NCBI RefSeq assembly: GCF_016595235.1
Contig: NZ_JAENHL010000007.1
Coordinates: 434,001 to 498,000, forward strand
Source: Taklimakanibacter albus
Lineage (GTDB): Bacteria > Pseudomonadota > Alphaproteobacteria > Rhizobiales > Aestuariivirgaceae
DNA length: 64,000 nt
Reading direction: 5' to 3'
In this document: in pieces, positions 1-64,000 of the stretch
Position numbering within the stretch: position 1 is the first letter of the stretch
Layout: every line of letters starts with the position of its first letter
Notes under the pieces: generated by a model
Told to the model about the DNA's origin: nothing
Seen by the model: only the letters and a program-made list of their open reading frames with translations
Database searches by the model: none
Translations under genes and position numbers: made by a program

Positions 1-2
1 GT

Positions 3-329
3 CTCGACAATGTCGTCGCCATCGCCGCCGTGTCCAAGGGCGATCCATGGCTGTTCGGTTTCGGCCTGGCGCTGTCGATCCCGCTCATCATGGTGGGCTC
101 GCAGCTCATCATGAAGATGATCGAGAAATTCCCGATCATCGTCTGGGCCGGCGCGGCGCTGCTCGGCTGGATCGCCGGCGAGATGATCGCCACCGACCCC
201 GTCGTCGGGACGCGCCTCGGTATCGAGCCGCATTCGACCGGCGTCTATATCGCCGCCGCCATCGGCGCCGCTCTCGTCGTCGCGATCGGCTATTGGCTCA
301 AGACACGCTCGCGCGCCGCCGAGGCGTAG
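3..329 (+). CDS. TerC/YjbE-type integral membrane protein, C-terminal part (5' end lies before the window)
   Basis: The frame is open from base 3 and no convincing start lies inside, so about 108 C-terminal codons of a longer gene are visible. The fragment opens with LDNVVAIAAVSKGDPWL, the Asp-containing membrane motif of the TerC/YjbE family, followed by three hydrophobic spans and a short basic tail. Members of this family are implicated in metal-ion export (Mn) or tellurite resistance in other bacteria; the fragment cannot show which applies here. It is convergent with the slipin gene, whose stop codon begins 7 bases further on. Confidence 0.8.
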   Translation, partial: LDNVVAIAAVSKGDPWLFGFGLALSIPLIMVGSQLIMKMIEKFPIIVWAGAALLGWIAGEMIATDPVVGTRLGIEPHSTGVYIAAAIGAALVVAIGYWLKTRSRAAEA

Positions 330-336
330 ATCACAA

Positions 337-1101
337 TCACTTGTCGGCGCCGGGCTGGCCCTGCAAATGCGCCAGCAGATCCACCGGTAGCGGGAAGACC
401 ACGGTCGAGGTCCGCTCGCCTGCTATGTCATGGAGCGCCGCGAAATAGCGCAATTGCATCGCCTGCGGCTCGGCGGAAAGCATCCGGCCGGCTTCCACCA
501 GCTTCTCCGCCGCCTGCTGTTCGCCTTCCGCATTGATCACCTTGGCCCGGCGCAGCCGCTCGGCCTCGGCTTGCTTGGCGATGGCGCGGACCATGTTCTC
601 ATTGAGATCGATGTCCTTGATCTCGACATTGGTCACCTTGATGCCCCAGGCATCGGTCTGCTGGTCGAGGATCTCCTGGATGTCGCTGTTGAGCCGGTCG
701 CGCTCCGCCAGCATCTCGTCGAGCTCGTGCTTGCCGAGCACCGAGCGCAAGGTGGTCTGGGCCAGCTGACTGGTCGCCGCCATGAAGTCCTCGACCCTGA
801 TGATCGCGCGCTCGGCATCGACGATGCGGAAATAGAGAACGGCATTCACCTTGACCGAGACATTGTCGCGCGAGATCACATCCTGCGGCGGGATGGCCTG
901 CACCACGACGCGCAGGTCCACGCGCACCATCTGCTGCACATAGGGAATGAGGATGATGAGGCCGGGTCCCTTGACGCCGGTGAAGCGGCCGAGCGTGAAG
1001 ACGACGCCACGCTGATATTCCCGCAGGATACGGATGGCCGAGCTGAGGAAGAGGATCACGAAGACGGCAAGTATCAGATAGATGGCATAGTCGATCATCA
1101 T
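337..1101 (-). CDS. Slipin / stomatin-like SPFH-domain membrane protein
   Basis: This 254-residue protein has one N-terminal membrane span (about residues 5-25), then an SPFH/band-7 domain (about 30-190) with the typical [14 protein letters not shown] entry and [14 protein letters not shown] stretch, and an alanine/glutamate-rich coiled coil (about 165-210). Slipins form oligomeric scaffolds on the inner membrane and are usually encoded with an NfeD protease partner. That is the case here: the upstream nfeD gene overlaps this start by 4 bp, which implies translational coupling. The start is the first of two adjacent Met codons. The cellular process served is not defined by the sequence. Confidence 0.9.
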
Positions 1102-2489
1102 GGTGGTTCTCCTGAGCCTGAACCGGTCTTGGTTCTGCGCCGTAAAGTGAGAATGAGGCCCTCGATATCCACGATCTCGGCCGGCTCGCCGGCGGTGAAG
1201 GTGTCATTGCTGCGCGCGTTCCAGCGCTCACCCTCGGCAAGGACATGGCCCGAGCCTTCCGACCAGTCCAGGATCTCGACCGGCAGGCCGCGCATGGCCT
1301 GGCGCCCGATCCGCGGAACGTTGTTCCGTGTTCGCCAGAGAAAACGGCCGGAGAGCAGCAGCAGTGCGGCGATCAGCATCGCCACAACAGCGATGAGCGT
1401 CCAGGACAGCCGATAACCGGGCGACTGAACCCTGAACAGCATGGCGGCGCCGAGAAGGAAGGCGGCCAGCCCGCCGGCGCCCAGCACGACCGTCGGATAG
1501 ACGGCCTCCACGACGAGGAAGGTGAGGCCGAGAAGCATCAAAGCGAGGCCGGTATAATCGATAGGCAGCAGATTGAGCGCATAGAGGCCTAACACCAGGC
1601 ATATGGCGCCGATCACCCCGGGCGCCACCGCGCCGGGACTCATGAATTCGAAGACCAGACCATAGACACCAAAGAGCATGAGGAGCACGGCAACATTGGG
1701 ATCGGTGATCACCGCCAGGAGCCGGATCAGCCAGCCGGGCTCGATCGTCTCGACCTTCAATCCTTGCGTCGCAAGACTGCGCGGTCCGGCCGTTGTCGCG
1801 ATCTTCCGCCCATCGATCGCCTGCAGGAGCGCGGCGGTGTCGTTTGCCATGAGGTCGATGACGTGCTGATCGAGGGCTGCCTGCGCCGACAGGCTGGCCG
1901 CCTCCCGCACTGCCTTTTCGCCCCATTCGGCATTGCGCCCGCGCAGTTCGGCGAGGCTGCGAATGAGCGCTACGGCATCGTTGGTCGCCTTGATTGCCAG
2001 TGTGTCCTGCGCCGGCGCGGCGCCGGGCTTCTCATCGGTCTTCGGCTCGTCACCACCCGGCAGGCTTGGAAAGGGCGTTCCGATCTCGACCGGTGTCGCC
2101 GCGCCGATATTGGTGCCGGGCGCCATGGCGGCTACATGTGTCGCATAGAGAATATAGGTGCCGGCGCTCGCCGCATGGCTTCCGGACGGCGCCACATAGC
2201 CGACCACCGGCACCGATGAGGCCAATATGTCGGCGATGATCTCACGCATGCTGGTGACGAGCCCGCCCGGTGTGTTGAGGCGCAGGATGACGACTTCGGC
2301 GTTTCGTTCATGCGCGCTTGCCAGGCCGTCCTTGATCTGCCGGGCCGTGGCCGGACCGATGGCGCCGTCGATCTCGATCATGAGGGCAATCCGCGATCCC
2401 TCGCCTGTCTCACCCCGGCCTTGGATGGGCAAAGCAAACGCCACGGCTAGCAGCGCGGCCGCACAGAGAACCATACGCACCAGTCTCAT
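1098..2489 (-). CDS. nfeD: NfeD-family membrane-bound serine protease (long form)
   Basis: This 463-residue protein has a signal/anchor (residues 1-22) and a ClpP-like Ser-Lys protease domain (about 30-230). The segment [13 protein letters not shown] carries the catalytic Ser, and a Lys follows in [12 protein letters not shown]. Several membrane spans follow (about 250-385), and the C-terminal small OB-fold NfeD domain ends in [14 protein letters not shown]. Family members cleave hydrophobic C-terminal regions of stomatin/slipin partners, which fits the slipin gene that starts inside the last 4 bp. The start gives a clean signal sequence ([19 protein letters not shown]). About 100 bp separate it from the binding-protein gene upstream, so the nfeD-slipin pair is probably its own transcript. 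Confidence 0.9.
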
Positions 2490-2594
2490 GCCTGGAGCCT
2501 TTCCCGGTCAGGCACCTGTCGCCCGGCCGCGGTCTCGAACCCATTCCTACAATATGGCGTCTGTGGGATCGTAATTCCAGGCGGGCGCGCGACC

Positions 2595-3671
2595 TTAATC
2601 CCGCGCCATCGAGGCCTTCCATTCGGACAGGAAGCGCCGCCGGTTCTGCTGGTCGAGGGTGGCGAGCAAGGCCGGCCCGATCACGATCGGCCGGTACACG
2701 CCCGATCCCGAACCCGGATCGACCGCATCGACACCCTCCGGCACCGGACGGTCGAAGGAGAAGAAGAAGGATTTCTCGACCGCCACCGCCTGGCCGCGGC
2801 TCGACAGAAGATAGTCGAGGAATTTCTCGCCGAGATCGCTGCGCCCGGCTTTTGCCGGGATCATCGCGGTGCGGCTGAGCACCAGCGTATAGTCGCGCGG
2901 CATGACGATGCCGATCGGCGCGCCCGCCTTGTAGCGGCCATAGGCATAGGACCCGATCAGATTGTAGCCGATCAGCAGCTCGCCCGCCTCGATGCGCGCC
3001 AGCAATTCGCCGGTGCAGCAGCGCAACGTCGCCCGCGACCGTCCCAGGCTCTCGAGGAGACGGCCGAAGATGTTCGATTGCTGCGTGTCGAAGAAGGCGA
3101 AGAGATAACCGATGCCGGATTTCTCGATGTCGTAAGTGCCGATCTTGCCATCATAGAGCTGGGGCTTGCTGCGCATCAGCTCGGCCAGATCGTGATGCGT
3201 CCGTGGGACATCCGCCGCCGGCACGAGATTGCGGTTGTAAACGATCACCGCCGGCTCGAAAGTGAAGCCGAAGACCTCGTCGCGCCATTTGGCCCAATCG
3301 GGGATGCGGCTGGTGTTGGGCGAGGCATAGGTCTGGGCGCAGCCGTCATTGGCGAGCTTGGCGATATGATCGACCGAGGACGAGATGACGATGTCGGCCA
3401 TGGTCTCGCCCTTTGCGCATTGGGCCGAGAGGAGGTCATAGAGGTCGTTGGTCAGATAATCGGTGAAATCGACCGTGATGCCGGGCTCCGTCTCCTGGAA
3501 ATCGCGGATCATCGGCTCGATGGCGCTGATATCGGCAACGGCGCGGATGGTGAGCACTGCGGTCTCTTTGCCCACCGCCGGGAAATGGAAATTCTCCTGG
3601 GCGAAGGCCGCGCTCGCCATCGCCACGAGCGAGAAGGCCAGACAGGCGAAGCGCCGGGCAATCGCAATCAT
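2595..3671 (-). CDS. Periplasmic solute-binding protein (iron(III)/PgtC type) encoded with a two-component system
   Basis: I place the start at 3671, giving 358 residues with a clean signal peptide (MIAIARRFACLAFSLVAMASAAFA, cleavage before QENF). A longer frame extends upstream to 3842 but lies inside the kinase gene. The mature protein looks like the COG1840-type binding proteins (AfuA, PgtC): TIRAVADISAIEPMIRDFQE at the N-terminus, then VIVYNRN and GYNLIGSYAYGRYKAG. No permease or ATPase gene is nearby. Its ATG overlaps the kinase stop (ATGA, 3668-3671), so it is translationally coupled to the sensor. By analogy with PgtC of the phosphoglycerate system, it may deliver a ligand signal to the kinase rather than feed a transporter. 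That role is an inference. Confidence 0.8.
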   Translation of the reverse strand: MIAIARRFACLAFSLVAMASAAFAQENFHFPAVGKETAVLTIRAVADISAIEPMIRDFQETEPGITVDFTDYLTNDLYDLLSAQCAKGETMADIVISSSVDHIAKLANDGCAQTYASPNTSRIPDWAKWRDEVFGFTFEPAVIVYNRNLVPAADVPRTHHDLAELMRSKPQLYDGKIGTYDIEKSGIGYLFAFFDTQQSNIFGRLLESLGRSRATLRCCTGELLARIEAGELLIGYNLIGSYAYGRYKAGAPIGIVMPRDYTLVLSRTAMIPAKAGRSDLGEKFLDYLLSSRGQAVAVEKSFFFSFDRPVPEGVDAVDPGSGSGVYRPIVIGPALLATLDQQNRRRFLSEWKASMARD

Positions 3672-5041
3672 GATGGCTCCCCCCCGTTGAACGTGAACAG
3701 CACCGAGAAGATGCCCTCCTCCGATTTGAAGCCGAGTTCGCCGCCATGATGAACCGCGACTTCGCGCGCAATGGCGAGGCCGAGCCCGGATCCGGTACCG
3801 CCGGAGCGGCCACGGAAGAAGCGTTCCGTCGCTTGCGGCCAAAGTTCTTGTGGAATGCCCGGCCCGTCATCGGCGATCTCAACCTCGACGCCATGTGGCG
3901 CCCGGCGCACGGTGAGTCTGAGCAGCGAGCGCGCACCATGCTGAATGGCATTCTCGATGACATTCTTGAAGGCCTCGCGCAGGCTCACCGCATCGCCATG
4001 TATAATCACCGGGTCCGACGGCGCGTCGAAGGACACAGTGATGTCGCGATCGAGCGACACCGGCACGGCGGCGGCCAGCGCCTCGTGCGCCAGCATCGCC
4101 ACATCGACTTCCGATTGGCCCATGGTTTCGGCGCGATGGCTGATCATCGCATCGCTCAGCAATTGATTGGTGAGACGCGCCAGCTCCGCCGTGCGCGTCC
4201 TGACGCGCTCGACGTGATGCTGGCGCTTAGCCGCATTCGTCTCCGCTGAAAGGAGCTCCACCTGGCCGACGAGCGCGGTCAGTGGCGTGCGGATCTGATG
4301 CGCCGAATCGGCGATGAAGCGCTGCATCGCCGCGAGCCGTCCGGAGAGGCGTTCCATGAAATTGTTGATGGCCGCGATGAGGGTGGCGACTTCGGCCGGC
4401 GCCTCGACATCGAGCGGGGTCAGCACATTGGGCGGACGCTTGAGCAGCGCCGTCTCGATATCGGTGAGCGGCCGCAACGCCAGCCGGATGGCGATGATCA
4501 TGCCGGTGAGCGCGATGAGGCTCATCAGGCCGACCAGCACCATGGCCTTGAGGGTGAGATCGCGGGCCAATGCGTCGCGCGCTTCGAGAGTCTGGCCGAC
4601 CATCGTCATCACCCAGCCATTGGCTTCGGCGAAATAGCGCCCGACCGCGGCGATGCGGATCGGATGCCCCTTGAAATCGGTGTTGCTCACGAAGGGCCCG
4701 GCGCCGCCGGCTTCGGCACCCGCCGGCAGGGGCAGATCCTGGTAGCCGGTGACTTCGGTCTTCGCCGGCATTGCGATGCGATAATAGACGCGCGCGGTGC
4801 GCGAGGCGGACAAGGCTTCGAGAGCCGACACCGGGACGCCCGCCTCGACGACGCCGTTCTCGGCCGAGAGCGTCTCGCTGATCTGGCGGGCGGCACCGAG
4901 CAGCACCCGATCATAGGCGTCGTCGGCGGCGGTGCGGGCATAGTTGGAGGCGGCGATGGCGAGCACCGCGGCGCCTACGAGCAGCACCGCCGAGATCAGC
5001 CCCGTCAGGCGCCAGAACAGCGACGATCTACTTTTTTTCAT
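3668..5041 (-). CDS. tctE: Sensor histidine kinase, TctE-like
   Basis: The start MKKSRSSLFW at 5041 gives 457 residues. A first membrane span (about 10-32) is followed by a periplasmic domain (about 35-160), a second span (about 165-188) and a HAMP-like linker. The H-box DSAHQIRTPLTAL carries the phosphorylated His near residue 245. The catalytic ATPase has N-box NVIENAIQHG, G1 DDGPGI and G2 GSGLGLAIA. TctE-type kinases work with TctD regulators to control tripartite tricarboxylate transporters. The gene starts 14 bp inside the regulator gene, and its stop overlaps the start of the binding-protein gene, giving the order regulator, kinase, binding protein in one transcript. Confidence 0.9.
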   Translation of the reverse strand: MKKSRSSLFWRLTGLISAVLLVGAAVLAIAASNYARTAADDAYDRVLLGAARQISETLSAENGVVEAGVPVSALEALSASRTARVYYRIAMPAKTEVTGYQDLPLPAGAEAGGAGPFVSNTDFKGHPIRIAAVGRYFAEANGWVMTMVGQTLEARDALARDLTLKAMVLVGLMSLIALTGMIIAIRLALRPLTDIETALLKRPPNVLTPLDVEAPAEVATLIAAINNFMERLSGRLAAMQRFIADSAHQIRTPLTALVGQVELLSAETNAAKRQHHVERVRTRTAELARLTNQLLSDAMISHRAETMGQSEVDVAMLAHEALAAAVPVSLDRDITVSFDAPSDPVIIHGDAVSLREAFKNVIENAIQHGARSLLRLTVRRAPHGVEVEIADDGPGIPQELWPQATERFFRGRSGGTGSGLGLAIAREVAVHHGGELGFKSEEGIFSVLFTFNGGEPS

Positions 5042-5705
5042 CGGCCGGTCCCGCCTGATAGCCAACACCGCGCACCGTCTTGATCTCCATGCCGGCGGCG
5101 CCGAGCTTGCGCCGGAGCCTGGCGACATAGAGCTCGATGGCATTTTCGCCGGCATCCTCGCCGAAACCGAAGATCTGGTTGAGGAGATCCGCCTTGCTGA
5201 ACACCCGCTGCGGCCGCGCCATCAGCACCTCGAGCAGCGCCACCTCGCGGCGGGTGAGATCGACCCGCTCGCCGGCCACCGTCACCAGGCGAGCCGCCTG
5301 ATCGAGAACCACATCGCCCACCTGAAGCCGGCTCACCGTCGCGCCGTGACGGCGGCGCGCCAGGGCGCGAGCGCGCGCTTCGAGCTCGCGGAAGTCGAAA
5401 GGCTTCACCAGGTAGTCGTCGGCGCCGAGATCGAGCGCGCCGACCCGGTCATCGACCTGCGAGCGGGCGGTGAGCACCAGCACCGCGGTATCGATCTTGC
5501 GGGCCCGGATCTCGCCCAGAAGAGTGAATCCGTCGATATCGGGCAGCATGACATCGAGGATGATAAGGTCGTAGGTCTGGACGTTGAGCGCGTCCCGCGC
5601 GCCCTCCCCCGTCATCTGCCAGTCGACCGCATAACCGACCCGCGACAGCCAGGCGACGATGGCTTCACCGACATCGGGCGTGTCCTCGACGATCAGGATG
5701 CGCAT
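5028..5705 (-). CDS. tctD: OmpR-family response regulator, TctD-like
   Basis: This 225-residue regulator has a receiver domain (about 1-118) with the phospho-acceptor Asp in LIILDVMLPD, acidic residues in MRILIVEDT and a Lys in DYLVKPF. A winged-helix DNA-binding domain follows (about 128-222), containing LTRREVALLEVLM and the recognition region ENAIELYVARLRRKLG. OmpR-type regulators bind tandem direct repeats with an 11-bp period. Such a repeat (5903-5920) lies in the space between this gene and the divergent tctCBA operon and is a good candidate target. The gene leads the regulator-kinase-binding protein operon. Confidence 0.92.
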   Translation of the reverse strand: MRILIVEDTPDVGEAIVAWLSRVGYAVDWQMTGEGARDALNVQTYDLIILDVMLPDIDGFTLLGEIRARKIDTAVLVLTARSQVDDRVGALDLGADDYLVKPFDFRELEARARALARRRHGATVSRLQVGDVVLDQAARLVTVAGERVDLTRREVALLEVLMARPQRVFSKADLLNQIFGFGEDAGENAIELYVARLRRKLGAAGMEIKTVRGVGYQAGPADEKK

Positions 5706-5708
5706 CGG

Positions 5709-5783
5709 CTAGTGTCCCGAATCCGAAGGTCGCCCCATCTCGCAGCGCTTTCCGAGCGAACTTCGGATTCGGAAGGACACTAG
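5709..5783. repeat. Palindromic intergenic element, copy 1 (CTAGTG...CACTAG ends)
   Basis: This is a 75-bp imperfect inverted repeat. The left arm begins CTAGTGTCCCGAATCCGAAG (5709-5728) and the right arm CTTCGGATTCGGAAGGACACTAG spans 5761-5783. The right arm carries three extra bases next to the terminal 9-mer. The arms extend inwards with one mismatch around a loop of about 22 bases. Its ends and internal GAAGTTC match those of the second element at 5797-5872, so the two belong to one family. It starts 3 bp from the tctD start codon. Confidence 0.85.
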
Positions 5784-5796
5784 AAAGCTAATGATT

Positions 5797-5872
5797 CTAG
5801 TGTGCTTTTGAACGCGAAGTTCCTGTCGGTGCGAGCCGCCTGATATCAGGAACTTCGCGTTCAGCACACTAG
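5797..5872. repeat. Palindromic intergenic element, copy 2 (CTAGTG...CACTAG ends)
   Basis: This is a 76-bp imperfect inverted repeat. Its left arm is 5797-5825, starting CTAGTGTGCTTTTGAACG, and its right arm is 5847-5872, ending GTTCAGCACACTAG. The left arm has three extra T residues directly after the terminal 9-mer, the same place where copy 1 has its three-base bulge on the other arm. Thirteen bases separate it from copy 1. No open reading frame is present, so it is a short non-coding repeat rather than an insertion sequence. Confidence 0.85.
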
Positions 5873-5902
5873 GGGAGAGTGAGCGCAAAGGCGCTTGTGG
5901 CA

Positions 5903-5920
5903 ATGACAGCTTCATGACAG
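5903..5920 (-). promoter_or_regulatory. PHO-box-like direct repeat, candidate TctD (or PhoB) operator for tctCBA
   Basis: Read on the minus strand the site is CTGTCAT-GAAG-CTGTCAT: two identical 7-mers with an 11-bp period. This is the exact form of PhoB PHO boxes and the general layout of OmpR-family sites. It lies 78 bp upstream of the tctC start and downstream of both palindromic elements. The divergent TctD regulator makes it the natural ligand, but PhoB control cannot be excluded. The four-base spacer is less A/T-rich than a classical PHO box. Confidence 0.55.
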
Positions 5921-5997
5921 GATTTGAGCTTAAACGCGCTTCCGCTAGGCCACAACAGATGGCCAAGGATCGACATCGATACAAGTGGAGGAACCCG

Positions 5998-6975
5998 ATG
6001 AATCGTAGAACCCTTATCGCCAGTGCTGTAGCCCTTTTGCTCGCCGGCGGACTTTCGCTCAACCTCGCATCCACGCCCGCTTTGGCACTCGACGAGCTGC
6101 GTATCATCGCCCCGGCAGCGCCCGGCGGCGGCTGGGACCAGACGGCGCGCGCCATGCAGGAAGCCGTCCAGTCGGGCGGCGCCGTCAAGGCCGTCACCGT
6201 CGAAAACGTGCCGGGTGCCGGTGGCACCGTGGGTCTGGCCCAGCTCGCCGGCCAGGAACAGGGCAAGGACAATGTCCTGATGGTCAACGGCCTCGTGATG
6301 GTCGGCGCCATCCTCACCAACAAGTCGGCCGTGACGCTGGAAAACACCACGCCGATCGCCCGCCTCACCGGCGAATATGAGGTCATCGTCGTTCCGGGCT
6401 CTTCCGAGCTCAAGACGCTGGCCGATCTCGTCGCCAAGCTCAAGGCCGATCCGGGCGCGGTTGCCTGGGGCGGCGGCTCGGCCGGCGGCACCGACCATAT
6501 CCTCGCAGGTCTCGTCGCCAAGGCATCGGGCGCCGATGTCTCGAAGCTCAATTATGTCCCCTTCTCGGGTGGCGGCGAAGCTCTGGCGGCGGTGATGGGC
6601 GGCCATGTCGTGGCCGGCATCTCCGGCTATAGCGAATGGGAAGGCCAGATCAAGTCGGGTGAATTGCGGGCGCTGGGCATTTCCGCACCTGAACGCGTTG
6701 CCGGCATTGATATTCCGACGCTGAAGGAACAGGGCGTCGATGTCGAGCTCGCCAACTGGCGCGCCATCGTGGCGCCCCCGGGCCTCACTGACGAGCAGAA
6801 GCAGGCTCTCCTCGCCACCGTCGATGCGGCAGTCAAGAGCGACAGCTGGAAGAAGGTTCTGGCGGCCAAGAACTGGACCGATCTCTATCTGCCGGGCGAC
6901 GATTTCACCAAGCTGGTGGCCGCGGAGAATGTCCGCGTCACGGAGATCCTGAAGGGCATCGGCCTCGTCCAGTAG
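5998..6975 (+). CDS. tctC: Tripartite tricarboxylate transporter, periplasmic binding subunit TctC
   Basis: I chose the start at 5998 because GGAGGA lies 6 bases upstream and the protein then begins with a signal peptide ([18 protein letters not shown], cleavage near ASTPALA). The 325-residue product has the TctC/Bug fold signatures: [20 protein letters not shown] at the start of the mature protein, [17 protein letters not shown], and [15 protein letters not shown]. It captures a carboxylate in the periplasm and passes it to TctA-TctB in the inner membrane. It is the first gene of a tight tctC-tctB-tctA operon (gaps of 8 and 2 bp), divergent from tctDE. The exact substrate (citrate, tricarballylate or another acid) is not readable from the sequence. 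Confidence 0.93.
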
Positions 6976-6983
6976 GACCGGCG

Positions 6984-7466
6984 ATGAAACCCGACACACC
7001 AAAATCCGCGGCCGGTCTCGCGATCGGCCTCGGCCTCCTTCTGCTGGGCGGCATCATCTTCTATGACGCCTCCCAGATGCAGATACCGCCGACCTATGCC
7101 AGGGTCGGCCCGCAGGTTTTCCCTTACTTCATCGCCGTGGGCCTTGCTGTCGTCGGCGCCTATTTCGCCTGGAATTCCTGGGCGCCCGCCGCCCGGCGCG
7201 AGATCGTCGCCGAAGGCTTCGCCACCGACTGGCGCGCTTTGCTCATCATCGGCGCCGGCCTCCTCATCCATCTCAATATCCTGAAGCCCCTCGGCTTCGT
7301 CATTGCCGGCGTCTTCCTCTTCATGTGCGTCGCGTTCGCCTTTGGCAGCCGCAGCTTTCTGCGCGACGGCATTGTCGCCATCACCCTGGTGGTGGCGAGT
7401 TATATCGGCTTCACCCACGGCCTGGGCTTGCAATTGCCGGCCGGCATTCTCGCGGGACTTTTGTAG
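6984..7466 (+). CDS. tctB: Tripartite tricarboxylate transporter, small membrane subunit TctB
   Basis: This 160-residue hydrophobic protein has about four membrane spans (roughly 10-30, 45-65, 80-97, 105-150). It includes the TctB pattern of a short first helix ([20 protein letters not shown]) followed by [17 protein letters not shown]. It is the small membrane subunit that pairs with TctA. The gene lies 8 bp after tctC and 2 bp before tctA. Confidence 0.9.
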
Positions 7467-7468
7467 CC

Positions 7469-8977
7469 ATGGATGTTCTTGCTTCGCTTTTGCAAGGTTT
7501 CGCCACGGCGCTCACGCCGATGAACCTCATGTGGTGCCTGCTCGGCACGACGCTCGGCACTGCCATCGGCATCCTGCCGGGCATCGGTCCGGCGCTCACC
7601 ATCGCGCTGCTTCTGCCGATCACCGCCAAGCTCGACCCGACCGGCGCCTTCATCATGTTCGCCGGCCTCTATTACGGCGCCATGTATGGCAGCTCGACGA
7701 CCTCCATTCTGCTCAACACGCCGGGTGAATCCGGCTCCATCATCACCGCGGTCGAGGGCAATGTGATGGCGAAGAACGGTCGCGGCGCGGCGGCACTCGC
7801 CACCGCCGCGATCGGTTCCTTCGTCGCCGGCACGCTCGGCACCATTGCCATCACCTTTCTGGCGCCGCTCTTCGTCAAGCTCGCGCTGCTGTTCGGACCG
7901 GCGGAGTATTTCGCCCTGATGGTCCTCGCCTTCACCACAGTGTCGGCCCTGCTGGGCTCGTCGCTCCCCCGCGGCCTCACCAGCCTGCTGCTCGGCCTCG
8001 CCATCGGCCTTGTCGGCACCGACGTGCTCACCGGCCAGCCGCGCTTGACCTTCGACATTCTAAGCCTGCTGCGCGGTATCGACATTGTGGTCGTGGCGGT
8101 CGGCCTTTTCGCCGTGGGCGAGGCGCTCTACATGGCCTCGCGGCCCGATATGCGCGCCGGCGAGATCGTGCCGATCCGCGGATCGATCTTCATGACCGCC
8201 GACGAATGGCGCCGCTCCTGGAAGCCGTGGCTGCGCGGCACGGCACTCGGCTTCCCCTTCGGCGCCCTGCCGGCGGGCGGCACCGAGATCCCGACCTTCC
8301 TGTCCTATTTCCTCGAGAAGCGCATGTCCAAGAAGCCGGAGGAATTCGGCAAGGGCGCCATCGAAGGCGTGGCCGGACCGGAAGCCGCCAACAACGCGGC
8401 GGTGGCGGGCGTGCTGGTGCCGCTCCTCACTCTTGGCCTGCCGACCTCGGCGACGGCCGCCATCCTGCTCGCCGCTTTCGAGCAGTATAATTTGAAGCCG
8501 GGCCCTCTCCTCTTCTCGTCCTCCTCGACGCTGGTCTGGGGCCTGATCGCCAGTCTCTATATCGGCAATGTGATGCTGCTCATCCTCAACCTGCCGCTTG
8601 CCGGCCTGTGGGTGCGCCTCCTCTCCATTCCCCAGCCTTTGCTCTATGGCGGCATCCTGCTGTTCTCGACGCTGGGCGTCTACAGCCTCAACAATTCGAC
8701 CTTCGACCTGGTGCTGCTCTTCCTCGTCGGTATCCTCGGCTTCCTGATGCGGCGCTATGATTTCCCGGTGGCGCCCTGCATCATTGGCCTCATTCTGGGC
8801 CGGCTCGCCGAGGCGCAATTCAGGCGCGCGCTGACCATTAGCCAGGGTGACGCCTCGGTTTTCTTCACCCATCCGCTGTCGCTGGCGCTGCTGATCATTG
8901 CCGCCCTGGTTTTTGTCGGACCGCTCTTCTACCGCTGGCGGGCGGCGAAACTTCAGAGCGTAAAGGCGGCGGGGTAA
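7469..8977 (+). CDS. tctA: Tripartite tricarboxylate transporter, large membrane subunit TctA
   Basis: I place the start at 7469, two bases after the tctB stop, giving 502 residues, the usual TctA length. Family hallmarks are visible: [17 protein letters not shown] near residue 30, [19 protein letters not shown] near 70, [14 protein letters not shown] near 260, and the second [17 protein letters not shown] repeat near 315. It has about eleven or twelve membrane spans and forms the sodium-coupled translocation channel. Its last 25 bp overlap the 3' end of the convergent GNAT gene, and no terminator lies between them. Confidence 0.94.
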
Positions 8978-9459
8978 CGGCACGCACCGCTCTCGCCGGC
9001 GAGCGTGTCCGGCTTGAGCTCGAGTCCCATGAAGGCCTCATGCCCTTGGAAGGGGCAAGCGATATGCCGTACCGCTTCGGCCGAAAAGCCGAAGCGCGGA
9101 TAGAACGCCGTATGTCCCACCACCAGCACAGCTTCGAAGCCACGTGCCGTCACAAGATCGAGCCCACGCCGGATCAGTGTCGAGCCAATGCCTTTGTTCT
9201 GGTGATCCGGCAATACGGCCATAGGAGCCAGGGCCACCGCTTTGACCGGACGGCCATCCACCTCGACCTCGAGCCGGCTGAACAGGATGTGGCCGGTGAC
9301 CTTCTCGCCCTCGGTCACCACCAGTGACAGCACGACCAGATCGTCACGCGTGAGCGCTTCGATGATGCGCGCCTCCTCCTCACCGTCGAAGGCAAGCCGG
9401 TTGAGCGCCAGCACCTGGGCGCGCTGCTCAGGTTTTTCGAGCACGACATGCGTCATCAC
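8953..9459 (-). CDS. GNAT family N-acetyltransferase (YhbS-like)
   Basis: This 168-residue protein carries the GNAT acetyl-CoA-binding motif [18 protein letters not shown] (about 83-100). It also has the YhbS-type [18 protein letters not shown] segment, characteristic of the subgroup sometimes called predicted acetyltransferases COG3153. The acceptor substrate is unknown. The first Met of the MM pair is used as start; the second is equally possible. The gene is convergent with tctA and shares 25 bp of coding sequence with it. Confidence 0.85.
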
Positions 9460-9467
9460 CCATCTGT

Positions 9468-9941
9468 TTAAGGCACCAGATTAAGTGATTCAATTGACTC
9501 GTATTTCACCCCTCGGATGTATCTCCTGACGATCGTTGCGTCCGACGGATAATTGTCGGGCGCCATCGGCACCAATTGCGCCTGGATGCATTTCCAGGCG
9601 CCGTCTTCGAGGAGATAGGTGTCGGTGTAGCCGGTCATGCCGATGACTTCTTTGCCCGCCTCGACGATCACATGTTTGTTGACCGACCAGACAAGACCGA
9701 TATTGCCGAACACGCCAATATGCTCGTCGCGATAGTCCCAGTAGATGATGACATCGGGATCGAACCCGGTCGCCCAGCGCCTGAGATACTCGTTCCTGCC
9801 CCGCCGGACGCCTTCGCTCGACACATAGGTGAAGTCCGCATGCGTGATCGCATCATGCGAAGGGACATCGTTGGTCACGAAATTATGGATGAACCGGGCG
9901 TTCAAGGCCCGGAGCTGCCGCGTGGCCTCGCTCTTGTCCAT
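9468..9941 (-). CDS. SnoaL-like / NTF2-fold protein (DUF4440 type)
   Basis: The start at 9941 (MDKSEATRQL) gives 157 residues; a longer frame continues upstream but runs through the VOC gene. The pattern of an N-terminal helix (LRALNARFIHNFV), then RGRNEYLRRWATG, VWSVNKHVIVEAG and TDTYLLEDGAWKCIQAQL, matches NTF2-fold proteins of the DUF4440/SnoaL group. These bind small ligands or act as minor enzymes. The start is 4 bp after the stop of the VOC gene, so the two are co-transcribed. The function is unknown. Confidence 0.75.
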   Translation of the reverse strand: MDKSEATRQLRALNARFIHNFVTNDVPSHDAITHADFTYVSSEGVRRGRNEYLRRWATGFDPDVIIYWDYRDEHIGVFGNIGLVWSVNKHVIVEAGKEVIGMTGYTDTYLLEDGAWKCIQAQLVPMAPDNYPSDATIVRRYIRGVKYESIESLNLVP

Positions 9942-9945
9942 GGGT

Positions 9946-10329
9946 TCAGCTCTTTGCCGGCGCGCCGCAATAGGCCTCGAGGCGGTAGCCGTCGGGGTCG
10001 ACCACGAAGGCAGCATAGTAATCCGGGCCATAATCGGCGCGCAGGCCAGGTCCGCCATTATCACGCCCGCCCTGGGACAGCGCCGCTTCATGGAACGCCC
10101 GGACGCTTTCACGGCTCGGCGCGGCAAAGCAGAAATGCAGGCCCGATTTTTCATCGGCGGTGACCGGGCGTTCGGTGGCGCTGATCCACAGCGCGACGCT
10201 GCCCTTCCCGTAGCCGAGCGAGCCTGGACTGTCGCTGAGGCAGGCATAGCCGAGCGGCGTCAAAGCCGCATCATAGAAGCGCTTTGCCGCTGCTGTGTCG
10301 CGGACGCCAATTGAAACATGATCGAACAT
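9946..10329 (-). CDS. Glyoxalase/VOC (vicinal oxygen chelate) family protein
   Basis: This 127-residue protein is a single VOC domain: MFDHVSIGVRDTAAAKRFYDA at the N-terminus supplies a His ligand, LHFCFAA lies in the middle, and YYAAFVVDPDGYRLEAYC lies at the C-terminus with the usual Glu metal ligand. Members bind a divalent metal and include lyases, dioxygenases and resistance proteins; the substrate is unknown. It precedes the SnoaL-like gene by 4 bp. It diverges from the AraC-type regulator at 10418, which could regulate the pair. Confidence 0.85.
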   Translation of the reverse strand: MFDHVSIGVRDTAAAKRFYDAALTPLGYACLSDSPGSLGYGKGSVALWISATERPVTADEKSGLHFCFAAPSRESVRAFHEAALSQGGRDNGGPGLRADYGPDYYAAFVVDPDGYRLEAYCGAPAKS

Positions 10330-10417
10330 CGGTCCAGTCCTCCATTAGGGATGTCGGCCGGGCATCTAGCCGTTGCCGCATTTGGCGTGCTTGGGGAAAA
10401 TTGCTATCTTCGCGGGC

Positions 10418-11326
10418 ATGACCTCAACTCCCCTGGATCAGCATGTGAGCGGCCCGCCGCCGGCGCGCCTGCTGGCCAAAGGTGATGGCTGGCGCGTCAG
10501 CGACGTCGTCTGTGCGCAGGGGCCGCAAGATCGCACCTTCGAGGAGCAGCACCGTGATGTGACCATCGCCGCCGTGCTGCATGGGTCGTTCTTCTATCGC
10601 GGTGAAACCGGCCGGTCGCTGATGTATCCAGGGGCCCTGCTTCTCGGCAATGCCGGAACCTGCTTCGAATGCGGACATGATCACGGCACCGGCGATCGCT
10701 GCCTGTCCTTTCATTTCTCTCGCCCGTTCTTCGAGGAAATCGCGACAGCCGCGGCCGGTTCACCCCGCTTTCGCTTCGCCACGAACATGCTGCCGGCGCT
10801 GCGGCAACTGGCGGGGCCCCTTGTGATGGTCGAGGCCGGGGCATTGGCCGCGGATCCGATCTATCTGGAGGAGCTCGCCATCGGATTTGCCGAAGCTGTG
10901 CTCGCGGTCCTTTCCGACGGTTCTCGCGCCATGGGCAATTTGCCGGCGCGTGATCGGCGCCGGGTGAGCGATGTCGTGCGTTACATCGAAGATCACGCCG
11001 ACCAGCCGCTCGGCCTGAGCGATCTCGCCGGCCTGGCCTGCATGAGCAGATATCACTTCCTGCGCACCTTCCGGCAGGCACTCGGCATCACGCCCTATCA
11101 GCTTCTGCTCAATATTCGGATGCGCCGCGCCGCGGTCGCGCTGGCGACGACCCCGGCCGAGATTGCGGCCATCGCCTTCGCGTCTGGTTTTGGCGATCTC
11201 TCGACTTTCAATGCACGCTTCCGCACCGTGACCGGCATGAGCCCGCAGGCCTTCCGCAAATCGGTAGCGTCGTCCGGCCTGTCTTCACACGGCGGTTCAA
11301 GACTTCAATCCAAGCGATTCAACTGA
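10418..11326 (+). CDS. AraC family transcriptional regulator with a CxxC-H motif in the sensor domain
   Basis: The start at 10418 (MTSTPLDQHV) gives 302 residues. The N-terminal cupin-like sensor domain (about 30-130) contains the motif NAGTCFECGHDHGTGDRC, in which three Cys and two His could bind a metal or respond to redox state. The C-terminal part (about 195-290) has two AraC helix-turn-helix units, LSDLAGLACMSRYHFLRTF and AAIAFASGFGDLSTFNARFR. It diverges from the VOC/SnoaL-like pair across about 90 bp, so self- or cross-regulation there is plausible. The inducer is unknown. Confidence 0.88.
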   Translation: MTSTPLDQHVSGPPPARLLAKGDGWRVSDVVCAQGPQDRTFEEQHRDVTIAAVLHGSFFYRGETGRSLMYPGALLLGNAGTCFECGHDHGTGDRCLSFHFSRPFFEEIATAAAGSPRFRFATNMLPALRQLAGPLVMVEAGALAADPIYLEELAIGFAEAVLAVLSDGSRAMGNLPARDRRRVSDVVRYIEDHADQPLGLSDLAGLACMSRYHFLRTFRQALGITPYQLLLNIRMRRAAVALATTPAEIAAIAFASGFGDLSTFNARFRTVTGMSPQAFRKSVASSGLSSHGGSRLQSKRFN

Positions 11327-11342
11327 CTCGGGAAATCAGGCG

Positions 11343-11840
11343 TCAGAAGCGGGCGATGAAATCCGCTTTGCCGATCTCGAGTCCATTGTGGCGTAAGAGC
11401 CCATAGGCCGTCGTCACATGGAAGTAGAAGTTCGGCAGGCCGACCTGCGAGAGATAGTCGGCGCCCTTGAGTGTCTGCTCCTTGCCGCCGGCCTTGAAGG
11501 TGATCTGGCGATCGGCGGCATCGGCGAACTGGTCCTTGTTCAGGCCGCGCAGGAACTCGACGGTCTTGCGAATCCGCTCATGCAGCTCGTCGAAGGACTT
11601 CTCTTCATCAGAATGGCTGGGATTGGTGACGCCGGCGAGGCGGGCGCTCGTCCCCTTGGCGAAGTCGCAGGCGAGCTGAACCTGCTTGGTGAAGGTGAAC
11701 ATGTCCGGGAACAGCCTTGCCGTCAGGAAGGCATTCGGATCGAGCTTTTTGGCCTGCACATGCGCCTCGGTCTTGCGCAAGAGGGCTGCAATGCCATTGA
11801 GGAAATGCACGAAAACCGGGACCGACGCGTCATACATCAT
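11343..11840 (-). CDS. DUF1993 family protein
   Basis: This 165-residue protein matches the DUF1993 pattern: VPVFVHFLNGIAALLRKTEAH at the N-terminus, RLFPDMFTFTKQVQLACDFAK in the middle, and LPNFYFHVTTAYGLLRHNG near the C-terminus. The predicted all-helical fold resembles DinB-like four-helix bundles, with His residues that could coordinate metal. No biochemical role is established. It lies 5 bp downstream of the aspartate aminotransferase gene and is probably co-transcribed with it. Confidence 0.85.
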   Translation of the reverse strand: MMYDASVPVFVHFLNGIAALLRKTEAHVQAKKLDPNAFLTARLFPDMFTFTKQVQLACDFAKGTSARLAGVTNPSHSDEEKSFDELHERIRKTVEFLRGLNKDQFADAADRQITFKAGGKEQTLKGADYLSQVGLPNFYFHVTTAYGLLRHNGLEIGKADFIARF

Positions 11841-11845
11841 GATAC

Positions 11846-13185
<1,340 letters not shown>

Positions 13186-13200
13186 CAAGCTTAAGATTCC

Positions 13201-13244
13201 GATCACGATCAATTCAGGTCATAGGACCTGAATTGATCGTGATC
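13201..13244. terminator. Perfect 20-bp inverted repeat, candidate transcription terminator or repeat element
   Basis: The arms GATCACGATCAATTCAGGTC (13201-13220) and its exact complement (13225-13244) flank the four-base loop ATAG. It ends 8 bp from the stop codon of the OsmC-like gene (minus strand). There is no T-run on either strand, so intrinsic termination would be atypical. A mobile-repeat origin or protein-binding role is equally possible. It is separated from the inverted repeat at 13138-13185 by 15 bp. Confidence 0.6.
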
Positions 13245-13252
13245 TTGGCGGG

Positions 13253-13759
13253 TCAGCTCCAGCGGGCGTCCACGGCTACTGGCGGCGGGCTGCGCAGGGT
13301 CTGATAGACGACGCAATAACGTTCGGTGAGCTTGATCAGGCTGGCCTTCTGCTCGTCCGTCAGTTTGCCCTTGATGTCGAAGACGAGGCGGATGTCGCGG
13401 AAGCCGACCGGTACCTCCTTGGCGACGCCCAGCGTCCCCCGGAAATCCAGATCGCCCTCCGCCCGCACACTGGCCTCGTCGATATCGAGCCCCAGCGCCG
13501 TCGCCACCGCATTGAGGGTGACCCCGGCACAGGCGACCAGAGCCTGGAGCAGCATATCGCCCGAGCAGGCATGGATACCCGAGCCGCCGGTGGCCGGATG
13601 GAGCCCGGCCTCGACCATGGCGCGGGCGGTCTCGACCGAGCAGGTCACGCCTTCGCCGATACGTCCCTCCGCCTTGAGAGTGATAAGGGCCGACTTGCCG
13701 TCCTGGCGATACAGCTCCTTGAGGGGAGCCTGAAGGGATTTGAGTTCTGTCGCGTCCAT
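13253..13759 (-). CDS. OsmC/Ohr family protein
   Basis: The product is about 168 residues from the start at 13759, which has AGGA 8 bases upstream; starts at 13768 and 13792 are in frame and cannot be excluded. The OsmC fold is shown by VTCSVETARAMVEAGLHPATGG, the Cys-containing GIHACSGDMLLQALVACAGVT, and a C-terminal region with a second conserved Cys in LTERYCVVYQTL. OsmC/Ohr proteins reduce organic peroxides through two Cys residues, both of which appear present here (in HACSGD and RYCVV). It diverges from the FAD monooxygenase gene. Confidence 0.85.
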   Translation of the reverse strand: MDATELKSLQAPLKELYRQDGKSALITLKAEGRIGEGVTCSVETARAMVEAGLHPATGGSGIHACSGDMLLQALVACAGVTLNAVATALGLDIDEASVRAEGDLDFRGTLGVAKEVPVGFRDIRLVFDIKGKLTDEQKASLIKLTERYCVVYQTLRSPPPVAVDARWS

Positions 13760-13844
13760 TGGGGTCATCCTGCGTGATCTTGTCTCCTCCATATTAGGAG
13801 ATCTGCGTTGGATTGGCAGGGCGGATCAGCGATATGTAATTGAA

Positions 13845-15020
13845 ATGCCCCTTCTTCCCGTCCTCATCGCCGGCGGCGGCATCGCCGGACTGGCTGGCGC
13901 GCTGGGCCTCGCCCGTATCGGCCGCGAGGCCCGCGTGCTTGAGCAGGCACGGGCCTTCGAGACGGTCGGCGCCGGCCTGCAGATCGGTCCCAACGCGGTG
14001 AGAGCGCTCGACTATCTGGGGGCGTGGGAAAGGGTGGCGCCGGCAAGCTTCGCCCCGCCCGGTATCACCATCCGTGACGGCCATAGCGGCCGCATCCTGC
14101 AGCATGTTCCACTGGGCGCCTCGTTCGAGCGGCGCTTCGGAGCTCCCTACCGGGTTATTCACCGCGCCGACCTCCTCGCCGGCCTGGTCGATGCCGCCCA
14201 AGCCCAACCGGGCATAACGCTGATGACCGCCGCGCCGGTGAAGGGCTTTGCCGACCGGGGCGAGCATGTCGAGGTCGAGACGGATGGAACCGCGCTCACG
14301 GGCGAGGCTCTGCTCGGCGCCGACGGGATCCGCTCGGCGATCCGGGCTGCGCTTCTCGCCGACGGCCCGCCGGTGCGCCACGCCGAGACTCTGTTTCGGG
14401 CGCTGGCCCCGATTGACGTGACGCTCGCTGACCCACTCGCCAATGTGACGCTCTGGCTCTGCCGTGGCGGCCACGTGGTTCATTATCCGGTGCAAGGCGG
14501 AAAAGCGCTCAATGTGGTGGCTGCCACTTTGGGTGGAGACTGGCCGGGCGATGGATGGTCGGCGCCGGCCGCGGCTGACGAGCTTCCAGCCCTCTTTCCG
14601 GACGCCCATCCGGAGCTTCACCGGGTTCTGGCCTTGCCCGCTGCCTGGCAGAAATGGGCGGCCGCCAGCCGCACCACCGCCCGGACATGGACAAAGGGCC
14701 GCATCGCCCTCATCGGCGATGCCGCGCACGCCTCCCTGCCCTATCTGGCGCAAGGGGCGGCCATGGCGCTCGAGGACGCGGTGGTTCTCGCCCGCAATAT
14801 CCAGACGAGCGACACCATCGCCGGTGCATTGCGCGCCTATCAGGCGCTGCGTTTGCCGCGCACCCAGCGCATCGTCGCAGAATCGCGGCGGCTCAGTTCC
14901 ATTTATCACGCCCGCGGGCCGATGCGCCTGGCCCGCAACGTCGTGTTGCGCAGCACCAAGCCCGAGGTTTTTCTCTCCCGCCTCTCCTGGATCTACGACT
15001 TCGATCCGTCGGCCATTTAA
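13845..15020 (+). CDS. FAD-dependent monooxygenase (salicylate hydroxylase-like, class A)
   Basis: I place the start at 13845 (MPLLPVLIAGGGIAGLAGAL), directly before the FAD-binding GxGxxG; the upstream in-frame extension overlaps the OsmC-like gene and is not plausible. The 391-residue enzyme has the dinucleotide motif, a DG motif in ALLGADGIRSAIR, and the GD motif GRIALIGDAAHASLPYLAQG. This is the layout of NAD(P)H-dependent aromatic hydroxylases such as salicylate 1-monooxygenase. No aromatic pathway genes lie beside it, so the substrate is unknown. Confidence 0.88.
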   Translation: MPLLPVLIAGGGIAGLAGALGLARIGREARVLEQARAFETVGAGLQIGPNAVRALDYLGAWERVAPASFAPPGITIRDGHSGRILQHVPLGASFERRFGAPYRVIHRADLLAGLVDAAQAQPGITLMTAAPVKGFADRGEHVEVETDGTALTGEALLGADGIRSAIRAALLADGPPVRHAETLFRALAPIDVTLADPLANVTLWLCRGGHVVHYPVQGGKALNVVAATLGGDWPGDGWSAPAAADELPALFPDAHPELHRVLALPAAWQKWAAASRTTARTWTKGRIALIGDAAHASLPYLAQGAAMALEDAVVLARNIQTSDTIAGALRAYQALRLPRTQRIVAESRRLSSIYHARGPMRLARNVVLRSTKPEVFLSRLSWIYDFDPSAI

Positions 15021-15118
15021 TCCTCCGTTAACGGAAGATCATCGTTTCGCCACAGGTCCGGCCCGAAGGGTGCACAAAGCTCACCCATATGAGCAGCATC
15101 GAAGAGTGACGACAACGG

Positions 15119-15403
15119 ATGACAAGCATGCGGGTAAGACAGATCATGGAACGCTATCGCGATTTCGCGGCGCGCACCCATCTCGTCATGGGCCTTTTCG
15201 CCCTCGGCCTCATCGCCGCAATCCTCACGCTGATGATCGTGAGCGCACTTCCCTCGCAAGCGAGCTTCCTCACCGCCGAGGCGAAGAACCTCGTCACCCT
15301 GGCGCCGACGAGCGATACGCTGCTGGTCGTGATCGTGAGCCTGGTCTTCCTGGCTGTCTTCGCCGCCAAGCTGTTCGAGCACCAGAGCAGCTCAACAAAA
15401 TGA
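15119..15403 (+). CDS. Small membrane protein of unknown function
   Basis: This 94-residue protein has two hydrophobic spans, LVMGLFALGLIAAILTLMIV (about 22-41) and TLLVVIVSLVFLAVFAAKLF (about 67-86), joined by a loop of about 25 residues. Both ends are short and polar. I do not recognise the family. A second start 9 bp downstream (MRVRQIM) is possible. The gene ends at a hairpin (15406-15432) that probably terminates transcription. Confidence 0.6.
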   Translation: MTSMRVRQIMERYRDFAARTHLVMGLFALGLIAAILTLMIVSALPSQASFLTAEAKNLVTLAPTSDTLLVVIVSLVFLAVFAAKLFEHQSSSTK

Positions 15404-15405
15404 AA

Positions 15406-15432
15406 GGCGAGCCCCCACATGGGAGGCTCGCC
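15406..15432. terminator. Bidirectional hairpin terminator
   Basis: The arms GGCGAGCC (15406-15413) and GGCTCGCC (15425-15432) form an 8-bp stem with an 11-base loop. On the minus strand the stem is followed by TTTCATTTTG, a reasonable terminator for the gene that ends at 15457. It also follows the plus-strand gene that stops at 15403. Confidence 0.65.
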
Positions 15433-15456
15433 AACCTTGCCGATCCGCGCGACGGG

Positions 15457-15858
15457 TTAATTCGGCCCACCGGCAGAGCTGCTGTTTCCGCCGCCGCCTT
15501 CTCCGCCGCCACCACCATTGCGGCCGCCATTCCCCCCTGAACCGTCGCCATTCTTGCCGGGATGGCGCTTCAGAAAGGCGGTGGGCGGGTCATATTGCGG
15601 CGGGGGAGGTGTTTTCACCAGTTGGCGGCAATTGCCTTCGGAGCAGCCGATCACGTCACCGCAGCCATAGCGGCGTTTGCTCTTCCAGAACGTCTCGTCG
15701 ATGCGCCAGCAATGGCGGCGCAGCTCTTCCGGGCTCGCCCGGAATTTGGAGCGGCCGGTGGCGGCATCTGCCGGAACCGCCACAGAAAGGGTTACCATCA
15801 GCGCGGCCACGCCGCCGAAGGCGGCCAGCGAGACTTTGTGCAGTGAGAACTTCGTCAT
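15457..15858 (-). CDS. Secreted Cys-containing, Gly-rich protein of unknown function
   Basis: The start at 15858 is preceded by GGAGGT at optimal spacing and gives 133 residues with a signal peptide (about 1-29, ending VPADA). The mature protein has four Cys in about 30 residues (HCWRIDE, YGCGDVIGC, GNCRQLV), a proline stretch (TPPPPQYDPP), and a glycine/asparagine-rich tail of about 35 residues. The Cys spacing suggests disulphide bonds outside the cytoplasm. I do not recognise the family and assign no function. Confidence 0.65.
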   Translation of the reverse strand: MTKFSLHKVSLAAFGGVAALMVTLSVAVPADAATGRSKFRASPEELRRHCWRIDETFWKSKRRYGCGDVIGCSEGNCRQLVKTPPPPQYDPPTAFLKRHPGKNGDGSGGNGGRNGGGGGEGGGGNSSSAGGPN

Positions 15859-16038
15859 AATTGACCTCCAACAGGTTGCGATCATGTCCGATCGATGGCG
15901 GGAGGATGGCAGAATGGCCGTGAGCCCCGCCTGAATGGCGGGTTCATCGAAGGTTCACCGCCAGAACAGGCGGTGAGAAGGAATGGAAATGAGCCTCGGG
16001 ACGTAATAAGCTCGTATTCGCTCCCTGGAGGACAGATT

Positions 16039-16566
16039 ATGAAGATTCATCTCGCTTTGGCCACGGTCGCGGCCCTCGCTTTTGGCGTCGCCTCTTTCGC
16101 TCCCGTTTATGCGATGGGTGATGGCGACAGCGGCACCACCACGCCTAAGAAATGCAAGAAGGGCGAAGTGGTGAAAAAAGGCAAATGCGTGAAAGCCACT
16201 TCCGGCGTCTTGCCCGACGAAGATCTTTATCAGCAGGGCCGCGCGCTGGCACAGGCCGGCGAATATGATTGGGCACTGACCGTTCTCGCCGCCGTGCGCA
16301 ATCAGAATGATCCGCGCGTGCTGAATTATATCGGCTACAGCCACCGCAAGTCGGGCCGCCTCGATGAGGCCTTCGGCTACTACCACAAGGCCATCGAGAT
16401 CGATCCCAACTTCGTGCTGGCGCGCGAATATCTGGGTGAGGGTTATGTCGCCGCCGGCCGCATCGATCTCGCCAAGTCGCAGCTGACTGAGATCGCCCAT
16501 CGCTGCGGCACGACCTGCGAGGAATATCAAGAGCTCGCCGAACATATCGAAAGCGGCCTGAACTGA
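16039..16566 (+). CDS. Secreted tetratricopeptide (TPR) protein
   Basis: The start at 16039 has TGGAGGA upstream and gives 175 residues with a signal peptide (about 1-24, ending PVYA). The mature N-terminus carries a CKKGEVVKKGKC motif with two Cys. It is followed by about three TPR-like units (about 60-165), for example LYQQGRALAQAGEYDWALTV and YIGYSHRKSGRLDEAFGYYH. TPRs mediate protein contacts, so this is probably a periplasmic assembly or scaffold factor; the partner is unknown. A clear hairpin terminator follows at 16578. Confidence 0.8.
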   Translation: MKIHLALATVAALAFGVASFAPVYAMGDGDSGTTTPKKCKKGEVVKKGKCVKATSGVLPDEDLYQQGRALAQAGEYDWALTVLAAVRNQNDPRVLNYIGYSHRKSGRLDEAFGYYHKAIEIDPNFVLAREYLGEGYVAAGRIDLAKSQLTEIAHRCGTTCEEYQELAEHIESGLN

Positions 16567-16577
16567 GCTGTCGCGGA

Positions 16578-16606
16578 GAGCGCCCGTTCGCGGAGATCGG
16601 GCGCTC
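16578..16606 (+). terminator. Rho-independent terminator after the TPR gene
   Basis: The stem GAGCGCCCG (16578-16586) pairs with CGGGCGCTC (16598-16606) around an 11-base loop. It is followed by CACTTTTTGC, giving a T-run three bases after the stem. It lies 12 bp after the stop at 16566. Confidence 0.75.
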
Positions 16607-16794
16607 CACTTTTTGCACTTTCCAGAACAATGTTGTCCTCCCCAAAATGGGGATTGTGAGCCTCTGCCAATCGCATCAGTCTGACTGACCGGTCGTCAGA
16701 GGGCGAGAGATTCTAATCGCTTGAATAGGCTGATGAAATTCGCCGCAGCCCGGCGAAATGTCATGCCCGTTCATGGCGCCCCGGGGGGTAATCT

Positions 16795-17166
16795 ATGCCT
16801 TTTCGTCCGCTTCGCCTCAGTCTGCGTCGCGCCCAATTTCTGCCGGCACTGGGCCTTGCCGCCATTGTGACAACGATCGTCAGCCTGCCTTCCAGCAGCC
16901 TCGCTTTTCTCCTTGCCCTCATGCTCCTCGGAGTCGTGGGGGCGAGACGCGAGTTCCAAATGCCCTCTCTCACGGAACTCGCGTTCTTTTCCATCGCCAT
17001 CATCGCCGCCGTGCTGATCGGGCCCGGCGCGTATCTGGCGGCATCGGCCTATAGGGCCACGGGCTTCGTGACGCTTGCGGTCTTCATGGCCTTCGTCCTC
17101 GTTCTGGCCATCGCGCTCGGCAGGCTGGCCGAAAGGCTGTTCGCTGCCGGCGAGGACAGCACCTGA
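16795..17166 (+). CDS. Small membrane protein of unknown function
   Basis: This 123-residue protein has a basic N-terminus (MPFRPLRLSLRRAQ) and about four hydrophobic spans (roughly 15-32, 35-50, 62-82, 88-110). I do not recognise the family. No conserved polar motif suggests a transport or enzyme role. It converges on betI, whose stop lies 13 bp beyond. Confidence 0.6.
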   Translation: MPFRPLRLSLRRAQFLPALGLAAIVTTIVSLPSSSLAFLLALMLLGVVGARREFQMPSLTELAFFSIAIIAAVLIGPGAYLAASAYRATGFVTLAVFMAFVLVLAIALGRLAERLFAAGEDST

Positions 17167-17178
17167 TAACGCTTGCCC

Positions 17179-17823
17179 TCAGTCCGACGCCCGGGCTGAG
17201 GGGCCTTCTGTCCGCCGCAGCCGCGCTACGATTTCAGGCCCCAAAGCGCGCTCCGAATAGCCGGTCACGAGGCGGACGGCCTCGGCCGCCGTCAGGTCTC
17301 CGGTGCAGCCGCGCCTCAGCCAAAGCCCATCGATCATCGCCGCGAAGCCGCGGGCGAAATGATCGAGTTCGCCGGGCGCCAGATTGCCGGCGAGCGCCGA
17401 GGCCAGATTCGATCGGAGCCGGCGATAGAAGAACTGCTGCAGCATGGCATAGCGGCCGTTCGAGGCGGCGGCAGCGAAGAAGGACACCCAGGCCTTGGCC
17501 GTGTTGGCATCGTAATGGCGTTCCGGAAAATTGCCTTCGATGACGGCCTGAAGGCGCTCCCAGCCCGTCCGCGCCCGGCGCAGGCGGGCGATGATGTCCT
17601 CCACCAGCAGCCGGTTGCTGTGCCGGACCATCTGGAAAAGCACCTCGTCCTTGTTCTTGAAATAATAGGTCAGGATGCCTTGTGACATGCCGGCCTCCCG
17701 GCAGATGCGCGTGGTCGTCAGCCCGTTCAGTCCATCGGCCAGAAAAACCCGGTAGGCCGCCTCGATCAGCTCGATGCGCCGGACATCCTTGATGCGGATC
17801 TTGGTCTTGCCGACTGTTCCCAT
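17179..17823 (-). CDS. betI: TetR-family transcriptional repressor, BetI-like
   Basis: This 214-residue protein has an N-terminal TetR HTH (about 14-60, with TTTRICREAGMSQGILTYYF). The C-terminal domain matches BetI: NFPERHYDANTAKAWVSFFAAA, RRLRSNLASAL and FAAMIDGLWLRRGCTGDL. BetI senses choline and represses choline uptake and glycine-betaine synthesis genes. The divergent choX gene fits this role. The usual betA/betB/betC genes are not in the window, so the rest of its regulon must lie elsewhere. Its start codon is 11 bp from two direct repeats that may be its operators. Confidence 0.85.
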   Translation of the reverse strand: MGTVGKTKIRIKDVRRIELIEAAYRVFLADGLNGLTTTRICREAGMSQGILTYYFKNKDEVLFQMVRHSNRLLVEDIIARLRRARTGWERLQAVIEGNFPERHYDANTAKAWVSFFAAAASNGRYAMLQQFFYRRLRSNLASALAGNLAPGELDHFARGFAAMIDGLWLRRGCTGDLTAAEAVRLVTGYSERALGPEIVARLRRTEGPSARASD

Positions 17824-17833
17824 AATTCTGTGT

Positions 17834-17900
17834 GCTCTACCAAAAAATTGTACGCTCTACCAATTTTTTGAATTGACAAAGAATACAACCCTCATAGGCT
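17834..17900 (+). promoter_or_regulatory. choX promoter with candidate BetI operators
   Basis: Two identical decamers GCTCTACCAA lie at 17834-17843 and 17854-17863, exactly 20 bp apart, so they face the same side of the helix. The second overlaps an inverted repeat CAAAAAATT (17841-17849) / AATTTTTTG (17862-17870). Immediately downstream is TTGACA (17873-17878) with a 16-bp spacer and TAGGCT (17895-17900), a good sigma-70 promoter for choX. Binding by the adjacent BetI is an inference from position. Confidence 0.6.
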
Positions 17901-17933
17901 CTCGGCAAACGACAAGAACCAAAGGGAGCTGAA

Positions 17934-18872
17934 ATGAAAAAGCCGATCGCCACGTTTGTTTTCGCCGCCGGCCTGGGTCTTGCCGGAAGCGCTTTCGCCG
18001 CCGACAAAGAAACCTGCCAGAAGGTCCGCATTTCCGATCTCGGCTGGACCGACATCGCGCTCACCAACGCCACCATCGCCACCCTGTTCGATGCGCTGGG
18101 CTACCAGCCCGAACAGAATCTCCTCGGCCTGAATGTGACCTATGAGATGCTGAAAGGCGGCGACCTCGATGTGTTTCTCGGCAACTGGCGCCCGATCCAG
18201 GACGAGCAGTTCAAAGCCTATTACGACGAGGGCTCGGTCATCCCCCTCGTCACCAATCTCGAAGGCGCCAAATACACATTGGCGGTTCCCAATTACGTGG
18301 CCGACGCCGGCGTGAAGTCCTTCGCCGATCTCGCCGCCCATGCCGACAAATTCGGCACCAAGATCTACGCCATCGAGCCCGGCAGCAACCAGCCGCTGCT
18401 CGATATGGTCGCGGCCGGACGGCACGGGCTCAAGGACTGGGATATCGTCGAATCAAGTGAAGCCGGCATGCTGGCGCAGGTCGAACGCAGCATTCCGAAG
18501 ACCGAATGGGTCGTTTTCCTCGGCTGGCAGCCGCATCCGATGAATCTCAAATATCAGATGACCTATCTGGCCGGCGGCGATGTCGAATTCGGACCGAATT
18601 TCGGCGGCGCCACGGTGCGCACCATCGTCCGGCGCGGCTATTCCGACGACTGTCCCAACGCCGCCAAGCTTCTCGCCAACGTCGTCTTTGACATCGACTA
18701 CGAGAATGCCGGCATGGACCTCGTCATGACTCAGGGCAAATCGGCCGACGAGGCGGCGCGCCTCATGATGCAGAAGCATCCGGAGAAGGTGAAAAAGTGG
18801 CTGGAGGGCGTCACATCCTTCGACGGCAAGAACCAGGCTTTGCCTCTTGTCGAGGCGGCGCTCGCGAAATGA
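17934..18872 (+). CDS. choX: Choline/glycine-betaine ABC transporter substrate-binding protein ChoX (orphan)
   Basis: This 312-residue protein has a signal peptide (about 1-22, ending SAFA). The ChoX/ProX-like mature sequence includes CQKVRISDLGWTDIALTNAT, GDLDVFLGNWRP with aromatic cage residues, EPGSNQPLLDMV and VFLGWQPHPMNLKY. It binds choline or a related quaternary amine in the periplasm. The permease (choW) and ATPase (choV) genes that normally follow are absent. The next gene is on the opposite strand and its stop codon abuts this one with no gap. The promoter and candidate BetI sites precede it. Confidence 0.9.
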   Translation: MKKPIATFVFAAGLGLAGSAFAADKETCQKVRISDLGWTDIALTNATIATLFDALGYQPEQNLLGLNVTYEMLKGGDLDVFLGNWRPIQDEQFKAYYDEGSVIPLVTNLEGAKYTLAVPNYVADAGVKSFADLAAHADKFGTKIYAIEPGSNQPLLDMVAAGRHGLKDWDIVESSEAGMLAQVERSIPKTEWVVFLGWQPHPMNLKYQMTYLAGGDVEFGPNFGGATVRTIVRRGYSDDCPNAAKLLANVVFDIDYENAGMDLVMTQGKSADEAARLMMQKHPEKVKKWLEGVTSFDGKNQALPLVEAALAK

Positions 18873-19865
18873 TCAGCCGCGCCGGAGATAATGCGGCCTG
18901 AGCTCCTGCGCATTGTCGCGCACATAGGCGACGATGCGCCGGCGTTTCTCCTGTCCGCGCGCGCCTTCGCCACCCGCGGCCTGACCGCGATCGACGAGAT
19001 CGGGCATCACCTGGATGACATGGTCGTAGATCGAGCGCCAGGTCTGCTTGACCGCGTCGCGTGAAACCGCGAGCGTGCCGGCGATCTCCTCGTCGGTGAG
19101 GCCGTCGATGGCGCGCAACAGCATGCGTTGCTCGCCGGCGGTGAACCGGAAGCGCGGCTCAAGATAAGTGAAGACGGCCGAGACCGGCGTCGAGGGCGGC
19201 GTGTCGGCGGCCATCTCGCGCTGGAAATAATACACCGCCCGCTTCGACGAGGCGCCGTGAGGTATGGGCTCCGACGGCGGCTCGGCGTCGAGATCGAGCT
19301 CGCGATAGAGCCGGAAGCCGGCGCTGAGCGCCATCTGCTCATACATCGCGCCCGCTTCGACGATCATCGAATTGAGATTGTAGCCGCGATGAATCGACAG
19401 ATAGAACGGGAAGAACACCGTCATGATGCGGCGGCCTTCGGGCGAGGTGAAGTCCATCGGCGTCTGGATGTAGTCGAGCATCACCAGATCGAGACCGCGG
19501 CTGAGATTGCCCTGAGCCTGCTGCGCGCGGTCGAGAAACACGTCGCTGCCGCCGTCAAGACAGCGCCTGAGCAGCCAGTTGGTGAGGCACGGCCAGGGCT
19601 TGGCGAGATAAGTCCGCTGGAATTCCGACGCTACGAACGCCGACAGCGTCGCCGCAACGACGGCACTTTCTCCCGTAACATCATGATCTTCGATGAGACC
19701 ACCGATAAGCCGCTCTTCATCGAGCAGATCGTCGATGACCTGGGCGAGTGACCTGTCGAGCCGCTCATCAAGCTGCGTGACTTTGCGCATCAGGCGCGCG
19801 CAGGCCGCCCCGTCTCCGGGTAAAAGCGTGCGCGGCCGCAAGGCACGGGCGTGCTGTGTGCTCAA
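18873..19865 (-). CDS. LuxR-type HTH protein of unknown function
   Basis: This 330-residue protein has a C-terminal LuxR/sigma-region-4-like helix-turn-helix (about 240-285, FTAGEQRMLLRAIDGLTDEEIAGTL then VSRDAVKQTWRSIYDH). A long N-terminal region carries no domain I recognise; segments such as LIEDHDVTGESAVVAATLSAF and VMLDYIQTPMDFTSPEGRR look like a folded sensor. It is probably a DNA-binding regulator with a private sensory domain. Its stop codon directly abuts the choX stop (18872/18873). Confidence 0.7.
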   Translation of the reverse strand: MSTQHARALRPRTLLPGDGAACARLMRKVTQLDERLDRSLAQVIDDLLDEERLIGGLIEDHDVTGESAVVAATLSAFVASEFQRTYLAKPWPCLTNWLLRRCLDGGSDVFLDRAQQAQGNLSRGLDLVMLDYIQTPMDFTSPEGRRIMTVFFPFYLSIHRGYNLNSMIVEAGAMYEQMALSAGFRLYRELDLDAEPPSEPIPHGASSKRAVYYFQREMAADTPPSTPVSAVFTYLEPRFRFTAGEQRMLLRAIDGLTDEEIAGTLAVSRDAVKQTWRSIYDHVIQVMPDLVDRGQAAGGEGARGQEKRRRIVAYVRDNAQELRPHYLRRG

Positions 19866-20012
19866 GGCTTACCCCCTCTTCTTCCGATCCTCGCGCCACG
19901 CGCCCTCTGTCAAGCCACGCTATGCAACTGCCTCATGTCCCATCAGCCCCAAGGCTATTGGGATAAGCCGCTGCTACGCCTATAAGGGAAACTCCATTCC
20001 CCGAAAGGTCCC

Positions 20013-21209
20013 ATGTCAGATCGCCTCGCGTCATCGGCCGCGCGCCGCCCGCCTTTTTTGATTCTGGTCACGGTCAGCGCCATCGGACCCTTGGCGCTCA
20101 ATATCTTCATGCCTTCGATGCCGGGTCTGCAGGCGACTTTCGGCGTCCCCTACGGCACGGTACAGCTGACGCTTACGCTGTATCTGATTGGTCTTGCCGT
20201 CTGCCAGCTCTTCTACGGTCCGCTGTCGGACCGCTATGGCCGGCGCCCGCTTCTGCTCGCGGGGCTTGCCTTGTTCGTCATCGCCAGCATCGCTTCGGCG
20301 CTCGCCACGACGATCGAGACGCTGATCGCCGCACGCCTGGTGCAGGCGCTGGGCGGCGCTTCCGGCATCGTCCTGTCGCGCGCCATCGTGCGCGATCTCT
20401 ATCAGGGCGAAAAGGCCGCGAGCGTGCTCGGCTACATCACCATGGCCTGGGTGCTGGCGCCGATGATCGCGCCGGCGATCGGTGGTTATCTCGATCAGCT
20501 GTGGGGCTTCCGCTCGAGCTTTGTGCTTCTGGCCCTCATCGGCGCACTGACTCTCGCCGTCGCCTGGTTCACCTTGCATGAGACGAATATCAATCGCCGC
20601 ACCGACGGCCGTCTGTGGCAAAGTGCACATTACGGAAGGATCTTCGCGTCAGGCCAATTCCGCGGCTATGCCACGTCGCTCGCTTTCGCCAGCGCCGTGT
20701 TCTTTACCTTCCTCGCTTTCGCGCCGTTTCTCACCGTCAACATCATGGGCCGCTCGGCCATGGAATATGCTTTGTGGTTCATCCCGGTCTCGGTCGGCTA
20801 CATGATCGGCAACTATTGCTCGGGGCGCTATTCCGAACGCATCGGCAACGATCAGATGGTGCTGATCGGCAACAGCCTGACCTTTGCCGGAGCCACGCTG
20901 TGCCTGGTCCTGGCTCTGATGGGCTTCCTGACTCCAGCTGCGATCTTCCTGCCGATGCTGCTCTGCGCCCTTGGCAATGGCCTCACCATCCCCAATGGCA
21001 CCGTTCGCGCCATCAGCATCGATCCGCGGCTCTTCGGCACCGCCGCCGGCCTTCTCGGCTTCCTGCAAATGGGGGTGAGCGCCGTGATCTCGCAAGGTGT
21101 TGGATCGGCGCAGGATCACCATTTCATGATCGGCTATTGGGTGTTGGCCATCTGCGCAGGGCTCAGCGCGCTGGCGCATCTCGCCATGCTGGCGAAAGCG
21201 CGGCGCTAG
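20013..21209 (+). CDS. MFS drug-resistance transporter, Bcr/CflA family
   Basis: This 398-residue protein has twelve predicted membrane spans. Bcr/CflA features are present: LALNIFMPSMPGLQATFG in the first span region, YGPLSDRYGRRPLLLAGL (motif A), and ALGGASGIVLSRAIVRDLY (about 105-123). It is a proton-driven exporter; in relatives the substrates include bicyclomycin and sulfonamides, but the substrate here is unknown. An RBS-like CGAAAGG precedes the ATG. The small membrane gene at 21245 follows after 35 bp. Confidence 0.9.
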   Translation: MSDRLASSAARRPPFLILVTVSAIGPLALNIFMPSMPGLQATFGVPYGTVQLTLTLYLIGLAVCQLFYGPLSDRYGRRPLLLAGLALFVIASIASALATTIETLIAARLVQALGGASGIVLSRAIVRDLYQGEKAASVLGYITMAWVLAPMIAPAIGGYLDQLWGFRSSFVLLALIGALTLAVAWFTLHETNINRRTDGRLWQSAHYGRIFASGQFRGYATSLAFASAVFFTFLAFAPFLTVNIMGRSAMEYALWFIPVSVGYMIGNYCSGRYSERIGNDQMVLIGNSLTFAGATLCLVLALMGFLTPAAIFLPMLLCALGNGLTIPNGTVRAISIDPRLFGTAAGLLGFLQMGVSAVISQGVGSAQDHHFMIGYWVLAICAGLSALAHLAMLAKARR

Positions 21210-21244
21210 CTGATTCCTTAAGGCGAACCTGCTATGATCGCGCC

Positions 21245-21607
21245 ATGATCGAGGTGCTGGTCGCCTATACGCTGTACATCATCATCATGGCCATCCCGTT
21301 CCTGGTGATCGCCGCGATCGCCGGTATATTTCTTGCCGGCATCGCCGCAACCGTGACGGGTGTCTCCGGTGGCCGGTCACCCAAGGCGCTGCTCGGGCTG
21401 ATCATGCTGGTAGCGAGCAGCTCCACGGCGACAATGATAACCTACTGGGCCACGACGCCCCCCGCCGATGCCAGCACCATGGGTCCCCATAACATCGTCT
21501 ACAAGACATATCAGGAGATGCGGGCGCAGTTTCAGGCTCTGCGGTGGCTGCATGACGGGACTTTCGAGCGGGACACCGGGCAGCAACAGCCCCCTGGCGG
21601 ACAATAG
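21245..21607 (+). CDS. Small membrane protein of unknown function
   Basis: The start at 21245 (MIEVLVAYTLYIIIM) gives 120 residues; the same frame is open far upstream inside the MFS gene, but only this part looks like a protein. Two long hydrophobic stretches (about 3-38 and 48-68) are followed by a polar tail rich in Gln and Gly. I do not recognise the family. It converges on rlmJ with a 3-bp gap between stop codons. Confidence 0.55.
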   Translation: MIEVLVAYTLYIIIMAIPFLVIAAIAGIFLAGIAATVTGVSGGRSPKALLGLIMLVASSSTATMITYWATTPPADASTMGPHNIVYKTYQEMRAQFQALRWLHDGTFERDTGQQQPPGGQ

Positions 21608-21610
21608 CTT

Positions 21611-22480
21611 CTAGATCTCGGCACCAAGCCAATCGAGCGACCAGGCAGCGCCGTCGCTTTGCCTGAGGCGTTCGCACAGAGCGGGCCCGATAGCCGCAAG
21701 CTCATCCGCCAAGGGCCAGGGCGGATTGATGAGAATGAGGCCAGAGCCGGCGAGCCCACCCTCGGGCACGGCCTTGCGCACCAGAAGCTCGATCTTCAGC
21801 GTCTTCGGGATGGCGAGCGCCTGCGCCTCCTTGGCGATCACTTCGGACAAGCCGTCACCGGTCACCGGATACCACAAGGCGAAAGCGCCCGTTGCAAAGC
21901 GGCGATAGCCATCGCGCAGCATCTGCACGGCGCGGCGCGCTTCGTCCTCGCGCTCATAGGACGGATCGATCAGGATGAAGCCACGCCGCTCGGGCGGCGG
22001 CAGATGCGCCTTGACCGCGATCGCGGCGTCCCCTTCGACGAGCACCACCCGCCTGTCACGCTGGGCGAACTCCGCGAGCTTCCCGTGATCATCCGGATGC
22101 AGCTCATTGAGGATGACACGATCGTTCTGACGCAAGACATCGAGCGCGAAGCCCGGCGATCCCGGATAATGGGAGAGCGGCTGCCCCGTCGCATTGACCG
22201 ATGCGATCACGTGGCGCCATGGCGCGATCAAGGCCTCGGCTTCGGCTGCCAAGGGCACGGCCTTGCCGGAAGGGTCATAGAACCGCCCCACCCCATCCTG
22301 CCACTCGAGCGTCTTCAGCGCCTCATCGCCCCACAACGCATAGAGGCCGGTGCCGGCATGCGCGTCGAGAAACAGAAACGGCTTGTCCTTTTTCTGAAGA
22401 TGCAAAAAGGCCCGCAGCATCACGATGTGCTTGAGGACATCGGCATGATTGCCGGCATGATAGACGTGGCGGTAGTTCAT
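21611..22480 (-). CDS. rlmJ: 23S rRNA (adenine(2030)-N6)-methyltransferase RlmJ
   Basis: I place the start at 22480 (MNYRHVYHAGNHADVLKH), the conserved RlmJ N-terminus; the frame extends upstream without homologous sequence. The 289-residue enzyme methylates A2030 of 23S rRNA using S-adenosylmethionine. Visible features are LDAHAGTGLYAL (SAM-binding region), ILNELHPDD, and the family segment GYRRFATGAFALWYPV. The catalytic tetrapeptide reads DPSY (IDPSYERE) where many members have DPPY/F, a tolerated variation in this position that deserves a check. Confidence 0.92.
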   Translation of the reverse strand: MNYRHVYHAGNHADVLKHIVMLRAFLHLQKKDKPFLFLDAHAGTGLYALWGDEALKTLEWQDGVGRFYDPSGKAVPLAAEAEALIAPWRHVIASVNATGQPLSHYPGSPGFALDVLRQNDRVILNELHPDDHGKLAEFAQRDRRVVLVEGDAAIAVKAHLPPPERRGFILIDPSYEREDEARRAVQMLRDGYRRFATGAFALWYPVTGDGLSEVIAKEAQALAIPKTLKIELLVRKAVPEGGLAGSGLILINPPWPLADELAAIGPALCERLRQSDGAAWSLDWLGAEI

Positions 22481-22547
22481 AGATGCGTCTTCTAGGCGGG
22501 CCGGTGCAAATAAGCTAGCTTCCGGGCCAACAATCACAAGGTGATTC

Positions 22548-24125
22548 ATGACGAAGTGGTTCACGCGCCGAAAGGCCATCGGCGCGGCAGGTCTCGCGGC
22601 GGCCGCCGCCTGGATCGGCAACGAAGCCTATGGGCTGGCCTCCGCTCCGTTAGCTCCCAAGGACTGCGGCCCCCTCGTCCCGGACAATGCCCTGACCATG
22701 CCGCCGGAGGCGACGAGCCTGCCCTGGTCGCAGCGCGCCGGCACCGTCAACGATGTGAGCTGTCTTTCGCGCACCCCGGTCAAGGGTGTCGTGGCGGTAA
22801 AAACTGAAAAGGACATCGCCGATGCCTTGGCCTATGCCCGCGACCAGGGCTTGAAGGTCTCGATGGCGGGAGCGCTTCATTCGATGGGCGGGCATGCTTT
22901 CGCGCGCGACGGCGTCGTCCTCGACATGACCGGCTTCAACGCCGTGACCGTCAACGCGGAAGCGCGCACCATGACGGTGCAGAGCGGCGCGCGCTGGCAC
23001 GATATCCAGAACATCCTCCATCCGCGCTTCGCCGTGAAGGCGATGCAATCCTCGGATGTCTTCACGGTCGGCGGCTCGATCTCCGTCAACGCCCACGGCA
23101 TGGACCATCAGGTCGGCGCCGTCGAGCGCACGTTGCGCCGTTTGCGTATCATGCTGGCCGATGGCTCGATCGTCACCGTCAGCCGCAGCGAGAACTCCGA
23201 TCTCTATCGCCATATCGTCGGCGGCTACGGCCTGTTCGGCGTCATTCTCGAGGCCGAGATCGAGATCGCCGACAATGTCGTCTATGAATCGCGCCGGCGG
23301 CTGATCGACATCGCCGATTTCCCCAAGATCTTCGCCGAGGAGATCGCCGCCGAACCGGACATCGGTCTGTTCTACGGCCATCTCTCGACGGCGCCGGGAA
23401 GCTTCCTGCGCGAAATGCTCCTTTATACTTATCACCGCCAGGACCTGCCGGACGTGAAGCTGCCACCGCTGGCGGATGTGAGCTCCGCCGGGCTGCGCCG
23501 CCTCGTCTTCAACCTGTCGAAGCAGGGCAGCCTTTTTGCCGAAGCCAAGTGGTATGCGGAGAAGGAGCTCGAGCATAAATTCGAATCCTGCACGGTGAGC
23601 GAGATCGCCGGCCGGACCGGCGAGGCCTGCCTCGTGTCGCGCAACGAGCCGATGCATGACTCGGTGCCCTATCTCTTCAACAACCTGAACTATGAGACCG
23701 ACATTCTGCACGAATATTTCGTGCCCCGGACCAATCTCCTCTCTTTCATCGACCGGATGCGCGCCCTCATGCAGAAGAACGGCACCTTGCTTCTCAACGC
23801 CTCGGTGCGCGTCGTGCACAAAGAGGAGATCGCTCTCAACTACGCGCCGGAAGAGGCATTCTCGGTCGTGCTCTATGTCAACCAGACGGTGGACGAGGCC
23901 GGTATCGAGAAGATGCGTGGCCTGACCCGCGATCTGGTCGACCTGGCGCATCTGTCGGGCGGCCGTTTCTTCCTGCCCTATCAGCGCCATTACGACGCGA
24001 TGCAGCTGAAGCGCGCTTATCCGATGATCAGTGACTTCTTCGCCGCCAAGAAACGTTTTGACCCACGGCAGCTGTTCAGTAACGGTTTCTATGAGGCCTA
24101 TGCGGCGGAGTTTCCCGGTTATTGA
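22548..24125 (+). CDS. Secreted FAD-binding oxidoreductase (FAD_binding_4, aldonolactone-oxidase-like)
   Basis: This 525-residue protein has a basic N-terminus and hydrophobic stretch (MTKWFTRRKAIGAAGLAAAAA) that looks like a signal peptide or anchor, with RRKAIG resembling a weak Tat motif. The FAD-binding PP-loop domain (about 75-260) shows VSMAGALHSMGGHAFARDG, VQSGARWHDIQNIL, and VGGSISVNAHGMDHQVGAV. A C-terminal cap domain ends FDPRQLFSNGFYEAY. Relatives include aldonolactone and cytokinin oxidases; the substrate here is unknown. Its 3' end overlaps the convergent membrane gene by 7 bp. Confidence 0.85.
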   Translation: MTKWFTRRKAIGAAGLAAAAAWIGNEAYGLASAPLAPKDCGPLVPDNALTMPPEATSLPWSQRAGTVNDVSCLSRTPVKGVVAVKTEKDIADALAYARDQGLKVSMAGALHSMGGHAFARDGVVLDMTGFNAVTVNAEARTMTVQSGARWHDIQNILHPRFAVKAMQSSDVFTVGGSISVNAHGMDHQVGAVERTLRRLRIMLADGSIVTVSRSENSDLYRHIVGGYGLFGVILEAEIEIADNVVYESRRRLIDIADFPKIFAEEIAAEPDIGLFYGHLSTAPGSFLREMLLYTYHRQDLPDVKLPPLADVSSAGLRRLVFNLSKQGSLFAEAKWYAEKELEHKFESCTVSEIAGRTGEACLVSRNEPMHDSVPYLFNNLNYETDILHEYFVPRTNLLSFIDRMRALMQKNGTLLLNASVRVVHKEEIALNYAPEEAFSVVLYVNQTVDEAGIEKMRGLTRDLVDLAHLSGGRFFLPYQRHYDAMQLKRAYPMISDFFAAKKRFDPRQLFSNGFYEAYAAEFPGY

Positions 24126-24538
24126 CCTTCCGCGCGCAGCAAGGGCCGCGCCATGAACCAGCAGACGAGCGCCGCCACGATCGAGGGCGGCAGGAACACC
24201 CGCCCCATATTGTACAACGCGCTCACATAATCGGCTCGCGACAGATCCATATCCGCCGTGAGGACGAAAAACAGCGCGTTGCTCACCAGCGCCGCGACGA
24301 TAGGCACCGGCCATGACCGCAATGCGAGCCAGAGGCCGGCAAAGGCGACGATCAATCCGCTGCTCAGCGCCAGGATCATGCCCTCGCCATAGGATCCGGT
24401 GACGAACGGCACAGGCGACCGCAAGGAGAAGGCAGCGCCCATGCTCATCCAGGAGACGACGCCGCCGACCGGAGGGCCGACGACGACGAAGATCGCCGTC
24501 ACCAGAAGAACGCGCCAGACACGATTTTGAAACAACAT
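24119..24538 (-). CDS. Membrane protein of unknown function
   Basis: This 139-residue protein has about four hydrophobic spans (roughly 8-30, 52-70, 75-95, 112-130) and short loops. I do not recognise the family. It is convergent with the FAD oxidoreductase gene, sharing 7 bp, and its start is only 37 bp from the stop of the small gene at 24576. It may therefore be transcribed together with the three genes above it on the minus strand. Confidence 0.6.
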   Translation of the reverse strand: MLFQNRVWRVLLVTAIFVVVGPPVGGVVSWMSMGAAFSLRSPVPFVTGSYGEGMILALSSGLIVAFAGLWLALRSWPVPIVAALVSNALFFVLTADMDLSRADYVSALYNMGRVFLPPSIVAALVCWFMARPLLRAEGQ

Positions 24539-24575
24539 GGCGGCGAGTTTAAGAGCCCGCCCGTGGAAGGGAGAA

Positions 24576-24887
24576 TCAAGTCTTCGCGAACAATTCGCGG
24601 CACGACATCACAATTCGGGCATCGATCACGAGCAGCGCCCCGGCGCCATAGAGCCGACCGGCGAAGCCCGCTTCCGGCGACCGCGTCACCGCGATGCTCT
24701 GGCCGAATGCCTCGAAGGAGCCATGCGCCTGCGCCACCGTTTCGAGCGCATGGCCGGGAGCGAAGACCGCGAGCGGCGTGCCGGGCGGCATGGCAAAGGC
24801 AAGTCCGGCCAGGATCGCCGTCCAGGCCGCGAGCACGATCACTGCGCCGGCGGCGAAACGCAAGAGCCGGTCAATAATCATAGACAT
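24576..24887 (-). CDS. Small membrane-anchored protein of unknown function
   Basis: The start is at 24887 (MSMIIDRLLRFAAG), giving 103 residues; 24881 is an alternative. One strong membrane span (about 10-32) is followed by an exported or cytoplasmic domain of about 70 residues (TPLAVFAPGHALETVAQAHG, AGRLYGAGALLVIDARIVMSC). The start overlaps the end of the preceding 370-residue gene by 17 bp, so the two are translationally coupled. No family is recognised. Confidence 0.6.
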   Translation of the reverse strand: MSMIIDRLLRFAAGAVIVLAAWTAILAGLAFAMPPGTPLAVFAPGHALETVAQAHGSFEAFGQSIAVTRSPEAGFAGRLYGAGALLVIDARIVMSCRELFAKT

Positions 24888-25983
24888 GCTCGAGCTGCGC
24901 TCCGCTCGGGCCGAGCTTGCGCACGACATCGAGCAGCAGCGCCACCGGCACCGAGAGACCGACACGTTTACCTCCTGCTCCTGCGAGATTTTGCGTCTCG
25001 AACAAGACGGGCGGCATGTCCTCGGGCGGCGCCCAATCCTCGGGCACGGTCAGCGAGATCAGGATGTTGCTGTTGCCGCCAATCTCCAGGAAGCTGGCAT
25101 TGGTGGCGCCGAGCTTCTGCACGATCTCGGTGAAGGGCTGGTAGCGCGGCAGCTTGACGAGCTGGCTCCCGTCGCGGAACGACTCGACGAGCGTGATGCG
25201 CCGGTCGATCGGCGCGGTGTCGACCGGCACGCCCCGCATCAGAGCATAGATTTCGAGCTGGGCGGGCGCATAGACCGTCTCGGTGCCGCCGCGGATCAGC
25301 CAGCCATAGCCGGTCTTGACGCCGAGCTCGGCCGAGATCGCAAAACGCCGCTCGGCCTTGCGCACCGGGCCTGGCCCCGCGAACGGTACATTGTTCCAGA
25401 GCTCCGACAAGCGTTCGGCAAAGGCAAAATCATACCAGGGCACGGTATTGAGCCACTGGCCGTAATCATAGGCGTATTTGCGCGCGAACATGTCTTCGGC
25501 AGTGGGCGGTATCGGCGCGAAGAGCTCGCTCAACCTCCCGATCGTATTCTCATAGATGCCCTTGACGACATATTCGACCGTGTGACTGATGCCGATCACA
25601 TAGATCATCAGATGCGTGCCGGCATTGAAGTCGTAGCGCGGCGCGACCAGCCGGTTGACGGCGCAATAGCTGGTCCAGAACTCGGCCGCCGAGCGGAAAT
25701 AGCTGAAGCCGCTCGGATAGTATTTCTCGATGTAATCGGCGAAATCCTGCGACGTGTAGACGATGTACCATTCCGGGAAGGTCAGGTAGGACTTTTCCTC
25801 GGGAAAGCGGTAGCCCACCAGGTCGTCGAGCTTGGCACGCGTCTCGGGTTCGATGACCGGCATCGTCACATTGCTGCCGCCGTCGGACGTCCCCTGACAG
25901 CCGACGCCGATATAGACGACCGGCGCCGCCAGGAGAATCGCCAGCGCCAGAAGTATCCGTTTGGTCTTACGCAGTTTCGCCAT
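24871..25983 (-). CDS. Conserved-looking hypothetical protein with N-terminal anchor (370 aa)
   Basis: The start at 25983 (MAKLRKTKRILLALAIL) gives 370 residues with an N-terminal signal anchor (about 8-27) and a Cys just after it (VGCQGTS), not in a clean lipobox. The body has distinctive aromatic-rich segments: LTFPEWYIVYTSQDFADYIE, GFSYFRSAAEFWTSYCAV, and AYDYGQWLNTVPWYDFAF. A C-terminal hydrophobic stretch follows (GLSVPVALLLDVVRKLG). I do not recognise a characterised family. It overlaps the DUF4383-like gene upstream by 17 bp and the small gene downstream by 17 bp, so the three act as one translational unit. Confidence 0.7.
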   Translation of the reverse strand: MAKLRKTKRILLALAILLAAPVVYIGVGCQGTSDGGSNVTMPVIEPETRAKLDDLVGYRFPEEKSYLTFPEWYIVYTSQDFADYIEKYYPSGFSYFRSAAEFWTSYCAVNRLVAPRYDFNAGTHLMIYVIGISHTVEYVVKGIYENTIGRLSELFAPIPPTAEDMFARKYAYDYGQWLNTVPWYDFAFAERLSELWNNVPFAGPGPVRKAERRFAISAELGVKTGYGWLIRGGTETVYAPAQLEIYALMRGVPVDTAPIDRRITLVESFRDGSQLVKLPRYQPFTEIVQKLGATNASFLEIGGNSNILISLTVPEDWAPPEDMPPVLFETQNLAGAGGKRVGLSVPVALLLDVVRKLGPSGAQLEHVYDY

Positions 25984-26383
25984 GACGTTTCGACAATACA
26001 AAACCCGCATAGGCGGCGAAACCGCCAATCGCCAGATGCGGCAGATTGGCCATGATGCGCGTCATCAGATCGAGATCAAGCATACCATTGATGAAGATGC
26101 CGAAATCGAGATAGCCGCTGCCGGTGAAGAGCCCCAGCACGCCGTCGAGGAAATAGAGGGTGCCAAACAGCTTGAAGTAGTTGACGGTCGCCCGGGTCGA
26201 GATCAAAGCGGCGATGCCGGCCCACAGGCCCGAGAAGAGATGCAGCGCATCGTCATAGAGGTCGAGCTTGAACAGCCCGAACATCATGCCGTTGGCATCC
26301 TTGAATTGCGGTACATAACTCATCGCCGCCACGATCACGAACAGCGCGAAATAGGCAAAACCGAGCTTGCGGATCAGTGACAT
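25967..26383 (-). CDS. Four-span membrane protein, DUF4383-like
   Basis: This 138-residue protein has four predicted membrane spans (about 5-23, 43-62, 70-92, 108-130). The arrangement and sequence (LDLYDDALHLFSGLWAGIAAL, GTLYFLDGVLGLF, NLPHLAIGGFAAYAGFVLSK) resemble the DUF4383 family of small membrane proteins of unknown role. The internal His residues in the second and fourth spans are a common feature of that family. It is the first gene of a three-gene overlapping cluster and diverges from uvrB across about 150 bp. Confidence 0.7.
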   Translation of the reverse strand: MSLIRKLGFAYFALFVIVAAMSYVPQFKDANGMMFGLFKLDLYDDALHLFSGLWAGIAALISTRATVNYFKLFGTLYFLDGVLGLFTGSGYLDFGIFINGMLDLDLMTRIMANLPHLAIGGFAAYAGFVLSKRHGETA

Positions 26384-26435
26384 GGCCGGAGCCCCCTTTC
26401 CCGAATCGGCCGCAGCTTAGCCCGTCGGCGACAGC

Positions 26436-26450
26436 TTGTCCCGAGGACAA
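26436..26450. promoter_or_regulatory. Short palindrome between the DUF4383-like gene and uvrB
   Basis: TTGTCC (26436-26441) and GGACAA (26445-26450) form a perfect 6-bp dyad with a 3-bp centre in the divergent promoter region. It could be an operator for either gene. It does not match the alphaproteobacterial LexA box (GTTC-N7-GTTC), which one would expect for uvrB. Confidence 0.3.
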
Positions 26451-26532
26451 CCCGCTGCTGCCATAATGCTGTCAGCAATCGCCACAGCCCACCCTTCCGG
26501 CTTGGCCCCGGCCATCCTATATTACCCCCATC

Positions 26533-28902
26533 ATGGGACATTCACGACAGGAAGGCGGCTTCTCCGAAGCGCCGCAGAAGCCGCTGGAAGGCTTCCCCGA
26601 AATACCGACCGCCGAGGCGTTGCGCCAGCGGCCGGATCCGCGCGCCGACATGTCGGGTCCCCGGGCCGGGCTCGAGGCGCTGCGCCCGGATTTCGTGCCC
26701 AACGAGGTCTTCACCCCCTATCGCCCGCCGCGCCCCGACAAATCCGAAGGCGGCACGCCGCTCAGGATCGTTTCTGATTTCGAGCCCCGGGGCGACCAGC
26801 CCCAGGCCATCAGCGAGCTCGTCGCCGGCGTCCAGGGCGCCGACCGCGACCAGGTTCTCCTCGGCGTCACCGGCTCGGGCAAGACGTTCACCGTGGCCAA
26901 GGTCATCGAGCAGACCCAGCGTCCGGCCCTGGTCCTCGCCCCCAACAAGACGCTCGCGGCGCAGCTCTATGGCGAGTTCAAGAGCTTCTTCCCGGACAAC
27001 GCGGTCGAATATTTCGTCTCCTATTACGACTACTACCAGCCGGAAGCCTATGTGGCGCGCACCGACACCTATATCGAGAAGGAATCCTCGATCAACGAGC
27101 AGATCGACCGCATGCGCCATTCGGCGACGCGTTCTCTTCTCGAGCGTGATGACGTCATCGTGGTCGCCTCGGTATCCTGCATCTACGGTATCGGCGACGT
27201 CGAAACCTATTCCGCCATGACCTTCACGGTGAAGAAGAACGAGCGCATCGCCCAGCGCCAGCTTCTCGCCGATCTCGTGGCCCTCCATTACAAGCGCAAT
27301 GACGGCAATTTTGTGCGCGGCACCTTCCGCGTGCGCGGCGACACGGTCGAGATCTTTCCCTCACACTTCGAGGACCGCGCCTGGCGCGTTTCGCTGTTCG
27401 GCGACGAGGTCGAGGCCATCTCCGAATTCGATCCGTTGACCGGCCACAAGACGGCCGAGCTCGAGCAGATCAAGCTCTACGCCAATTCGCACTATGTGAC
27501 GCCGAAGCCGACGCTCGAGCAGGCCGCGTCGCGCATCAAGACCGATCTCAAGATCAGGCTCGAGGAATTCAACGCGGCGGGCCGCTTGCTCGAGGCCCAG
27601 CGCCTCGAGCAGCGTGTGCTGTTCGATCTCGAAATGATGATGGCGACCGGCTCCTGTGCCGGCATCGAGAATTATTCGCGTTATCTCACCGGCCGCAAGC
27701 CGGGCGAGCCGCCGCCGACTCTGTTCGAATATCTGCCCGACAATGCACTGGTCTTCGTCGATGAAAGCCACGTGACCGTCCCGCAATTGGGCGGCATGTT
27801 CCGCGGCGACTATAACCGCAAGGCGACGCTCGCCGAATTCGGCTTCCGTCTGCCCTCCTGTATCGACAACCGGCCTCTGCGCTTCGAGGAATGGGACGCG
27901 ATGCGACCGCAATCGGTCTATGTGTCGGCGACGCCCGGCTCCTGGGAGATGAACCGGACCGGCGGCGTCTTCACCGAGCAGGTCATTCGCCCGACCGGCC
28001 TCATCGATCCCCCGGTCGAGATCCGACCGGTGAAGAACCAGGTCGACGACCTCATCGCCGAATGCCGCGACGTGGCGAAAAAGGGCTATCGCGCCCTCGT
28101 CACCGTGCTCACCAAGCGCATGGCCGAGGATCTCACCGAATACATGCATGAACAAGGCATTCGCGTGCGCTACATGCATTCCGACATCGACACGCTGGAG
28201 CGCATCGAGATCATCCGCGATCTGCGGCTTGGCGTCTTCGATGTGCTGATCGGCATCAACCTGCTGCGCGAAGGCCTCGATATTCCCGAATGCGCCCTCG
28301 TCGCCATTCTCGATGCCGACAAGGAAGGCTTCCTGCGTTCCGAAACCTCGCTCATCCAGACCATCGGCCGCGCCGCCCGCAATGTCGATGGCAAGGTGGT
28401 CCTCTATGCCGACCGTGTGACGGGCTCGATGGAGCGCGCCATGGCCGAGACCAGCCGCCGGCGCGAGAAGCAGGAGGCCTATAATCTGGAAAACGGCATC
28501 ACGCCGGCGAGCATCAAGAAGAACATCGCCGATATCATGTCGTCGGTCTATGAGCAGGACCACGTCACCGTGGATTCAGGGCTTGCCGAGGACGGCGCCC
28601 CGCTTGTTGGCCACAATCTCGAGCGTGTCATCTCCGACATGGAGAAGCGCATGCGCGAGGCCGCCGCAAATCTCGAATTCGAGGAAGCGGCGCGTTTGCG
28701 CGACGAGGTCAAGCGGCTGCGTGATGTCGAGCTGGCCGTCATGGACGATCCCCTGGCGCGCGATCCGATGGACGAGCCGCGCCGCGGCAAGTCCACCCTC
28801 CAGCCGGCAACAGCGTCCTGGCCCTCCCCCAAGCCGGCGCGCCGCGCGGCCTCCAAGGGCGGCCGGCCGGGCACAAGGACGTTCAGGAAGAGCGGGCGGT
28901 AG
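26533..28902 (+). CDS. uvrB: Excinuclease ABC subunit UvrB
   Basis: UvrB verifies DNA lesions and loads UvrC in nucleotide excision repair. This 789-residue version has an alphaproteobacterial-style extension of about 75 residues before the core, plus a basic C-terminal tail. Motifs include Walker A GVTGSGKT (111-118), the damage-wedging beta-hairpin region [11 protein letters not shown], helicase motif [23 protein letters not shown], the motif VI region [13 protein letters not shown], and a C-terminal UVR motif ([20 protein letters not shown]) that binds UvrC. No LexA box is visible upstream. The next gene is convergent, with 7 bp between stop codons. Confidence 0.97.
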
Positions 28903-28909
28903 ACTGCGC

Positions 28910-29578
28910 CTAGGGCCGCCAGATTCCGATCCTGCCGTCGTCAGCCACCGAGACAAGCAGCATTTGCTGGCGCCAGTCGACGAGGACAAGACCGTCGCTC
29001 GCATTGAGTTTGGCGAACACATCCGTGAGCGCTTGATGGTCGGGATTCGAACCCAGGCTGGCGGCAATGACCGGGATGCCGCCCTCTTCTGCATAACCAT
29101 AAAGATGCACATTGCGTCCGATTGCAATGGTGAAGCCGCCGCGAACCCTCCCGACGCCTGCAACGCTAGTCAGAAGAGGAGCCGAGCCGGCGCGTGTCCC
29201 AAGAATGGATTGAAGATGCTCGAGCGCGGTCTTGCCGATTATCAGCGGGGCGCGGTTGAACTCACGTACATACATGTTCCGCCAGCCGGGACCGTCGCGG
29301 TTCTGCGCGTCGAACGCCTTGAGTTCGCTCAACATGCGCCGGATTTCGGGCACCATCGCCTTGGGCAGAAATTCAGCTTGCGCCCAATCGTCCTCGTGAA
29401 GCACACACGCGTCGGTGGCCGGCGGCTCGCCGAGCGGATCCAGCAGTGGCAGATCTTTCGCAATCGTCGGAATCGAAAAGAGAATGTCGTTGGGATCCAT
29501 CATCTGCGTGACAGGCTCAGCCTCCACGCTTCGGGCGAAACCAAGCGCCATCATAAGGGCGACGAGAAGTTTTTTCAT
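28910..29578 (-). CDS. Secreted protein of unknown function
   Basis: This 222-residue protein has a signal peptide (MKKLLVALMMALGFARSVEA). The mature part shows alternating hydrophobic segments near the C-terminus (LVLVDWRQQMLLVSVADDG) and motifs such as NRAPLIIGKTALEHLQ and GFTIAIGRNVHLYGYAEEGG. It vaguely recalls SseB-like or DUF-type domains but I do not recognise it securely. It sits 50 bp downstream of three tandem lipoproteins on the same strand and may belong to their transcript. Confidence 0.65.
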   Translation of the reverse strand: MKKLLVALMMALGFARSVEAEPVTQMMDPNDILFSIPTIAKDLPLLDPLGEPPATDACVLHEDDWAQAEFLPKAMVPEIRRMLSELKAFDAQNRDGPGWRNMYVREFNRAPLIIGKTALEHLQSILGTRAGSAPLLTSVAGVGRVRGGFTIAIGRNVHLYGYAEEGGIPVIAASLGSNPDHQALTDVFAKLNASDGLVLVDWRQQMLLVSVADDGRIGIWRP

Positions 29579-29628
29579 GCCCCTTTCCCAGCCAAGTACG
29601 GTTCCTTACTTCACTGCGTGGGCGACGA

Positions 29629-30099
29629 TCAGGTGACTCTCTTGCCACCTTCAGTTTCGATCCACAGATTGAAATTGTAGTTCGATCCAACCGACTCGCC
29701 GCGAACGACATAGGTTTCGCCGGCGACAGGCGTGAAGGTGACGGTCTTGTTGCCCAAGTCCGACGGCATCTCCGCTTCTCTGCGGATCACATAGTATCTT
29801 TCGAGCAGGACCTTGATCGGCTTGGTTGGCACGCGCCTTTCAAAACCCTTGGTCGTGACCGGTGTGGAATAACCTCCCTCGGTCATATGTGACGCATTGG
29901 TCAGGTACTTGCCATCAACCTGCGCCACCGCAAAAATCTCGATCCCGTTATATTCACCGCCGAGCCAGGACTTCTGTTTTCGCCGAATATAGCTGTCCTT
30001 GATCAGGGCGGTCGCGCCGGAATAGTCATCCGGCAGCAGCTTTTGACTTGCACAGCCCGCAAGCGAGAAAGCGCCCAGAAGGAACACACGACGTTTCAT
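29629..30099 (-). CDS. Lipoprotein, tandem paralogue 1 of 3
   Basis: The start at 30099 (MKRRVFLLGAFSLAGC) has GAGGGA about 6 bases upstream; an earlier in-frame ATG at 30105 is possible. The 156-residue precursor has a lipobox with the lipidated Cys at position 16. It shares with its two neighbours an N-terminal box (LLPDDYSGATALIKDS), a middle box (FERRVPTKPIKVLLE) and a C-terminal box (TFTPVAGETYVVRGES then WIETEGGKRVT). The conserved C-terminal half looks like a beta-rich envelope domain. The family function is unknown. This is the last of the three copies on the minus strand. Confidence 0.75.
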   Translation of the reverse strand: MKRRVFLLGAFSLAGCASQKLLPDDYSGATALIKDSYIRRKQKSWLGGEYNGIEIFAVAQVDGKYLTNASHMTEGGYSTPVTTKGFERRVPTKPIKVLLERYYVIRREAEMPSDLGNKTVTFTPVAGETYVVRGESVGSNYNFNLWIETEGGKRVT

Positions 30100-30113
30100 G
30101 GTCATCCCTCGAG

Positions 30114-30602
30114 TTACTCCCCGACGATCTTGCCGCCGGCTGTTTCGAGCCAGACGGAAGCGACGCCGCCTTCCGTCCGTCCCTTGACGACATATTTTTC
30201 ACCCGCCACCGGGTTGAACTTGATCTTTCGCGTGGTCAGGGTTTCGGGCTCGCGGCTGCCGCCATATTGACCGCCCGCCGCATATTGAGTGACCACCGCC
30301 AGTGTGATGGTCATTGGCCTGACGGGAATGCGCCGCTCATGCGCTTGCGGCTTGAGTGCAAACCCCAAGCTCGATTTGAAGCTCGCCCGATAGGTCGCCA
30401 GCATCGCATTATCGATGTATTTCCCGTCCATCTCCCGCATGATGAAGAGATCGACCTTTTCGTGCCTGAAGAAGCCGCCCTTCACGAAATTGCCATAGCT
30501 GTCCCTGACGGACGCCGTCGGTCCGGAAAATCCGTCGGGCAGGGTTTTGGTGGTGCAGCCCGCGAGCAGCACCAGGCAAACGAGTAAGGCGCGGCGTCTC
30601 AT
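30114..30602 (-). CDS. Lipoprotein, tandem paralogue 2 of 3
   Basis: This 162-residue precursor has the lipobox LLAGC with Cys 16. The shared blocks are TLPDGFSGPTASVRDSYGNF, HERRIPVRPMTITLA, KFNPVAGEKYVVKGR and WLETAGGKIV. The N-terminal and C-terminal blocks align with both neighbours without large gaps, so the three genes arose by tandem duplication. The middle region differs most, which suggests changed specificity. It lies 17 bp after copy 3 and 14 bp before copy 1. Confidence 0.75.
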   Translation of the reverse strand: MRRRALLVCLVLLAGCTTKTLPDGFSGPTASVRDSYGNFVKGGFFRHEKVDLFIMREMDGKYIDNAMLATYRASFKSSLGFALKPQAHERRIPVRPMTITLAVVTQYAAGGQYGGSREPETLTTRKIKFNPVAGEKYVVKGRTEGGVASVWLETAGGKIVGE

Positions 30603-30619
30603 GTGATTCTCGCGCGAGC

Positions 30620-31099
30620 CTACTGCGTTACTCTCTTGCCGCCCGCCGTCTCGATCCAGACATCCGAGCCGGAGTCGCCCAGCTTGCCGCGCACGACATA
30701 TTTTTGACCGGCGACAGGATGGAAATTCACCGTCTTTTCGGTCGCATAGGTCTTGTTGAACAAGGTGCTGATCGGCGCCGGATAATAGATCAGCGCGAAC
30801 AGCTTGACCTTCATCGGCTTGATCATGACGCGCCGCTCTTCGTTCTTGAGCCGCATGCCCATCCCAAGGCCCTCACTGGCCGATGAAGTGGAGCTGAAGG
30901 CGTTCGGGATACCCTTCCCGTCCACGGCCGTCATCGAATAGATTTCGGCGCGGTCGGACTTGAAGAACCCTCCGCTGACATAATTGGCGTTGCTGTCCCT
31001 GACCACCGCTGTCGGCCCGGCATAGTCATCCGGCACCAGCTTGGCGGCACAGCCCGCCAGTAGTATCGCGCAAACAAGTAGAATCAGCCGTTTCGTCAC
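30620..31099 (-). CDS. Lipoprotein, tandem paralogue 3 of 3 (first in the operon)
   Basis: I prefer the GTG at 31099 as start because it places the lipobox Cys at position 17 as in the other copies (VTKRLILLVCAILLAGC); a TTG at 31111 is in frame. The 159-residue precursor has the same blocks: LVPDDYAGPTAVVRDSNANY, ERRVMIKPMKVKLFA, NFHPVAGQKYVVRGK and WIETAGGKRVTQ. An A/T-rich stretch with TATGAA and GATTAAT upstream (31112-31140) may hold the promoter for the three-gene run. Function unknown. Confidence 0.72.
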   Translation of the reverse strand: MTKRLILLVCAILLAGCAAKLVPDDYAGPTAVVRDSNANYVSGGFFKSDRAEIYSMTAVDGKGIPNAFSSTSSASEGLGMGMRLKNEERRVMIKPMKVKLFALIYYPAPISTLFNKTYATEKTVNFHPVAGQKYVVRGKLGDSGSDVWIETAGGKRVTQ

Positions 31100-31229
31100 T
31101 GCCGCCCCCAAACATTAATCTTTTTTCATAAACCATTATTTCGTTGGGCAGGCAAGATGTGTCGGGGTTGAACCGGCTCGCCTCCAGGGCCTATGCTCCG
31201 CGACTTCGCAACACCTGAACGGGTTTGAG

Positions 31230-31940
31230 ATGTCCTCCCCACCGGCCGGGCTTTCGACCATCGGCTTCGACGCCGACGACACGCTGTGGCAGAACGAGCA
31301 GTATTACCGGATGACCGAGAAGCGCTTCGCCGGCCTGCTCGCCGATTATGCCGAGGCCGAGGCCCTGTCCAACCGGCTTCTCGAGGCCGAGCGGCGTAAT
31401 CTCAAGGCCTATGGCTTCGGCATCAAGGGGTTCACCTTGTCGATGATCGAGACCGCCATCGAGGTGACCGAGGGCCGCGTCCCCGCCACCGTCATCCACC
31501 AGATCGTCGATGCCGGGCGCGATCTGCTCAGCCACCCGATCGAGCCTTTGCCGCATGCCCGCGCCGCCCTCGAGCAGTTGAGCGGCGACTATCGCCTCGT
31601 CCTCATCACCAAGGGCGACCTGTTTGACCAGGAGCGCAAGCTCGCCCAGTCCGGCCTCGGCGACTTTTTCAGCGCGGTCGAGATCGTCAGCGATAAATCG
31701 GCGGCCACCTATGAGCGGTTATTCACCCGCCATGGCGACGGTCCGGAACGGGCCATGATGGTCGGCAATTCGCTGAAATCCGACATTGTCCCGGCCATCA
31801 AGGCCGGCAGCTGGGGCGTCTATGTGCCGCACAGCCTGACCTGGGCGCTGGAACAGGACGAGGCCCCGAGCGGGCACCAGCGCTACCGTCATATCGAGCA
31901 TCTGGGCGAACTACTGGAGGTGGTGCGCAAGGCCGGCTGA
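31230..31940 (+). CDS. HAD-superfamily hydrolase (phosphatase-like)
   Basis: This 236-residue enzyme has the HAD motifs in order: motif I FDADDTLW with the nucleophile Asp near residue 14, a helical cap (about 25-105), motif II LVLITKGD, a Lys in the motif III region (VSDKSAATYERLF), and motif IV MVGNSLKSDIVPA. Such enzymes remove phosphate from small metabolites such as nucleotides or sugars; the substrate is unknown. The start is the first Met after the upstream spacer. It stands alone on the plus strand. Confidence 0.85.
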   Translation: MSSPPAGLSTIGFDADDTLWQNEQYYRMTEKRFAGLLADYAEAEALSNRLLEAERRNLKAYGFGIKGFTLSMIETAIEVTEGRVPATVIHQIVDAGRDLLSHPIEPLPHARAALEQLSGDYRLVLITKGDLFDQERKLAQSGLGDFFSAVEIVSDKSAATYERLFTRHGDGPERAMMVGNSLKSDIVPAIKAGSWGVYVPHSLTWALEQDEAPSGHQRYRHIEHLGELLEVVRKAG

Positions 31941-32054
31941 ATTAGGCCCCCTTGCCCTGTTTTCGCCCTATCCGGACGTCACTCTTGGTCAATCTTGCCC
32001 TCCGGGCTCAAACGTGACACATGGCGCCCGGCGCAGGGGTTAAGGATTGTGGGA

Positions 32055-32471
32055 ATGACCGATTATTCGAGATGGGGCTTGGCCATGGCGGCCATGCTGA
32101 TTCTGGCGGGCTGCGCCTCGTCCCCGGACAAGAGCGCCATCAAGATCCTCAATGGCGGCCAGACGCCGACCTCGTCAGCGCCGGCTGCCCAGGCCGAACC
32201 GATCCGCCTCCTCTCCGCCGAAGAGATCCGCTCCACCCTGATCGGCAAGAGCTGGCAATATACCCGCCCCGATGCGAGCGGCTTCATCACATATAATGCC
32301 GATGGCTCGCTGACCTACCAGGACGACGTCAAGGGCGAAGGCCGCGGCACCTGGTCGGCGACACAGGGCGAGTTGTGCCAGAGCATTGGCGGCCAGCCGA
32401 CCGAATGCAATCAGTTCAAGAGCACCGGTGACGCCTATCATGTCGGCAAGATCCGCCTTGTCGGCATTTGA
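32055..32471 (+). CDS. Lipoprotein of unknown function
   Basis: The start at 32055 (MTDYSRWGLAMAAMLILAGC) is preceded by GTGGGA and gives 138 residues with lipobox LAGC (Cys 20). A linker of about 30 residues precedes a small domain (about 50-138) with TLIGKSWQYTRPDASG, ITYNADGSLTYQ, GTWSATQGELCQS and a terminal LVGI. This pattern of beta strands with one Cys resembles small DUF995-type secreted domains. That similarity is by eye only. Confidence 0.65.
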   Translation: MTDYSRWGLAMAAMLILAGCASSPDKSAIKILNGGQTPTSSAPAAQAEPIRLLSAEEIRSTLIGKSWQYTRPDASGFITYNADGSLTYQDDVKGEGRGTWSATQGELCQSIGGQPTECNQFKSTGDAYHVGKIRLVGI

Positions 32472-32595
32472 GATCCTGACACGCAAAAGTGCGTTTCGGC
32501 AACACGTCGCCCCAAGCTAAATTCAGCATGTCGATCGCGCCTGTCACTTCGGGTTGAGGCAGCCTGAAGCGGCGACGCTTTATAGAGGAGGCCTA

Positions 32596-33237
32596 ATGAC
32601 GAGCAGTATCAATAGACGGCGCTTCCTGGCGGCGGGAAGTGCGGCCTTTGCCGGCCTTGCGGCGACGGCGGCGGGCGCCCAGCAGCAGCTGGAGCAGTTC
32701 CGGCCCGGCAAGGATTACAATGATCTGATCACCTTCCCGCCGACCGACATGAGCAAGATCCCGAAGAAGTTCCGTCGCCAGATCGTGCCGTATGAAGGCC
32801 GCCACTGGCCGGGCACCATCATCGTCAATACCGCCGAGCGCCACCTCTATCTCATCCTGGACGGGCGCGAAGCCATTCGCTTCGGTGTCGGCGTCGGCCG
32901 CGAGGGTTTCCGCTGGGCCGGTCTCGCCGATGTGGAGCGCAAGGTCATGTGGCCGCGGTGGACGCCGCCGCCCGAAATGGTCGAGCGCGATCCCAACGCG
33001 GCGAAATGGAAGGACGGCATGCCCGGCGGCCCCGAAAATCCGCTGGGTGCCCGCGCCCTCTATCTCTTCCAGAACGGCCGCGACACGCTCTACCGCCTGC
33101 ACGGCACCAACGCGCCGCAGACCATCGGCAAGGCCTTGTCGTCCGGCTGCATCCGCATGATCAATGAGGACGTGATCGAGCTCTATAGGCGCGCTCCGAT
33201 CGGCTCCCGCGTCGTGGTCCTGGCGCAGGGCATCTGA
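32596..33237 (+). CDS. L,D-transpeptidase (YkuD domain), copy 1
   Basis: The start at 32596 follows GGAGG closely and gives 213 residues with an apparent Tat signal (SINRRRFLAAGSAAFAG). The YkuD catalytic domain (about 75-212) has HGTNAPQTIGKALSSGCIRM with the conserved His and catalytic Cys. It forms 3-3 crosslinks in peptidoglycan or attaches proteins to it, in the periplasm. A strongly similar paralogue lies at 51147-51821. The transcript is short and stands alone. Confidence 0.9.
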   Translation: MTSSINRRRFLAAGSAAFAGLAATAAGAQQQLEQFRPGKDYNDLITFPPTDMSKIPKKFRRQIVPYEGRHWPGTIIVNTAERHLYLILDGREAIRFGVGVGREGFRWAGLADVERKVMWPRWTPPPEMVERDPNAAKWKDGMPGGPENPLGARALYLFQNGRDTLYRLHGTNAPQTIGKALSSGCIRMINEDVIELYRRAPIGSRVVVLAQGI

Positions 33238-33250
33238 TCAACGATCGGTG

Positions 33251-33895
33251 TCAGCTCACGCCGGTAAGGAACGGATTGCCGCGCCGTTCCTCGCCGATCG
33301 TGCTGGCCGGGCCATGGCCGGGCAGGAACGCCACATCGTCGCCGAGCGGCAGCAGCTTGTCGCGGATCGCGGTGATCAGCGCCTCGTGATCGCCATAGGG
33401 AAAATCGGTGCGCCCTACCGAGCCCTGGAACAGCACATCGCCCATGAAGCAGAAGCGATGCGCGTTGTTGAACAGCACCACCGAGCCCGGTGTGTGCCCC
33501 GGACATTCGAGAATATCGAATTCCAGAGTGCCGACCGTGACCTTGTCGCCTTCCTTGAGCCAGCGGTCGGGCGTGAACGCGCGGGCTTGATAACCGTACT
33601 GAGCCCCTGACTTCGGCAGGTCCTTGAGCAGAAACGCATCCTTCTCGTGCGGTCCTTCGATCGCGACCTTGAGTTGGTCACGCAGTTCGGCGCCGCCGCC
33701 GGCATGATCGATATGTCCATGGGTCAGCAGAATCTTCTCCACCGTGACCTGCGCCTGGTCGATGGCTTTGCGGATCACATCGACATCGCCGCCGGGATCG
33801 ACGACGGCGCCGATGCGCGTATCCTCGTTCCAGACGAGCGAGCAATTCTGCTGGAACGGCGTGACCGGAATGATCATGATTTTCGGACGTGTCAT
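33251..33895 (-). CDS. MBL-fold metallo-hydrolase (glyoxalase II-like)
   Basis: This 214-residue protein has the metallo-beta-lactamase motif THGHIDHAGG (about 58-67), further ligand regions LECPGHTPGSVV and FMGDVLFQGSVGRTDFP, and a terminal PGHGP. The layout matches YcbL-type hydrolases related to glyoxalase II, which cleave S-lactoylglutathione or other thioesters with two zinc ions. It lies alone, convergent with the L,D-transpeptidase gene. Confidence 0.87.
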   Translation of the reverse strand: MTRPKIMIIPVTPFQQNCSLVWNEDTRIGAVVDPGGDVDVIRKAIDQAQVTVEKILLTHGHIDHAGGGAELRDQLKVAIEGPHEKDAFLLKDLPKSGAQYGYQARAFTPDRWLKEGDKVTVGTLEFDILECPGHTPGSVVLFNNAHRFCFMGDVLFQGSVGRTDFPYGDHEALITAIRDKLLPLGDDVAFLPGHGPASTIGEERRGNPFLTGVS

Positions 33896-34012
33896 GGCCC
33901 CAGTGCATAGCGGCGCGCAGCGTCATGCGCAAGACACAGGGCTGCACTTGCGGACCGTTGAGCGGAACCGCTAGAGGATCAATCAAGCAACCATTCCTTC
34001 CGAGGACCAGCA

Positions 34013-35182
34013 ATGTCGGCGCCTTTGCCATTCGCACAGCGCTACCGGACGATTGTCGCCGCCATCGCGACCGTCGCTTCCTGTGACATCGCCATGGGCC
34101 TCACCTTGCAGATGCTGCCGCTGCTGATGGAGAAGGGCCATGTTCCGGCCTGGATCATGGGGCTCAACGCCGCCATGTCGCCGCTCGGCATCATGATCGG
34201 CGGCCCGTTCCTGCCGCGCATCGTCTCGCGCTTCGGATCCAAGCGCGTCGTTTACATCGCCATTCTCGTCACCATGGCGACGCTCGCCGCCTTCAAGCTG
34301 TTCCCCAGCGTATGGGCGTGGTTCGCCATCCGCTTCGTCTTCGGCATGGCCGCCGGTACCTTGTTCACGGTGAGCGAGGCGTGGATCATGAGCGGCGCCG
34401 AGCAGAGCAACCGCGGCCGCACCATGGGCCTCTATACGAGCGTGCTCGCCATAAGTTTTTCGATCGGCCCGCTGATCATCCCGTTCACCGGCATCGACGG
34501 CTGGGCGCCCTGGCTGATCGGCATTCTGTGCGTCGGCATGAGCGCCATTCCGTTGACTTTTCTGCGTATCTCCGAGGATTCCTTCCGCCATGAGGAAGGC
34601 GGCGGCTTCTGGGCCTTCGTGGGCCGAGCGCCGCTGCTGCTGTTCGCCGTCGGCACGCTCACCTTCTTCGACGCGGTCATCTTGTCCTTCTTCCCGATCT
34701 TCGGGCTGCGCTCCGGGCTTCCCGTCGAGCAGGTGACCACCATCCTCGGCGTCTCGATCATCGGCAATGCATTATTGCAACTGCCGATCGGCCTGCTTGC
34801 CGACAAATGGTCCAGGCTCGGCGTGATCGTGCTTTCGGCCATCATCACCGCGGTGCTGGCGCTATCGATGATATGGACGATCCAGTCCTGGCTGATCTGG
34901 CCGGTGATGCTGGTCCTCGGCACCACCGCCTATGCGATCTACACCATCGCCCTCACCATCCTCGGCGATAATTTCAAGGGCCCCGATCTCATCGCCGGCA
35001 GCGCCGCTTTTGCCGCCATGTGGGGGGTCGGCGGCATATTGGGCCCGCCGATCGCTGGGGCTGCGACCGACGCCTTCGGCATCATCGCCATTCCGATCAC
35101 CGTCACGGCCATCTACGTTATCCTGCTGATCGGTCTCGGCCTCTCGCGCGGCCGGATGGTGCAGGGAGTCGCGCATGGATAG
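34013..35182 (+). CDS. MFS transporter, YcaD-like, tandem copy 1
   Basis: This 389-residue protein has twelve predicted membrane spans. The N-terminal half carries DIAMGLTLQMLPLLMEKGH, VPAWIMGLNAAMSPLGIMIG and MAAGTLFTVSEAWIMSG, characteristic of the YcaD/YfkF-type MFS group. The next gene encodes a paralogue and overlaps by 8 bp. The pair aligns along the whole length, so one arose by duplication. Substrate and direction are unknown. Confidence 0.85.
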   Translation: MSAPLPFAQRYRTIVAAIATVASCDIAMGLTLQMLPLLMEKGHVPAWIMGLNAAMSPLGIMIGGPFLPRIVSRFGSKRVVYIAILVTMATLAAFKLFPSVWAWFAIRFVFGMAAGTLFTVSEAWIMSGAEQSNRGRTMGLYTSVLAISFSIGPLIIPFTGIDGWAPWLIGILCVGMSAIPLTFLRISEDSFRHEEGGGFWAFVGRAPLLLFAVGTLTFFDAVILSFFPIFGLRSGLPVEQVTTILGVSIIGNALLQLPIGLLADKWSRLGVIVLSAIITAVLALSMIWTIQSWLIWPVMLVLGTTAYAIYTIALTILGDNFKGPDLIAGSAAFAAMWGVGGILGPPIAGAATDAFGIIAIPITVTAIYVILLIGLGLSRGRMVQGVAHG

Positions 35183-36335
35183 ACAGCGCTGGATCAATCT
35201 CTTCGCCGCCATCTCGGCCGTCACCGTCTTCGGCTTCGCGCTCGGGCTCATATTTCCCCTGCTCTCTCTGGTCATGGAGAAGCACGGCGTGCCGCCGCAC
35301 GTGATCGGCCTCAACACGGCGATGCAGCCCCTGGGCATCCTGGTCTCGGGATTCCTCGTACCGCATTTGACCAGTCGCCTCGGCACCCGGCCGGTGGCGA
35401 TCATCGCCGCCTTCCTGACTGCCACGATAATCGTGGCCTATCCCTTCACGCCGATATATTGGGCGTGGTTCGTGCTCCGCTTCCTCCACGGCCTCGCTGT
35501 CGGGGCGCTGTTCACGGTAAGTGAGGCCTGGGTGGTCGAGGCGGCCTTCGGACCGGCGCGCTCGCGCATCATGGCGCTTTATGCCAGCATCCTGTCCGTC
35601 AGCTTTGGCCTCGGCTCGGCACTGATCAGCTTCACCGGCATCGAAACCATATTGCCCTTCTTCATCGGCGCTGGCTTCCTGGCCGCCAGCACGATACCGA
35701 TGTTCTACTACCGTCCGACCGGCACCTTTATGCCCGAGACCGGGGAGCGCCAGCTTTCCATCCTGGGCTTCGCGCGTCTGGCGCCCATCCTGATCAGCGC
35801 CGTGACCCTGTTTGCTGTCATCGACGCCGCCTATCTGGGACTGATGCCCGTCTACGGGGTCAAGAAAGGTTTCGATCAGGAAACCGCGGCGCTGATGCTG
35901 ACCGCTTTCATCGTCGGCAATGCCGGGCTGCAATTCCCCATCGGCTGGATTGCCGATCACTGGAGCAAGCGCGGCATGATGGTGGTCTGCGCCTTCACGA
36001 CCGTCATCGGCAGTGCCCTCATCCCGTCCGCCTTCGGCACCTGGTTGCTCTGGCCCGTGCTGGTCGTGACCGGTGCCACCTCGGCCGGCATCTACACCAT
36101 GGCGCTGGCCGAGCTCGGCGAACGTTTCTCCGGCAACGAGCTTGTCGCCGGCACGGCCGCCTTCTCCACCACGTGGGGTGCGGGCGCCCTGGTCGGCGCC
36201 CTCATCGGCGGCTGGGCCATGGACCGGTTCGGTCCCGACGGCCTGCCCTACGCGACGGCGATGGTCTTTGCCGCCTTCGTTGTCGCCATCGCCGCCCGCA
36301 CGGCGAGCGCGGGCCGCGCCGCAAGGCGTGCTTAA
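35175..36335 (+). CDS. MFS transporter, YcaD-like, tandem copy 2
   Basis: This 386-residue protein has twelve predicted membrane spans. It shares VIGLNTAMQPLGILVSG, WAWFVLRFLHGLAVGALFT, VSEAWVVE and the C-terminal ELVAGTAAFSTTWGAG with the first copy. The 8-bp overlap implies coupled translation and equal supply of the two proteins. The TAA stop (36333-36335) interlocks with the livM stop on the other strand in the tetramer TTAA. Substrate unknown. Confidence 0.85.
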   Translation: MDRQRWINLFAAISAVTVFGFALGLIFPLLSLVMEKHGVPPHVIGLNTAMQPLGILVSGFLVPHLTSRLGTRPVAIIAAFLTATIIVAYPFTPIYWAWFVLRFLHGLAVGALFTVSEAWVVEAAFGPARSRIMALYASILSVSFGLGSALISFTGIETILPFFIGAGFLAASTIPMFYYRPTGTFMPETGERQLSILGFARLAPILISAVTLFAVIDAAYLGLMPVYGVKKGFDQETAALMLTAFIVGNAGLQFPIGWIADHWSKRGMMVVCAFTTVIGSALIPSAFGTWLLWPVLVVTGATSAGIYTMALAELGERFSGNELVAGTAAFSTTWGAGALVGALIGGWAMDRFGPDGLPYATAMVFAAFVVAIAARTASAGRAARRA

Positions 36336-37336
36336 CCCGTTTTCACGGACCAAGTGAATTCGCGGCTGCCCATGATGCCGCGCGGCCGCGCCAAGAGCAC
36401 GATCAGCATCATCAAAGCAAGGCCGATTTCCCGCAATCCCGGCAGCGCCGGCACCATCAGGCCGGCGAATTCGAAGCCGCCTGAAACGATCCGCAGCATC
36501 TCGGCACAGCCCGCCACCAGGAATGTGCCGATGACCGCGCCGGAAAGACTTCTGATTCCGCCAATGACGAGCATCGCGAGCGTCAGATAGGTAAACTCGA
36601 AATAGAACTGGCTGACCGTCAATACGCCGCGGAAATGCCCTTGCAATATGCCACCCAGCGCGACCAGCGCGGCGGACAGAACAAAGGCCCACAGGCGCAC
36701 GGCGCGAACCGAGATGCCGGTGGCCTTGGCCGCCACCTCGTCCTCGCGCGAAGCTTGCAACATCAGGCCGTAACGTGACGTCTTGAATAGGAAGGCGACG
36801 AACAGCGCCAGAAGCGCCGAGATCAGAGCCGCACCGATGCCGGTTGCGAGCGGCAGGCCCACCAGCGAGCTCGTGCCTCGTGTATAGGCGTCGGTATTGG
36901 CGAGGACCGTTGTCACGATGGCGAGCCAGGCGACGGTTGCGATGCTGGCGCCGAGCCCCGACAGCTGGACGATGATTACCCCGATGAGCAGCCCCACAAG
37001 CGAGGCGAAGGCTACGCCGATGGCGGCGCCCGTCGGCAGACCCACTTGCGTCGACAGCGCGAAGGCCGGAAGTTGCGGAAGAAAGATTTTCTTGGCGGCG
37101 ACCGGCAAGGTGAACCAGGCGGCGCTATAGGCGCCGAGCGCCGCAAAGCTCGCATGCCCGAAGGAGAACACCCCGGAATTTCCGACGAAGACCGCAAGGC
37201 CCAGCACCACGACCAGCTTCACCAGCATGTCGATGACGAAGCGTTGGAAAATATCCGATCCGGCCCAGCCGATACCGGCGACGGCGAGGATCACCAGAGA
37301 CAGCAAAATGAATGTCGACCAGCGCCGCGTCATCAT
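36332..37336 (-). CDS. livM: Branched-chain amino-acid-type ABC transporter permease LivM
   Basis: This 334-residue inner-membrane permease has about nine or ten spans and the LivM signatures GNSGVFSFGHASFAALGAYS (about 50-69), the cytoplasmic SREDEVAAKATGISV coupling loop (about 200-214) and GGIRSLSGAVIGTFLVAG. It is the last gene of a seven-gene run (hyuA, hyuB, binding protein, livG, livF, livH, livM) linked by 4-bp overlaps from livG onward. Despite the family name, such systems import many amides and small acids, so the substrate is probably the one handled by HyuAB. Confidence 0.92.
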   Translation of the reverse strand: MMTRRWSTFILLSLVILAVAGIGWAGSDIFQRFVIDMLVKLVVVLGLAVFVGNSGVFSFGHASFAALGAYSAAWFTLPVAAKKIFLPQLPAFALSTQVGLPTGAAIGVAFASLVGLLIGVIIVQLSGLGASIATVAWLAIVTTVLANTDAYTRGTSSLVGLPLATGIGAALISALLALFVAFLFKTSRYGLMLQASREDEVAAKATGISVRAVRLWAFVLSAALVALGGILQGHFRGVLTVSQFYFEFTYLTLAMLVIGGIRSLSGAVIGTFLVAGCAEMLRIVSGGFEFAGLMVPALPGLREIGLALMMLIVLLARPRGIMGSREFTWSVKTG

Positions 37337-38217
37337 ACGCGCTCCCTCGAGCCAACGCCTTGAAAGAGCCCATCCGGCCGCAACACCAGGATCGCGATGA
37401 CCACGGCATAGACGAAAGCCTCACGAAAAACCCGCAATTCGGGCGGCAGCAGTGCCTGCAGACACACCGTCACCACGCCGACGATCATCCCGCCGAATAC
37501 CGCGCCGACGAGACTCCCCATTCCACCGATGACCGTCGCGACGAACCCTACCAAAGCAAGCTGCAGCCCATAGGTCGGCGCCGCGGTGCCGGTCTGTGCC
37601 GCGAAGAGAACGGCAACGACCGCCGACAGCACGCCGGTCAAGGCGAAGGCAACGGCGATCACGCGATCGCCCTTGATTCCCAGAAGCCGCGCCATCCTGA
37701 AATCGACCGCGGCTGCCCGCATCTCGATCCCGATGCGTGTGCGCCGCAGGAAGAGCGCGATACCGGTCAGCAGGCCGACGGCGACGCAGATCGTCAGGAT
37801 ATTCAGGCGTGGAATGCGGATCTCCCCGATCATGACCGGCAAGCCGAGCTCCGGGATGATGTTGAACCCTATGGGACGCGCCCCGAAGATGAGAACCAGC
37901 ACATTCTGCAGGAGATAGCTGAGCGCAAAGCTGGTGATCAGCATCGTCGCCGGATCGGCGTCGCGCACCGGTTTGAAGGCGAGGCGGTCGGCAAGGAGTG
38001 CCAGCAGTACGACGACGAGAACCGTCAGGATCGCGGCGAGCGGAAACCACAGGCCGACGGTGAGCATCAATGTGTAGATGCCGATGGTCACGAACTCTCC
38101 TTGTGCGAAATTGACCAGCCGCATGACACCGAAGAGCAGGCCGATACCCAAAGCCGAGAGCGCATAGACCGCTCCCACGCTCACCGCATCGACCAGGGTC
38201 TGGATGACGTAGATCAT
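37333..38217 (-). CDS. livH: Branched-chain amino-acid-type ABC transporter permease LivH
   Basis: This 294-residue permease has about eight spans. LivH signatures are ALGIGLLFGVMRLVNFAQGE (about 22-41), EMRAAAVDFRMARLLGI as the coupling loop, and GGMGSLVGAVFGGMIVG. It overlaps livF and livM by 4 bp each. It forms the membrane channel with LivM. Confidence 0.93.
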   Translation of the reverse strand: MIYVIQTLVDAVSVGAVYALSALGIGLLFGVMRLVNFAQGEFVTIGIYTLMLTVGLWFPLAAILTVLVVVLLALLADRLAFKPVRDADPATMLITSFALSYLLQNVLVLIFGARPIGFNIIPELGLPVMIGEIRIPRLNILTICVAVGLLTGIALFLRRTRIGIEMRAAAVDFRMARLLGIKGDRVIAVAFALTGVLSAVVAVLFAAQTGTAAPTYGLQLALVGFVATVIGGMGSLVGAVFGGMIVGVVTVCLQALLPPELRVFREAFVYAVVIAILVLRPDGLFQGVGSRERV

Positions 38218-38945
38218 TGACGTGCTCCGAGCGCGACACCGCCAAGATAGGAGGCATGCAGCTGCTCATCGGCCAGAATCTCAGCGGCAAGCCCTGATGC
38301 CTGGACAGCCCCGCTGCTCAGCACGATCACGCGGTCGGCAACCTCATCGATACGGGCTGGATTCTGCTCGATCAGCAGCAAGGTGGTGCCCAGGCTCTTC
38401 AACTCGGAGAGGATCGCATAGATCTTGTCGACCATCACAGGAGACAGCCCGAGCGACGGCTCGTCCAGGATCAGCAGGCGGGGCTTCGACAGCAGCGCGC
38501 GCGCAATAGCCAGTTGCTGCTGCTCGCCGCCCGAAAGCCGGGTCGCCATCCCGTTGCGCCGCTCATGCAGAATGGGAAACATCTCATAACTCTGTGCCAT
38601 GGCATGTCGGGCGGAGCTTCGATCAGCGAGAACGGTCGTGCCGAGCAGCAGATTCTCGTCAACGGTAAGGCCCTCAAAGATATGGCGCCCCTCGGGAACC
38701 AGCGCCACGCCGAGGCGCGCCGTCGCCTCCGGGCCAAGCCCCAGCAGCGAGCGCCCGGAGAATTCGATCCGCCCAGAGGCTGGCCTGACGATGCCGGTGA
38801 TCGCGAGCGTCAGGGTCGACTTTCCGGCGCCGTTGGCGCCGACCACCGCCAGGGTCTCGCCCTCCCCGATCCGCAGCGAGACGTCGCGGATCGCCGGTAT
38901 CGGGCCGTATTTCACCGTGATATTCTCGATGGCCAGCAGGGTCAC
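38214..38945 (-). CDS. livF: ABC transporter ATP-binding protein LivF
   Basis: This 243-residue ATPase has Walker A GANGAGKST (about 35-43), signature LSGGEQQQLAIARAL (about 138-152), Walker B LLILDEPSLGLSP and switch His region LLLIEQN. It energises the Liv-type importer together with LivG. It overlaps livG and livH by 4 bp each. Confidence 0.94.
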   Translation of the reverse strand: MTLLAIENITVKYGPIPAIRDVSLRIGEGETLAVVGANGAGKSTLTLAITGIVRPASGRIEFSGRSLLGLGPEATARLGVALVPEGRHIFEGLTVDENLLLGTTVLADRSSARHAMAQSYEMFPILHERRNGMATRLSGGEQQQLAIARALLSKPRLLILDEPSLGLSPVMVDKIYAILSELKSLGTTLLLIEQNPARIDEVADRVIVLSSGAVQASGLAAEILADEQLHASYLGGVALGARQ

Positions 38946-39673
38946 GGGCGCGCCCTCTCTCTTCCAGGGCCGAGATAGGCCTGACGCACCAGAGGATCCT
39001 GACCTATCAAGTCTGGCGTTCCCCGCGCGATGACCCGGCCACCATCCATGACGACGAGTCTCTCGCAGACCGACATGACCAGCGTCATATTATGTTCTAC
39101 CAGCAGCAGCCCCAGTCCCGTCTGATCGCGTAAGGCCACGAGCGTGCGGTCCAGCTCCTCGACTTCGCCCGGGGTCATGCCGGCCGCCGGCTCATCGAGC
39201 AGCAGAAAACGCGGCCGCAGGCCGAGTGCCCGGGCGATCGCCAGCCGTCGCTGATGTGCGTAGGATAGCGATCCAGCCGGTTTCTCCTTCAGGTCGGAGA
39301 TCCCCATGAGGGCGAGCAGCTCCGTTACATCCGGAGCGCCCTTGCCCAGCACGGCGACCGCTGCCGCAACATTCTCGGCCACCGTCAGATCCCGGAAAAG
39401 TCGCACTGATTGGAAGGTCCGAACGATGCCGGCACGCGAAATGCGATGGGGAGGCATCCCAGCAAGCGATACGTCGCCGAGGAAGACAGTGCCCCGAGAC
39501 GGCTTTTGAAAGCCGGAGAGTACATTGACCATCGTGCTCTTGCCGGCCCCATTGGACCCGATCAACCCGACGATCTCACCGGCGCCGACATCGAGGTCAA
39601 TTCCAGCGAGCGCTACGAGTCCCCCGAAACTGACACCGACATCACGCGCGGTCAACCGAACCGCATCCATCAT
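38942..39673 (-). CDS. livG: ABC transporter ATP-binding protein LivG
   Basis: This 243-residue ATPase has Walker A GSNGAGKST, signature LSYAHQRRLAIARAL (the LSY form typical of LivG) and Walker B FLLLDEPAAGMTPGE. The C-terminal tail is typical of LivG-type proteins (DPLVRQAYLGPGRER). It begins 18 bp after the binding-protein gene. Confidence 0.94.
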   Translation of the reverse strand: MMDAVRLTARDVGVSFGGLVALAGIDLDVGAGEIVGLIGSNGAGKSTMVNVLSGFQKPSRGTVFLGDVSLAGMPPHRISRAGIVRTFQSVRLFRDLTVAENVAAAVAVLGKGAPDVTELLALMGISDLKEKPAGSLSYAHQRRLAIARALGLRPRFLLLDEPAAGMTPGEVEELDRTLVALRDQTGLGLLLVEHNMTLVMSVCERLVVMDGGRVIARGTPDLIGQDPLVRQAYLGPGRERARP

Positions 39674-39691
39674 CCTGCTTCCCGGCGCGGA

Positions 39692-40873
39692 TCAGAATTT
39701 GAGCTCGGGGATCACTTCGCTCGAGAAGCGCCCGATCGGCTCATGCTTGCCATTCACGATATTGAAGACGAGCATCGGCCGGTCGAGATTTATGTGGGCT
39801 TCCGGCGTGAAGCTTGTTTTCCCGGCAAGGAACGGCTCGTCCTTGAGCTTGTCGAGTTCGGCGCGCACCGCATCCGTGTCGAAAGTGCCGGCCCGCTCCA
39901 CCGCAAGCGCCCAGGCCTCGATGACGGAGTATCCGGTCAGCGCATGCGACGTCGCCGGCTGCTCGCCGAATTTGGCCGTGAACCTGGTGGTGAAATCGTT
40001 GATCTTGGCATCCGGGTCGTTACCGAACGCCGAGCCATAGGCAAGAACGTAGAAATTGCTCAGATCAGGGACCGCACCCAGCCAATAGGCGCCGTCCATC
40101 GATTCACCCGCCAGCAAGGGCAGATCGATGCCAGTTGCACGGATCTGGCGAATGAAGGACGCACCGGCACTGCCGGCGCCACAGAACATCACCGCTTCCG
40201 GCTGCTTGGGACTGGCCTTCAACCGGCTGATCTGGCCGGCAATGGAGGTATCGTTCAAGCCGTGGAAATTGTCCTTGCCCACAATGCCGGCCTCGCCGGC
40301 GAGCTCGATGAAGCGGCGCTCGAAAGACGCGCATAGCGACTTCATATATTCGCCGCTCGTATCCGTCAGCAGATAGGCTGTCTTGAGATTGGCCTGCTTG
40401 TACGCGAACTCTGCCAATATCGAACCCTGAGTGAGGGTGGCCGTGGCCAAGGTGTAAGCATTCGGGCCAATGCCCTGAACGCCGAACTTCGGATCCGCCG
40501 CGCAGGAGGAGAAGGCAAAGACATTCTGGCTTTGCGCGACGATTGCCGCCGGCGCGCCGAAATCGAAATCACAGGTGACCATGATCACCCGGGCGCCTTT
40601 GCCGATGACATCGGTGGCGGCAATGGCACCGACATCGACGTCCGATTTCGTATCGGAGGCCACCGCGATCAGCTTCTTGCCGAGCAGGCCGCCCTTCGTA
40701 TTGATGTCGTCGATCGCAAGCTGCGCGGCTTTATAAGGGCCATCGTCATAGGGCGCAATGAAGCCTGAAAGCGCCAGAGCAAATCCAACCTTCACATCCT
40801 CGTCCGCCAGTGCATAGCCGCCGCCGAGCAGCAATGCCAGCATGGCTGCCTTGATCGCATAGATTTTCTTCAT
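39692..40873 (-). CDS. Substrate-binding protein of the Liv-type ABC transporter
   Basis: This 393-residue protein has a signal peptide (MKKIYAIKAAMLALLLGGGYALA). The type I periplasmic-binding fold shows VKVGFALALSGFIAPYDDGP at the N-terminus, VTCDFDFGAPAAIVAQSQNV and LTGYSVIEAWALAVERAG. It belongs to the amino-acid/amide-binding family (peripla_BP_6). The binding pocket cannot be assigned by eye. It is placed between hyuB (38 bp gap) and livG (18 bp gap), which makes the hyu substrate the likely ligand. Confidence 0.9.
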   Translation of the reverse strand: MKKIYAIKAAMLALLLGGGYALADEDVKVGFALALSGFIAPYDDGPYKAAQLAIDDINTKGGLLGKKLIAVASDTKSDVDVGAIAATDVIGKGARVIMVTCDFDFGAPAAIVAQSQNVFAFSSCAADPKFGVQGIGPNAYTLATATLTQGSILAEFAYKQANLKTAYLLTDTSGEYMKSLCASFERRFIELAGEAGIVGKDNFHGLNDTSIAGQISRLKASPKQPEAVMFCGAGSAGASFIRQIRATGIDLPLLAGESMDGAYWLGAVPDLSNFYVLAYGSAFGNDPDAKINDFTTRFTAKFGEQPATSHALTGYSVIEAWALAVERAGTFDTDAVRAELDKLKDEPFLAGKTSFTPEAHINLDRPMLVFNIVNGKHEPIGRFSSEVIPELKF

Positions 40874-40911
40874 CTGTCGTTCCCTCGTTTGTTTTCTTGA
40901 TTACTGCCTGT

Positions 40912-42687
40912 CTACCGCTCGGCGTGACGAAGCCTCACGGTTTCATTGCGATCGAGCGAGCCGTCCTCACTGACAGCCACGCGATAGACGTCGCGCGCCC
41001 TTTGTGCCGATATCCACTTTTCGGCGACATCGCGCGCGACCGTCTCCGCCTCGCGTTCCGCCGGATTGCCATAGCCGCCGCCACCGCAGGAGATCGACAG
41101 CAGTCTCTCACCCTCATGAATGGTGACTTGGGCGCAGGCATCGAGGCGCTGCAGCGTGCCGTCACGCCTGACGCGGAACTGGTCCGCCTTACCGCCGGCG
41201 CCACCGCCGCGCACGCCGCGCGCCGCATTGACGGTGCCGTCGCTCACATAGGCGACCTGCATGTCACATCCGACCGGCCCGAATTCGACCGACATGGACG
41301 GCGCGCCGCGAAACCGGCCCGCCCCTTCCGTGTCGGGCACGAGCTTGCGTGAGAAGACGCGCAAGGGTTGGCGCATTTCATCGAGCTCGACGCTGTCCAG
41401 ATTGCACATGCCGGCACCACCGACATGCCCGATGACCAGCCAGGCATCGGAGCGCGGTGCCGCGGCACCACCGGTCTCACCGAGAAAGATGTGATTGACG
41501 AATTCCTTCCCGGCCGGATCCACGCCGGAAATGACCCCACCCGCCGGCGCGATGACGGCGCCACATTCGGCCATGCCTGCCCCATTGGCGATCTCCGCGA
41601 TCGCGGCCTGGACGGCATTGGCAACCCGGTCGGCGACATTTGTGGTCGCGACGGAAGTGGATGTGGGATGCCGAGGAATGCCGACCACGCAATTCTCGCG
41701 CAGTTTGACATCAATGCGCCGGCAGGATCCGGCATTCTTGGGAACCCGGTGATCGATGGAATTGAATATGCCGACCATGGCGGCGGTACGCGCGCAGGCT
41801 TCCGATAGATTGAGGCCGCAGGGCAGGCAGTCCGGATTGCGGGTGAGATCGACGGCGATGCGCGCTTCCCTTGGATTGAGGGAAACATCGACGGTGACCG
41901 GGATACCCTCCTCCGGCGCGCCCGGAAAGCGATCATGGGTGCTGGTCCGGGTCATCCGGCCACCCGGCATCGCGGTGACGGCTTCCACCATGCGCTTCTC
42001 CGAATAGTCGAGCCAGGTGGCGCTGAAGTTCTCCAGCGTATCCCAACCGACTTCTTCCGCCAGCACCATGATCTCTCTCTCGCCGATGCGCGCCGACGCC
42101 ACCATGGCCAGGAAATCTCCCCACCATTGATCGGGCACTCTGATCCGCATCCGGCACATGCGGACGAAGTCCTGATCCGTTTCGTAATTCTCCTGCACTT
42201 TCACGGATGGGAAGATCAGTGCGCCTTCCTCGTAAACATCCCTGGCGGCGCCGTGATATGTGGTCGCGATCGAATTGCCGATATCGGCCTGATGGGCCTT
42301 CGCCAGTACGGTGAAGCGATGGGTACCCTCATGGTCCATGACGGGCACCAGAAGCGTATGATCGGCGGCATGGCTGCACCCGTGATAGGGTGAGTTGTTG
42401 AGAAAGGCATCGCCGCGTTTGAGCACCGGACTATGCTCTTTCATCGCCCGCGCCATGATGTCGGGCCCGGCGAGCACATGGATCGGCAGGCCTTCATTGG
42501 CGACGAGGAGCTCGGCGCCGGCGGTAACGATGCAGCAGGAGAAGTCGCGGGCGATATTGATGACACCGGATCGTGCGGTTCTGAGCAGCGTATTCGCCAT
42601 CTTGCGCGTAACGCCTTCGAGGCGATGGGCAAGGATGGCGAGCTGCACGCCGTCCAATCTGGCTTCTTTGTCAATCTGCTGGGTCAC
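40912..42687 (-). CDS. hyuB: Hydantoinase B/oxoprolinase-family subunit (HyuB)
   Basis: This 591-residue protein matches the HyuB family from start (AILAHRLEGVTRKMANTLLR) to end (CGGGGYGNPAEREAETVARD). Internal marks are DAFLNNSPYHGCSHAADHTL and LPCGLNLSEACARTAAMVGI. With HyuA it forms an ATP-dependent enzyme; family members open hydantoin-type rings or 5-oxoproline, or carboxylate ketones (acetone or acetophenone carboxylase). The length and lack of a gamma-subunit gene fit hydantoinase/oxoprolinase better than acetone carboxylase, but this is an inference. It overlaps hyuA by 4 bp. Confidence 0.88.
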   Translation of the reverse strand: MTQQIDKEARLDGVQLAILAHRLEGVTRKMANTLLRTARSGVINIARDFSCCIVTAGAELLVANEGLPIHVLAGPDIMARAMKEHSPVLKRGDAFLNNSPYHGCSHAADHTLLVPVMDHEGTHRFTVLAKAHQADIGNSIATTYHGAARDVYEEGALIFPSVKVQENYETDQDFVRMCRMRIRVPDQWWGDFLAMVASARIGEREIMVLAEEVGWDTLENFSATWLDYSEKRMVEAVTAMPGGRMTRTSTHDRFPGAPEEGIPVTVDVSLNPREARIAVDLTRNPDCLPCGLNLSEACARTAAMVGIFNSIDHRVPKNAGSCRRIDVKLRENCVVGIPRHPTSTSVATTNVADRVANAVQAAIAEIANGAGMAECGAVIAPAGGVISGVDPAGKEFVNHIFLGETGGAAAPRSDAWLVIGHVGGAGMCNLDSVELDEMRQPLRVFSRKLVPDTEGAGRFRGAPSMSVEFGPVGCDMQVAYVSDGTVNAARGVRGGGAGGKADQFRVRRDGTLQRLDACAQVTIHEGERLLSISCGGGGYGNPAEREAETVARDVAEKWISAQRARDVYRVAVSEDGSLDRNETVRLRHAER

Positions 42688-44759
42688 TGTGTGGCCCCCA
42701 TATTTATGGAAAGACTGCCGGACGGTCGCCGGGCAGCCGCCACACCGGGCTCGACGACGACAGTCGTGAAGGGGCTTTCGACGATCAGCGGCCCGGTAAC
42801 GAATTCATTGACGGCCAGCGCCTCGAAATTGTGGACAGGCACGTCGCACCAGCCCTTCTGCGCGAAGAAGCTGCGCCGGGTCGAGGAGCCAACCTCTTCC
42901 TCGTCGGTACGGGCCAAATCTATGCCGCCCGTATCCTTGAACCGGCAATGCACCTGCGCCCGCCAGCCGACGATCTCGATGGGAGACGACGGATCGGAGA
43001 AATTGAAGAGTTCCTGATGTGTCTTGTGGAAGTCGTCGATGAACGCGCCAAGATCGGTAGGTGTCAGAATTTTCCCGGACCGCAGCGGGACCTCTATCTC
43101 CCAGACCTGGGTCGAATAGCGGGCATCGGCCGTGTAGCTGATCTCCACACTTTCGGCGCCCGCACCGGACGCGGCGGCGAAGGCCTGGCAACGCTCGGCC
43201 AATCCGCTGAGCACATCCGAAATGCGATCAAAGTCGAAGCGATCCGTCGCGGCGAAGGCAGCTGCTTGATAATGCGCCTTGAGGCCCGACATCATGGCCC
43301 CAGCCGCCGAAAGTGCGGCCCCCACGGCGGGGATCAACAGAGTCCGGCACCCAAGCCGCTTGGCGATCCGCACCGAATTCAAGCCGGCACCGCCACCGCC
43401 GCCGATGAGGATGGCATCTTTGGGATCGATTCCCTGATTGACCGTGATCGTATTGATGGCCTGCACCATGTTTTCGGTCACGACCGCGAGTATGGCGTCG
43501 GCAGCGGCCTCAACTGAAATGCCAAGCGGTTCCGCCACTCTTTTCCGGATCGCTGCTTCGGCCAGCTTCCTGTCGAGCTTCATTGCTCCACCGAGAAACG
43601 AGTCGCCATCGAGGTGACCGAGAACCAGCGAAGCATCGGTGACGGTGGGTTCGACGCCGCCCTTTCCATAGGCGACGGGCCCTGGAACCGAGCCGGCGCT
43701 TTGCGGCCCCACATGCAGGAGTCCGCCTGAATCGACCCAGGCGATCGAGCCGCCACCGGCACCTACGCTCTTCACATCGACCCAGGGGAATCCGATCATG
43801 GTGCCGCGATGCGGCGCGCCGATCCATGTCTCCCGGATGATGGGGACATGTCCTTTGCGCACCAGGCTGACATCATAGGTGGTGCCGCCGGTATCGGCGA
43901 CGATCGCCGTCGTCGATCCTTCATCGATGGCTGCGAAGTGACGTCCTGCCATCGGCGCCATGGAAGGCCCGGAATTCACGATATGGATCGGCGCCGTCGC
44001 GGCATCCTTGGCATCGATAACACCGCCTTGCGACGTGATCACCAGAACGCGTCCCGGAAATCCCGCTTCCCTGAGGCGCGCCTCGAGATTGGACATGTAG
44101 ATGCCCATCATCGGCTTGAGCGACGCGTCGATGGCGGCCGACGAGGCGCGGCGGAATTCCCGGATGATCGGGTTGAGCTCATGAGAGAGCGTGACAGGAA
44201 TACCCGGAAGATGTGTGCCGAGAAGCGTCCCGATGCGTTGTTCATGATACGGATTGACAATCGACCACAACAGACAGACGGCGACGGCTTCGACGCGTTG
44301 CCGCTTCAGCGTGACGGCGATGCTCGCGATCTCTTCTTCATCGAGCGGAAGCATCACCGACCCATCCGGCAGCGTCCGTTCGGTGACCTCGAAGGTCAAG
44401 GCTCGGGGAATATAGGGTTCTGGATTGGGGTGATCGAAATTGAAAGGATCCGTACGCCCGCCCTCGCGTAGAACGAGCATGTCGCCATGGCCTTTGGTCG
44501 CAATGAAAGCGGTCTTCGCCGTCCGGCCTGTGACGATGGCGTTGAGCGCATGTGTCGTTCCGTGGACAAGAAGCCTGCCTTCGGAAAGAAAGGCCGCACG
44601 GGTCATTCCATATTCGGCGGCGGCGACTTCTAGAACATTGAGCACGCCGGAGATCGGATCGGCCGGCGTCGTCGAGGACTTGAACATCCGACAAAATCCG
44701 GACGCATCCTTGACGACGAGATCGGTAAAGGTGCCGCCTGTATCAATGGCGAACTGCAT
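42684..44759 (-). CDS. hyuA: Hydantoinase A/oxoprolinase-family subunit (HyuA)
   Basis: This 691-residue protein has the N-terminal Hydant_A_N ATP-binding domain (FAIDTGGTFTDLVVKDASG), the central hydantoinase A domain with VADTGGTTYDVSLVRKG (about 270-285), and ILIGGGGGAGLNSVRIAKRL (about 445-465). It has the usual HyuA length and hydrolyses ATP to drive ring or amide opening with HyuB. It is the first gene of the seven-gene uptake operon. Two copies of the TGTGATCACA-type operator precede it, one overlapping the -10 region. Confidence 0.9.
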   Translation of the reverse strand: MQFAIDTGGTFTDLVVKDASGFCRMFKSSTTPADPISGVLNVLEVAAAEYGMTRAAFLSEGRLLVHGTTHALNAIVTGRTAKTAFIATKGHGDMLVLREGGRTDPFNFDHPNPEPYIPRALTFEVTERTLPDGSVMLPLDEEEIASIAVTLKRQRVEAVAVCLLWSIVNPYHEQRIGTLLGTHLPGIPVTLSHELNPIIREFRRASSAAIDASLKPMMGIYMSNLEARLREAGFPGRVLVITSQGGVIDAKDAATAPIHIVNSGPSMAPMAGRHFAAIDEGSTTAIVADTGGTTYDVSLVRKGHVPIIRETWIGAPHRGTMIGFPWVDVKSVGAGGGSIAWVDSGGLLHVGPQSAGSVPGPVAYGKGGVEPTVTDASLVLGHLDGDSFLGGAMKLDRKLAEAAIRKRVAEPLGISVEAAADAILAVVTENMVQAINTITVNQGIDPKDAILIGGGGGAGLNSVRIAKRLGCRTLLIPAVGAALSAAGAMMSGLKAHYQAAAFAATDRFDFDRISDVLSGLAERCQAFAAASGAGAESVEISYTADARYSTQVWEIEVPLRSGKILTPTDLGAFIDDFHKTHQELFNFSDPSSPIEIVGWRAQVHCRFKDTGGIDLARTDEEEVGSSTRRSFFAQKGWCDVPVHNFEALAVNEFVTGPLIVESPFTTVVVEPGVAAARRPSGSLSINMGATQ

Positions 44760-44810
44760 ACACGTCCTCTCTGCTCACTGGTCAGCGGCTGACTGTCATT
44801 CCGCTGTTTC

Positions 44811-44832
44811 TTATTCTGTGATCTCATATTAA
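44811..44832. promoter_or_regulatory. Candidate GntR operator A (hyuA proximal)
   Basis: TTATTC-TGTGATCTCA-TATTAA: a 22-bp site whose core differs by one base from the perfect palindrome TGTGATCACA. It lies just downstream of TTGACA (minus strand, 44846-44841) and covers where the -10 of hyuA should be, so a bound regulator would block the promoter. It matches the operators upstream of the BKACE gene in 18 of 22 positions (compared with site D). Confidence 0.7.
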
Positions 44833-44840
44833 GAAACGAC

Positions 44841-44846
44841 TGTCAA
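44841..44846 (-). promoter_or_regulatory. Candidate -35 element of the hyuA promoter
   Basis: TTGACA on the minus strand, followed by G and C-rich bases as in the BKACE promoter (TTGACAGTCG here, TTGACAGACG there). A strong -10 hexamer at standard spacing is not visible, and operator A occupies that place. The -35 is the better-supported half of this promoter. Confidence 0.45.
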
Positions 44847-44862
44847 CTCGCGCGACGGGCTT

Positions 44863-44884
44863 TTGTTCTGTGATCACACGATTA
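44863..44884. promoter_or_regulatory. Candidate GntR operator B (between hyuA and gntR)
   Basis: TTGTTC-TGTGATCACA-CGATTA: a perfect core palindrome, 52 bp (about five helical turns) from operator A and 38 bp upstream of the gntR start. Its position suits autoregulation of the regulator and, with A, looping across the hyuA promoter. Confidence 0.65.
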
Positions 44885-44921
44885 TTGAACTCCGCACCGA
44901 ATCCCGTAATGTCGATGGACG

Positions 44922-45686
44922 ATGACAAGGCAGGCAAAGAAAACTGTGAAACGGAAGAGCGGCAAGGCCGTGCGCAAGCGCCGGCCCGGAGCCGGGCGCC
45001 CCAAGGCCAGCGCACCGGATTTGCCGCGGATTACACCGCTCGAAGGCATATCTGCCGAGCGCCAGGTCTATGAGGCGTTGCGTTATTCACTGATGAGCGG
45101 CGGCGTCCTGCCGAACGCCGGACTGACCTTGCGCTCGCTTTCCGAGGCGATGGGTGTAAGCCTTACGCCGGTCCGCGAAGCGCTCAAGCGACTTGAAGCG
45201 GATGGCGCGCTGGTGAGCCGGAGCAAGAGCGCCTTCTTCGTCTACGCGCCCGACAAGTCCGACTTCGCTCAAATCACCGATATCCGCCTCAAGCTCGAAG
45301 GCCACGCCATTCGCTGCGCGGCGCTCAAGGCGCGCGAGAGGGATCTGGACAGCCTTCGCCGCATCAACGACCAATACCGCACCGAGCTGAGCAGAGATAA
45401 GATTTCCACCGTCGATACCTTGCAGGTGAATTTTCGTTTCCACTTCGAGGTCTACACGCTTTCAGGATCGCCTATCCTCACCCAGATGATCGAAACCTTG
45501 TGGCTTCGCATCGGTCCCACCTTGCAGCGCGACTGGCCAGCCGACAGCGACATCAGCACCACGATATTTCACGATCAGATGCTCGATGCGCTCGCCCATA
45601 ACGACCCCGATGCGGCGGAGGCGGCATTGCACAACGACCTTACAGCCGCCTATCGCGAGATATTGCCGTTCCTGCGCGATACTTGA
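44922..45686 (+). CDS. GntR-family transcriptional regulator (FadR subfamily, FCD domain)
   Basis: This 254-residue regulator begins with a basic stretch (TRQAKKTVKRKSGKAVRKRR). A winged-helix HTH (about 45-110: YEALRYSLMSGGVLP, SLSEAMGVSLTPVREALKRL) is followed by the FCD ligand domain (about 115-245), with Asp and His residues in DIRLKLEGHAIRC, NFRFHFEVYTLSG and FHDQMLDALAHND that would bind a metal and a carboxylate ligand. It diverges from hyuA across two TGTGATCACA-type operators. It is convergent with the SDR gene, whose operon has the same operators. This makes it the probable regulator of both. Confidence 0.92.
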   Translation: MTRQAKKTVKRKSGKAVRKRRPGAGRPKASAPDLPRITPLEGISAERQVYEALRYSLMSGGVLPNAGLTLRSLSEAMGVSLTPVREALKRLEADGALVSRSKSAFFVYAPDKSDFAQITDIRLKLEGHAIRCAALKARERDLDSLRRINDQYRTELSRDKISTVDTLQVNFRFHFEVYTLSGSPILTQMIETLWLRIGPTLQRDWPADSDISTTIFHDQMLDALAHNDPDAAEAALHNDLTAAYREILPFLRDT

Positions 45687-45695
45687 CCGCCATTC

Positions 45696-46466
45696 TTACC
45701 TTTCATATTCGGCGTTGCCGCACACGCCGATATGCTGACCCGACACGTGGCGTCCGCCTGACGAGCACAGGAACATCATCACCTCCGCGATCTCCTCCGG
45801 CTCTATCTGCGTGCGCATGGAGATGAATTGCAGCTCCTCCGCCATCAGCACCTTCGGCTCGACTCCGAGTTCCTTGGCCTTGCGCTCGAGAATGGAGTTG
45901 GCGCGGGCATTGTTGATCCATCCGGGGAGAATGGTGTTCACACGGATATTGAACGGACCGAGCTCACGCGCCAGGGTTTCCGTCAGGCCGAGGACGCCGA
46001 CTTTCGAGACCGCATAGGGCAGCCGGTGCGGCAGCCCGGTGCGGGCACTTGTCGAGGATACGTTGAGAATGGTCCCTCCTCCGGCCTGCTTCAGCAGCGG
46101 GATGGCCTTGCGGACGCAATAGAAGAAGCCCGACAGATTGACGGCGATCGTGCGGTCCCATTCCTCCGGCGCCACGTCCTCGGCCGCCGCCGCGGGTCCA
46201 GCGATTCCGACATTGTTGATGAGGACATCGAGTCCACCCAGCGCCGCCGAGGCCTCTTCGAAAAGCTGGTCGACAGCATCGGCGCGGCCACAGTCGCAGA
46301 CGCTGGCGGAGATCTTCTCCGGGCCTGCCGCCAGCGCCTTGACGGCGCGCGCATCGATATCGGCGATATGGACATAGGCGCCGGCCCTGGCGAAACAGGT
46401 CGCGATGGATGCGCCGGCACCGCCCGCGGCGCCGGTAATGAGAACGCGAAGCCCCCGCAGATTCAT
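45696..46466 (-). CDS. SDR-family NAD(P)-dependent dehydrogenase
   Basis: This 256-residue classical SDR has the cofactor loop TGAAGGAGASIATCFARAG (about 11-29), Asp in HIADID, which favours NAD(H), NNVG, catalytic Ser in NVSSTSARTG and YAVSK as the Tyr-xxx-Lys pair, followed by NIRVNTILPGW. It oxidises or reduces an alcohol or ketone. As the third gene of the BKACE operon it may produce the beta-keto acid substrate from a hydroxy acid. Its stop lies 9 bp from the convergent gntR stop. Confidence 0.9.
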   Translation of the reverse strand: MNLRGLRVLITGAAGGAGASIATCFARAGAYVHIADIDARAVKALAAGPEKISASVCDCGRADAVDQLFEEASAALGGLDVLINNVGIAGPAAAAEDVAPEEWDRTIAVNLSGFFYCVRKAIPLLKQAGGGTILNVSSTSARTGLPHRLPYAVSKVGVLGLTETLARELGPFNIRVNTILPGWINNARANSILERKAKELGVEPKVLMAEELQFISMRTQIEPEEIAEVMMFLCSSGGRHVSGQHIGVCGNAEYER

Positions 46467-46469
46467 ATG

Positions 46470-47060
46470 TCATTTCTCCTTGATAGCTGAATGATAGGTT
46501 GGCGCCGCACGGCGAAAATGGCCGGACCGGTAGCGTTGCGCCTGGTTGCGGTAGTGCTGTGCGCCCGCCCGCAGCTCCGCAGCCGCGGCCGATGAAAGTT
46601 CGCGGACCTTTCGCGCCGGACAACCGAGCCACAGGCTTTGCGGATCCACTTGCGTGCCGGGCGCGACAACGGCGCCGGCTCCGATCAGCGCTCCCACGCC
46701 AATGGTGGCGTTATCGAGCACGATCGCGCCCATGCCGATGAGGGCGTTTGCCCCGATGGCGCAGCCATGCACGATCGCGCCATGGCCGATGGTGACGTCA
46801 TCGGCGATGCTGACGAGGCCACCCTCATCGCCATGGATGATGACGCCATCCTGGATATTCGTCCCACTTCCGATCCTGATCGGGCAGATATCGCCGCGCA
46901 AAACTGCGCCGAACCATATACTCGCACCTTCGCCGATCTCGACATCACCGATGATCACGGCGGTCGGGGCCAGAAAGGCCGTGGCCGAGATCACCGGAGC
47001 AGCTTCGCCATAGAGATAGGCTGCCGCGGAGAGCGGCTCGTCCTCGCGCGCGCTTTGCAT
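46470..47060 (-). CDS. Left-handed beta-helix hexapeptide-repeat protein (gamma-carbonic anhydrase/PaaY/CaiE-like)
   Basis: This 196-residue protein consists of hexapeptide repeats (about 20-150: AVIIGDVEIGEGASIWFGAV, IGANALIGMGAIVLDNATIG) and a C-terminal helix (ELRAGAQHYRNQAQRY). Three His that bind zinc in gamma-carbonic anhydrases are present in GVIIHGDEGG and VTIGHGAIVHGC. Related proteins in catabolic operons (PaaY as a thioesterase, CaiE in carnitine metabolism) suggest a CoA-ester or metal-related role rather than CO2 hydration. It follows the BKACE stop by 2 bp and precedes the SDR gene by 3 bp. Confidence 0.8.
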   Translation of the reverse strand: MQSAREDEPLSAAAYLYGEAAPVISATAFLAPTAVIIGDVEIGEGASIWFGAVLRGDICPIRIGSGTNIQDGVIIHGDEGGLVSIADDVTIGHGAIVHGCAIGANALIGMGAIVLDNATIGVGALIGAGAVVAPGTQVDPQSLWLGCPARKVRELSSAAAAELRAGAQHYRNQAQRYRSGHFRRAAPTYHSAIKEK

Positions 47061-47062
47061 GT

Positions 47063-47953
47063 CTAGCGCTTTCTCAGACCCAGTATCTCGCGCGCCTCAT
47101 CGGGTGTCGCCACCTCGAAGCCGAGGCTCTCGATAATCGTCCGCGCCCGCGCAACCAGTTGCCCGTTGGTCGCGAAGACACCGCGCTTGAGATAGAGATT
47201 GTCCTCAAGCCCGACGCGCACATTACCGCCGAGAAGTACCGACTGGGCCACCATCGGCATCTGCATCCGGGCAATACCGAAAGCGGCCCAGTTGGCTCCT
47301 GCGGGCAGAAGGTTGCGCATGTAGATCATCGTCTCAGGCGTGGCCGGCAGGCCCCAATTGGTCCCCATGACGATCTGATACATCGGCGGCAGATCGAATA
47401 GGCCGTCGGCAAGCATGCGATTGGCCAGCAGAATGTCCCCCGGCGCGAAGACCTCGATCTCGGGCTTGACGCCGAGCTCCTGGAAGCGCCGCGCCATCTT
47501 GCGCAATGTCGCCTGGGTGTTCAGATAGACATACTCGACCTCGCCGTCCGTCTGGTTCTGCGTGCAGACGTCGAGCGAGCACATTTCCGGCAGAATCATT
47601 TCGATGTGGCGCACGCGCGCCTCGGCCGAGGCGATCTCCGATCCCGGACCGGCACGGCCCTCATCCTCTGGGTCGGGAAAGAACAGGCCACCGCCGCCGC
47701 AGGTGACATTCATCACCGCCTTGACGCCGTTGTCGCGCACCAGCGTCGCCATTTCGAGGAAGAGATCGGGGTCGCTGCTGCCCTCGCCGGTGACCGGATT
47801 GCGGACATGGAGGTGAACTGCTGACGCCCCGGCCTCTTCGGCCTCGCGTGCAGAATCGGCGATCTGCTTTGGCGTGATGGGAAAATTCGGATGAGCGCGG
47901 TTGAAGTTGGTTTCGCCGACGACGGCGCAGGTGAGGACTACTTTACGGGTCAT
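47063..47953 (-). CDS. BKACE (DUF849) beta-keto acid cleavage enzyme
   Basis: The start at 47953 (MTRKVVLTCAVVGETNF) gives 296 residues; an upstream in-frame extension of three codons begins at 47962. BKACE enzymes condense a beta-keto acid with acetyl-CoA to give acetoacetate and a new acyl-CoA. The zinc ligands are visible as His47 and His49 in VHLHVR, and Glu250-Asp251 in VGLEDNLY; Glu14 (VGETN) also matches the active site of the founding member Kce. It is the first gene of a three-gene operon with the hexapeptide protein and SDR. Two GntR-type operators flank its promoter. Confidence 0.9.
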   Translation of the reverse strand: MTRKVVLTCAVVGETNFNRAHPNFPITPKQIADSAREAEEAGASAVHLHVRNPVTGEGSSDPDLFLEMATLVRDNGVKAVMNVTCGGGGLFFPDPEDEGRAGPGSEIASAEARVRHIEMILPEMCSLDVCTQNQTDGEVEYVYLNTQATLRKMARRFQELGVKPEIEVFAPGDILLANRMLADGLFDLPPMYQIVMGTNWGLPATPETMIYMRNLLPAGANWAAFGIARMQMPMVAQSVLLGGNVRVGLEDNLYLKRGVFATNGQLVARARTIIESLGFEVATPDEAREILGLRKR

Positions 47954-47977
47954 TTGTCGCAATCTTCCGGGTCTGAA

Positions 47978-47999
47978 TTATTATGTGATCGCAGATAAA
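47978..47999. promoter_or_regulatory. Candidate GntR operator C (BKACE proximal)
   Basis: TTATTA-TGTGATCGCA-GATAAA: matches operator D (read on the other strand) in 19 of 22 positions. It lies 24 bp upstream of the BKACE start, just downstream of the expected -10, where a bound repressor would block transcription. Confidence 0.7.
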
Positions 48000-48019
48000 A
48001 TGCACACCGCAAGAGCGTC

Positions 48020-48025
48020 TGTCAA
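48020..48025 (-). promoter_or_regulatory. Candidate -35 element of the BKACE operon promoter
   Basis: TTGACA on the minus strand, 3 bp from the core of operator D. An A/T-rich -10 candidate (ATTTTA, 48001-47996) follows after 18 bp. Together with operators C and D this forms a compact regulated promoter. Confidence 0.5.
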
Positions 48026-48043
48026 TCTGTGATCACATAATAA
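48022..48043. promoter_or_regulatory. Candidate GntR operator D (BKACE distal)
   Basis: On the minus strand TTATTA-TGTGATCACA-GATTGA, with a perfect 10-bp core palindrome (48028-48037). Its edge overlaps the -35 element. It lies 44 bp (about four helical turns) from operator C. Confidence 0.7.
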
Positions 48044-48079
48044 AAAAAACCGCGGCCGATAGATCGTGCCGACGCCAAG

Positions 48080-48124
48080 AAAGCAAAGAGGCCGGAAACT
48101 CCGATGAGATCGGAGCCGGCCTCT
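48080..48124 (-). terminator. Rho-independent terminator of the glutamine amidotransferase gene
   Basis: AGAGGCCGG (48087-48095) pairs with CCGGCCTCT (48116-48124), with a second inner pair CCGAT/ATCGG, giving a long hairpin. On the minus strand it is followed by TTTGCTTTCTT. It lies about 43 bp after the stop of the gene at 48167. Confidence 0.8.
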
Positions 48125-48166
48125 AAATCAGGACTTTCGAGATAATGCGGGCGCGACGCCCTCGGT

Positions 48167-48892
48167 TCAGCGCACGAGCCCCGAAGCGCGCTTGAAATTG
48201 TCGTAGATGCGCCGCGTCATGGCGCCCATCTGCGGCATCAGCGGATAGGCTTCCGCCGTCACCTTGCCATAGGCGCCCGGCCCCAGCTCGCGCTCGAGGG
48301 CGCCGACATAATTCGGCAAGGACTCCCAGCTCGCCACCGACTGCGGCGAGAACTCGGCATGGAACTGCATGCCGATCGCGTGATTGTCGATGGCGATTGC
48401 CTGCACCTTGGCACGCGGCGACGAGGCGAGCACCGTCGCCTCCTTGGGCGGCACCTTCACTTCGGCATGATGCCACTGCATCACCTTGTGGCTGCCTGAG
48501 AGCCCGGCGAACAGCGGATGACCCTCGGCCGCGCCATTGACCTTGACCTCATGCACGCCGACTTCGCCCTCTTGCGCCAGGGCCACTTCGCCGCCCAGTG
48601 CATTCGCCAGCAGCTGATGGCCGAGGCACAGGCCGATATAGGGTTTGCCGCGGTCCGCCACCCATTCGCGGATCGCCTGCTTTTCGCCCGTGAGCCAGGG
48701 ATTCTCCTCGGTCTCCCAGACATCCATGGCGCCGCCCAGCACGAACATCAGGTCGTAGCCTTCGAGAGACGGGATCGCCTGGCCCTCCCACAATCTGACC
48801 GCATGCGGCGTGATGCCGTCTTCGACGAAATAGTCGAGGAAACGCCCCGGCGTGTCATGATTCATATGCTGGAAGATCAGCGCCTTCTTCAT
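48167..48892 (-). CDS. Class I glutamine amidotransferase-like protein (GMP synthase-type domain)
   Basis: This 241-residue stand-alone GATase1 domain has the catalytic Cys in IGLCLGHQLLANALGG (about 88-103), catalytic His and Glu in IGMQFHAEFSPQS, and the oxyanion-hole LGGAMDVWE. Stand-alone members act on gamma-glutamyl compounds or as amidotransferases with unknown partners; none is encoded nearby. Its stop is followed by a strong terminator, and its start overlaps the RNase T2 stop by 4 bp, so the two form one transcript. Confidence 0.88.
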   Translation of the reverse strand: MKKALIFQHMNHDTPGRFLDYFVEDGITPHAVRLWEGQAIPSLEGYDLMFVLGGAMDVWETEENPWLTGEKQAIREWVADRGKPYIGLCLGHQLLANALGGEVALAQEGEVGVHEVKVNGAAEGHPLFAGLSGSHKVMQWHHAEVKVPPKEATVLASSPRAKVQAIAIDNHAIGMQFHAEFSPQSVASWESLPNYVGALERELGPGAYGKVTAEAYPLMPQMGAMTRRIYDNFKRASGLVR

Positions 48893-49611
48893 CGATTACC
48901 CCCGCGTACCGGCGGCAGCACCAGCTTCTCCGCCCGGCATTGCCGTCTTTCATTCACACCGCAGGATTGTAGCCTGCCGTCCTTGTCGAAACATATGCGC
49001 AATTCGGAGAGCCGTGCCGCGCCTCGCGAATTGCCGCACTGGATGGACAGCATGTCGCTGGTGAGGTCGCGGTTGGTCTTGACGAAATCGCTGATGAGCT
49101 GAGCCGGCGTGGTGACGACGGCCTCCTGCGGCCTCAGATAGCGCGCCGGAATACGGATCTTGCCGAACAGGTTGCGCGTCAGCTCGAAATAGGCGCGCAT
49201 CCGCAAGCCCGAGCAAGCGCCATGTTTCTTCCATTCATGAATGATGAGCCGCTTCGACGGCATGATGTCGAGCATCGCCTCGATAATATCGTCCGGCACC
49301 CATTTCTCGCGCAACACGCAATCCTGCGGCCAGCCCTGTTCATATTGCGGCCACAGCCCATGTACGACAAAGGCATAGGGGCGGCCGAAGCCGCATTGCT
49401 GGCGATCGTCCCGCCCCGCCTCGGAGGCGCAATAGGTCGGCGACCAGGACAGCGTCAGCGCGTAATAGTCGAATTGCCCTGGAACGGGGCCGCGCGCCTG
49501 TGCGGTTTGCGTTAACGCGAAACTGGCGAGAGCGAGGAGGCCGGCCAGGACAGCGGCCGCGAGATGGCGGCGAGGACGGCGGGTCGGGGTGAGTATTGGG
49601 CTTCTGGGCAT
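48889..49611 (-). CDS. Ribonuclease T2 family protein, secreted
   Basis: I prefer the start at 49611 (MPRSPILTPTRRPRRHLAAA), giving 240 residues with a basic N-terminus and a signal peptide cleaved near QTAQA; in-frame starts at 49632 and 49659 exist. The two RNase T2 active-site blocks are present: FVVHGLWPQ and HEWKKHGACS, with both catalytic His. It cleaves RNA in the periplasm or outside the cell, without base specificity or with mild preference. Four or more Cys (YCASEAG, QQCGFG, DCVLRE, GACSG) suggest disulphides. The N-terminal coding region overlaps the small Cys-rich gene upstream. Confidence 0.88.
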   Translation of the reverse strand: MPRSPILTPTRRPRRHLAAAVLAGLLALASFALTQTAQARGPVPGQFDYYALTLSWSPTYCASEAGRDDRQQCGFGRPYAFVVHGLWPQYEQGWPQDCVLREKWVPDDIIEAMLDIMPSKRLIIHEWKKHGACSGLRMRAYFELTRNLFGKIRIPARYLRPQEAVVTTPAQLISDFVKTNRDLTSDMLSIQCGNSRGAARLSELRICFDKDGRLQSCGVNERRQCRAEKLVLPPVRGGNR

Positions 49612-49793
49612 GTGTCGGCGATTGTCTGCCATGTCGGCACATTCTGGTTCATCTGGCATTGCGAGAGCTTACCCCGGATGCAGACCATCTGTCCCAGCGC
49701 AAAAACCTCCCCATTGGCACGGCAAGTACAGCTATGCGCTAGTGCCTGCCCGGCCATGCCCGTCATCCCGGCGAGCGCCAGGACGACCATCAA
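49512..49793 (-). CDS. Small secreted Cys-rich protein, 3' end overlapping RNase T2
   Basis: This 93-residue frame begins with a signal peptide (MMVVLALAGMTGMAGQALA, cleavage before HSCTC). It then carries HSCTCRANGEVFALGQMVC, GKLSQCQMNQN and IADTCPEAQ, giving five Cys in the first 45 mature residues. The last 27 residues lie over the RNase T2 start region and look like out-of-frame translation (SPRPAVLAAISRPLSW), so the functional part probably ends at about CPEAQ. The family is one I only vaguely recognise from rhizobia (small secreted CxC proteins); function unknown. Confidence 0.6.
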   Translation of the reverse strand: MMVVLALAGMTGMAGQALAHSCTCRANGEVFALGQMVCIRGKLSQCQMNQNVPTWQTIADTCPEAQYSPRPAVLAAISRPLSWPASSLSPVSR

Positions 49794-49901
49794 GAGATAA
49801 GCGCGACCTACCCCATGGGATCGACATTAGCACAGTCTCGGCTGGCGCGGAAATCGCTTGTTTGCCCCCCGGGCCGGGCGGGTCCGAGGGGCCGGTAACC
49901 G

Positions 49902-50114
49902 TCAGAGCAGCTGCAGCTCGACCGCCTGGGGGCCGCGGCCGCGCTTGTCCGGCTGGACCTCGAAGCTGATTTTCATACCTTCGTTCAGCTCCGGAATGCC
50001 GGAGCGCTGGACGGCGGTGACATGCACGAACACGTCCTTGCCACCACCTTCCGGCGACACGAATCCATAACCCTTGGCCTGATTGAAAAATTTTATAGTG
50101 CCATTCTGGCGCAT
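49902..50114 (-). CDS. cspA: Cold-shock protein (CspA family)
   Basis: This 70-residue single CSD protein has RNP1 KGYGFVSP (about 14-21) and RNP2 VFVHVTAV (about 28-35). It binds single-stranded nucleic acid in the cytoplasm, usually as an RNA chaperone. AAGGAG lies about 10 bases before the ATG. It is encoded alone. A TTGACG/TAAGCG pair with a 16-bp spacer (minus strand, 50199-50172) is a possible promoter. Confidence 0.95.
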   Translation of the reverse strand: MRQNGTIKFFNQAKGYGFVSPEGGGKDVFVHVTAVQRSGIPELNEGMKISFEVQPDKRGRGPQAVELQLL

Positions 50115-50428
50115 GCGGGGATTGCTCCTTGTCCCGTTTCCTCAACTGCCTGCCTGCGAAATGTGGACTTCCGCTTACAGGAAAGGCACAGCTCGTCAAA
50201 ACAGCGGGAAAGGCGGTAGCTGACGCATGCCCCATGCGCCGAGTTCAGTCTTCACCGGGTTCGAATGCTTTGCCCGACCGGACGTGCGTTTCTGCAGTCC
50301 GGCGCGGGAATATGACGCAACGCCGGTTTCTCGGCAAGGCTCAAATGGCGGCAACCAAACCTTCGTCTTAGACCTTGCCGGACCCGCGGCCCTGCCCTAA
50401 CTTTCCGTCTCAACTTCGCGAGGCATCG
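50115..50428. other. Non-coding region between cspA and the DUF922 gene (314 bp)
   Basis: This divergent intergenic region contains the cspA leader and candidate promoter at its left end, an AAGGAG ribosome-binding site for cspA (50125-50130, minus strand), and the start region of the DUF922 gene at its right end. I see no RNA gene, repeat or further open frame with coding character in the centre. Confidence 0.5.
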
Positions 50429-51088
50429 ATGCGGGCAACCAAGGGGATGGCAATCGGGGCGGCGATTTTGCTGTCGGGGCTGGGTATGAATGCGGCCGAA
50501 GCGGCGCCGGCCTTCACCACGAAATACGTATACTACAAGGTTTCAGGCGACACCGCCGCGGGCGTCTATGTATCGATGCTCAAGCGCGGCCCGCATGTCA
50601 AAGGCGAGAAGGCCTATGCGGCGACGTCGGCCGAATCATCGCAGCGCGGCAAGCTCGAGCTGACGAAGAGCTGCCGCATCGTCGATTATCAGTATCGCAT
50701 CGACTTCACCATTCGACTGCCGAAGCTCACCGACGAGGCCGGGCTCTCGTCCAGTGCCCGTGATCGCTGGCAGCAATTCTCGAACTTCCTGCGCAAGCAC
50801 GAGGAAACCCATCGCACCATATGGATGGGTTGCGCCAATGAGATCGAGACCCGGGTGCGCGCGTTGCGCGGCCGCACCTGCGACGAGGTCGACAGAAAGG
50901 CGCAGGCCATTCGCGACCAGGTGCAGAATGCCTGCAACCGCAAGCATGCCGCCTTCGACGCGGCGGAGCAGAAGAAGCTCTCCAAGCATCCCTTCGTGAA
51001 AATGGTGCTGGCGCCGATCTACAAGCCGATCAAGACCGTCAAGCTCGCCGCCAAGAAGCGCAAGAAGTCGGCGGCGCTCTTCAACTGA
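50429..51088 (+). CDS. Secreted DUF922-family zinc-protease-like protein
   Basis: The start at 50429 (MRATKGMAIGAAILLSGLG) gives 219 residues with a signal peptide (cleavage near AAEAA). The DUF922 domain (about 30-190) has the zinc-binding helix FLRKHEETHRTIW, whose HEETH is a canonical HExxH metalloprotease motif, and several Cys (KSCRIVDY, GCANEIET, RTCDEVDR, NACNRKH). The C-terminal tail is very basic (KLAAKKRKKSAALFN). It probably acts in the periplasm on envelope proteins; the substrate is unknown. A hairpin follows at 51096. Confidence 0.85.
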   Translation: MRATKGMAIGAAILLSGLGMNAAEAAPAFTTKYVYYKVSGDTAAGVYVSMLKRGPHVKGEKAYAATSAESSQRGKLELTKSCRIVDYQYRIDFTIRLPKLTDEAGLSSSARDRWQQFSNFLRKHEETHRTIWMGCANEIETRVRALRGRTCDEVDRKAQAIRDQVQNACNRKHAAFDAAEQKKLSKHPFVKMVLAPIYKPIKTVKLAAKKRKKSAALFN

Positions 51089-51095
51089 GAATCAA

Positions 51096-51122
51096 AAACG
51101 CCAGTCCCAAGAACTGGCGTTT
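51096..51122. terminator. Bidirectional Rho-independent terminator
   Basis: AAACGCCAGT (51096-51105) pairs with ACTGGCGTTT (51113-51122) around a 7-base loop. A/T-rich sequence flanks both sides (ATCAAAAA on the left gives TTTTTGAT on the minus strand). It separates the convergent DUF922 and L,D-transpeptidase genes. Confidence 0.85.
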
Positions 51123-51146
51123 GAATTTCTGAGAACGCTGCGGCGA

Positions 51147-51821
51147 TTATTGCGCCGCGACTTCGTCTTCCTCGAACATCTGCTGCGGATCGGAAGGAAG
51201 CACGGTGACGCGTGTGCCGATCGGCGTCATGCGATAGAGCTCGACCACATCCTGGTTCAGCATGCGGATGCAGCCCGACGACATCGCCTTGCCGATCGAT
51301 TTCGGCGCATTGGTGCCGTGGATGCGGAACAGCGTGTCCTTGCCGCTCTGGTAGAGATAGAGCGCCCGCGCGCCCAGCGGATTGTCGGGACCGCCCGGCT
51401 GCCCATTCGCCCATTTCGCCGCATTGGGATCGCGCGCCACCATCTCGGCCGGCGGGTTCCATTTTGGCCACATCTGCTTGGCGCCGACCTCGGCCTCACC
51501 CGACCATGAGAAACCATCACGCCCGACACCGACGCCATAGCGGATCGCCTGCTGGCCAAGCAGGATCTTGAACAGATGCTTCGTCTTCGTGTCGACGACG
51601 ATGGTTCCCGGCCACTCATGCCCGAGATACTCAACCGTCTGCCGGCGGAACTGTTCCGGGATCTTGCGCAGATCGACTTGTGGGATGGGGAACGGATCGA
51701 CCGTCCCGTCTGTGGTGTCCATCGTCTCCTGCGCCAAGCCGGTGCGGGCACCGATCACCAGACCGGCTCCGGCAAGCGTGACGCTGCCGAGAAATGAACG
51801 TCGTGTAAGTTGCTGGACCAA
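51147..51821 (-). CDS. L,D-transpeptidase (YkuD domain), copy 2
   Basis: This 224-residue enzyme has a Tat-type signal (LTRRSFLGSVTLAGAGLVIG). A YkuD domain (about 75-215) carries the active site HGTNAPKSIGKAMSSGCIRM (catalytic Cys near residue 185). It is highly similar to copy 1 at 32596 over the catalytic domain, for example DPNAAKW and GGPDNPLGARALYL. It crosslinks or modifies peptidoglycan in the periplasm. It is monocistronic and ends at a bidirectional terminator. Confidence 0.92.
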   Translation of the reverse strand: MVQQLTRRSFLGSVTLAGAGLVIGARTGLAQETMDTTDGTVDPFPIPQVDLRKIPEQFRRQTVEYLGHEWPGTIVVDTKTKHLFKILLGQQAIRYGVGVGRDGFSWSGEAEVGAKQMWPKWNPPAEMVARDPNAAKWANGQPGGPDNPLGARALYLYQSGKDTLFRIHGTNAPKSIGKAMSSGCIRMLNQDVVELYRMTPIGTRVTVLPSDPQQMFEEDEVAAQ

Positions 51822-51924
51822 AATTGACCCTCCGTCCGCGATTCCTATCGCGCCGTTAACGCGCGGGCGTCCCGGAAGTTCACTTAAGCCGGCAAATCAC
51901 CCTGAGTTGGGCTGTCCGATGGCT

Positions 51925-52803
<879 letters not shown>

Positions 52804-52869
52804 GAAAGTCCCCTCTTCACCACTGCCATGGGGCACTAGCAGACCGCTGCGGGACCAGGCAAGTTATCC

Positions 52870-55800
52870 TCACTCCGCCGGCTGGGCGGATGACGCCGTC
52901 GGCTGTCCACCCCGCCACAGTCTGGTCTTGAGCCTTTCGAGCGCCAGAAACACCACGGGTGTGATGTAGAGGGTCAGCAATTGCGACAGGACGAGACCGC
53001 CGGCGATCGCGACACCGAGCGGCCGGCGCAGCTCCGAACCGGCGCCGAAGCCGAGCGCGATCGGCAGCGCGCCGAGGATGGCGGCGAAGGTAGTCATCAT
53101 GATCGGCCGGAAACGCCGGAGACAGGCCTCGCGGATCGCTTCATAGGCGGGCGCGCCCGCCTGCTGCCGCTTCAGCGCAAAATCGATCATCATGATGCCG
53201 TTCTTCTTGACGATGCCGATCAGCATCACGATGCCGATGACGGCGATCACCGACAGATCCATGCCGGCGAGCCACAGCGCCACCAGGGCGCCGATGCCGG
53301 CGGACGGCAGTCCGGACAAAATGGTGAGCGGATGGATATAGCTCTCATAGAGAATGCCGAGGATGATGTAGATCACCAGAGCCGCGATCAGCAGCAGGAA
53401 GCCCTGCCCCGCCAGCCCGTCGACGAAGACCTGCGCCGTACCGGCGAAATTGGCCGAGACCGAGCTCGGCAGATGCGCCGCCGCGGTCTCCTGGTCCACC
53501 GCTTCGACGGCGGCGCCGAGCGACACATTGGGCGCCAGATTGAAGGAGATCGTGACCGCCGGCTGCTGGGCTTGGTGATTGATCGACAAAGGTCCGGCCT
53601 CCCGCCGGGTCACCGTCACCTGGTCGAGGGGAATGGCGGTGCCGTTCGCCGACTTCACCGAGATCAGCGACAGCACGTTGGGATCGTTCTGCAGCTCCGG
53701 TGCCACTTCGAGGATCACCGGATAGTCGTTGGAGGGCATATAGAGCGTGGCCACCTGCGCCACGCCGAAGGAATTGTAGAGCGTCGAGCGGATGTCATCG
53801 ACATTCACGCCGAGCGCCGCGGCGCGGTCGCGGTCGATATCGACGATGAGCTCGGGGTTGCTGAGTTCGAGATCGGTCGTCACGTCGCGCAGTTCGGGGC
53901 GCTTCTTCAGGCGCTCGACGAGCCCCGGCACCTGCGCGATCAATGTGTTGAGATCGGCGCTCTGCAATGTGTATTGGATATCGGCCTTGGCCGACCGTCC
54001 GCCAATCTGGATATTCTGCACCGCCTGATAATAGGCGTCGATGCCGGGAACGACCGCCGTTTCACGCCTGAGCCGGCGAGCCACGTCCTGCGCCGCATCG
54101 CGCTGATCCTGGGGCTTGAGCGCGATGAAGAGGCGCGCCGTGTTCGCGCCATTGCCGCCCCCGCCCGTCGTCGAAAGCACATAGGCGACCGCCTTGTCCT
54201 GGCGCACGATGGCGCTCACCTGCTGGGTCTTCGCGGCGAGCGCCTCGAAGCCGATATCGGGCAAGGCTTGGATCGTCGCATTCAGATAGCCGGTATCCTC
54301 GGTCGGAAAGAAGCCCTTGGGCATCACGATATAGAGCCAGACCGAGAGGCCGAGCGTCGCCAGGGTGACGAGCAGCATCACACCTTGGAAACGCAAAGCG
54401 ATATCGAGCGTGCCGCGATAAAACCGCTCCATCCATCCGAACACCGTGTCGGAGACGATCGCCACCAGGCTCTTGCGTTTGCCCTCCTCCTCGGCCTTGA
54501 GAAGCCTGGCACAGAGCATCGGCGTGAGTGTCAGGGACACGAAACCCGACACCAGGATCGCCACCGATATGGTCACTGCGAATTCGTTGAACAGGCGCCC
54601 GACCACGCCGCCCATGAACAGGACGGGGATGAACACCGCCACCAGCGACACGGTCATCGACAGGATTGTGAAGCCGATCTCACCGGCGCCTTCGAGCGCG
54701 GCGGCGAAAGGCTTCTGGCCCGCCTCGATATGGCGCACGATATTCTCCAGCATCACGATGGCGTCATCGACCACGAAGCCGGTCGAGAGCGTGATGGCGA
54801 GCAGCGACATGTTGTCGATCGAGAAGCCGAGCACCGCCATTACCGCGCAGGAGGCGATCAGCGACACCGGCAGTGCCAGGACCGGGATCAGCGTGGCGCG
54901 CACCGATTTGAGAAAGGCGAAGATCACCAGGATCACCAGCGCCGCCGCCAGCATCAGGGTGAATTCGACGTCGGACACCGCATTGCGGATCGAGATCGAC
55001 CGGTCATTGGTGACGTCGAGCTTGATCGCGGCCGGCATCTGGCTGCGATAGGAGGCGAGATGCGCCTTCACCTGGTCGACCACGTCGATCGTATTGGCGT
55101 CGGGCTGGCGGAAGATCGCGAGCACGACCGCCCGCTGGTCGTTGTACCAGCTCGCCGTCTGCTCGTTCTGGGCGCCGTCGCGCACCACCGCGACATCGCC
55201 GAGCCGCACCGGTTTGCCGTCCCGCCACGCGACCACCAGGGGCTGATAGTCCGACGCCTTGATGAGCTGCGAAGGCGCGTTGATGGTGAGGTTGCGGTTC
55301 TGGCCCGAGAGGCCGCCGACCGGAACATAGGAGTCGGCGGCGGCAACGGCCGAGGCGATATCCGCCATGCTGAGATCGCGGCTTGCCGCGAGCCGCGGAT
55401 CGGCCTCGATCCTGACGGCCCGCTTCTGCTGGCCGAAGACCGAAACCTGCGCCACGCCGAGGATCTGCGAAAGCTGCGGCACCAGCACATCTTCGGCATA
55501 TTCATCGACATCGGTGAGCGGCATCGTGCTCGAGGCGAGCGCCAGCAGCAGCACCGGCTGGTCGGCCGGGTTGACCTTCCTGAAGCTGGGCGGCGTCGTC
55601 ATCTGCGGCGGCAGCCGCCGTTCGGCGATGCTGAGCGCCGACTGCACATCGAGGGAGGCCCCATCGATATTCCGGTTGAGATCGAACTGCAGCACGATGG
55701 TGGTCGAGCCCTGCATCGAGGTCGACGTCATCGAGGTGACGCCGGGAATCGTCGAGAATTGCTGTTCCAGGGGCTCCGCGACCGAGGACGCCATCGATTC

Positions 55801-55968
55801 AGGGCTGGCGCCCGGCAGTGAGGCGCTGACCTGGATGGTCGGGAAGTCGATGCGTGGCAGCGCGGCCACCGGCAGCTGACGGAAGCCCGCGATACCAAGC
55901 ACGACGAGCGACAGCATGAGCAGCACCGTCATCACCGGCCGTCTGATGCAGAGCTCGGAGAGCCGCAT
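52870..55968 (-). CDS. RND multidrug efflux permease (HAE-1 type)
   Basis: This 1032-residue inner-membrane pump has twelve predicted spans and two large periplasmic loops. Family marks are CIRRPVMTVLLMLSLVVLGI at the N-terminus, GASPESMASSVAEPLEQQ, and STGFVVDDAIVMLENIVRHI in TM4, with the Asp-Asp pair needed for proton transfer. A second GI.LLIGIVKKNGIMM-type span lies near residue 925. The MdtC/MuxC-like sequence suggests efflux of drugs or detergents. It follows the adaptor gene by 2 bp, in an operon with a MarR regulator; no outer-membrane TolC-type gene is adjacent. Confidence 0.93.
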   Translation of the reverse strand: MRLSELCIRRPVMTVLLMLSLVVLGIAGFRQLPVAALPRIDFPTIQVSASLPGASPESMASSVAEPLEQQFSTIPGVTSMTSTSMQGSTTIVLQFDLNRNIDGASLDVQSALSIAERRLPPQMTTPPSFRKVNPADQPVLLLALASSTMPLTDVDEYAEDVLVPQLSQILGVAQVSVFGQQKRAVRIEADPRLAASRDLSMADIASAVAAADSYVPVGGLSGQNRNLTINAPSQLIKASDYQPLVVAWRDGKPVRLGDVAVVRDGAQNEQTASWYNDQRAVVLAIFRQPDANTIDVVDQVKAHLASYRSQMPAAIKLDVTNDRSISIRNAVSDVEFTLMLAAALVILVIFAFLKSVRATLIPVLALPVSLIASCAVMAVLGFSIDNMSLLAITLSTGFVVDDAIVMLENIVRHIEAGQKPFAAALEGAGEIGFTILSMTVSLVAVFIPVLFMGGVVGRLFNEFAVTISVAILVSGFVSLTLTPMLCARLLKAEEEGKRKSLVAIVSDTVFGWMERFYRGTLDIALRFQGVMLLVTLATLGLSVWLYIVMPKGFFPTEDTGYLNATIQALPDIGFEALAAKTQQVSAIVRQDKAVAYVLSTTGGGGNGANTARLFIALKPQDQRDAAQDVARRLRRETAVVPGIDAYYQAVQNIQIGGRSAKADIQYTLQSADLNTLIAQVPGLVERLKKRPELRDVTTDLELSNPELIVDIDRDRAAALGVNVDDIRSTLYNSFGVAQVATLYMPSNDYPVILEVAPELQNDPNVLSLISVKSANGTAIPLDQVTVTRREAGPLSINHQAQQPAVTISFNLAPNVSLGAAVEAVDQETAAAHLPSSVSANFAGTAQVFVDGLAGQGFLLLIAALVIYIILGILYESYIHPLTILSGLPSAGIGALVALWLAGMDLSVIAVIGIVMLIGIVKKNGIMMIDFALKRQQAGAPAYEAIREACLRRFRPIMMTTFAAILGALPIALGFGAGSELRRPLGVAIAGGLVLSQLLTLYITPVVFLALERLKTRLWRGGQPTASSAQPAE

Positions 55969-55970
55969 GA

Positions 55971-57122
55971 TCAGCCTCCCGTCCCCATCGCCTGCTTGAC
56001 CGAAACCTGGACGCCGTCCGACAGCAGAAGCTGCCCGTCGGTTACCACCTGCTCGCCTTCCTTCAGGCCGCTCGCGATGACCGTCATGCCGCGCACATTG
56101 CGCGCCACCGTCACCGGCTTCATATGGGCGCGCTGCTGGGCGTCGACCGCATAGACATAGGATCCTTGCTGGTTCGTCCGCACCGCTTCATCAGGCACGG
56201 TGAGCTGGTCCGGCTCATCGCGGAAGATCACCTCGACATTGACGATCTCGCCCGGCCACAGAAGCGCCGGCGCATTGGCGATGGTGGCATAGGCGGTGAC
56301 GAGTCCGGTCGCGGCGTTGGCCGCGTTGTCGATCGCCGTCACGGCGCCTTCACGCGTTTCGCCCCGCCCCGGCACCGTGAGGCTGATCTTGGCTACTCCT
56401 TGCGCTTTGTCCTCGGCGAGATCGGCGACCAGCTTCTGGGGAATGCCCACCGCGACATAGATCGGATCGAACATGTTGATGGTCACGATCGGGCTTGCCT
56501 GCTGGCCCGAAATGATGGTGGAGCCGGGTTTGACCGGAACGGTGCCGATGCGCCCGCTGACCGGCGCGTGGATCGAGTAGTATTCGCGCTGCACCTGAAG
56601 ATTGTGGAGCGCCGCCTGATCGGACTGCAGGGTCGCCTTGGCGAGGTCGAGTGCGGTCTGCGCGTCGGCGGCGTTTTCCTGCGTTTCGAACTTGCCGGCG
56701 AGCAGCTTGTCGATCCGCGCCAGGTCGCGCTCGGCCTTGTCGATATTGGCCTGGTCCTTGGCCAGCGTCGCCTGCGCCTCCTCGATCTCTGTATCGATCA
56801 GCCTGGCATCGATCTCGATCAGAAGGTCGCCTTCCTTCACATCGGCGCCATCCGCCACGGCGACCTTGGAGACGATGCCGGAAACTTGCGACGTGACGGC
56901 GATCGAGGCGATGGGCTGGACCGTGCCTATGGTGGCGAAGCTGATCGGCAAGGTCATGCGCTTGGCTTCGGCGAGCACGACCGGGATTGCCGCTTCTGCC
57001 CGGTGCGCGGGGGTGGTCTGCGCATCGGCCACCCGCTCGGCAAAGCCGCCCAGATACCAATAGCCGGCCCAGCCGGCGCCGATCGCGGCGAGGAAGCTCA
57101 GCAACAGGAGAATGCGTCTCAT
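55971..57122 (-). CDS. RND efflux periplasmic adaptor (membrane fusion protein)
   Basis: This 383-residue protein has an N-terminal membrane anchor (about 4-28). A lipoyl-like half (VAVADGADVKEGDLLIEIDA) and alpha-hairpin (about 95-170, ETQENAADAQTALDLAKATL) are followed by the second lipoyl half REYYSIHAPVSGRIGTVPVK and the beta-barrel/proximal domains. It links the RND pump to the outer-membrane channel. It starts 4 bp after the MarR gene ends and ends 2 bp before the pump. Confidence 0.93.
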   Translation of the reverse strand: MRRILLLLSFLAAIGAGWAGYWYLGGFAERVADAQTTPAHRAEAAIPVVLAEAKRMTLPISFATIGTVQPIASIAVTSQVSGIVSKVAVADGADVKEGDLLIEIDARLIDTEIEEAQATLAKDQANIDKAERDLARIDKLLAGKFETQENAADAQTALDLAKATLQSDQAALHNLQVQREYYSIHAPVSGRIGTVPVKPGSTIISGQQASPIVTINMFDPIYVAVGIPQKLVADLAEDKAQGVAKISLTVPGRGETREGAVTAIDNAANAATGLVTAYATIANAPALLWPGEIVNVEVIFRDEPDQLTVPDEAVRTNQQGSYVYAVDAQQRAHMKPVTVARNVRGMTVIASGLKEGEQVVTDGQLLLSDGVQVSVKQAMGTGG

Positions 57123-57126
57123 GGCC

Positions 57127-57591
57127 TTATTCCGCGGCTTCCTTGCCGCTGTCTTGCGGCACCCTCAAACGCTGCCTGAGCAGGCCGAGGACATCATGGG
57201 CCTGCCTCAGCGTAGCATCATCCACCTTGGCCAGCACCTCACCGGCAATTGCCTCGCGGAAGCCGTCGATCTTGAGCGCCAGGGCCCGCCCGGCGGCGGT
57301 CAGGTGAATGCGGTTGATACGGCGGTCGCGGGCATCGCCGCGCCGCTCGACCAGTCCCTGGCGGGTCAGCTTGTCGATGAGGCTGGACAGCGAAATGGGC
57401 CGCACTTCCATGTCGGCCGCCAATTCGGCCTGGGTGGCGCCCTCCCGCCGGCTGAGCCTGGCGAGAACACGCAATTGCGCGCCCGTGAGGCCCATGGCTT
57501 GGGCCCGCTGATCGACGAAATGGCGCAGATGCCGGGACGTCTCGATCAAGGTGCTCAGGAATTCACGGCGGAACGAACGCTTGCGGTCCAT
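57127..57591 (-). CDS. MarR-family transcriptional regulator of the RND operon
   Basis: This 154-residue winged-helix regulator has TGAQLRVLARLSRREGATQAELAA as HTH entry, then RPISLSSLIDKLTRQGLVER as recognition helix and wing GDARDRRINRIHLT. MarR proteins repress their own operon until a phenolic or drug ligand binds. It is the first gene of the RND operon, 4 bp upstream of the adaptor gene. Confidence 0.9.
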   Translation of the reverse strand: MDRKRSFRREFLSTLIETSRHLRHFVDQRAQAMGLTGAQLRVLARLSRREGATQAELAADMEVRPISLSSLIDKLTRQGLVERRGDARDRRINRIHLTAAGRALALKIDGFREAIAGEVLAKVDDATLRQAHDVLGLLRQRLRVPQDSGKEAAE

Positions 57592-57686
57592 GGCCTTAAG
57601 CCTCCTGTCTATGAGGTGGCTTACGATCTGGGCGATGCAAGGGCGATTTGCTTAAACCTTGGCAATGTTGCCGCGCCAAAGATAAA

Positions 57687-57708
57687 GGGCCGGGAAATCT
57701 CCCGGCCC
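57687..57708 (-). terminator. Rho-independent terminator of the petABC operon
   Basis: GGGCCGGGA (57687-57695) pairs with TCCCGGCCC (57700-57708) around a four-base loop. On the minus strand it is followed by TTTATCTTT. It lies 24 bp after the petC stop. Confidence 0.85.
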
Positions 57709-57732
57709 CTAAACTTCAGTGTTCAGTTAGAC

Positions 57733-58551
57733 TTAATGCTCGACCTTGGCCCAGACGCGCTGCTTCACGAAATAGAGCAGCACGGCGAAGATCGCGAGAT
57801 AGATGAGGGTGGCGAAGCCCAAGGACTTGCGCTCCTCCATCTTGGGCTCGGCGGCCCAGGCCAGGAAGGCCGAGACGTCGCGCGCCATGGCATCGACCGT
57901 GTTCGGCGCACCATCATCGAAGGTCACCTGGCCGTCGACAAGCGGCTGCGCCATGGTGATCCAGTGGCCGCTGGCAAAATACGGATTGTAGTGCTTGCCC
58001 TCGGGCGCATCCTTGGCGGCTTCGGCCGGCGGCTGCTCATAGCCGGTCAGCACCGAATAGACATATTGCGGTCCGCCGACGCCGTTGATGAGCTGGTTGA
58101 ACGTGCCGTACCAGCCGGCCCTCGCCTTGGTGATGAGCGAGAGGTCGGGAGGCAGGGCCCCGCCATTGGCGTTGCGCGCCGCCTGCTCATTGGCGAAGGG
58201 CGATGGGAAGCGGTCGGACGGGACGCCCGGCCGGTCGAACATCTCGCCGTCCTCGCCCGGTCCATCCTTGACCGTGAAGGTCGCGGCCAGCGCCTTGACC
58301 TGCTCGTCGGAGAAGCTGGGGCCACCCGGCTGCGAGAGGTTGCGGAAGGAGACCAGCCGCATCGAGTGGCAGGCCGAGCAGACTTCCTTGTAGACCTTGT
58401 AGCCGCGCTGCAGCTCGCCCCGGTCGAATGTGCCGAACGGCCCCTCGAAGGAATAGGAAATGTCCTTCGCTTCCTTCTGGCCCTCCGCGGCGAAAGCCGG
58501 GACGGCGAGAAGGACGAGAGAGGCCGCGACGAGTGTCTTGAAGAGTTTCAT
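57733..58551 (-). CDS. petC: Cytochrome c1 of the bc1 complex
   Basis: The start at 58551 (MKLFKTLVAASLVLLAV) gives 272 residues with a signal peptide (cleavage near AFAAE). The haem-binding CSACH lies at 58-62. The axial Met region, the acidic PGEDGEMFDRPG segment and the C-terminal anchor (FATLIYLAIFAVLLYFVKQR) are typical. It takes electrons from the Rieske protein to soluble cytochrome c in the periplasm. It is encoded separately from cytochrome b, as in most rhizobia except those with fused fbcH. It follows petB by 14 bp. Confidence 0.95.
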   Translation of the reverse strand: MKLFKTLVAASLVLLAVPAFAAEGQKEAKDISYSFEGPFGTFDRGELQRGYKVYKEVCSACHSMRLVSFRNLSQPGGPSFSDEQVKALAATFTVKDGPGEDGEMFDRPGVPSDRFPSPFANEQAARNANGGALPPDLSLITKARAGWYGTFNQLINGVGGPQYVYSVLTGYEQPPAEAAKDAPEGKHYNPYFASGHWITMAQPLVDGQVTFDDGAPNTVDAMARDVSAFLAWAAEPKMEERKSLGFATLIYLAIFAVLLYFVKQRVWAKVEH

Positions 58552-58565
58552 GTGTCTTTCTCCAA

Positions 58566-59828
58566 TCACTCGGCGGGCACGGCCTGGCCTTGCGGCAAGG
58601 CGGGTTTCTTCTTGGCGAGCACGTCGTCTGAGATTGACGACGGCAGCGGCTTCGGCGTCTCGAGGAGGCCGAGCAGCGGCAGGATCACCAGGAAGTGGGC
58701 GAAGTAGTAGAAGGTCAGGAGACGCGAGAAGGTGACATACCAGCCCTCAGGCGGCTTCGAGCCCAGATAGCCGAGGCCGATGCAGACCGCGACGAAGATC
58801 CAGAAGAAGCCCTTGAACAGCGGCCGGTAGTTGCCTGAGCGCACCTTCGACGTGTCGAGCCAAGGCAGCACGAAGAGGATGGCGATCGAGCCGAACATCG
58901 CGACGACACCGCCGAGCTTGTCGGGGATGGCGCGCAGGATCGCGTAGAACGGCAGGTAATACCATTCGGGCACGATATGCGCCGGTGTCGACAGCGGATT
59001 GGCCGGCTCGTAGTTGATCGCGTGGCCGAGATAGTTCGGTGCGAAGAACAGGAACAAGCCGAAGAGGATGAGGAACACGACGATCGCGAACGAATCCTTC
59101 ATCGTATAGTACGGATGGAAGGGCACCGTGTCCTGCCCCGACTTCACGCTGACGCCGGTCGGGTTGTTGTTACCCGGCACATGCAGCGCCCAGATATGCA
59201 GGCCGACCAGGCCGGCGAGCACGAAGGGCAACAGATAGTGCAGCGAGAAGAAGCGGTTGAGCGTCGGATTGTCGACCGCATAGCCACCCCACAGCCAGGT
59301 GGTGATCGGCTCGCCGAAGAACGGAATGGCCGAGAACAGGTTGGTGATGACCTTGGCGCCCCAGAAGCTCATCTGGCCCCAGGGAAGCACGTAGCCCATG
59401 AAGGCGGTGGCCATCATCACGAGATAGATGAGGACGCCGATGATCCACAGCACCTCGCGCGGCGCCTTGTAGGAGCCGTAATACATGCCGCGGAAGATGT
59501 GGATATAGACGGCGATGAAGAACATCGACGCGCCGTTGGCGTGCATGTAGCGGATGAGCCAGCCATAGTTCACGTCGCGCATGATGTGCTCGACGGAGTT
59601 GAAGGCCAAGTCGACATGCGGCGTGTAATGCATCACCAGCACGATGCCGGTGATGATCTGCACCACCAGCATGACGGCGAGGATGCCGCCGAAAGTCCAC
59701 CAGTAGTTCAGGTTCTTAGGTGTCGGGAAATCGAGAGCCGAGCTCTTGACCAGCTCGACGATCGGCAGGCGCTCATGGAGCCATTTCTCCGCGGCGCTCT
59801 TGGGTTGGTAAGTCGAATGTCCGCCCAT
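58566..59828 (-). CDS. petB: Cytochrome b of the bc1 complex
   Basis: The start at 59828 ([16 protein letters not shown]) gives 420 residues, the normal alphaproteobacterial cytochrome b length; an upstream extension runs through petA. Eight membrane spans carry the four haem-ligating His, for example in [29 protein letters not shown] and [17 protein letters not shown]. The quinol-site motif is present as [10 protein letters not shown]. The enzyme moves protons while passing electrons from ubiquinol to cytochrome c1. Confidence 0.97.
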
Positions 59829-59841
59829 CGCGTGCCCTCTG

Positions 59842-60402
59842 TTAGCCGATACGGATCTTGGTATCGGAGATATATGCATAGATCGGCACCGGCAGATTCT
59901 GCGGCGCCGGGCCTTTGCGGATGCGTCCGGCCGTGTCGTAATGCGAGCCGTGGCAGGGGCAGAACCACCCGCCGTAATCACCTTGCTGGCCGAGCGGCAC
60001 GCAGCCGAGATGGGTGCACACACCCATCATCACCAGCAGCTTCTCCTTGCCATCGACCACGCGGTTGACGTCGGTGGCGGGATCGCCCTCTTTCACATTG
60101 GCGTTGCGGGCAACGGGATCGGGGAGGTCGGTGACCGGCACCGCCTTGGCCTCGTCGATCTCCTTCTGGGTGCGATGCCGCACGAAAACCGGGTTGCCGC
60201 GCCACTTGATGGTGATGCTCTGGCCTTCGGCGATCGGCGCGATATCGAGCTCGATCGAGGCCATAGCGCGCACCGACGCGTCAGGATTCATCTGGTCGAT
60301 GAACGGCCAGGCCACCAGGGCCGCGCCCACCGCACCGGCCGCACCGGTGGCTATATAGAGAAAGTCGCGCCGGTTCGGATCGGCATGTTCGGCTGTGGAC
60401 AC
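59842..60402 (-). CDS. petA: Rieske iron-sulfur subunit of the bc1 complex
   Basis: I chose a GTG start at 60402 ([20 protein letters not shown]): AGGAA lies about 6 bases upstream, and the protein then has the conserved RRDFLY Tat-type N-terminus. The 186-residue protein has the membrane anchor (about 12-32) and the 2Fe-2S motifs CTHLGC and CPCHGS. It shuttles electrons from ubiquinol to cytochrome c1. It leads the petABC operon (13 bp before petB) and diverges from trmL. Confidence 0.95.
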
Positions 60403-60566
60403 TTGAGTTTCCTCTCGCAAAAGGCATACCGGAAGGCCCGCGAAACCGGCCGGCACACGAATTGGTGTGTTTTTGGCATCGGGTTTCCGGAATGTCTAGC
60501 CATCAAGTGTCGCAGTGAGACGATACTTTGCGCGCCTCCCTGCCCGGAACTAAGAAGCTGAAATCC

Positions 60567-61019
60567 ATGATCGAAATCGCCCTCTACCAGCCCGACATCC
60601 CACCCAATGCGGCAACCGTCATGCGCATGGCGGCCTGCTTTGGCTTACGGGTGAGGATCATCGAGCCGGCCGGCTTCACCTGGTCCGATTCTTCCCTGAA
60701 ACGCGCCGGCATGGATTATCTGGATCATGCCCTGGTCGTCCGCGACCCGTCCTGGACCGCCTTCCGGGAGGCCACCCGGGGCCACAGGCTGATTCTCGCC
60801 TCGACCAAGGCGGCTGTCCCCTATACCGATTTCAGCTTCCACAAGGGCGACATCCTGGTGATGGGCCGGGAAAGCTCGGGCGTTCCGGCGGAAGTCCACG
60901 ACGCGGCCGACGCCCGGCTCCTGATTCCCATGCGTCCCGGTTTGCGCTCGCTCAATGTGGCGCTGGCCTGCGCCATGATCACCGGCGAGGCCCTGCGCCA
61001 GACGGGCGGCTTTCCTTAA
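60567..61019 (+). CDS. trmL: tRNA (cytidine(34)-2'-O)-methyltransferase TrmL
   Basis: The start at 60567 (MIEIALYQPDIPPNAATVMR) is the conserved TrmL N-terminus and gives 150 residues; the frame continues upstream but without similarity. This small SPOUT methyltransferase modifies the wobble nucleotide of tRNA-Leu isoacceptors. SPOUT features are GDILVMGRESSGVP and RSLNVALACAMITGE at the knot. It is followed by hemF on the same strand and diverges from petA. Confidence 0.94.
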   Translation: MIEIALYQPDIPPNAATVMRMAACFGLRVRIIEPAGFTWSDSSLKRAGMDYLDHALVVRDPSWTAFREATRGHRLILASTKAAVPYTDFSFHKGDILVMGRESSGVPAEVHDAADARLLIPMRPGLRSLNVALACAMITGEALRQTGGFP

Positions 61020-61088
61020 GGCCACATGCCCGGGAGCGTGACGCCCCGCCGCTTTGTCTTGCCCAGCAAGTTTCGCCAGAGTCCGGCC

Positions 61089-61961
61089 ATGACCAAGACA
61101 TTGGAACAAAAACAAGCCAAAGCACGCGCCTGGTTCGAGACCTTGCGCGACCAGATCTGCGCCGAATTCGAGAGGCTGGAGGACGAATTGGGCGGCGCCG
61201 AGCCGCCCGGCCGCTTCGCCCGCAAGGCGTGGAGCCGCAAGGACCATGCCGGCGTCGAGGGTGGCGGCGGCGTCATGTCGATGATCCATGGGCGCCTGTT
61301 CGAGAAGGCGGGCGTCCATTGTTCGACCGTGCATGGCGAATTCTCGCCCGAATTCCGCAAGCAGATCCCCGGGGCCGAGGACGATCCGCGCTTCTGGGCC
61401 TCAGGCATCTCGCTCATCGTCCATCCGCGCAATCCCCATGTGCCCGCGGTGCACATGAACACCCGTTTCGTGGTGACGTCGAAATCCTGGTTCGGCGGCG
61501 GCGCCGACCTGACCCCGGTCCTGGACGTCCGGCGCACCCAGGAACATCGCGACAGCGTCGCCTTCCACGCCGCAATGAAAGCAGCATGCGAGGCCCATCC
61601 CATCGCCGACTATGCGAAGTTCAAGAAATGGTGCGATGACTATTTCTTCCTGCCGCATCGCGGCGAGGCGCGCGGTATCGGCGGCATCTTCTTCGACTAT
61701 GTCGACTCGGGCGACTGGGACGCCGACTTCGCCTTCGTGCGGGAAGTCGGCCGCGCCTTCCGCGACGCCTATCCGCCGATCGTGCGCGCCAATATGAAGG
61801 AGAGCTGGACCGCCGCTGAGCGCGAGGAGCAGCTCATCCGCCGCGGACGTTATGTCGAATTCAACCTGCTGTATGACCGCGGCACGATCTTCGGCCTCAA
61901 GACCGGCGGCAATGTGGAGTCTATACTCTCCTCGCTACCCCCGGAAGTGAAGTGGCCTTAA
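61089..61961 (+). CDS. hemF: Oxygen-dependent coproporphyrinogen III oxidase
   Basis: I place the start at 61089 ([16 protein letters not shown]), 69 bp after the trmL stop, giving 290 residues. The enzyme decarboxylates coproporphyrinogen III to protoporphyrinogen IX in haem synthesis. HemF signatures are [51 protein letters not shown] and [19 protein letters not shown]. Its position near petABC fits a shared demand for haem. Confidence 0.95.
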
Positions 61962-61994
61962 TATCGCGGGGTTGGACTTCGCAAGGAGAGATTG

Positions 61995-62540
61995 ATGGAT
62001 CTGCGGCACGGCTTCGACATTAAGCGGTATATCCGGACCATTCCGGATTACCCCAAGAAGGGTATCCTTTTCCGCGACATCACCACGCTCCTCGCCAATT
62101 TGCACGCCTTCCGTGCGGCGGTGGATGAGCTCGCCTGGCCGTTCCTCAAGGGCGGCATCGACTATGTGGCCGGCATCGAAGCGCGCGGCTTCATCTTAGG
62201 CGGGGCTGTCGCCCATGTGCTGGGCCGCGGCTTCGTGCCCATCCGCAAGAAAGGCAAGCTGCCCTATAGGGTGATCGGCCAGGAATATGCGCTCGAATAC
62301 GGCGTCGACACGATCGAGATCCATGCCGATGCGATCAGTGCCGGCGACCGCATCCTGCTCATCGACGATCTGATCGCCACCGGCGGCACCGCCAATGCCG
62401 CCATCGACCTGATCCGCAAATCGGGCGGTGAAGTCGTGGCCGCCGCCTTCGTGATCGACCTCCCCGACATCGGCGGCAGCAAGCTGTTGCGCGACAAGGG
62501 CGTCAAGATCCATACGCTCGTGTCCTTCGAAGGCCATTGA
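61995..62540 (+). CDS. apt: Adenine phosphoribosyltransferase
   Basis: The ATG at 61995 follows AAGGAGAG, giving 181 residues; the TTG three bases earlier is less likely. The enzyme converts adenine and PRPP to AMP. Features are [35 protein letters not shown] and the PRPP-binding loop [16 protein letters not shown]. It recycles adenine such as that released by MtnP. It is 33 bp after hemF. Confidence 0.96.
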
Positions 62541-62581
62541 GTCCTTGGTCGTGTCAGTGGCACAAGACTGGCACAGGATTT

Positions 62582-62697
62582 CCCCTGCTATGAGGGGCCC
62601 GCGGAAATTCCCTGCAAATCCCTGCTGATCCGCTGTAAATCCGCTGCAAAAGAACAGCGGATCTGCAGCGGATTTCCGGCAAAGACCTGCAGGAATG
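62582..62697. repeat. Self-complementary intergenic repeat region
   Basis: A small hairpin (CCCCT 62582-62586, AGGGG 62593-62597) is followed by four degenerate 10-11-bp direct units (TTCCCTGCAAA, TCCCTGCTGA, TCCGCTGTAAA, TCCGCTGCAAA). An inverted set then follows: AAATCCGCTGC (62637-62647) pairs with GCAGCGGATTT (62665-62675), and ATCCGCTGT (62628-62636) with ACAGCGGAT (62654-62662). The first hairpin may terminate apt. The rest looks like a palindromic repetitive element. No coding sequence is seen. Confidence 0.65.
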
Positions 62698-62758
62698 GCG
62701 CGGCTGACATGCCGATCCGTCCGAAGCCCGAACCGGCTTTTCCGTGTAAGCGGAAAAA

Positions 62759-63727
62759 ATGAGCAGCGAGACCACGACCGACAGCGCCCCGACGGCGCCC
62801 GCCGCCTCCGTACCGTGGCTCGGCTATGTCTTTGCGGCATTGGGAGCGGCGCTCTTCTCCTCCAAGGCCATCTTCATCAAGCTCGCTTATCTGGAGCGTG
62901 CCGACGCCGCCATGATGCTCGCTTTGCGCATGGTGATGTCGCTGCCCTTCTTTCTCGCCATCGGCCTCTACGCGCTCTATCTGCATCGGCGCGCCGGCCG
63001 GCCTTATCCGAGCCCGCGCTTCGTGGCGCTGGCCGCGCTCAACGGCTTCATCGGCTACTACGTCGCCGCCTATCTCGATTTCGCCGGTCTCATCTACATC
63101 ACTGCCCAGCTCGAGCGGCTGGTGCTGTTCACCTATCCGGTCTTCGTGATGTTCCTGGGCTGGCTGTTCTTCAAAGGCCGCATCACCATGAACGGCCTGA
63201 TCGGCGCCGCCATCACCTATTCGGGTCTCGCGGTGATCTTCTCGCGTGGCCTCTCCGCCGATGGCTGGACGACCCTCATCGGCACCGTGCTGGTGCTCGG
63301 CGCCGCTTTGACCTTCGCGCTCTATCAGCTTCTCGCCAAGAACCTGATCACCGCGATGGGCAGCACGCTCTTCACCGCCATCGCCATGTCGGCCGCCTCG
63401 ATCGCCTGCGTGATCCATTATCTGCTGGTCTCGCATGGCACCGGCCCCAGCGTGTCCTGGCACTATCTCGGCCTCGTCGCCGGCTGCGCTTTCTTCGCGA
63501 CGGTGCTGCCTTCCTTCCTCATCAATGCCGGGCTCGGACGCACCTCGCCCCAGGCGACCTCGATGATCTCGACCATCTCGCCGCTCATCACCATCTTCCT
63601 GGCGGTGATCTTCCTCGGCGAGGAATTCACCTTCACCGACGCCATCGGCACCGCGCTCATCATTCTGGGCGTCGGCTTCTATGCCTGGTCGGATGCAAGG
63701 GCGGCGAAAGCTCCGCCGGAGAGCTGA
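62759..63727 (+). CDS. EamA/DMT-family transporter
   Basis: This 322-residue protein has ten predicted membrane spans in two EamA repeats (about 20-150 and 165-310). The first begins YVFAALGAALFSSKAIFIKL and the second repeat ends STISPLITIFLAVIFLGEEF. DMT exporters move amino acids, sugars or drugs out of the cell; the substrate is unknown. The start follows AAGCGGAAAA. The gene stands alone after the repeat region. Confidence 0.88.
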   Translation: MSSETTTDSAPTAPAASVPWLGYVFAALGAALFSSKAIFIKLAYLERADAAMMLALRMVMSLPFFLAIGLYALYLHRRAGRPYPSPRFVALAALNGFIGYYVAAYLDFAGLIYITAQLERLVLFTYPVFVMFLGWLFFKGRITMNGLIGAAITYSGLAVIFSRGLSADGWTTLIGTVLVLGAALTFALYQLLAKNLITAMGSTLFTAIAMSAASIACVIHYLLVSHGTGPSVSWHYLGLVAGCAFFATVLPSFLINAGLGRTSPQATSMISTISPLITIFLAVIFLGEEFTFTDAIGTALIILGVGFYAWSDARAAKAPPES

Positions 63728-63749
63728 GGCCAACCGCGGCAAATCTCCT

Positions 63750-63777
63750 TTGACTTTTTGCACACAAGAAACATAGC
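63750..63777 (+). promoter_or_regulatory. Possible promoter before the last gene
   Basis: TTGACT (63750-63755) is followed after 16 bp by CATAGC (63772-63777). It lies 37 bp before the ATG at 63815 in a stretch with less G+C than its neighbours. The -10 is a weak match. Confidence 0.3.
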
Positions 63778-63814
63778 GCTTGTGCAGCAAAAATGACGGA
63801 TGGAGTATCCTGCA

Positions 63815-64000
63815 ATGCCGACAATCATCGTTAAAGGCAGAAGAGTCCAGGTCAGCGACGATTTTTTCAATCTGCCGCACGAGGATCAGGAAGCCACTAT
63901 ACGGCAAATTGGCGACCGGATAGCGTTCGAGGCTATTACTGGCACGCGCCCGACGAACTTCGACCAGCCCCCCGTGCCCAACGATGAGCCCAAGCCAGAA
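63815..64000 (+). CDS. Start of a protein of unknown function (3' end beyond the window)
   Basis: The frame is open from ATG 63815 to the window end (62 codons), with GGAGT about 10 bases upstream. It begins MPTIIVKGRRVQVSDDFFNL then PHEDQEATIRQIGDRI. This short N-terminal module resembles a leader seen before longer proteins in rhizobial genomes and some phages (a G-R-x-V-x-V-x-D-D-F-x-x-L pattern), but I cannot name the family. A proline-rich segment follows (DQPPVPNDEPKP), suggesting a linker before a second domain. Confidence 0.6.
   Translation, partial: MPTIIVKGRRVQVSDDFFNLPHEDQEATIRQIGDRIAFEAITGTRPTNFDQPPVPNDEPKPE

Follow-up and report, generated by a model that had tools for sequence, protein, structure and literature searches.

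A locus at positions 36332-48043 of the window (the full 64,000-nucleotide stretch of Taklimakanibacter albus DNA that we analyzed) probably constitutes one GntR-controlled catabolic regulon, in which import would be followed by ATP-dependent amide opening, oxidation, and cleavage by a beta-keto acid cleavage enzyme (BKACE). The locus consists of two minus-strand gene runs with a GntR/FCD regulator gene between them, and none of its genes contains an internal stop (Table 1). A first-pass annotation had described this gene set and arrangement, and every gene it named is indeed present and in place.

Gene organization of the locus

Neighbors in the first run (hyuA, hyuB, the binding-protein gene and the Liv genes) either overlap (by 4 bp) or leave gaps of 18-38 bp; hyuA and hyuB share a 4-bp overlap, and the binding-protein gene follows 38 bp on. 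The gaps in the second run (BKACE, hexapeptide protein, SDR) are 2-3 bp. The gntR gene points away from hyuA, and 9 bp separate its end from that of the SDR gene. For BKACE we chose the ATG at 47953 as the start; the listed open reading frame begins at a TTG, 47962. The LivM-position permease occupies the equivalent slot in the hyuAB-Liv runs of loci L068 and L096. Among solved structures the binding protein has only distant relatives (best 4gnr, 98 bits), too remote to suggest a ligand.

Table 1. Genes and operator copies of the locus, in window coordinates
Feature	Position	Strand	Evidence or sequence
LivM-position permease, Liv-type ABC	36332..37336	-	PF02653 94 bits
LivH-position permease, Liv-type ABC	37333..38217	-	PF02653 115 bits
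LivF-like Liv-type ATPase	38214..38945	-	top NCBIfam match LivF 207 bits, below model cut-off 441
LivG-like Liv-type ATPase	38942..39673	-	top NCBIfam match LivG 231 bits, below cut-off 362
HAAT/Liv family periplasmic binding protein	39692..40873	-	PF13458 154 bits
HyuB, CapB-like metal subunit, predicted ATP-dependent amidohydrolase	40912..42687	-	PF02538 387 bits; D-H-D-H tetrad
HyuA, CapA-like ATP subunit, predicted ATP-dependent amidohydrolase	42684..44759	-	PF01968 235 bits; ATP motifs
Operator copy 1, hyuA/gntR intergenic	44811..44832	.	TTATTCTGTGATCTCATATTAA
Operator copy 2, hyuA/gntR intergenic	44863..44884	.	TTGTTCTGTGATCACACGATTA
GntR/FCD regulator	44922..45686	+	PF00392 and PF07729
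SDR dehydrogenase	45696..46466	-	PF13561 181 bits
Hexapeptide protein, gamma-carbonic anhydrase/PaaY family	46470..47060	-	NF050158 183 bits, PaaY 136 bits
BKACE, beta-keto acid cleavage enzyme	47063..47953	-	PF05853 302 bits
Operator copy 3, upstream of BKACE	47978..47999	.	TTATTATGTGATCGCAGATAAA
Operator copy 4, upstream of BKACE	48022..48043	.	TCAATCTGTGATCACATAATAA

Both runs share an operator

The 22-bp operator that had been proposed as common to both runs is real and is present in four copies, two in each promoter region. Its core, TGTGATCNCA, yields 6 strand matches in the window where 0.64 would be expected; 0 of 100 shuffles reached 6. The 22-bp pattern of the four sites matches 4 times in the 7.17-Mb genome, always at this locus, and its reversed control 0 times; this specificity is partly built in, because the pattern was fitted to those sites. 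The exact 10-mer TGTGATCACA occurs at three places in the genome, two of them at the locus. The third (C7:919971) falls within an open frame and has no AT-rich flanks, and was taken as a chance match. We found no sigma-70-type promoter consensus at either operator region, so "promoter" is used here as a label of position.

In the sister species the entire locus is present at 93-99%, and the four operator cores are all kept. Kindred sites are found at the promoters of relatives, and relatives of the GntR protein adjoin kindred operators. The four copies, their conservation in the sister species and the kindred sites at relatives' promoters together support, at the level of sequence, a shared regulon comprising both runs; the GntR/FCD regulator is likely the binder of the operator.

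HyuAB resembles an amide-opening enzyme

In PMC5214803, Hyd-type enzymes are told apart from carboxylase-type enzymes by gene number and length. The window has two genes in the order AB, encoding 691 and 591 amino acids, with no third subunit, and the marks of acetone and acetophenone carboxylases (a third small subunit or a set of four to five genes) are absent from the run. The CapB tetrad D41/H99/D102/H124 aligns with HyuB D48/H106/D109/H132, leaving the metal motif intact, while HyuA D6 (DxGGT), D289 (DxGGT) and GSVPGP at 356-361 (GxxPGP) correspond to the ATP motifs of CapA. Together, the number of genes, the lengths of the subunits and the intact motifs support the assignment of HyuAB to the ATP-dependent amidohydrolase type, not the ketone carboxylases, with amide opening as its predicted reaction. 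CapAB, the caprolactamase of Pseudomonas jessenii, is likewise described in PMC8453981 as a two-subunit ATP-dependent amidohydrolase with ATP and metal motifs. We regard the window proteins as relatives of this enzyme and not as a caprolactamase, because they scored 563 and 238 bits against models NF050156 and NF050157, whose cut-offs are 1000.

Might HyuAB nonetheless be a bicarbonate-dependent ketone carboxylase? The SDR would then make a methyl ketone from a secondary alcohol, the gamma-carbonic anhydrase (gamma-CA) would give bicarbonate, and HyuAB would form a beta-keto acid for BKACE to cut. The homologous acetone and acetophenone carboxylases do yield beta-keto acids (PMC5214803), the closest solved relative, caprolactamase, depends on bicarbonate (PMC8453981), and a gamma-CA-family gene is found both in the window operon and beside hyuBA in Cupriavidus. 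However, the subunit number and lengths given above argue against this reading, as do the scores, 456 bits for CapA versus 283 and 197 bits for the Apc and Acx chains. Moreover, SDR and BKACE persist without HyuAB at a paralogous locus (see below), gamma-CA is also found at the BKACE loci L055, L058 and L067, which lack HyuAB within about 10 kb, and in Variovorax and Burkholderia arboris related HyuAB genes accompany an APH-type kinase and a class-III PLP enzyme, with no BKACE in the examined stretch. The number and length of the subunits, the scores and the paralogous locus all keep the carboxylase reading from being our first choice, and we think it quite improbable.

BKACE and the SDR

The PF05853 match of BKACE far exceeds the cut-off of 24.8 bits and is full length (positions 1-274 of 274); the closest solved relative is 3c6c (416 bits). 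The protein keeps H50, H52, R249, E253 and D254 (numbered on the 299-residue frame from 47962), of which we take the HxH pair and Glu to bind metal and Arg and Asp to be catalytic. In Kce, a BKACE of the 3-keto-5-aminohexanoate type, an acidic residue, Glu14, presumably holds the amino group in place. It aligns with T18 of the window protein, as read off the alignment. We did not keep this position as a substrate predictor.

L-carnitine degradation loci (Caballeronia L118 and Agrobacterium L121, by annotation) also combine a beta-hydroxy acid dehydrogenase with BKACE, and the Caballeronia locus has a thioesterase. Their dehydrogenase is of the 3-hydroxyacyl-CoA type, however, whereas the window has an SDR, and the carnitine loci have no amidohydrolase. 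No carnitine-dehydrogenase-type gene was found within 10.5 kb of the window BKACE or in 26001-62000. In the BKACE tree, 28 of the 36 rows of a neighboring clade have a carnitine-dehydrogenase-like gene nearby (fork 87/83, root arbitrary); three rows of the window's own clade (18 rows, 100/98) do have such a gene. Where the carnitine-linked rows shown carry the segment TAGMGGD, the window BKACE has TCGGGGL. Because putative pocket residues vary between Hyu-linked BKACE lineages, the substrates of these lineages may differ as well.

We propose that the SDR is a beta-hydroxy acid dehydrogenase. SDRs are ubiquitous, so the presence of one near HyuAB or BKACE carries little weight. Hydantoinase/oxoprolinase and BKACE genes were common across the genomes that we searched, and the substrate is known for few of them.

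The gene set recurs in distant genomes

Clusters of HyuAB, SDR and BKACE were found in Cupriavidus (with GntR and a gamma-CA gene that adjoins hyuB), Exilibacterium (two loci), Halieaceae and Niveispirillum. Rhizobium sp. BT03 and Phyllobacterium have the set together with GntR, five Liv genes, a 4HBT thioesterase and CoA-transferase genes; genome G469 has it with GntR and Liv, and five more cluster loci come from G547, G641 and G664. Liv genes accompany the set in three of the recurrent genomes. Presence or absence was decided by tblastn because the gene caller missed real genes at some loci, the paralogous BKACE among them.

Different subfamilies of both enzymes take part in this pairing. 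Six gains or losses of the BKACE-linked label are needed to explain the HyuA tree, five of them forced by starred branches, and the BKACE tree needs seven of the Hyu-linked label, six of them forced; on either tree the changes may be losses as well as gains. L064 hyuA, which lies in two frames, was left out of the former tree and the partial L052 BKACE out of the latter.

BKACE occurs in 6 of 30 stretches around same-clade HyuA (about 9 kb in each direction, less where the contig stops), against 0.46 expected at random placement (P 5e-6, counting loci as independent, with three of the six positive stretches from one genome). One of 31 loci, G688, had been omitted since it is the same place as L060. 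The remaining 24 loci have no BKACE in the stretch. Among them are L068 and L069, whose HyuA comes closest to that of the window once the sister species is set aside (in L069, HyuA is at a contig edge), and two additional HyuA copies from the window's own genome. In G792, BKACE lies 9.4 kb from HyuA, just beyond its stretch. Near HyuA at 41-45%, BKACE was found at 1 of 20 loci (22 less G764:C5 and G638:C13), a difference from 6 of 30 that is not significant (Fisher P 0.14). The co-occurrence check on the single pathway read from this locus by the first-pass annotation is thus divided: HyuAB, SDR and BKACE do recur together in distant genomes, but most HyuA relatives lack a nearby BKACE. Because members of different subfamilies form the set again in distant genomes, these genomic data support a functional link between HyuAB, SDR and BKACE.

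The same genome has a second locus with GntR, SDR and BKACE at 63, 76 and 84% identity, accompanied by another transporter; neither HyuAB nor a hexapeptide gene was found there in 36 kb. Since GntR-SDR-BKACE exists here without HyuAB and Liv, HyuAB-Liv looks like a separable module: SDR-BKACE would be the core, served in this genome by at least two entry modules, of which HyuAB-Liv is one. Perhaps, then, one regulator governs two catabolic functions, HyuAB-Liv serving an amide and SDR-BKACE some other compound, with no common intermediate? This would suit L068, where HyuAB-Liv has no BKACE in reach, and the SDR-BKACE pairs that lack HyuAB at the paralogous locus and in Shinella. It would not suit the clustering of HyuAB with BKACE of different subfamilies in distant genomes or the operators common to both runs, and we judge it unlikely.

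The hexapeptide protein as a candidate thioesterase

The hexapeptide protein has PF00132 repeats and retains the three metal-binding histidines (76, 93 and 98) plus the R55, D57 and Q70 expected of a gamma-CA. Its scores reach neither equivalog cut-off (250 for NF050158, 320 for PaaY). PaaY is described with the same hexapeptide family and metal-binding histidines, and with both thioesterase (PMC4498308) and gamma-CA (PMC467105) activity. The window protein differs from PaaY in its score, and we place it in the gamma-CA/PaaY family as possibly a thioesterase.

Among 33 BKACE loci, the window and the sister species included, gamma-CA is found at seven, a 4HBT thioesterase at nine, and both at none. 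With a chance of 0.08, this exclusion is only a hint that a 4HBT thioesterase stands in for gamma-CA at other loci, in acyl-CoA hydrolysis. Four of the seven gamma-CA-bearing loci, one of which lies on a 3.8-kb contig, lack HyuAB within about 10 kb. A tie of gamma-CA to HyuAB is not supported, given its occurrence at BKACE loci without HyuAB nearby.

These distributions also bear on whether the protein is no thioesterase and supplies bicarbonate to HyuAB. CapAB activity is bicarbonate dependent according to PMC8453981, the Cupriavidus gene lies next to hyuB, and the gamma-CA-type residues are present. The mutual absence of gamma-CA and 4HBT and the gamma-CA loci lacking HyuAB point the other way, and the two activities of PaaY mean that thioesterase and bicarbonate roles could both hold. 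We give an exclusively bicarbonate-supplying role serious weight, as the lesser possibility.

Proposed pathway and its precedents

In the regulon that we favor, the Liv-type importer would take up an N-containing compound. HyuAB, which family and catalytic residues place in the hydantoinase/caprolactamase branch, would open a presumed amide or lactam to a beta-hydroxy acid, which the SDR would oxidize to a beta-keto acid. BKACE, again identified by family and catalytic residues, would transfer the acetyl end of this presumed substrate onto acetyl-CoA, yielding acetoacetate and R-CO-CoA. The gamma-CA/PaaY-like protein would most likely hydrolyze R-CO-CoA, the role of the 4HBT thioesterase elsewhere, or alternatively supply bicarbonate to HyuAB. 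GntR, bound to the four operator copies, would be released once an intermediate builds up. The shared operators and the HyuAB-SDR-BKACE link speak for the single pathway as first claimed; the step order, a single through-going compound and the substrate are our conjecture.

Ring opening, then SDR, then BKACE has a precedent in the oxidative deoxyribose/deoxyribonate pathway of Pseudomonas simiae, for which PMC6365646 describes a ring-opening hydrolase, SDR, BKACE and transporters in one putative operon. That pathway has a lactonase where the window has HyuAB and MFS transporters where it has Liv, and the likeness drawn here is one of gene roles. Our literature search, which had most subscription journals outside its reach, returned no paper joining BKACE with hydantoinase. 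Among the matches listed, no title or abstract concerned the HyuAB-SDR-BKACE gene set, and nothing on point was found for the tropane/ecgonine pathway.

More tentatively, and with doubt outweighing confidence, HyuAB-SDR-BKACE may be a type of pathway that is widespread and has been assembled repeatedly; it would act on lactams or amides of beta-hydroxy acids and run parallel to the catabolism of carnitine and deoxyribonate. At this locus it would oxidize an amino-hydroxy acid and cleave it to an aminoacyl-CoA and acetoacetate, with a gamma-CA-fold thioesterase acting last. One candidate substrate among several is a nor-carnitine such as 4-amino-3-hydroxybutyrate, from 4-hydroxy-2-pyrrolidinone.

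The recurrent pairing of HyuAB with BKACE narrows the possibilities for both enzymes: a single oxidation should separate the amide product from a beta-keto acid. Two loci in one genome with the same BKACE end and different entry are a natural control, which allows a paired search for their substrates. Should the hexapeptide protein prove to be the thioesterase, a catabolic role would be added to a group usually annotated as carbonic anhydrase.

The locus and its operators

All 11 genes named in the first-pass annotation were found, each with an open frame, in the window (positions 434001-498000 of contig 7 in a 7.17-Mb genome), and they form the two minus-strand runs with a GntR/FCD gene between them that had been claimed. 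The closest named carrier of the locus that we found is 'Rhizobiales bacterium Y(2018)'. The assertion that both promoter regions carry the same 22-bp operator also held: an AT-flanked palindrome centred on TGTGATCNCA occurs twice in each. Its core matches six times in the window, strands counted, against 0.64 expected. The full pattern, which was fitted to the very sites it recovers, matched four times genome-wide, always at the locus, and its reversed control gave no match; a pattern search also gave none at the neighboring pair of transporter-like genes. All four cores are kept in the sister species, a near relative with the whole locus. We conclude that the gene set is real and well defined and has a shared operator.

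Coordinates and layout of features at the locus and at related loci
Feature	Position	Strand	Description
Run 1		minus	hyuA-hyuB-binding protein-LivG-LivF-LivH-LivM
GntR/FCD gene		plus	between runs 1 and 2, divergent from hyuA
Run 2		minus	BKACE-hexapeptide protein-SDR
Operators	starts 44811, 44863, 47978, 48022		22-bp palindromes
Small tandem genes	29629-31111		three, related; lipoprotein-like starts (by eye); more copies in sister species
Locus-flanking genes	32554-33237, 51147-51821		related proteins; Tat-like starts (by eye); 58-66% via sister species' copies
Transporter-like pair	34013-36335		tandem, related, about 39% alike; membrane-transporter-like (type by eye); convergent with Liv run end
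Paralogous locus	C7, 928-937 kb		second GntR-SDR-BKACE site
Kynureninase-like gene (by eye)	L068, 5398-6639		upstream of closest hyuAB-Liv run without BKACE
Phyllobacterium hyuA	L064, 10001-12092		two overlapping frames in deposited annotation

The paralogous locus encodes a BKACE, GntR and SDR with 84%, 63% and 76% identity to the window copies. The same site carries genes for a Gfo/Idh/MocA dehydrogenase and an ABC transporter of the Pot type; HyuA, HyuB, the hexapeptide protein and a 4HBT thioesterase had no match in the 36 kb fetched there. A Shinella locus is of the same type plus a gamma-carbonic anhydrase (gamma-CA) gene. Hence, SDR-BKACE-GntR is the shared core, and HyuAB-Liv is an exchangeable entry. 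The window's genome carries a further two hyuAB pairs from the clade of the window HyuA (57%), L086 on contig 3 and L087 on contig 8; other transporter genes lie close to them, and the stretches fetched contain no BKACE.

Sites kindred to the window operator lie upstream of the Cupriavidus GntR gene (TTGTGATCACAA, with a second copy between hyuA and the SDR genes) and of the Shinella SDR gene (ATTCTGAGATCACAGAAT); the paralogous locus has weaker forms. A palindrome scan of eight other loci found no operator-like site in six and other GATC-centred palindromes in two (L063 and L090). The window and paralogous GntR proteins share an identical stretch, TPVREALKRL, which we take to belong to the DNA-binding helix, and cross-regulation between these predicted binders is therefore possible.

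Enzymes encoded at the locus

The closest solved structures to HyuA and HyuB are those of caprolactamase CapAB (456 and 164 bits), and the ATP motifs and metal tetrad are intact. HyuAB is encoded by two genes with no third subunit; judged by the criteria of PMC5214803, this and its subunit lengths place it with the hydantoinases/amidohydrolases. The SDR comes from a very large protein family.

The window BKACE retains its catalytic and metal residues. In the clade to which it belongs (18 rows, 100/98), 3 rows have a carnitine-dehydrogenase-like gene nearby, compared with 28 of 36 in the adjoining clade (joining fork 87/83, root arbitrary), a tblastn label that may include other 3-hydroxyacyl-CoA dehydrogenases. 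Unlike the carnitine-linked BKACE rows compared, it lacks a segment common to them. Hyu-linked BKACE lineages differ among themselves at this segment, so substrates may differ across loci.

The hexapeptide protein is of the gamma-CA/PaaY family, scoring below both curated cut-offs. PMC4498308 and PMC467105 describe both thioesterases and carbonic anhydrases in this family. Among 33 BKACE loci, 7 have a gamma-CA/PaaY-type protein, 9 a 4HBT thioesterase and none both (chance probability 0.08). Our first choice is a candidate thioesterase. CapAB is bicarbonate dependent, according to PMC8453981, and a candidate bicarbonate supplier is our second choice.

Recurrence of the gene set

One genome scan from the BKACE side gave 17 loci, including 2 in the sister species. 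Apart from the sister species, two Exilibacterium loci and one Halieaceae locus had a HyuAB of at least 50% identity nearby. Eight plasmid records had HyuA of at least 50% among the 50 matches listed of 1013, and four of these had BKACE in the fetched stretch: Cupriavidus pinatubonensis (GntR, hyuA-hyuB-gamma-CA, SDR-SDR-BKACE), Niveispirillum, and Rhizobium sp. BT03 and Phyllobacterium zundukense (both with GntR, BKACE, SDR, five Liv genes, 4HBT thioesterase, hyuAB and CoA-transferase genes). In a fifth, Sinorhizobium chiapasense, BKACE lies about 28 kb from HyuA. The rhizobial plasmid loci L058, L063, L064 and L067 share a UPF0262-family gene close to BKACE or HyuAB.

Surveys of 398 and 385 genomes, with the best two to three candidates scored per genome, yielded 31 further HyuA matches at about 50% or more. 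BKACE was near HyuA in 6 of the 30 loci fetched, against 0.46 expected by chance (P = 5e-6, treating loci as independent, with three of the six from genome G664). One of the six (G469) also has GntR and the five Liv genes, arranged as in the window; in G792, BKACE lies 9.4 kb from HyuA, just beyond the fetched stretch. Control loci with HyuA at 41-45% had BKACE in 1 of 20, not significantly different (P = 0.14). Five of the 30 loci (L070, L071, L072, L076 and L077) have two different full-length hyuB genes in tandem after hyuA, 60-65% identical to the window HyuB.

The gene set thus recurs across lineages, and the single-pathway proposal is partly supported and strengthened as to the HyuAB/BKACE link. 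Most fetched same-clade HyuA have no BKACE nearby, which counts against it.

History of the pairing

On the HyuA tree (62 rows, 15 BKACE-linked, one of those a 41-45% control), the BKACE-linked label requires six gains or losses, of which starred branches force five. The window HyuA clusters with two others that have no BKACE in reach (94/89, branch not starred), and one of these (L068) has the same hyuAB-Liv order. On the BKACE tree (65 rows, root arbitrary), the Hyu-linked label requires seven gains or losses, six forced; the linked rows fall within the window clade, in a clade of six rows of the Niveispirillum type, in the pair formed by BT03 and Phyllobacterium, and at L093. Changes on either tree may be losses as well as gains. 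The easiest explanation for pairs drawn from different HyuA and BKACE lineages is that they were assembled repeatedly, and this speaks for a functional link.

A proposed pathway

Alongside the families, motifs, operators and recurrence observed, we infer substrate, step order and regulation. Most likely, the Liv importer would take up a compound, HyuAB would open its amide or lactam with ATP to a beta-hydroxy acid, the SDR would oxidise this acid, and BKACE acetyl transfer would yield acetoacetate and R-CO-CoA, which would be hydrolysed. The scheme follows the logic of the lactonase-SDR-BKACE order proposed, in PMC6365646, for a deoxyribose route.

On Variovorax and Burkholderia arboris plasmids (L065 and L062), genes for an APH-type kinase and a class-III PLP enzyme come after HyuAB, a pairing that counts against the pathway link. 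The B. arboris proteins are 45% and 59% identical to those of Variovorax, which are similar to the parts at either end of PRK06148. Such pairs can act on a vicinal amino alcohol. We conjecture that an amino-hydroxy acid as HyuAB product would fit both the BKACE and the kinase/PLP routes, if the latter handles a vicinal amino alcohol.

Within the library covered, a literature search returned no description of this gene set. The locus is a new combination of enzyme kinds already known.
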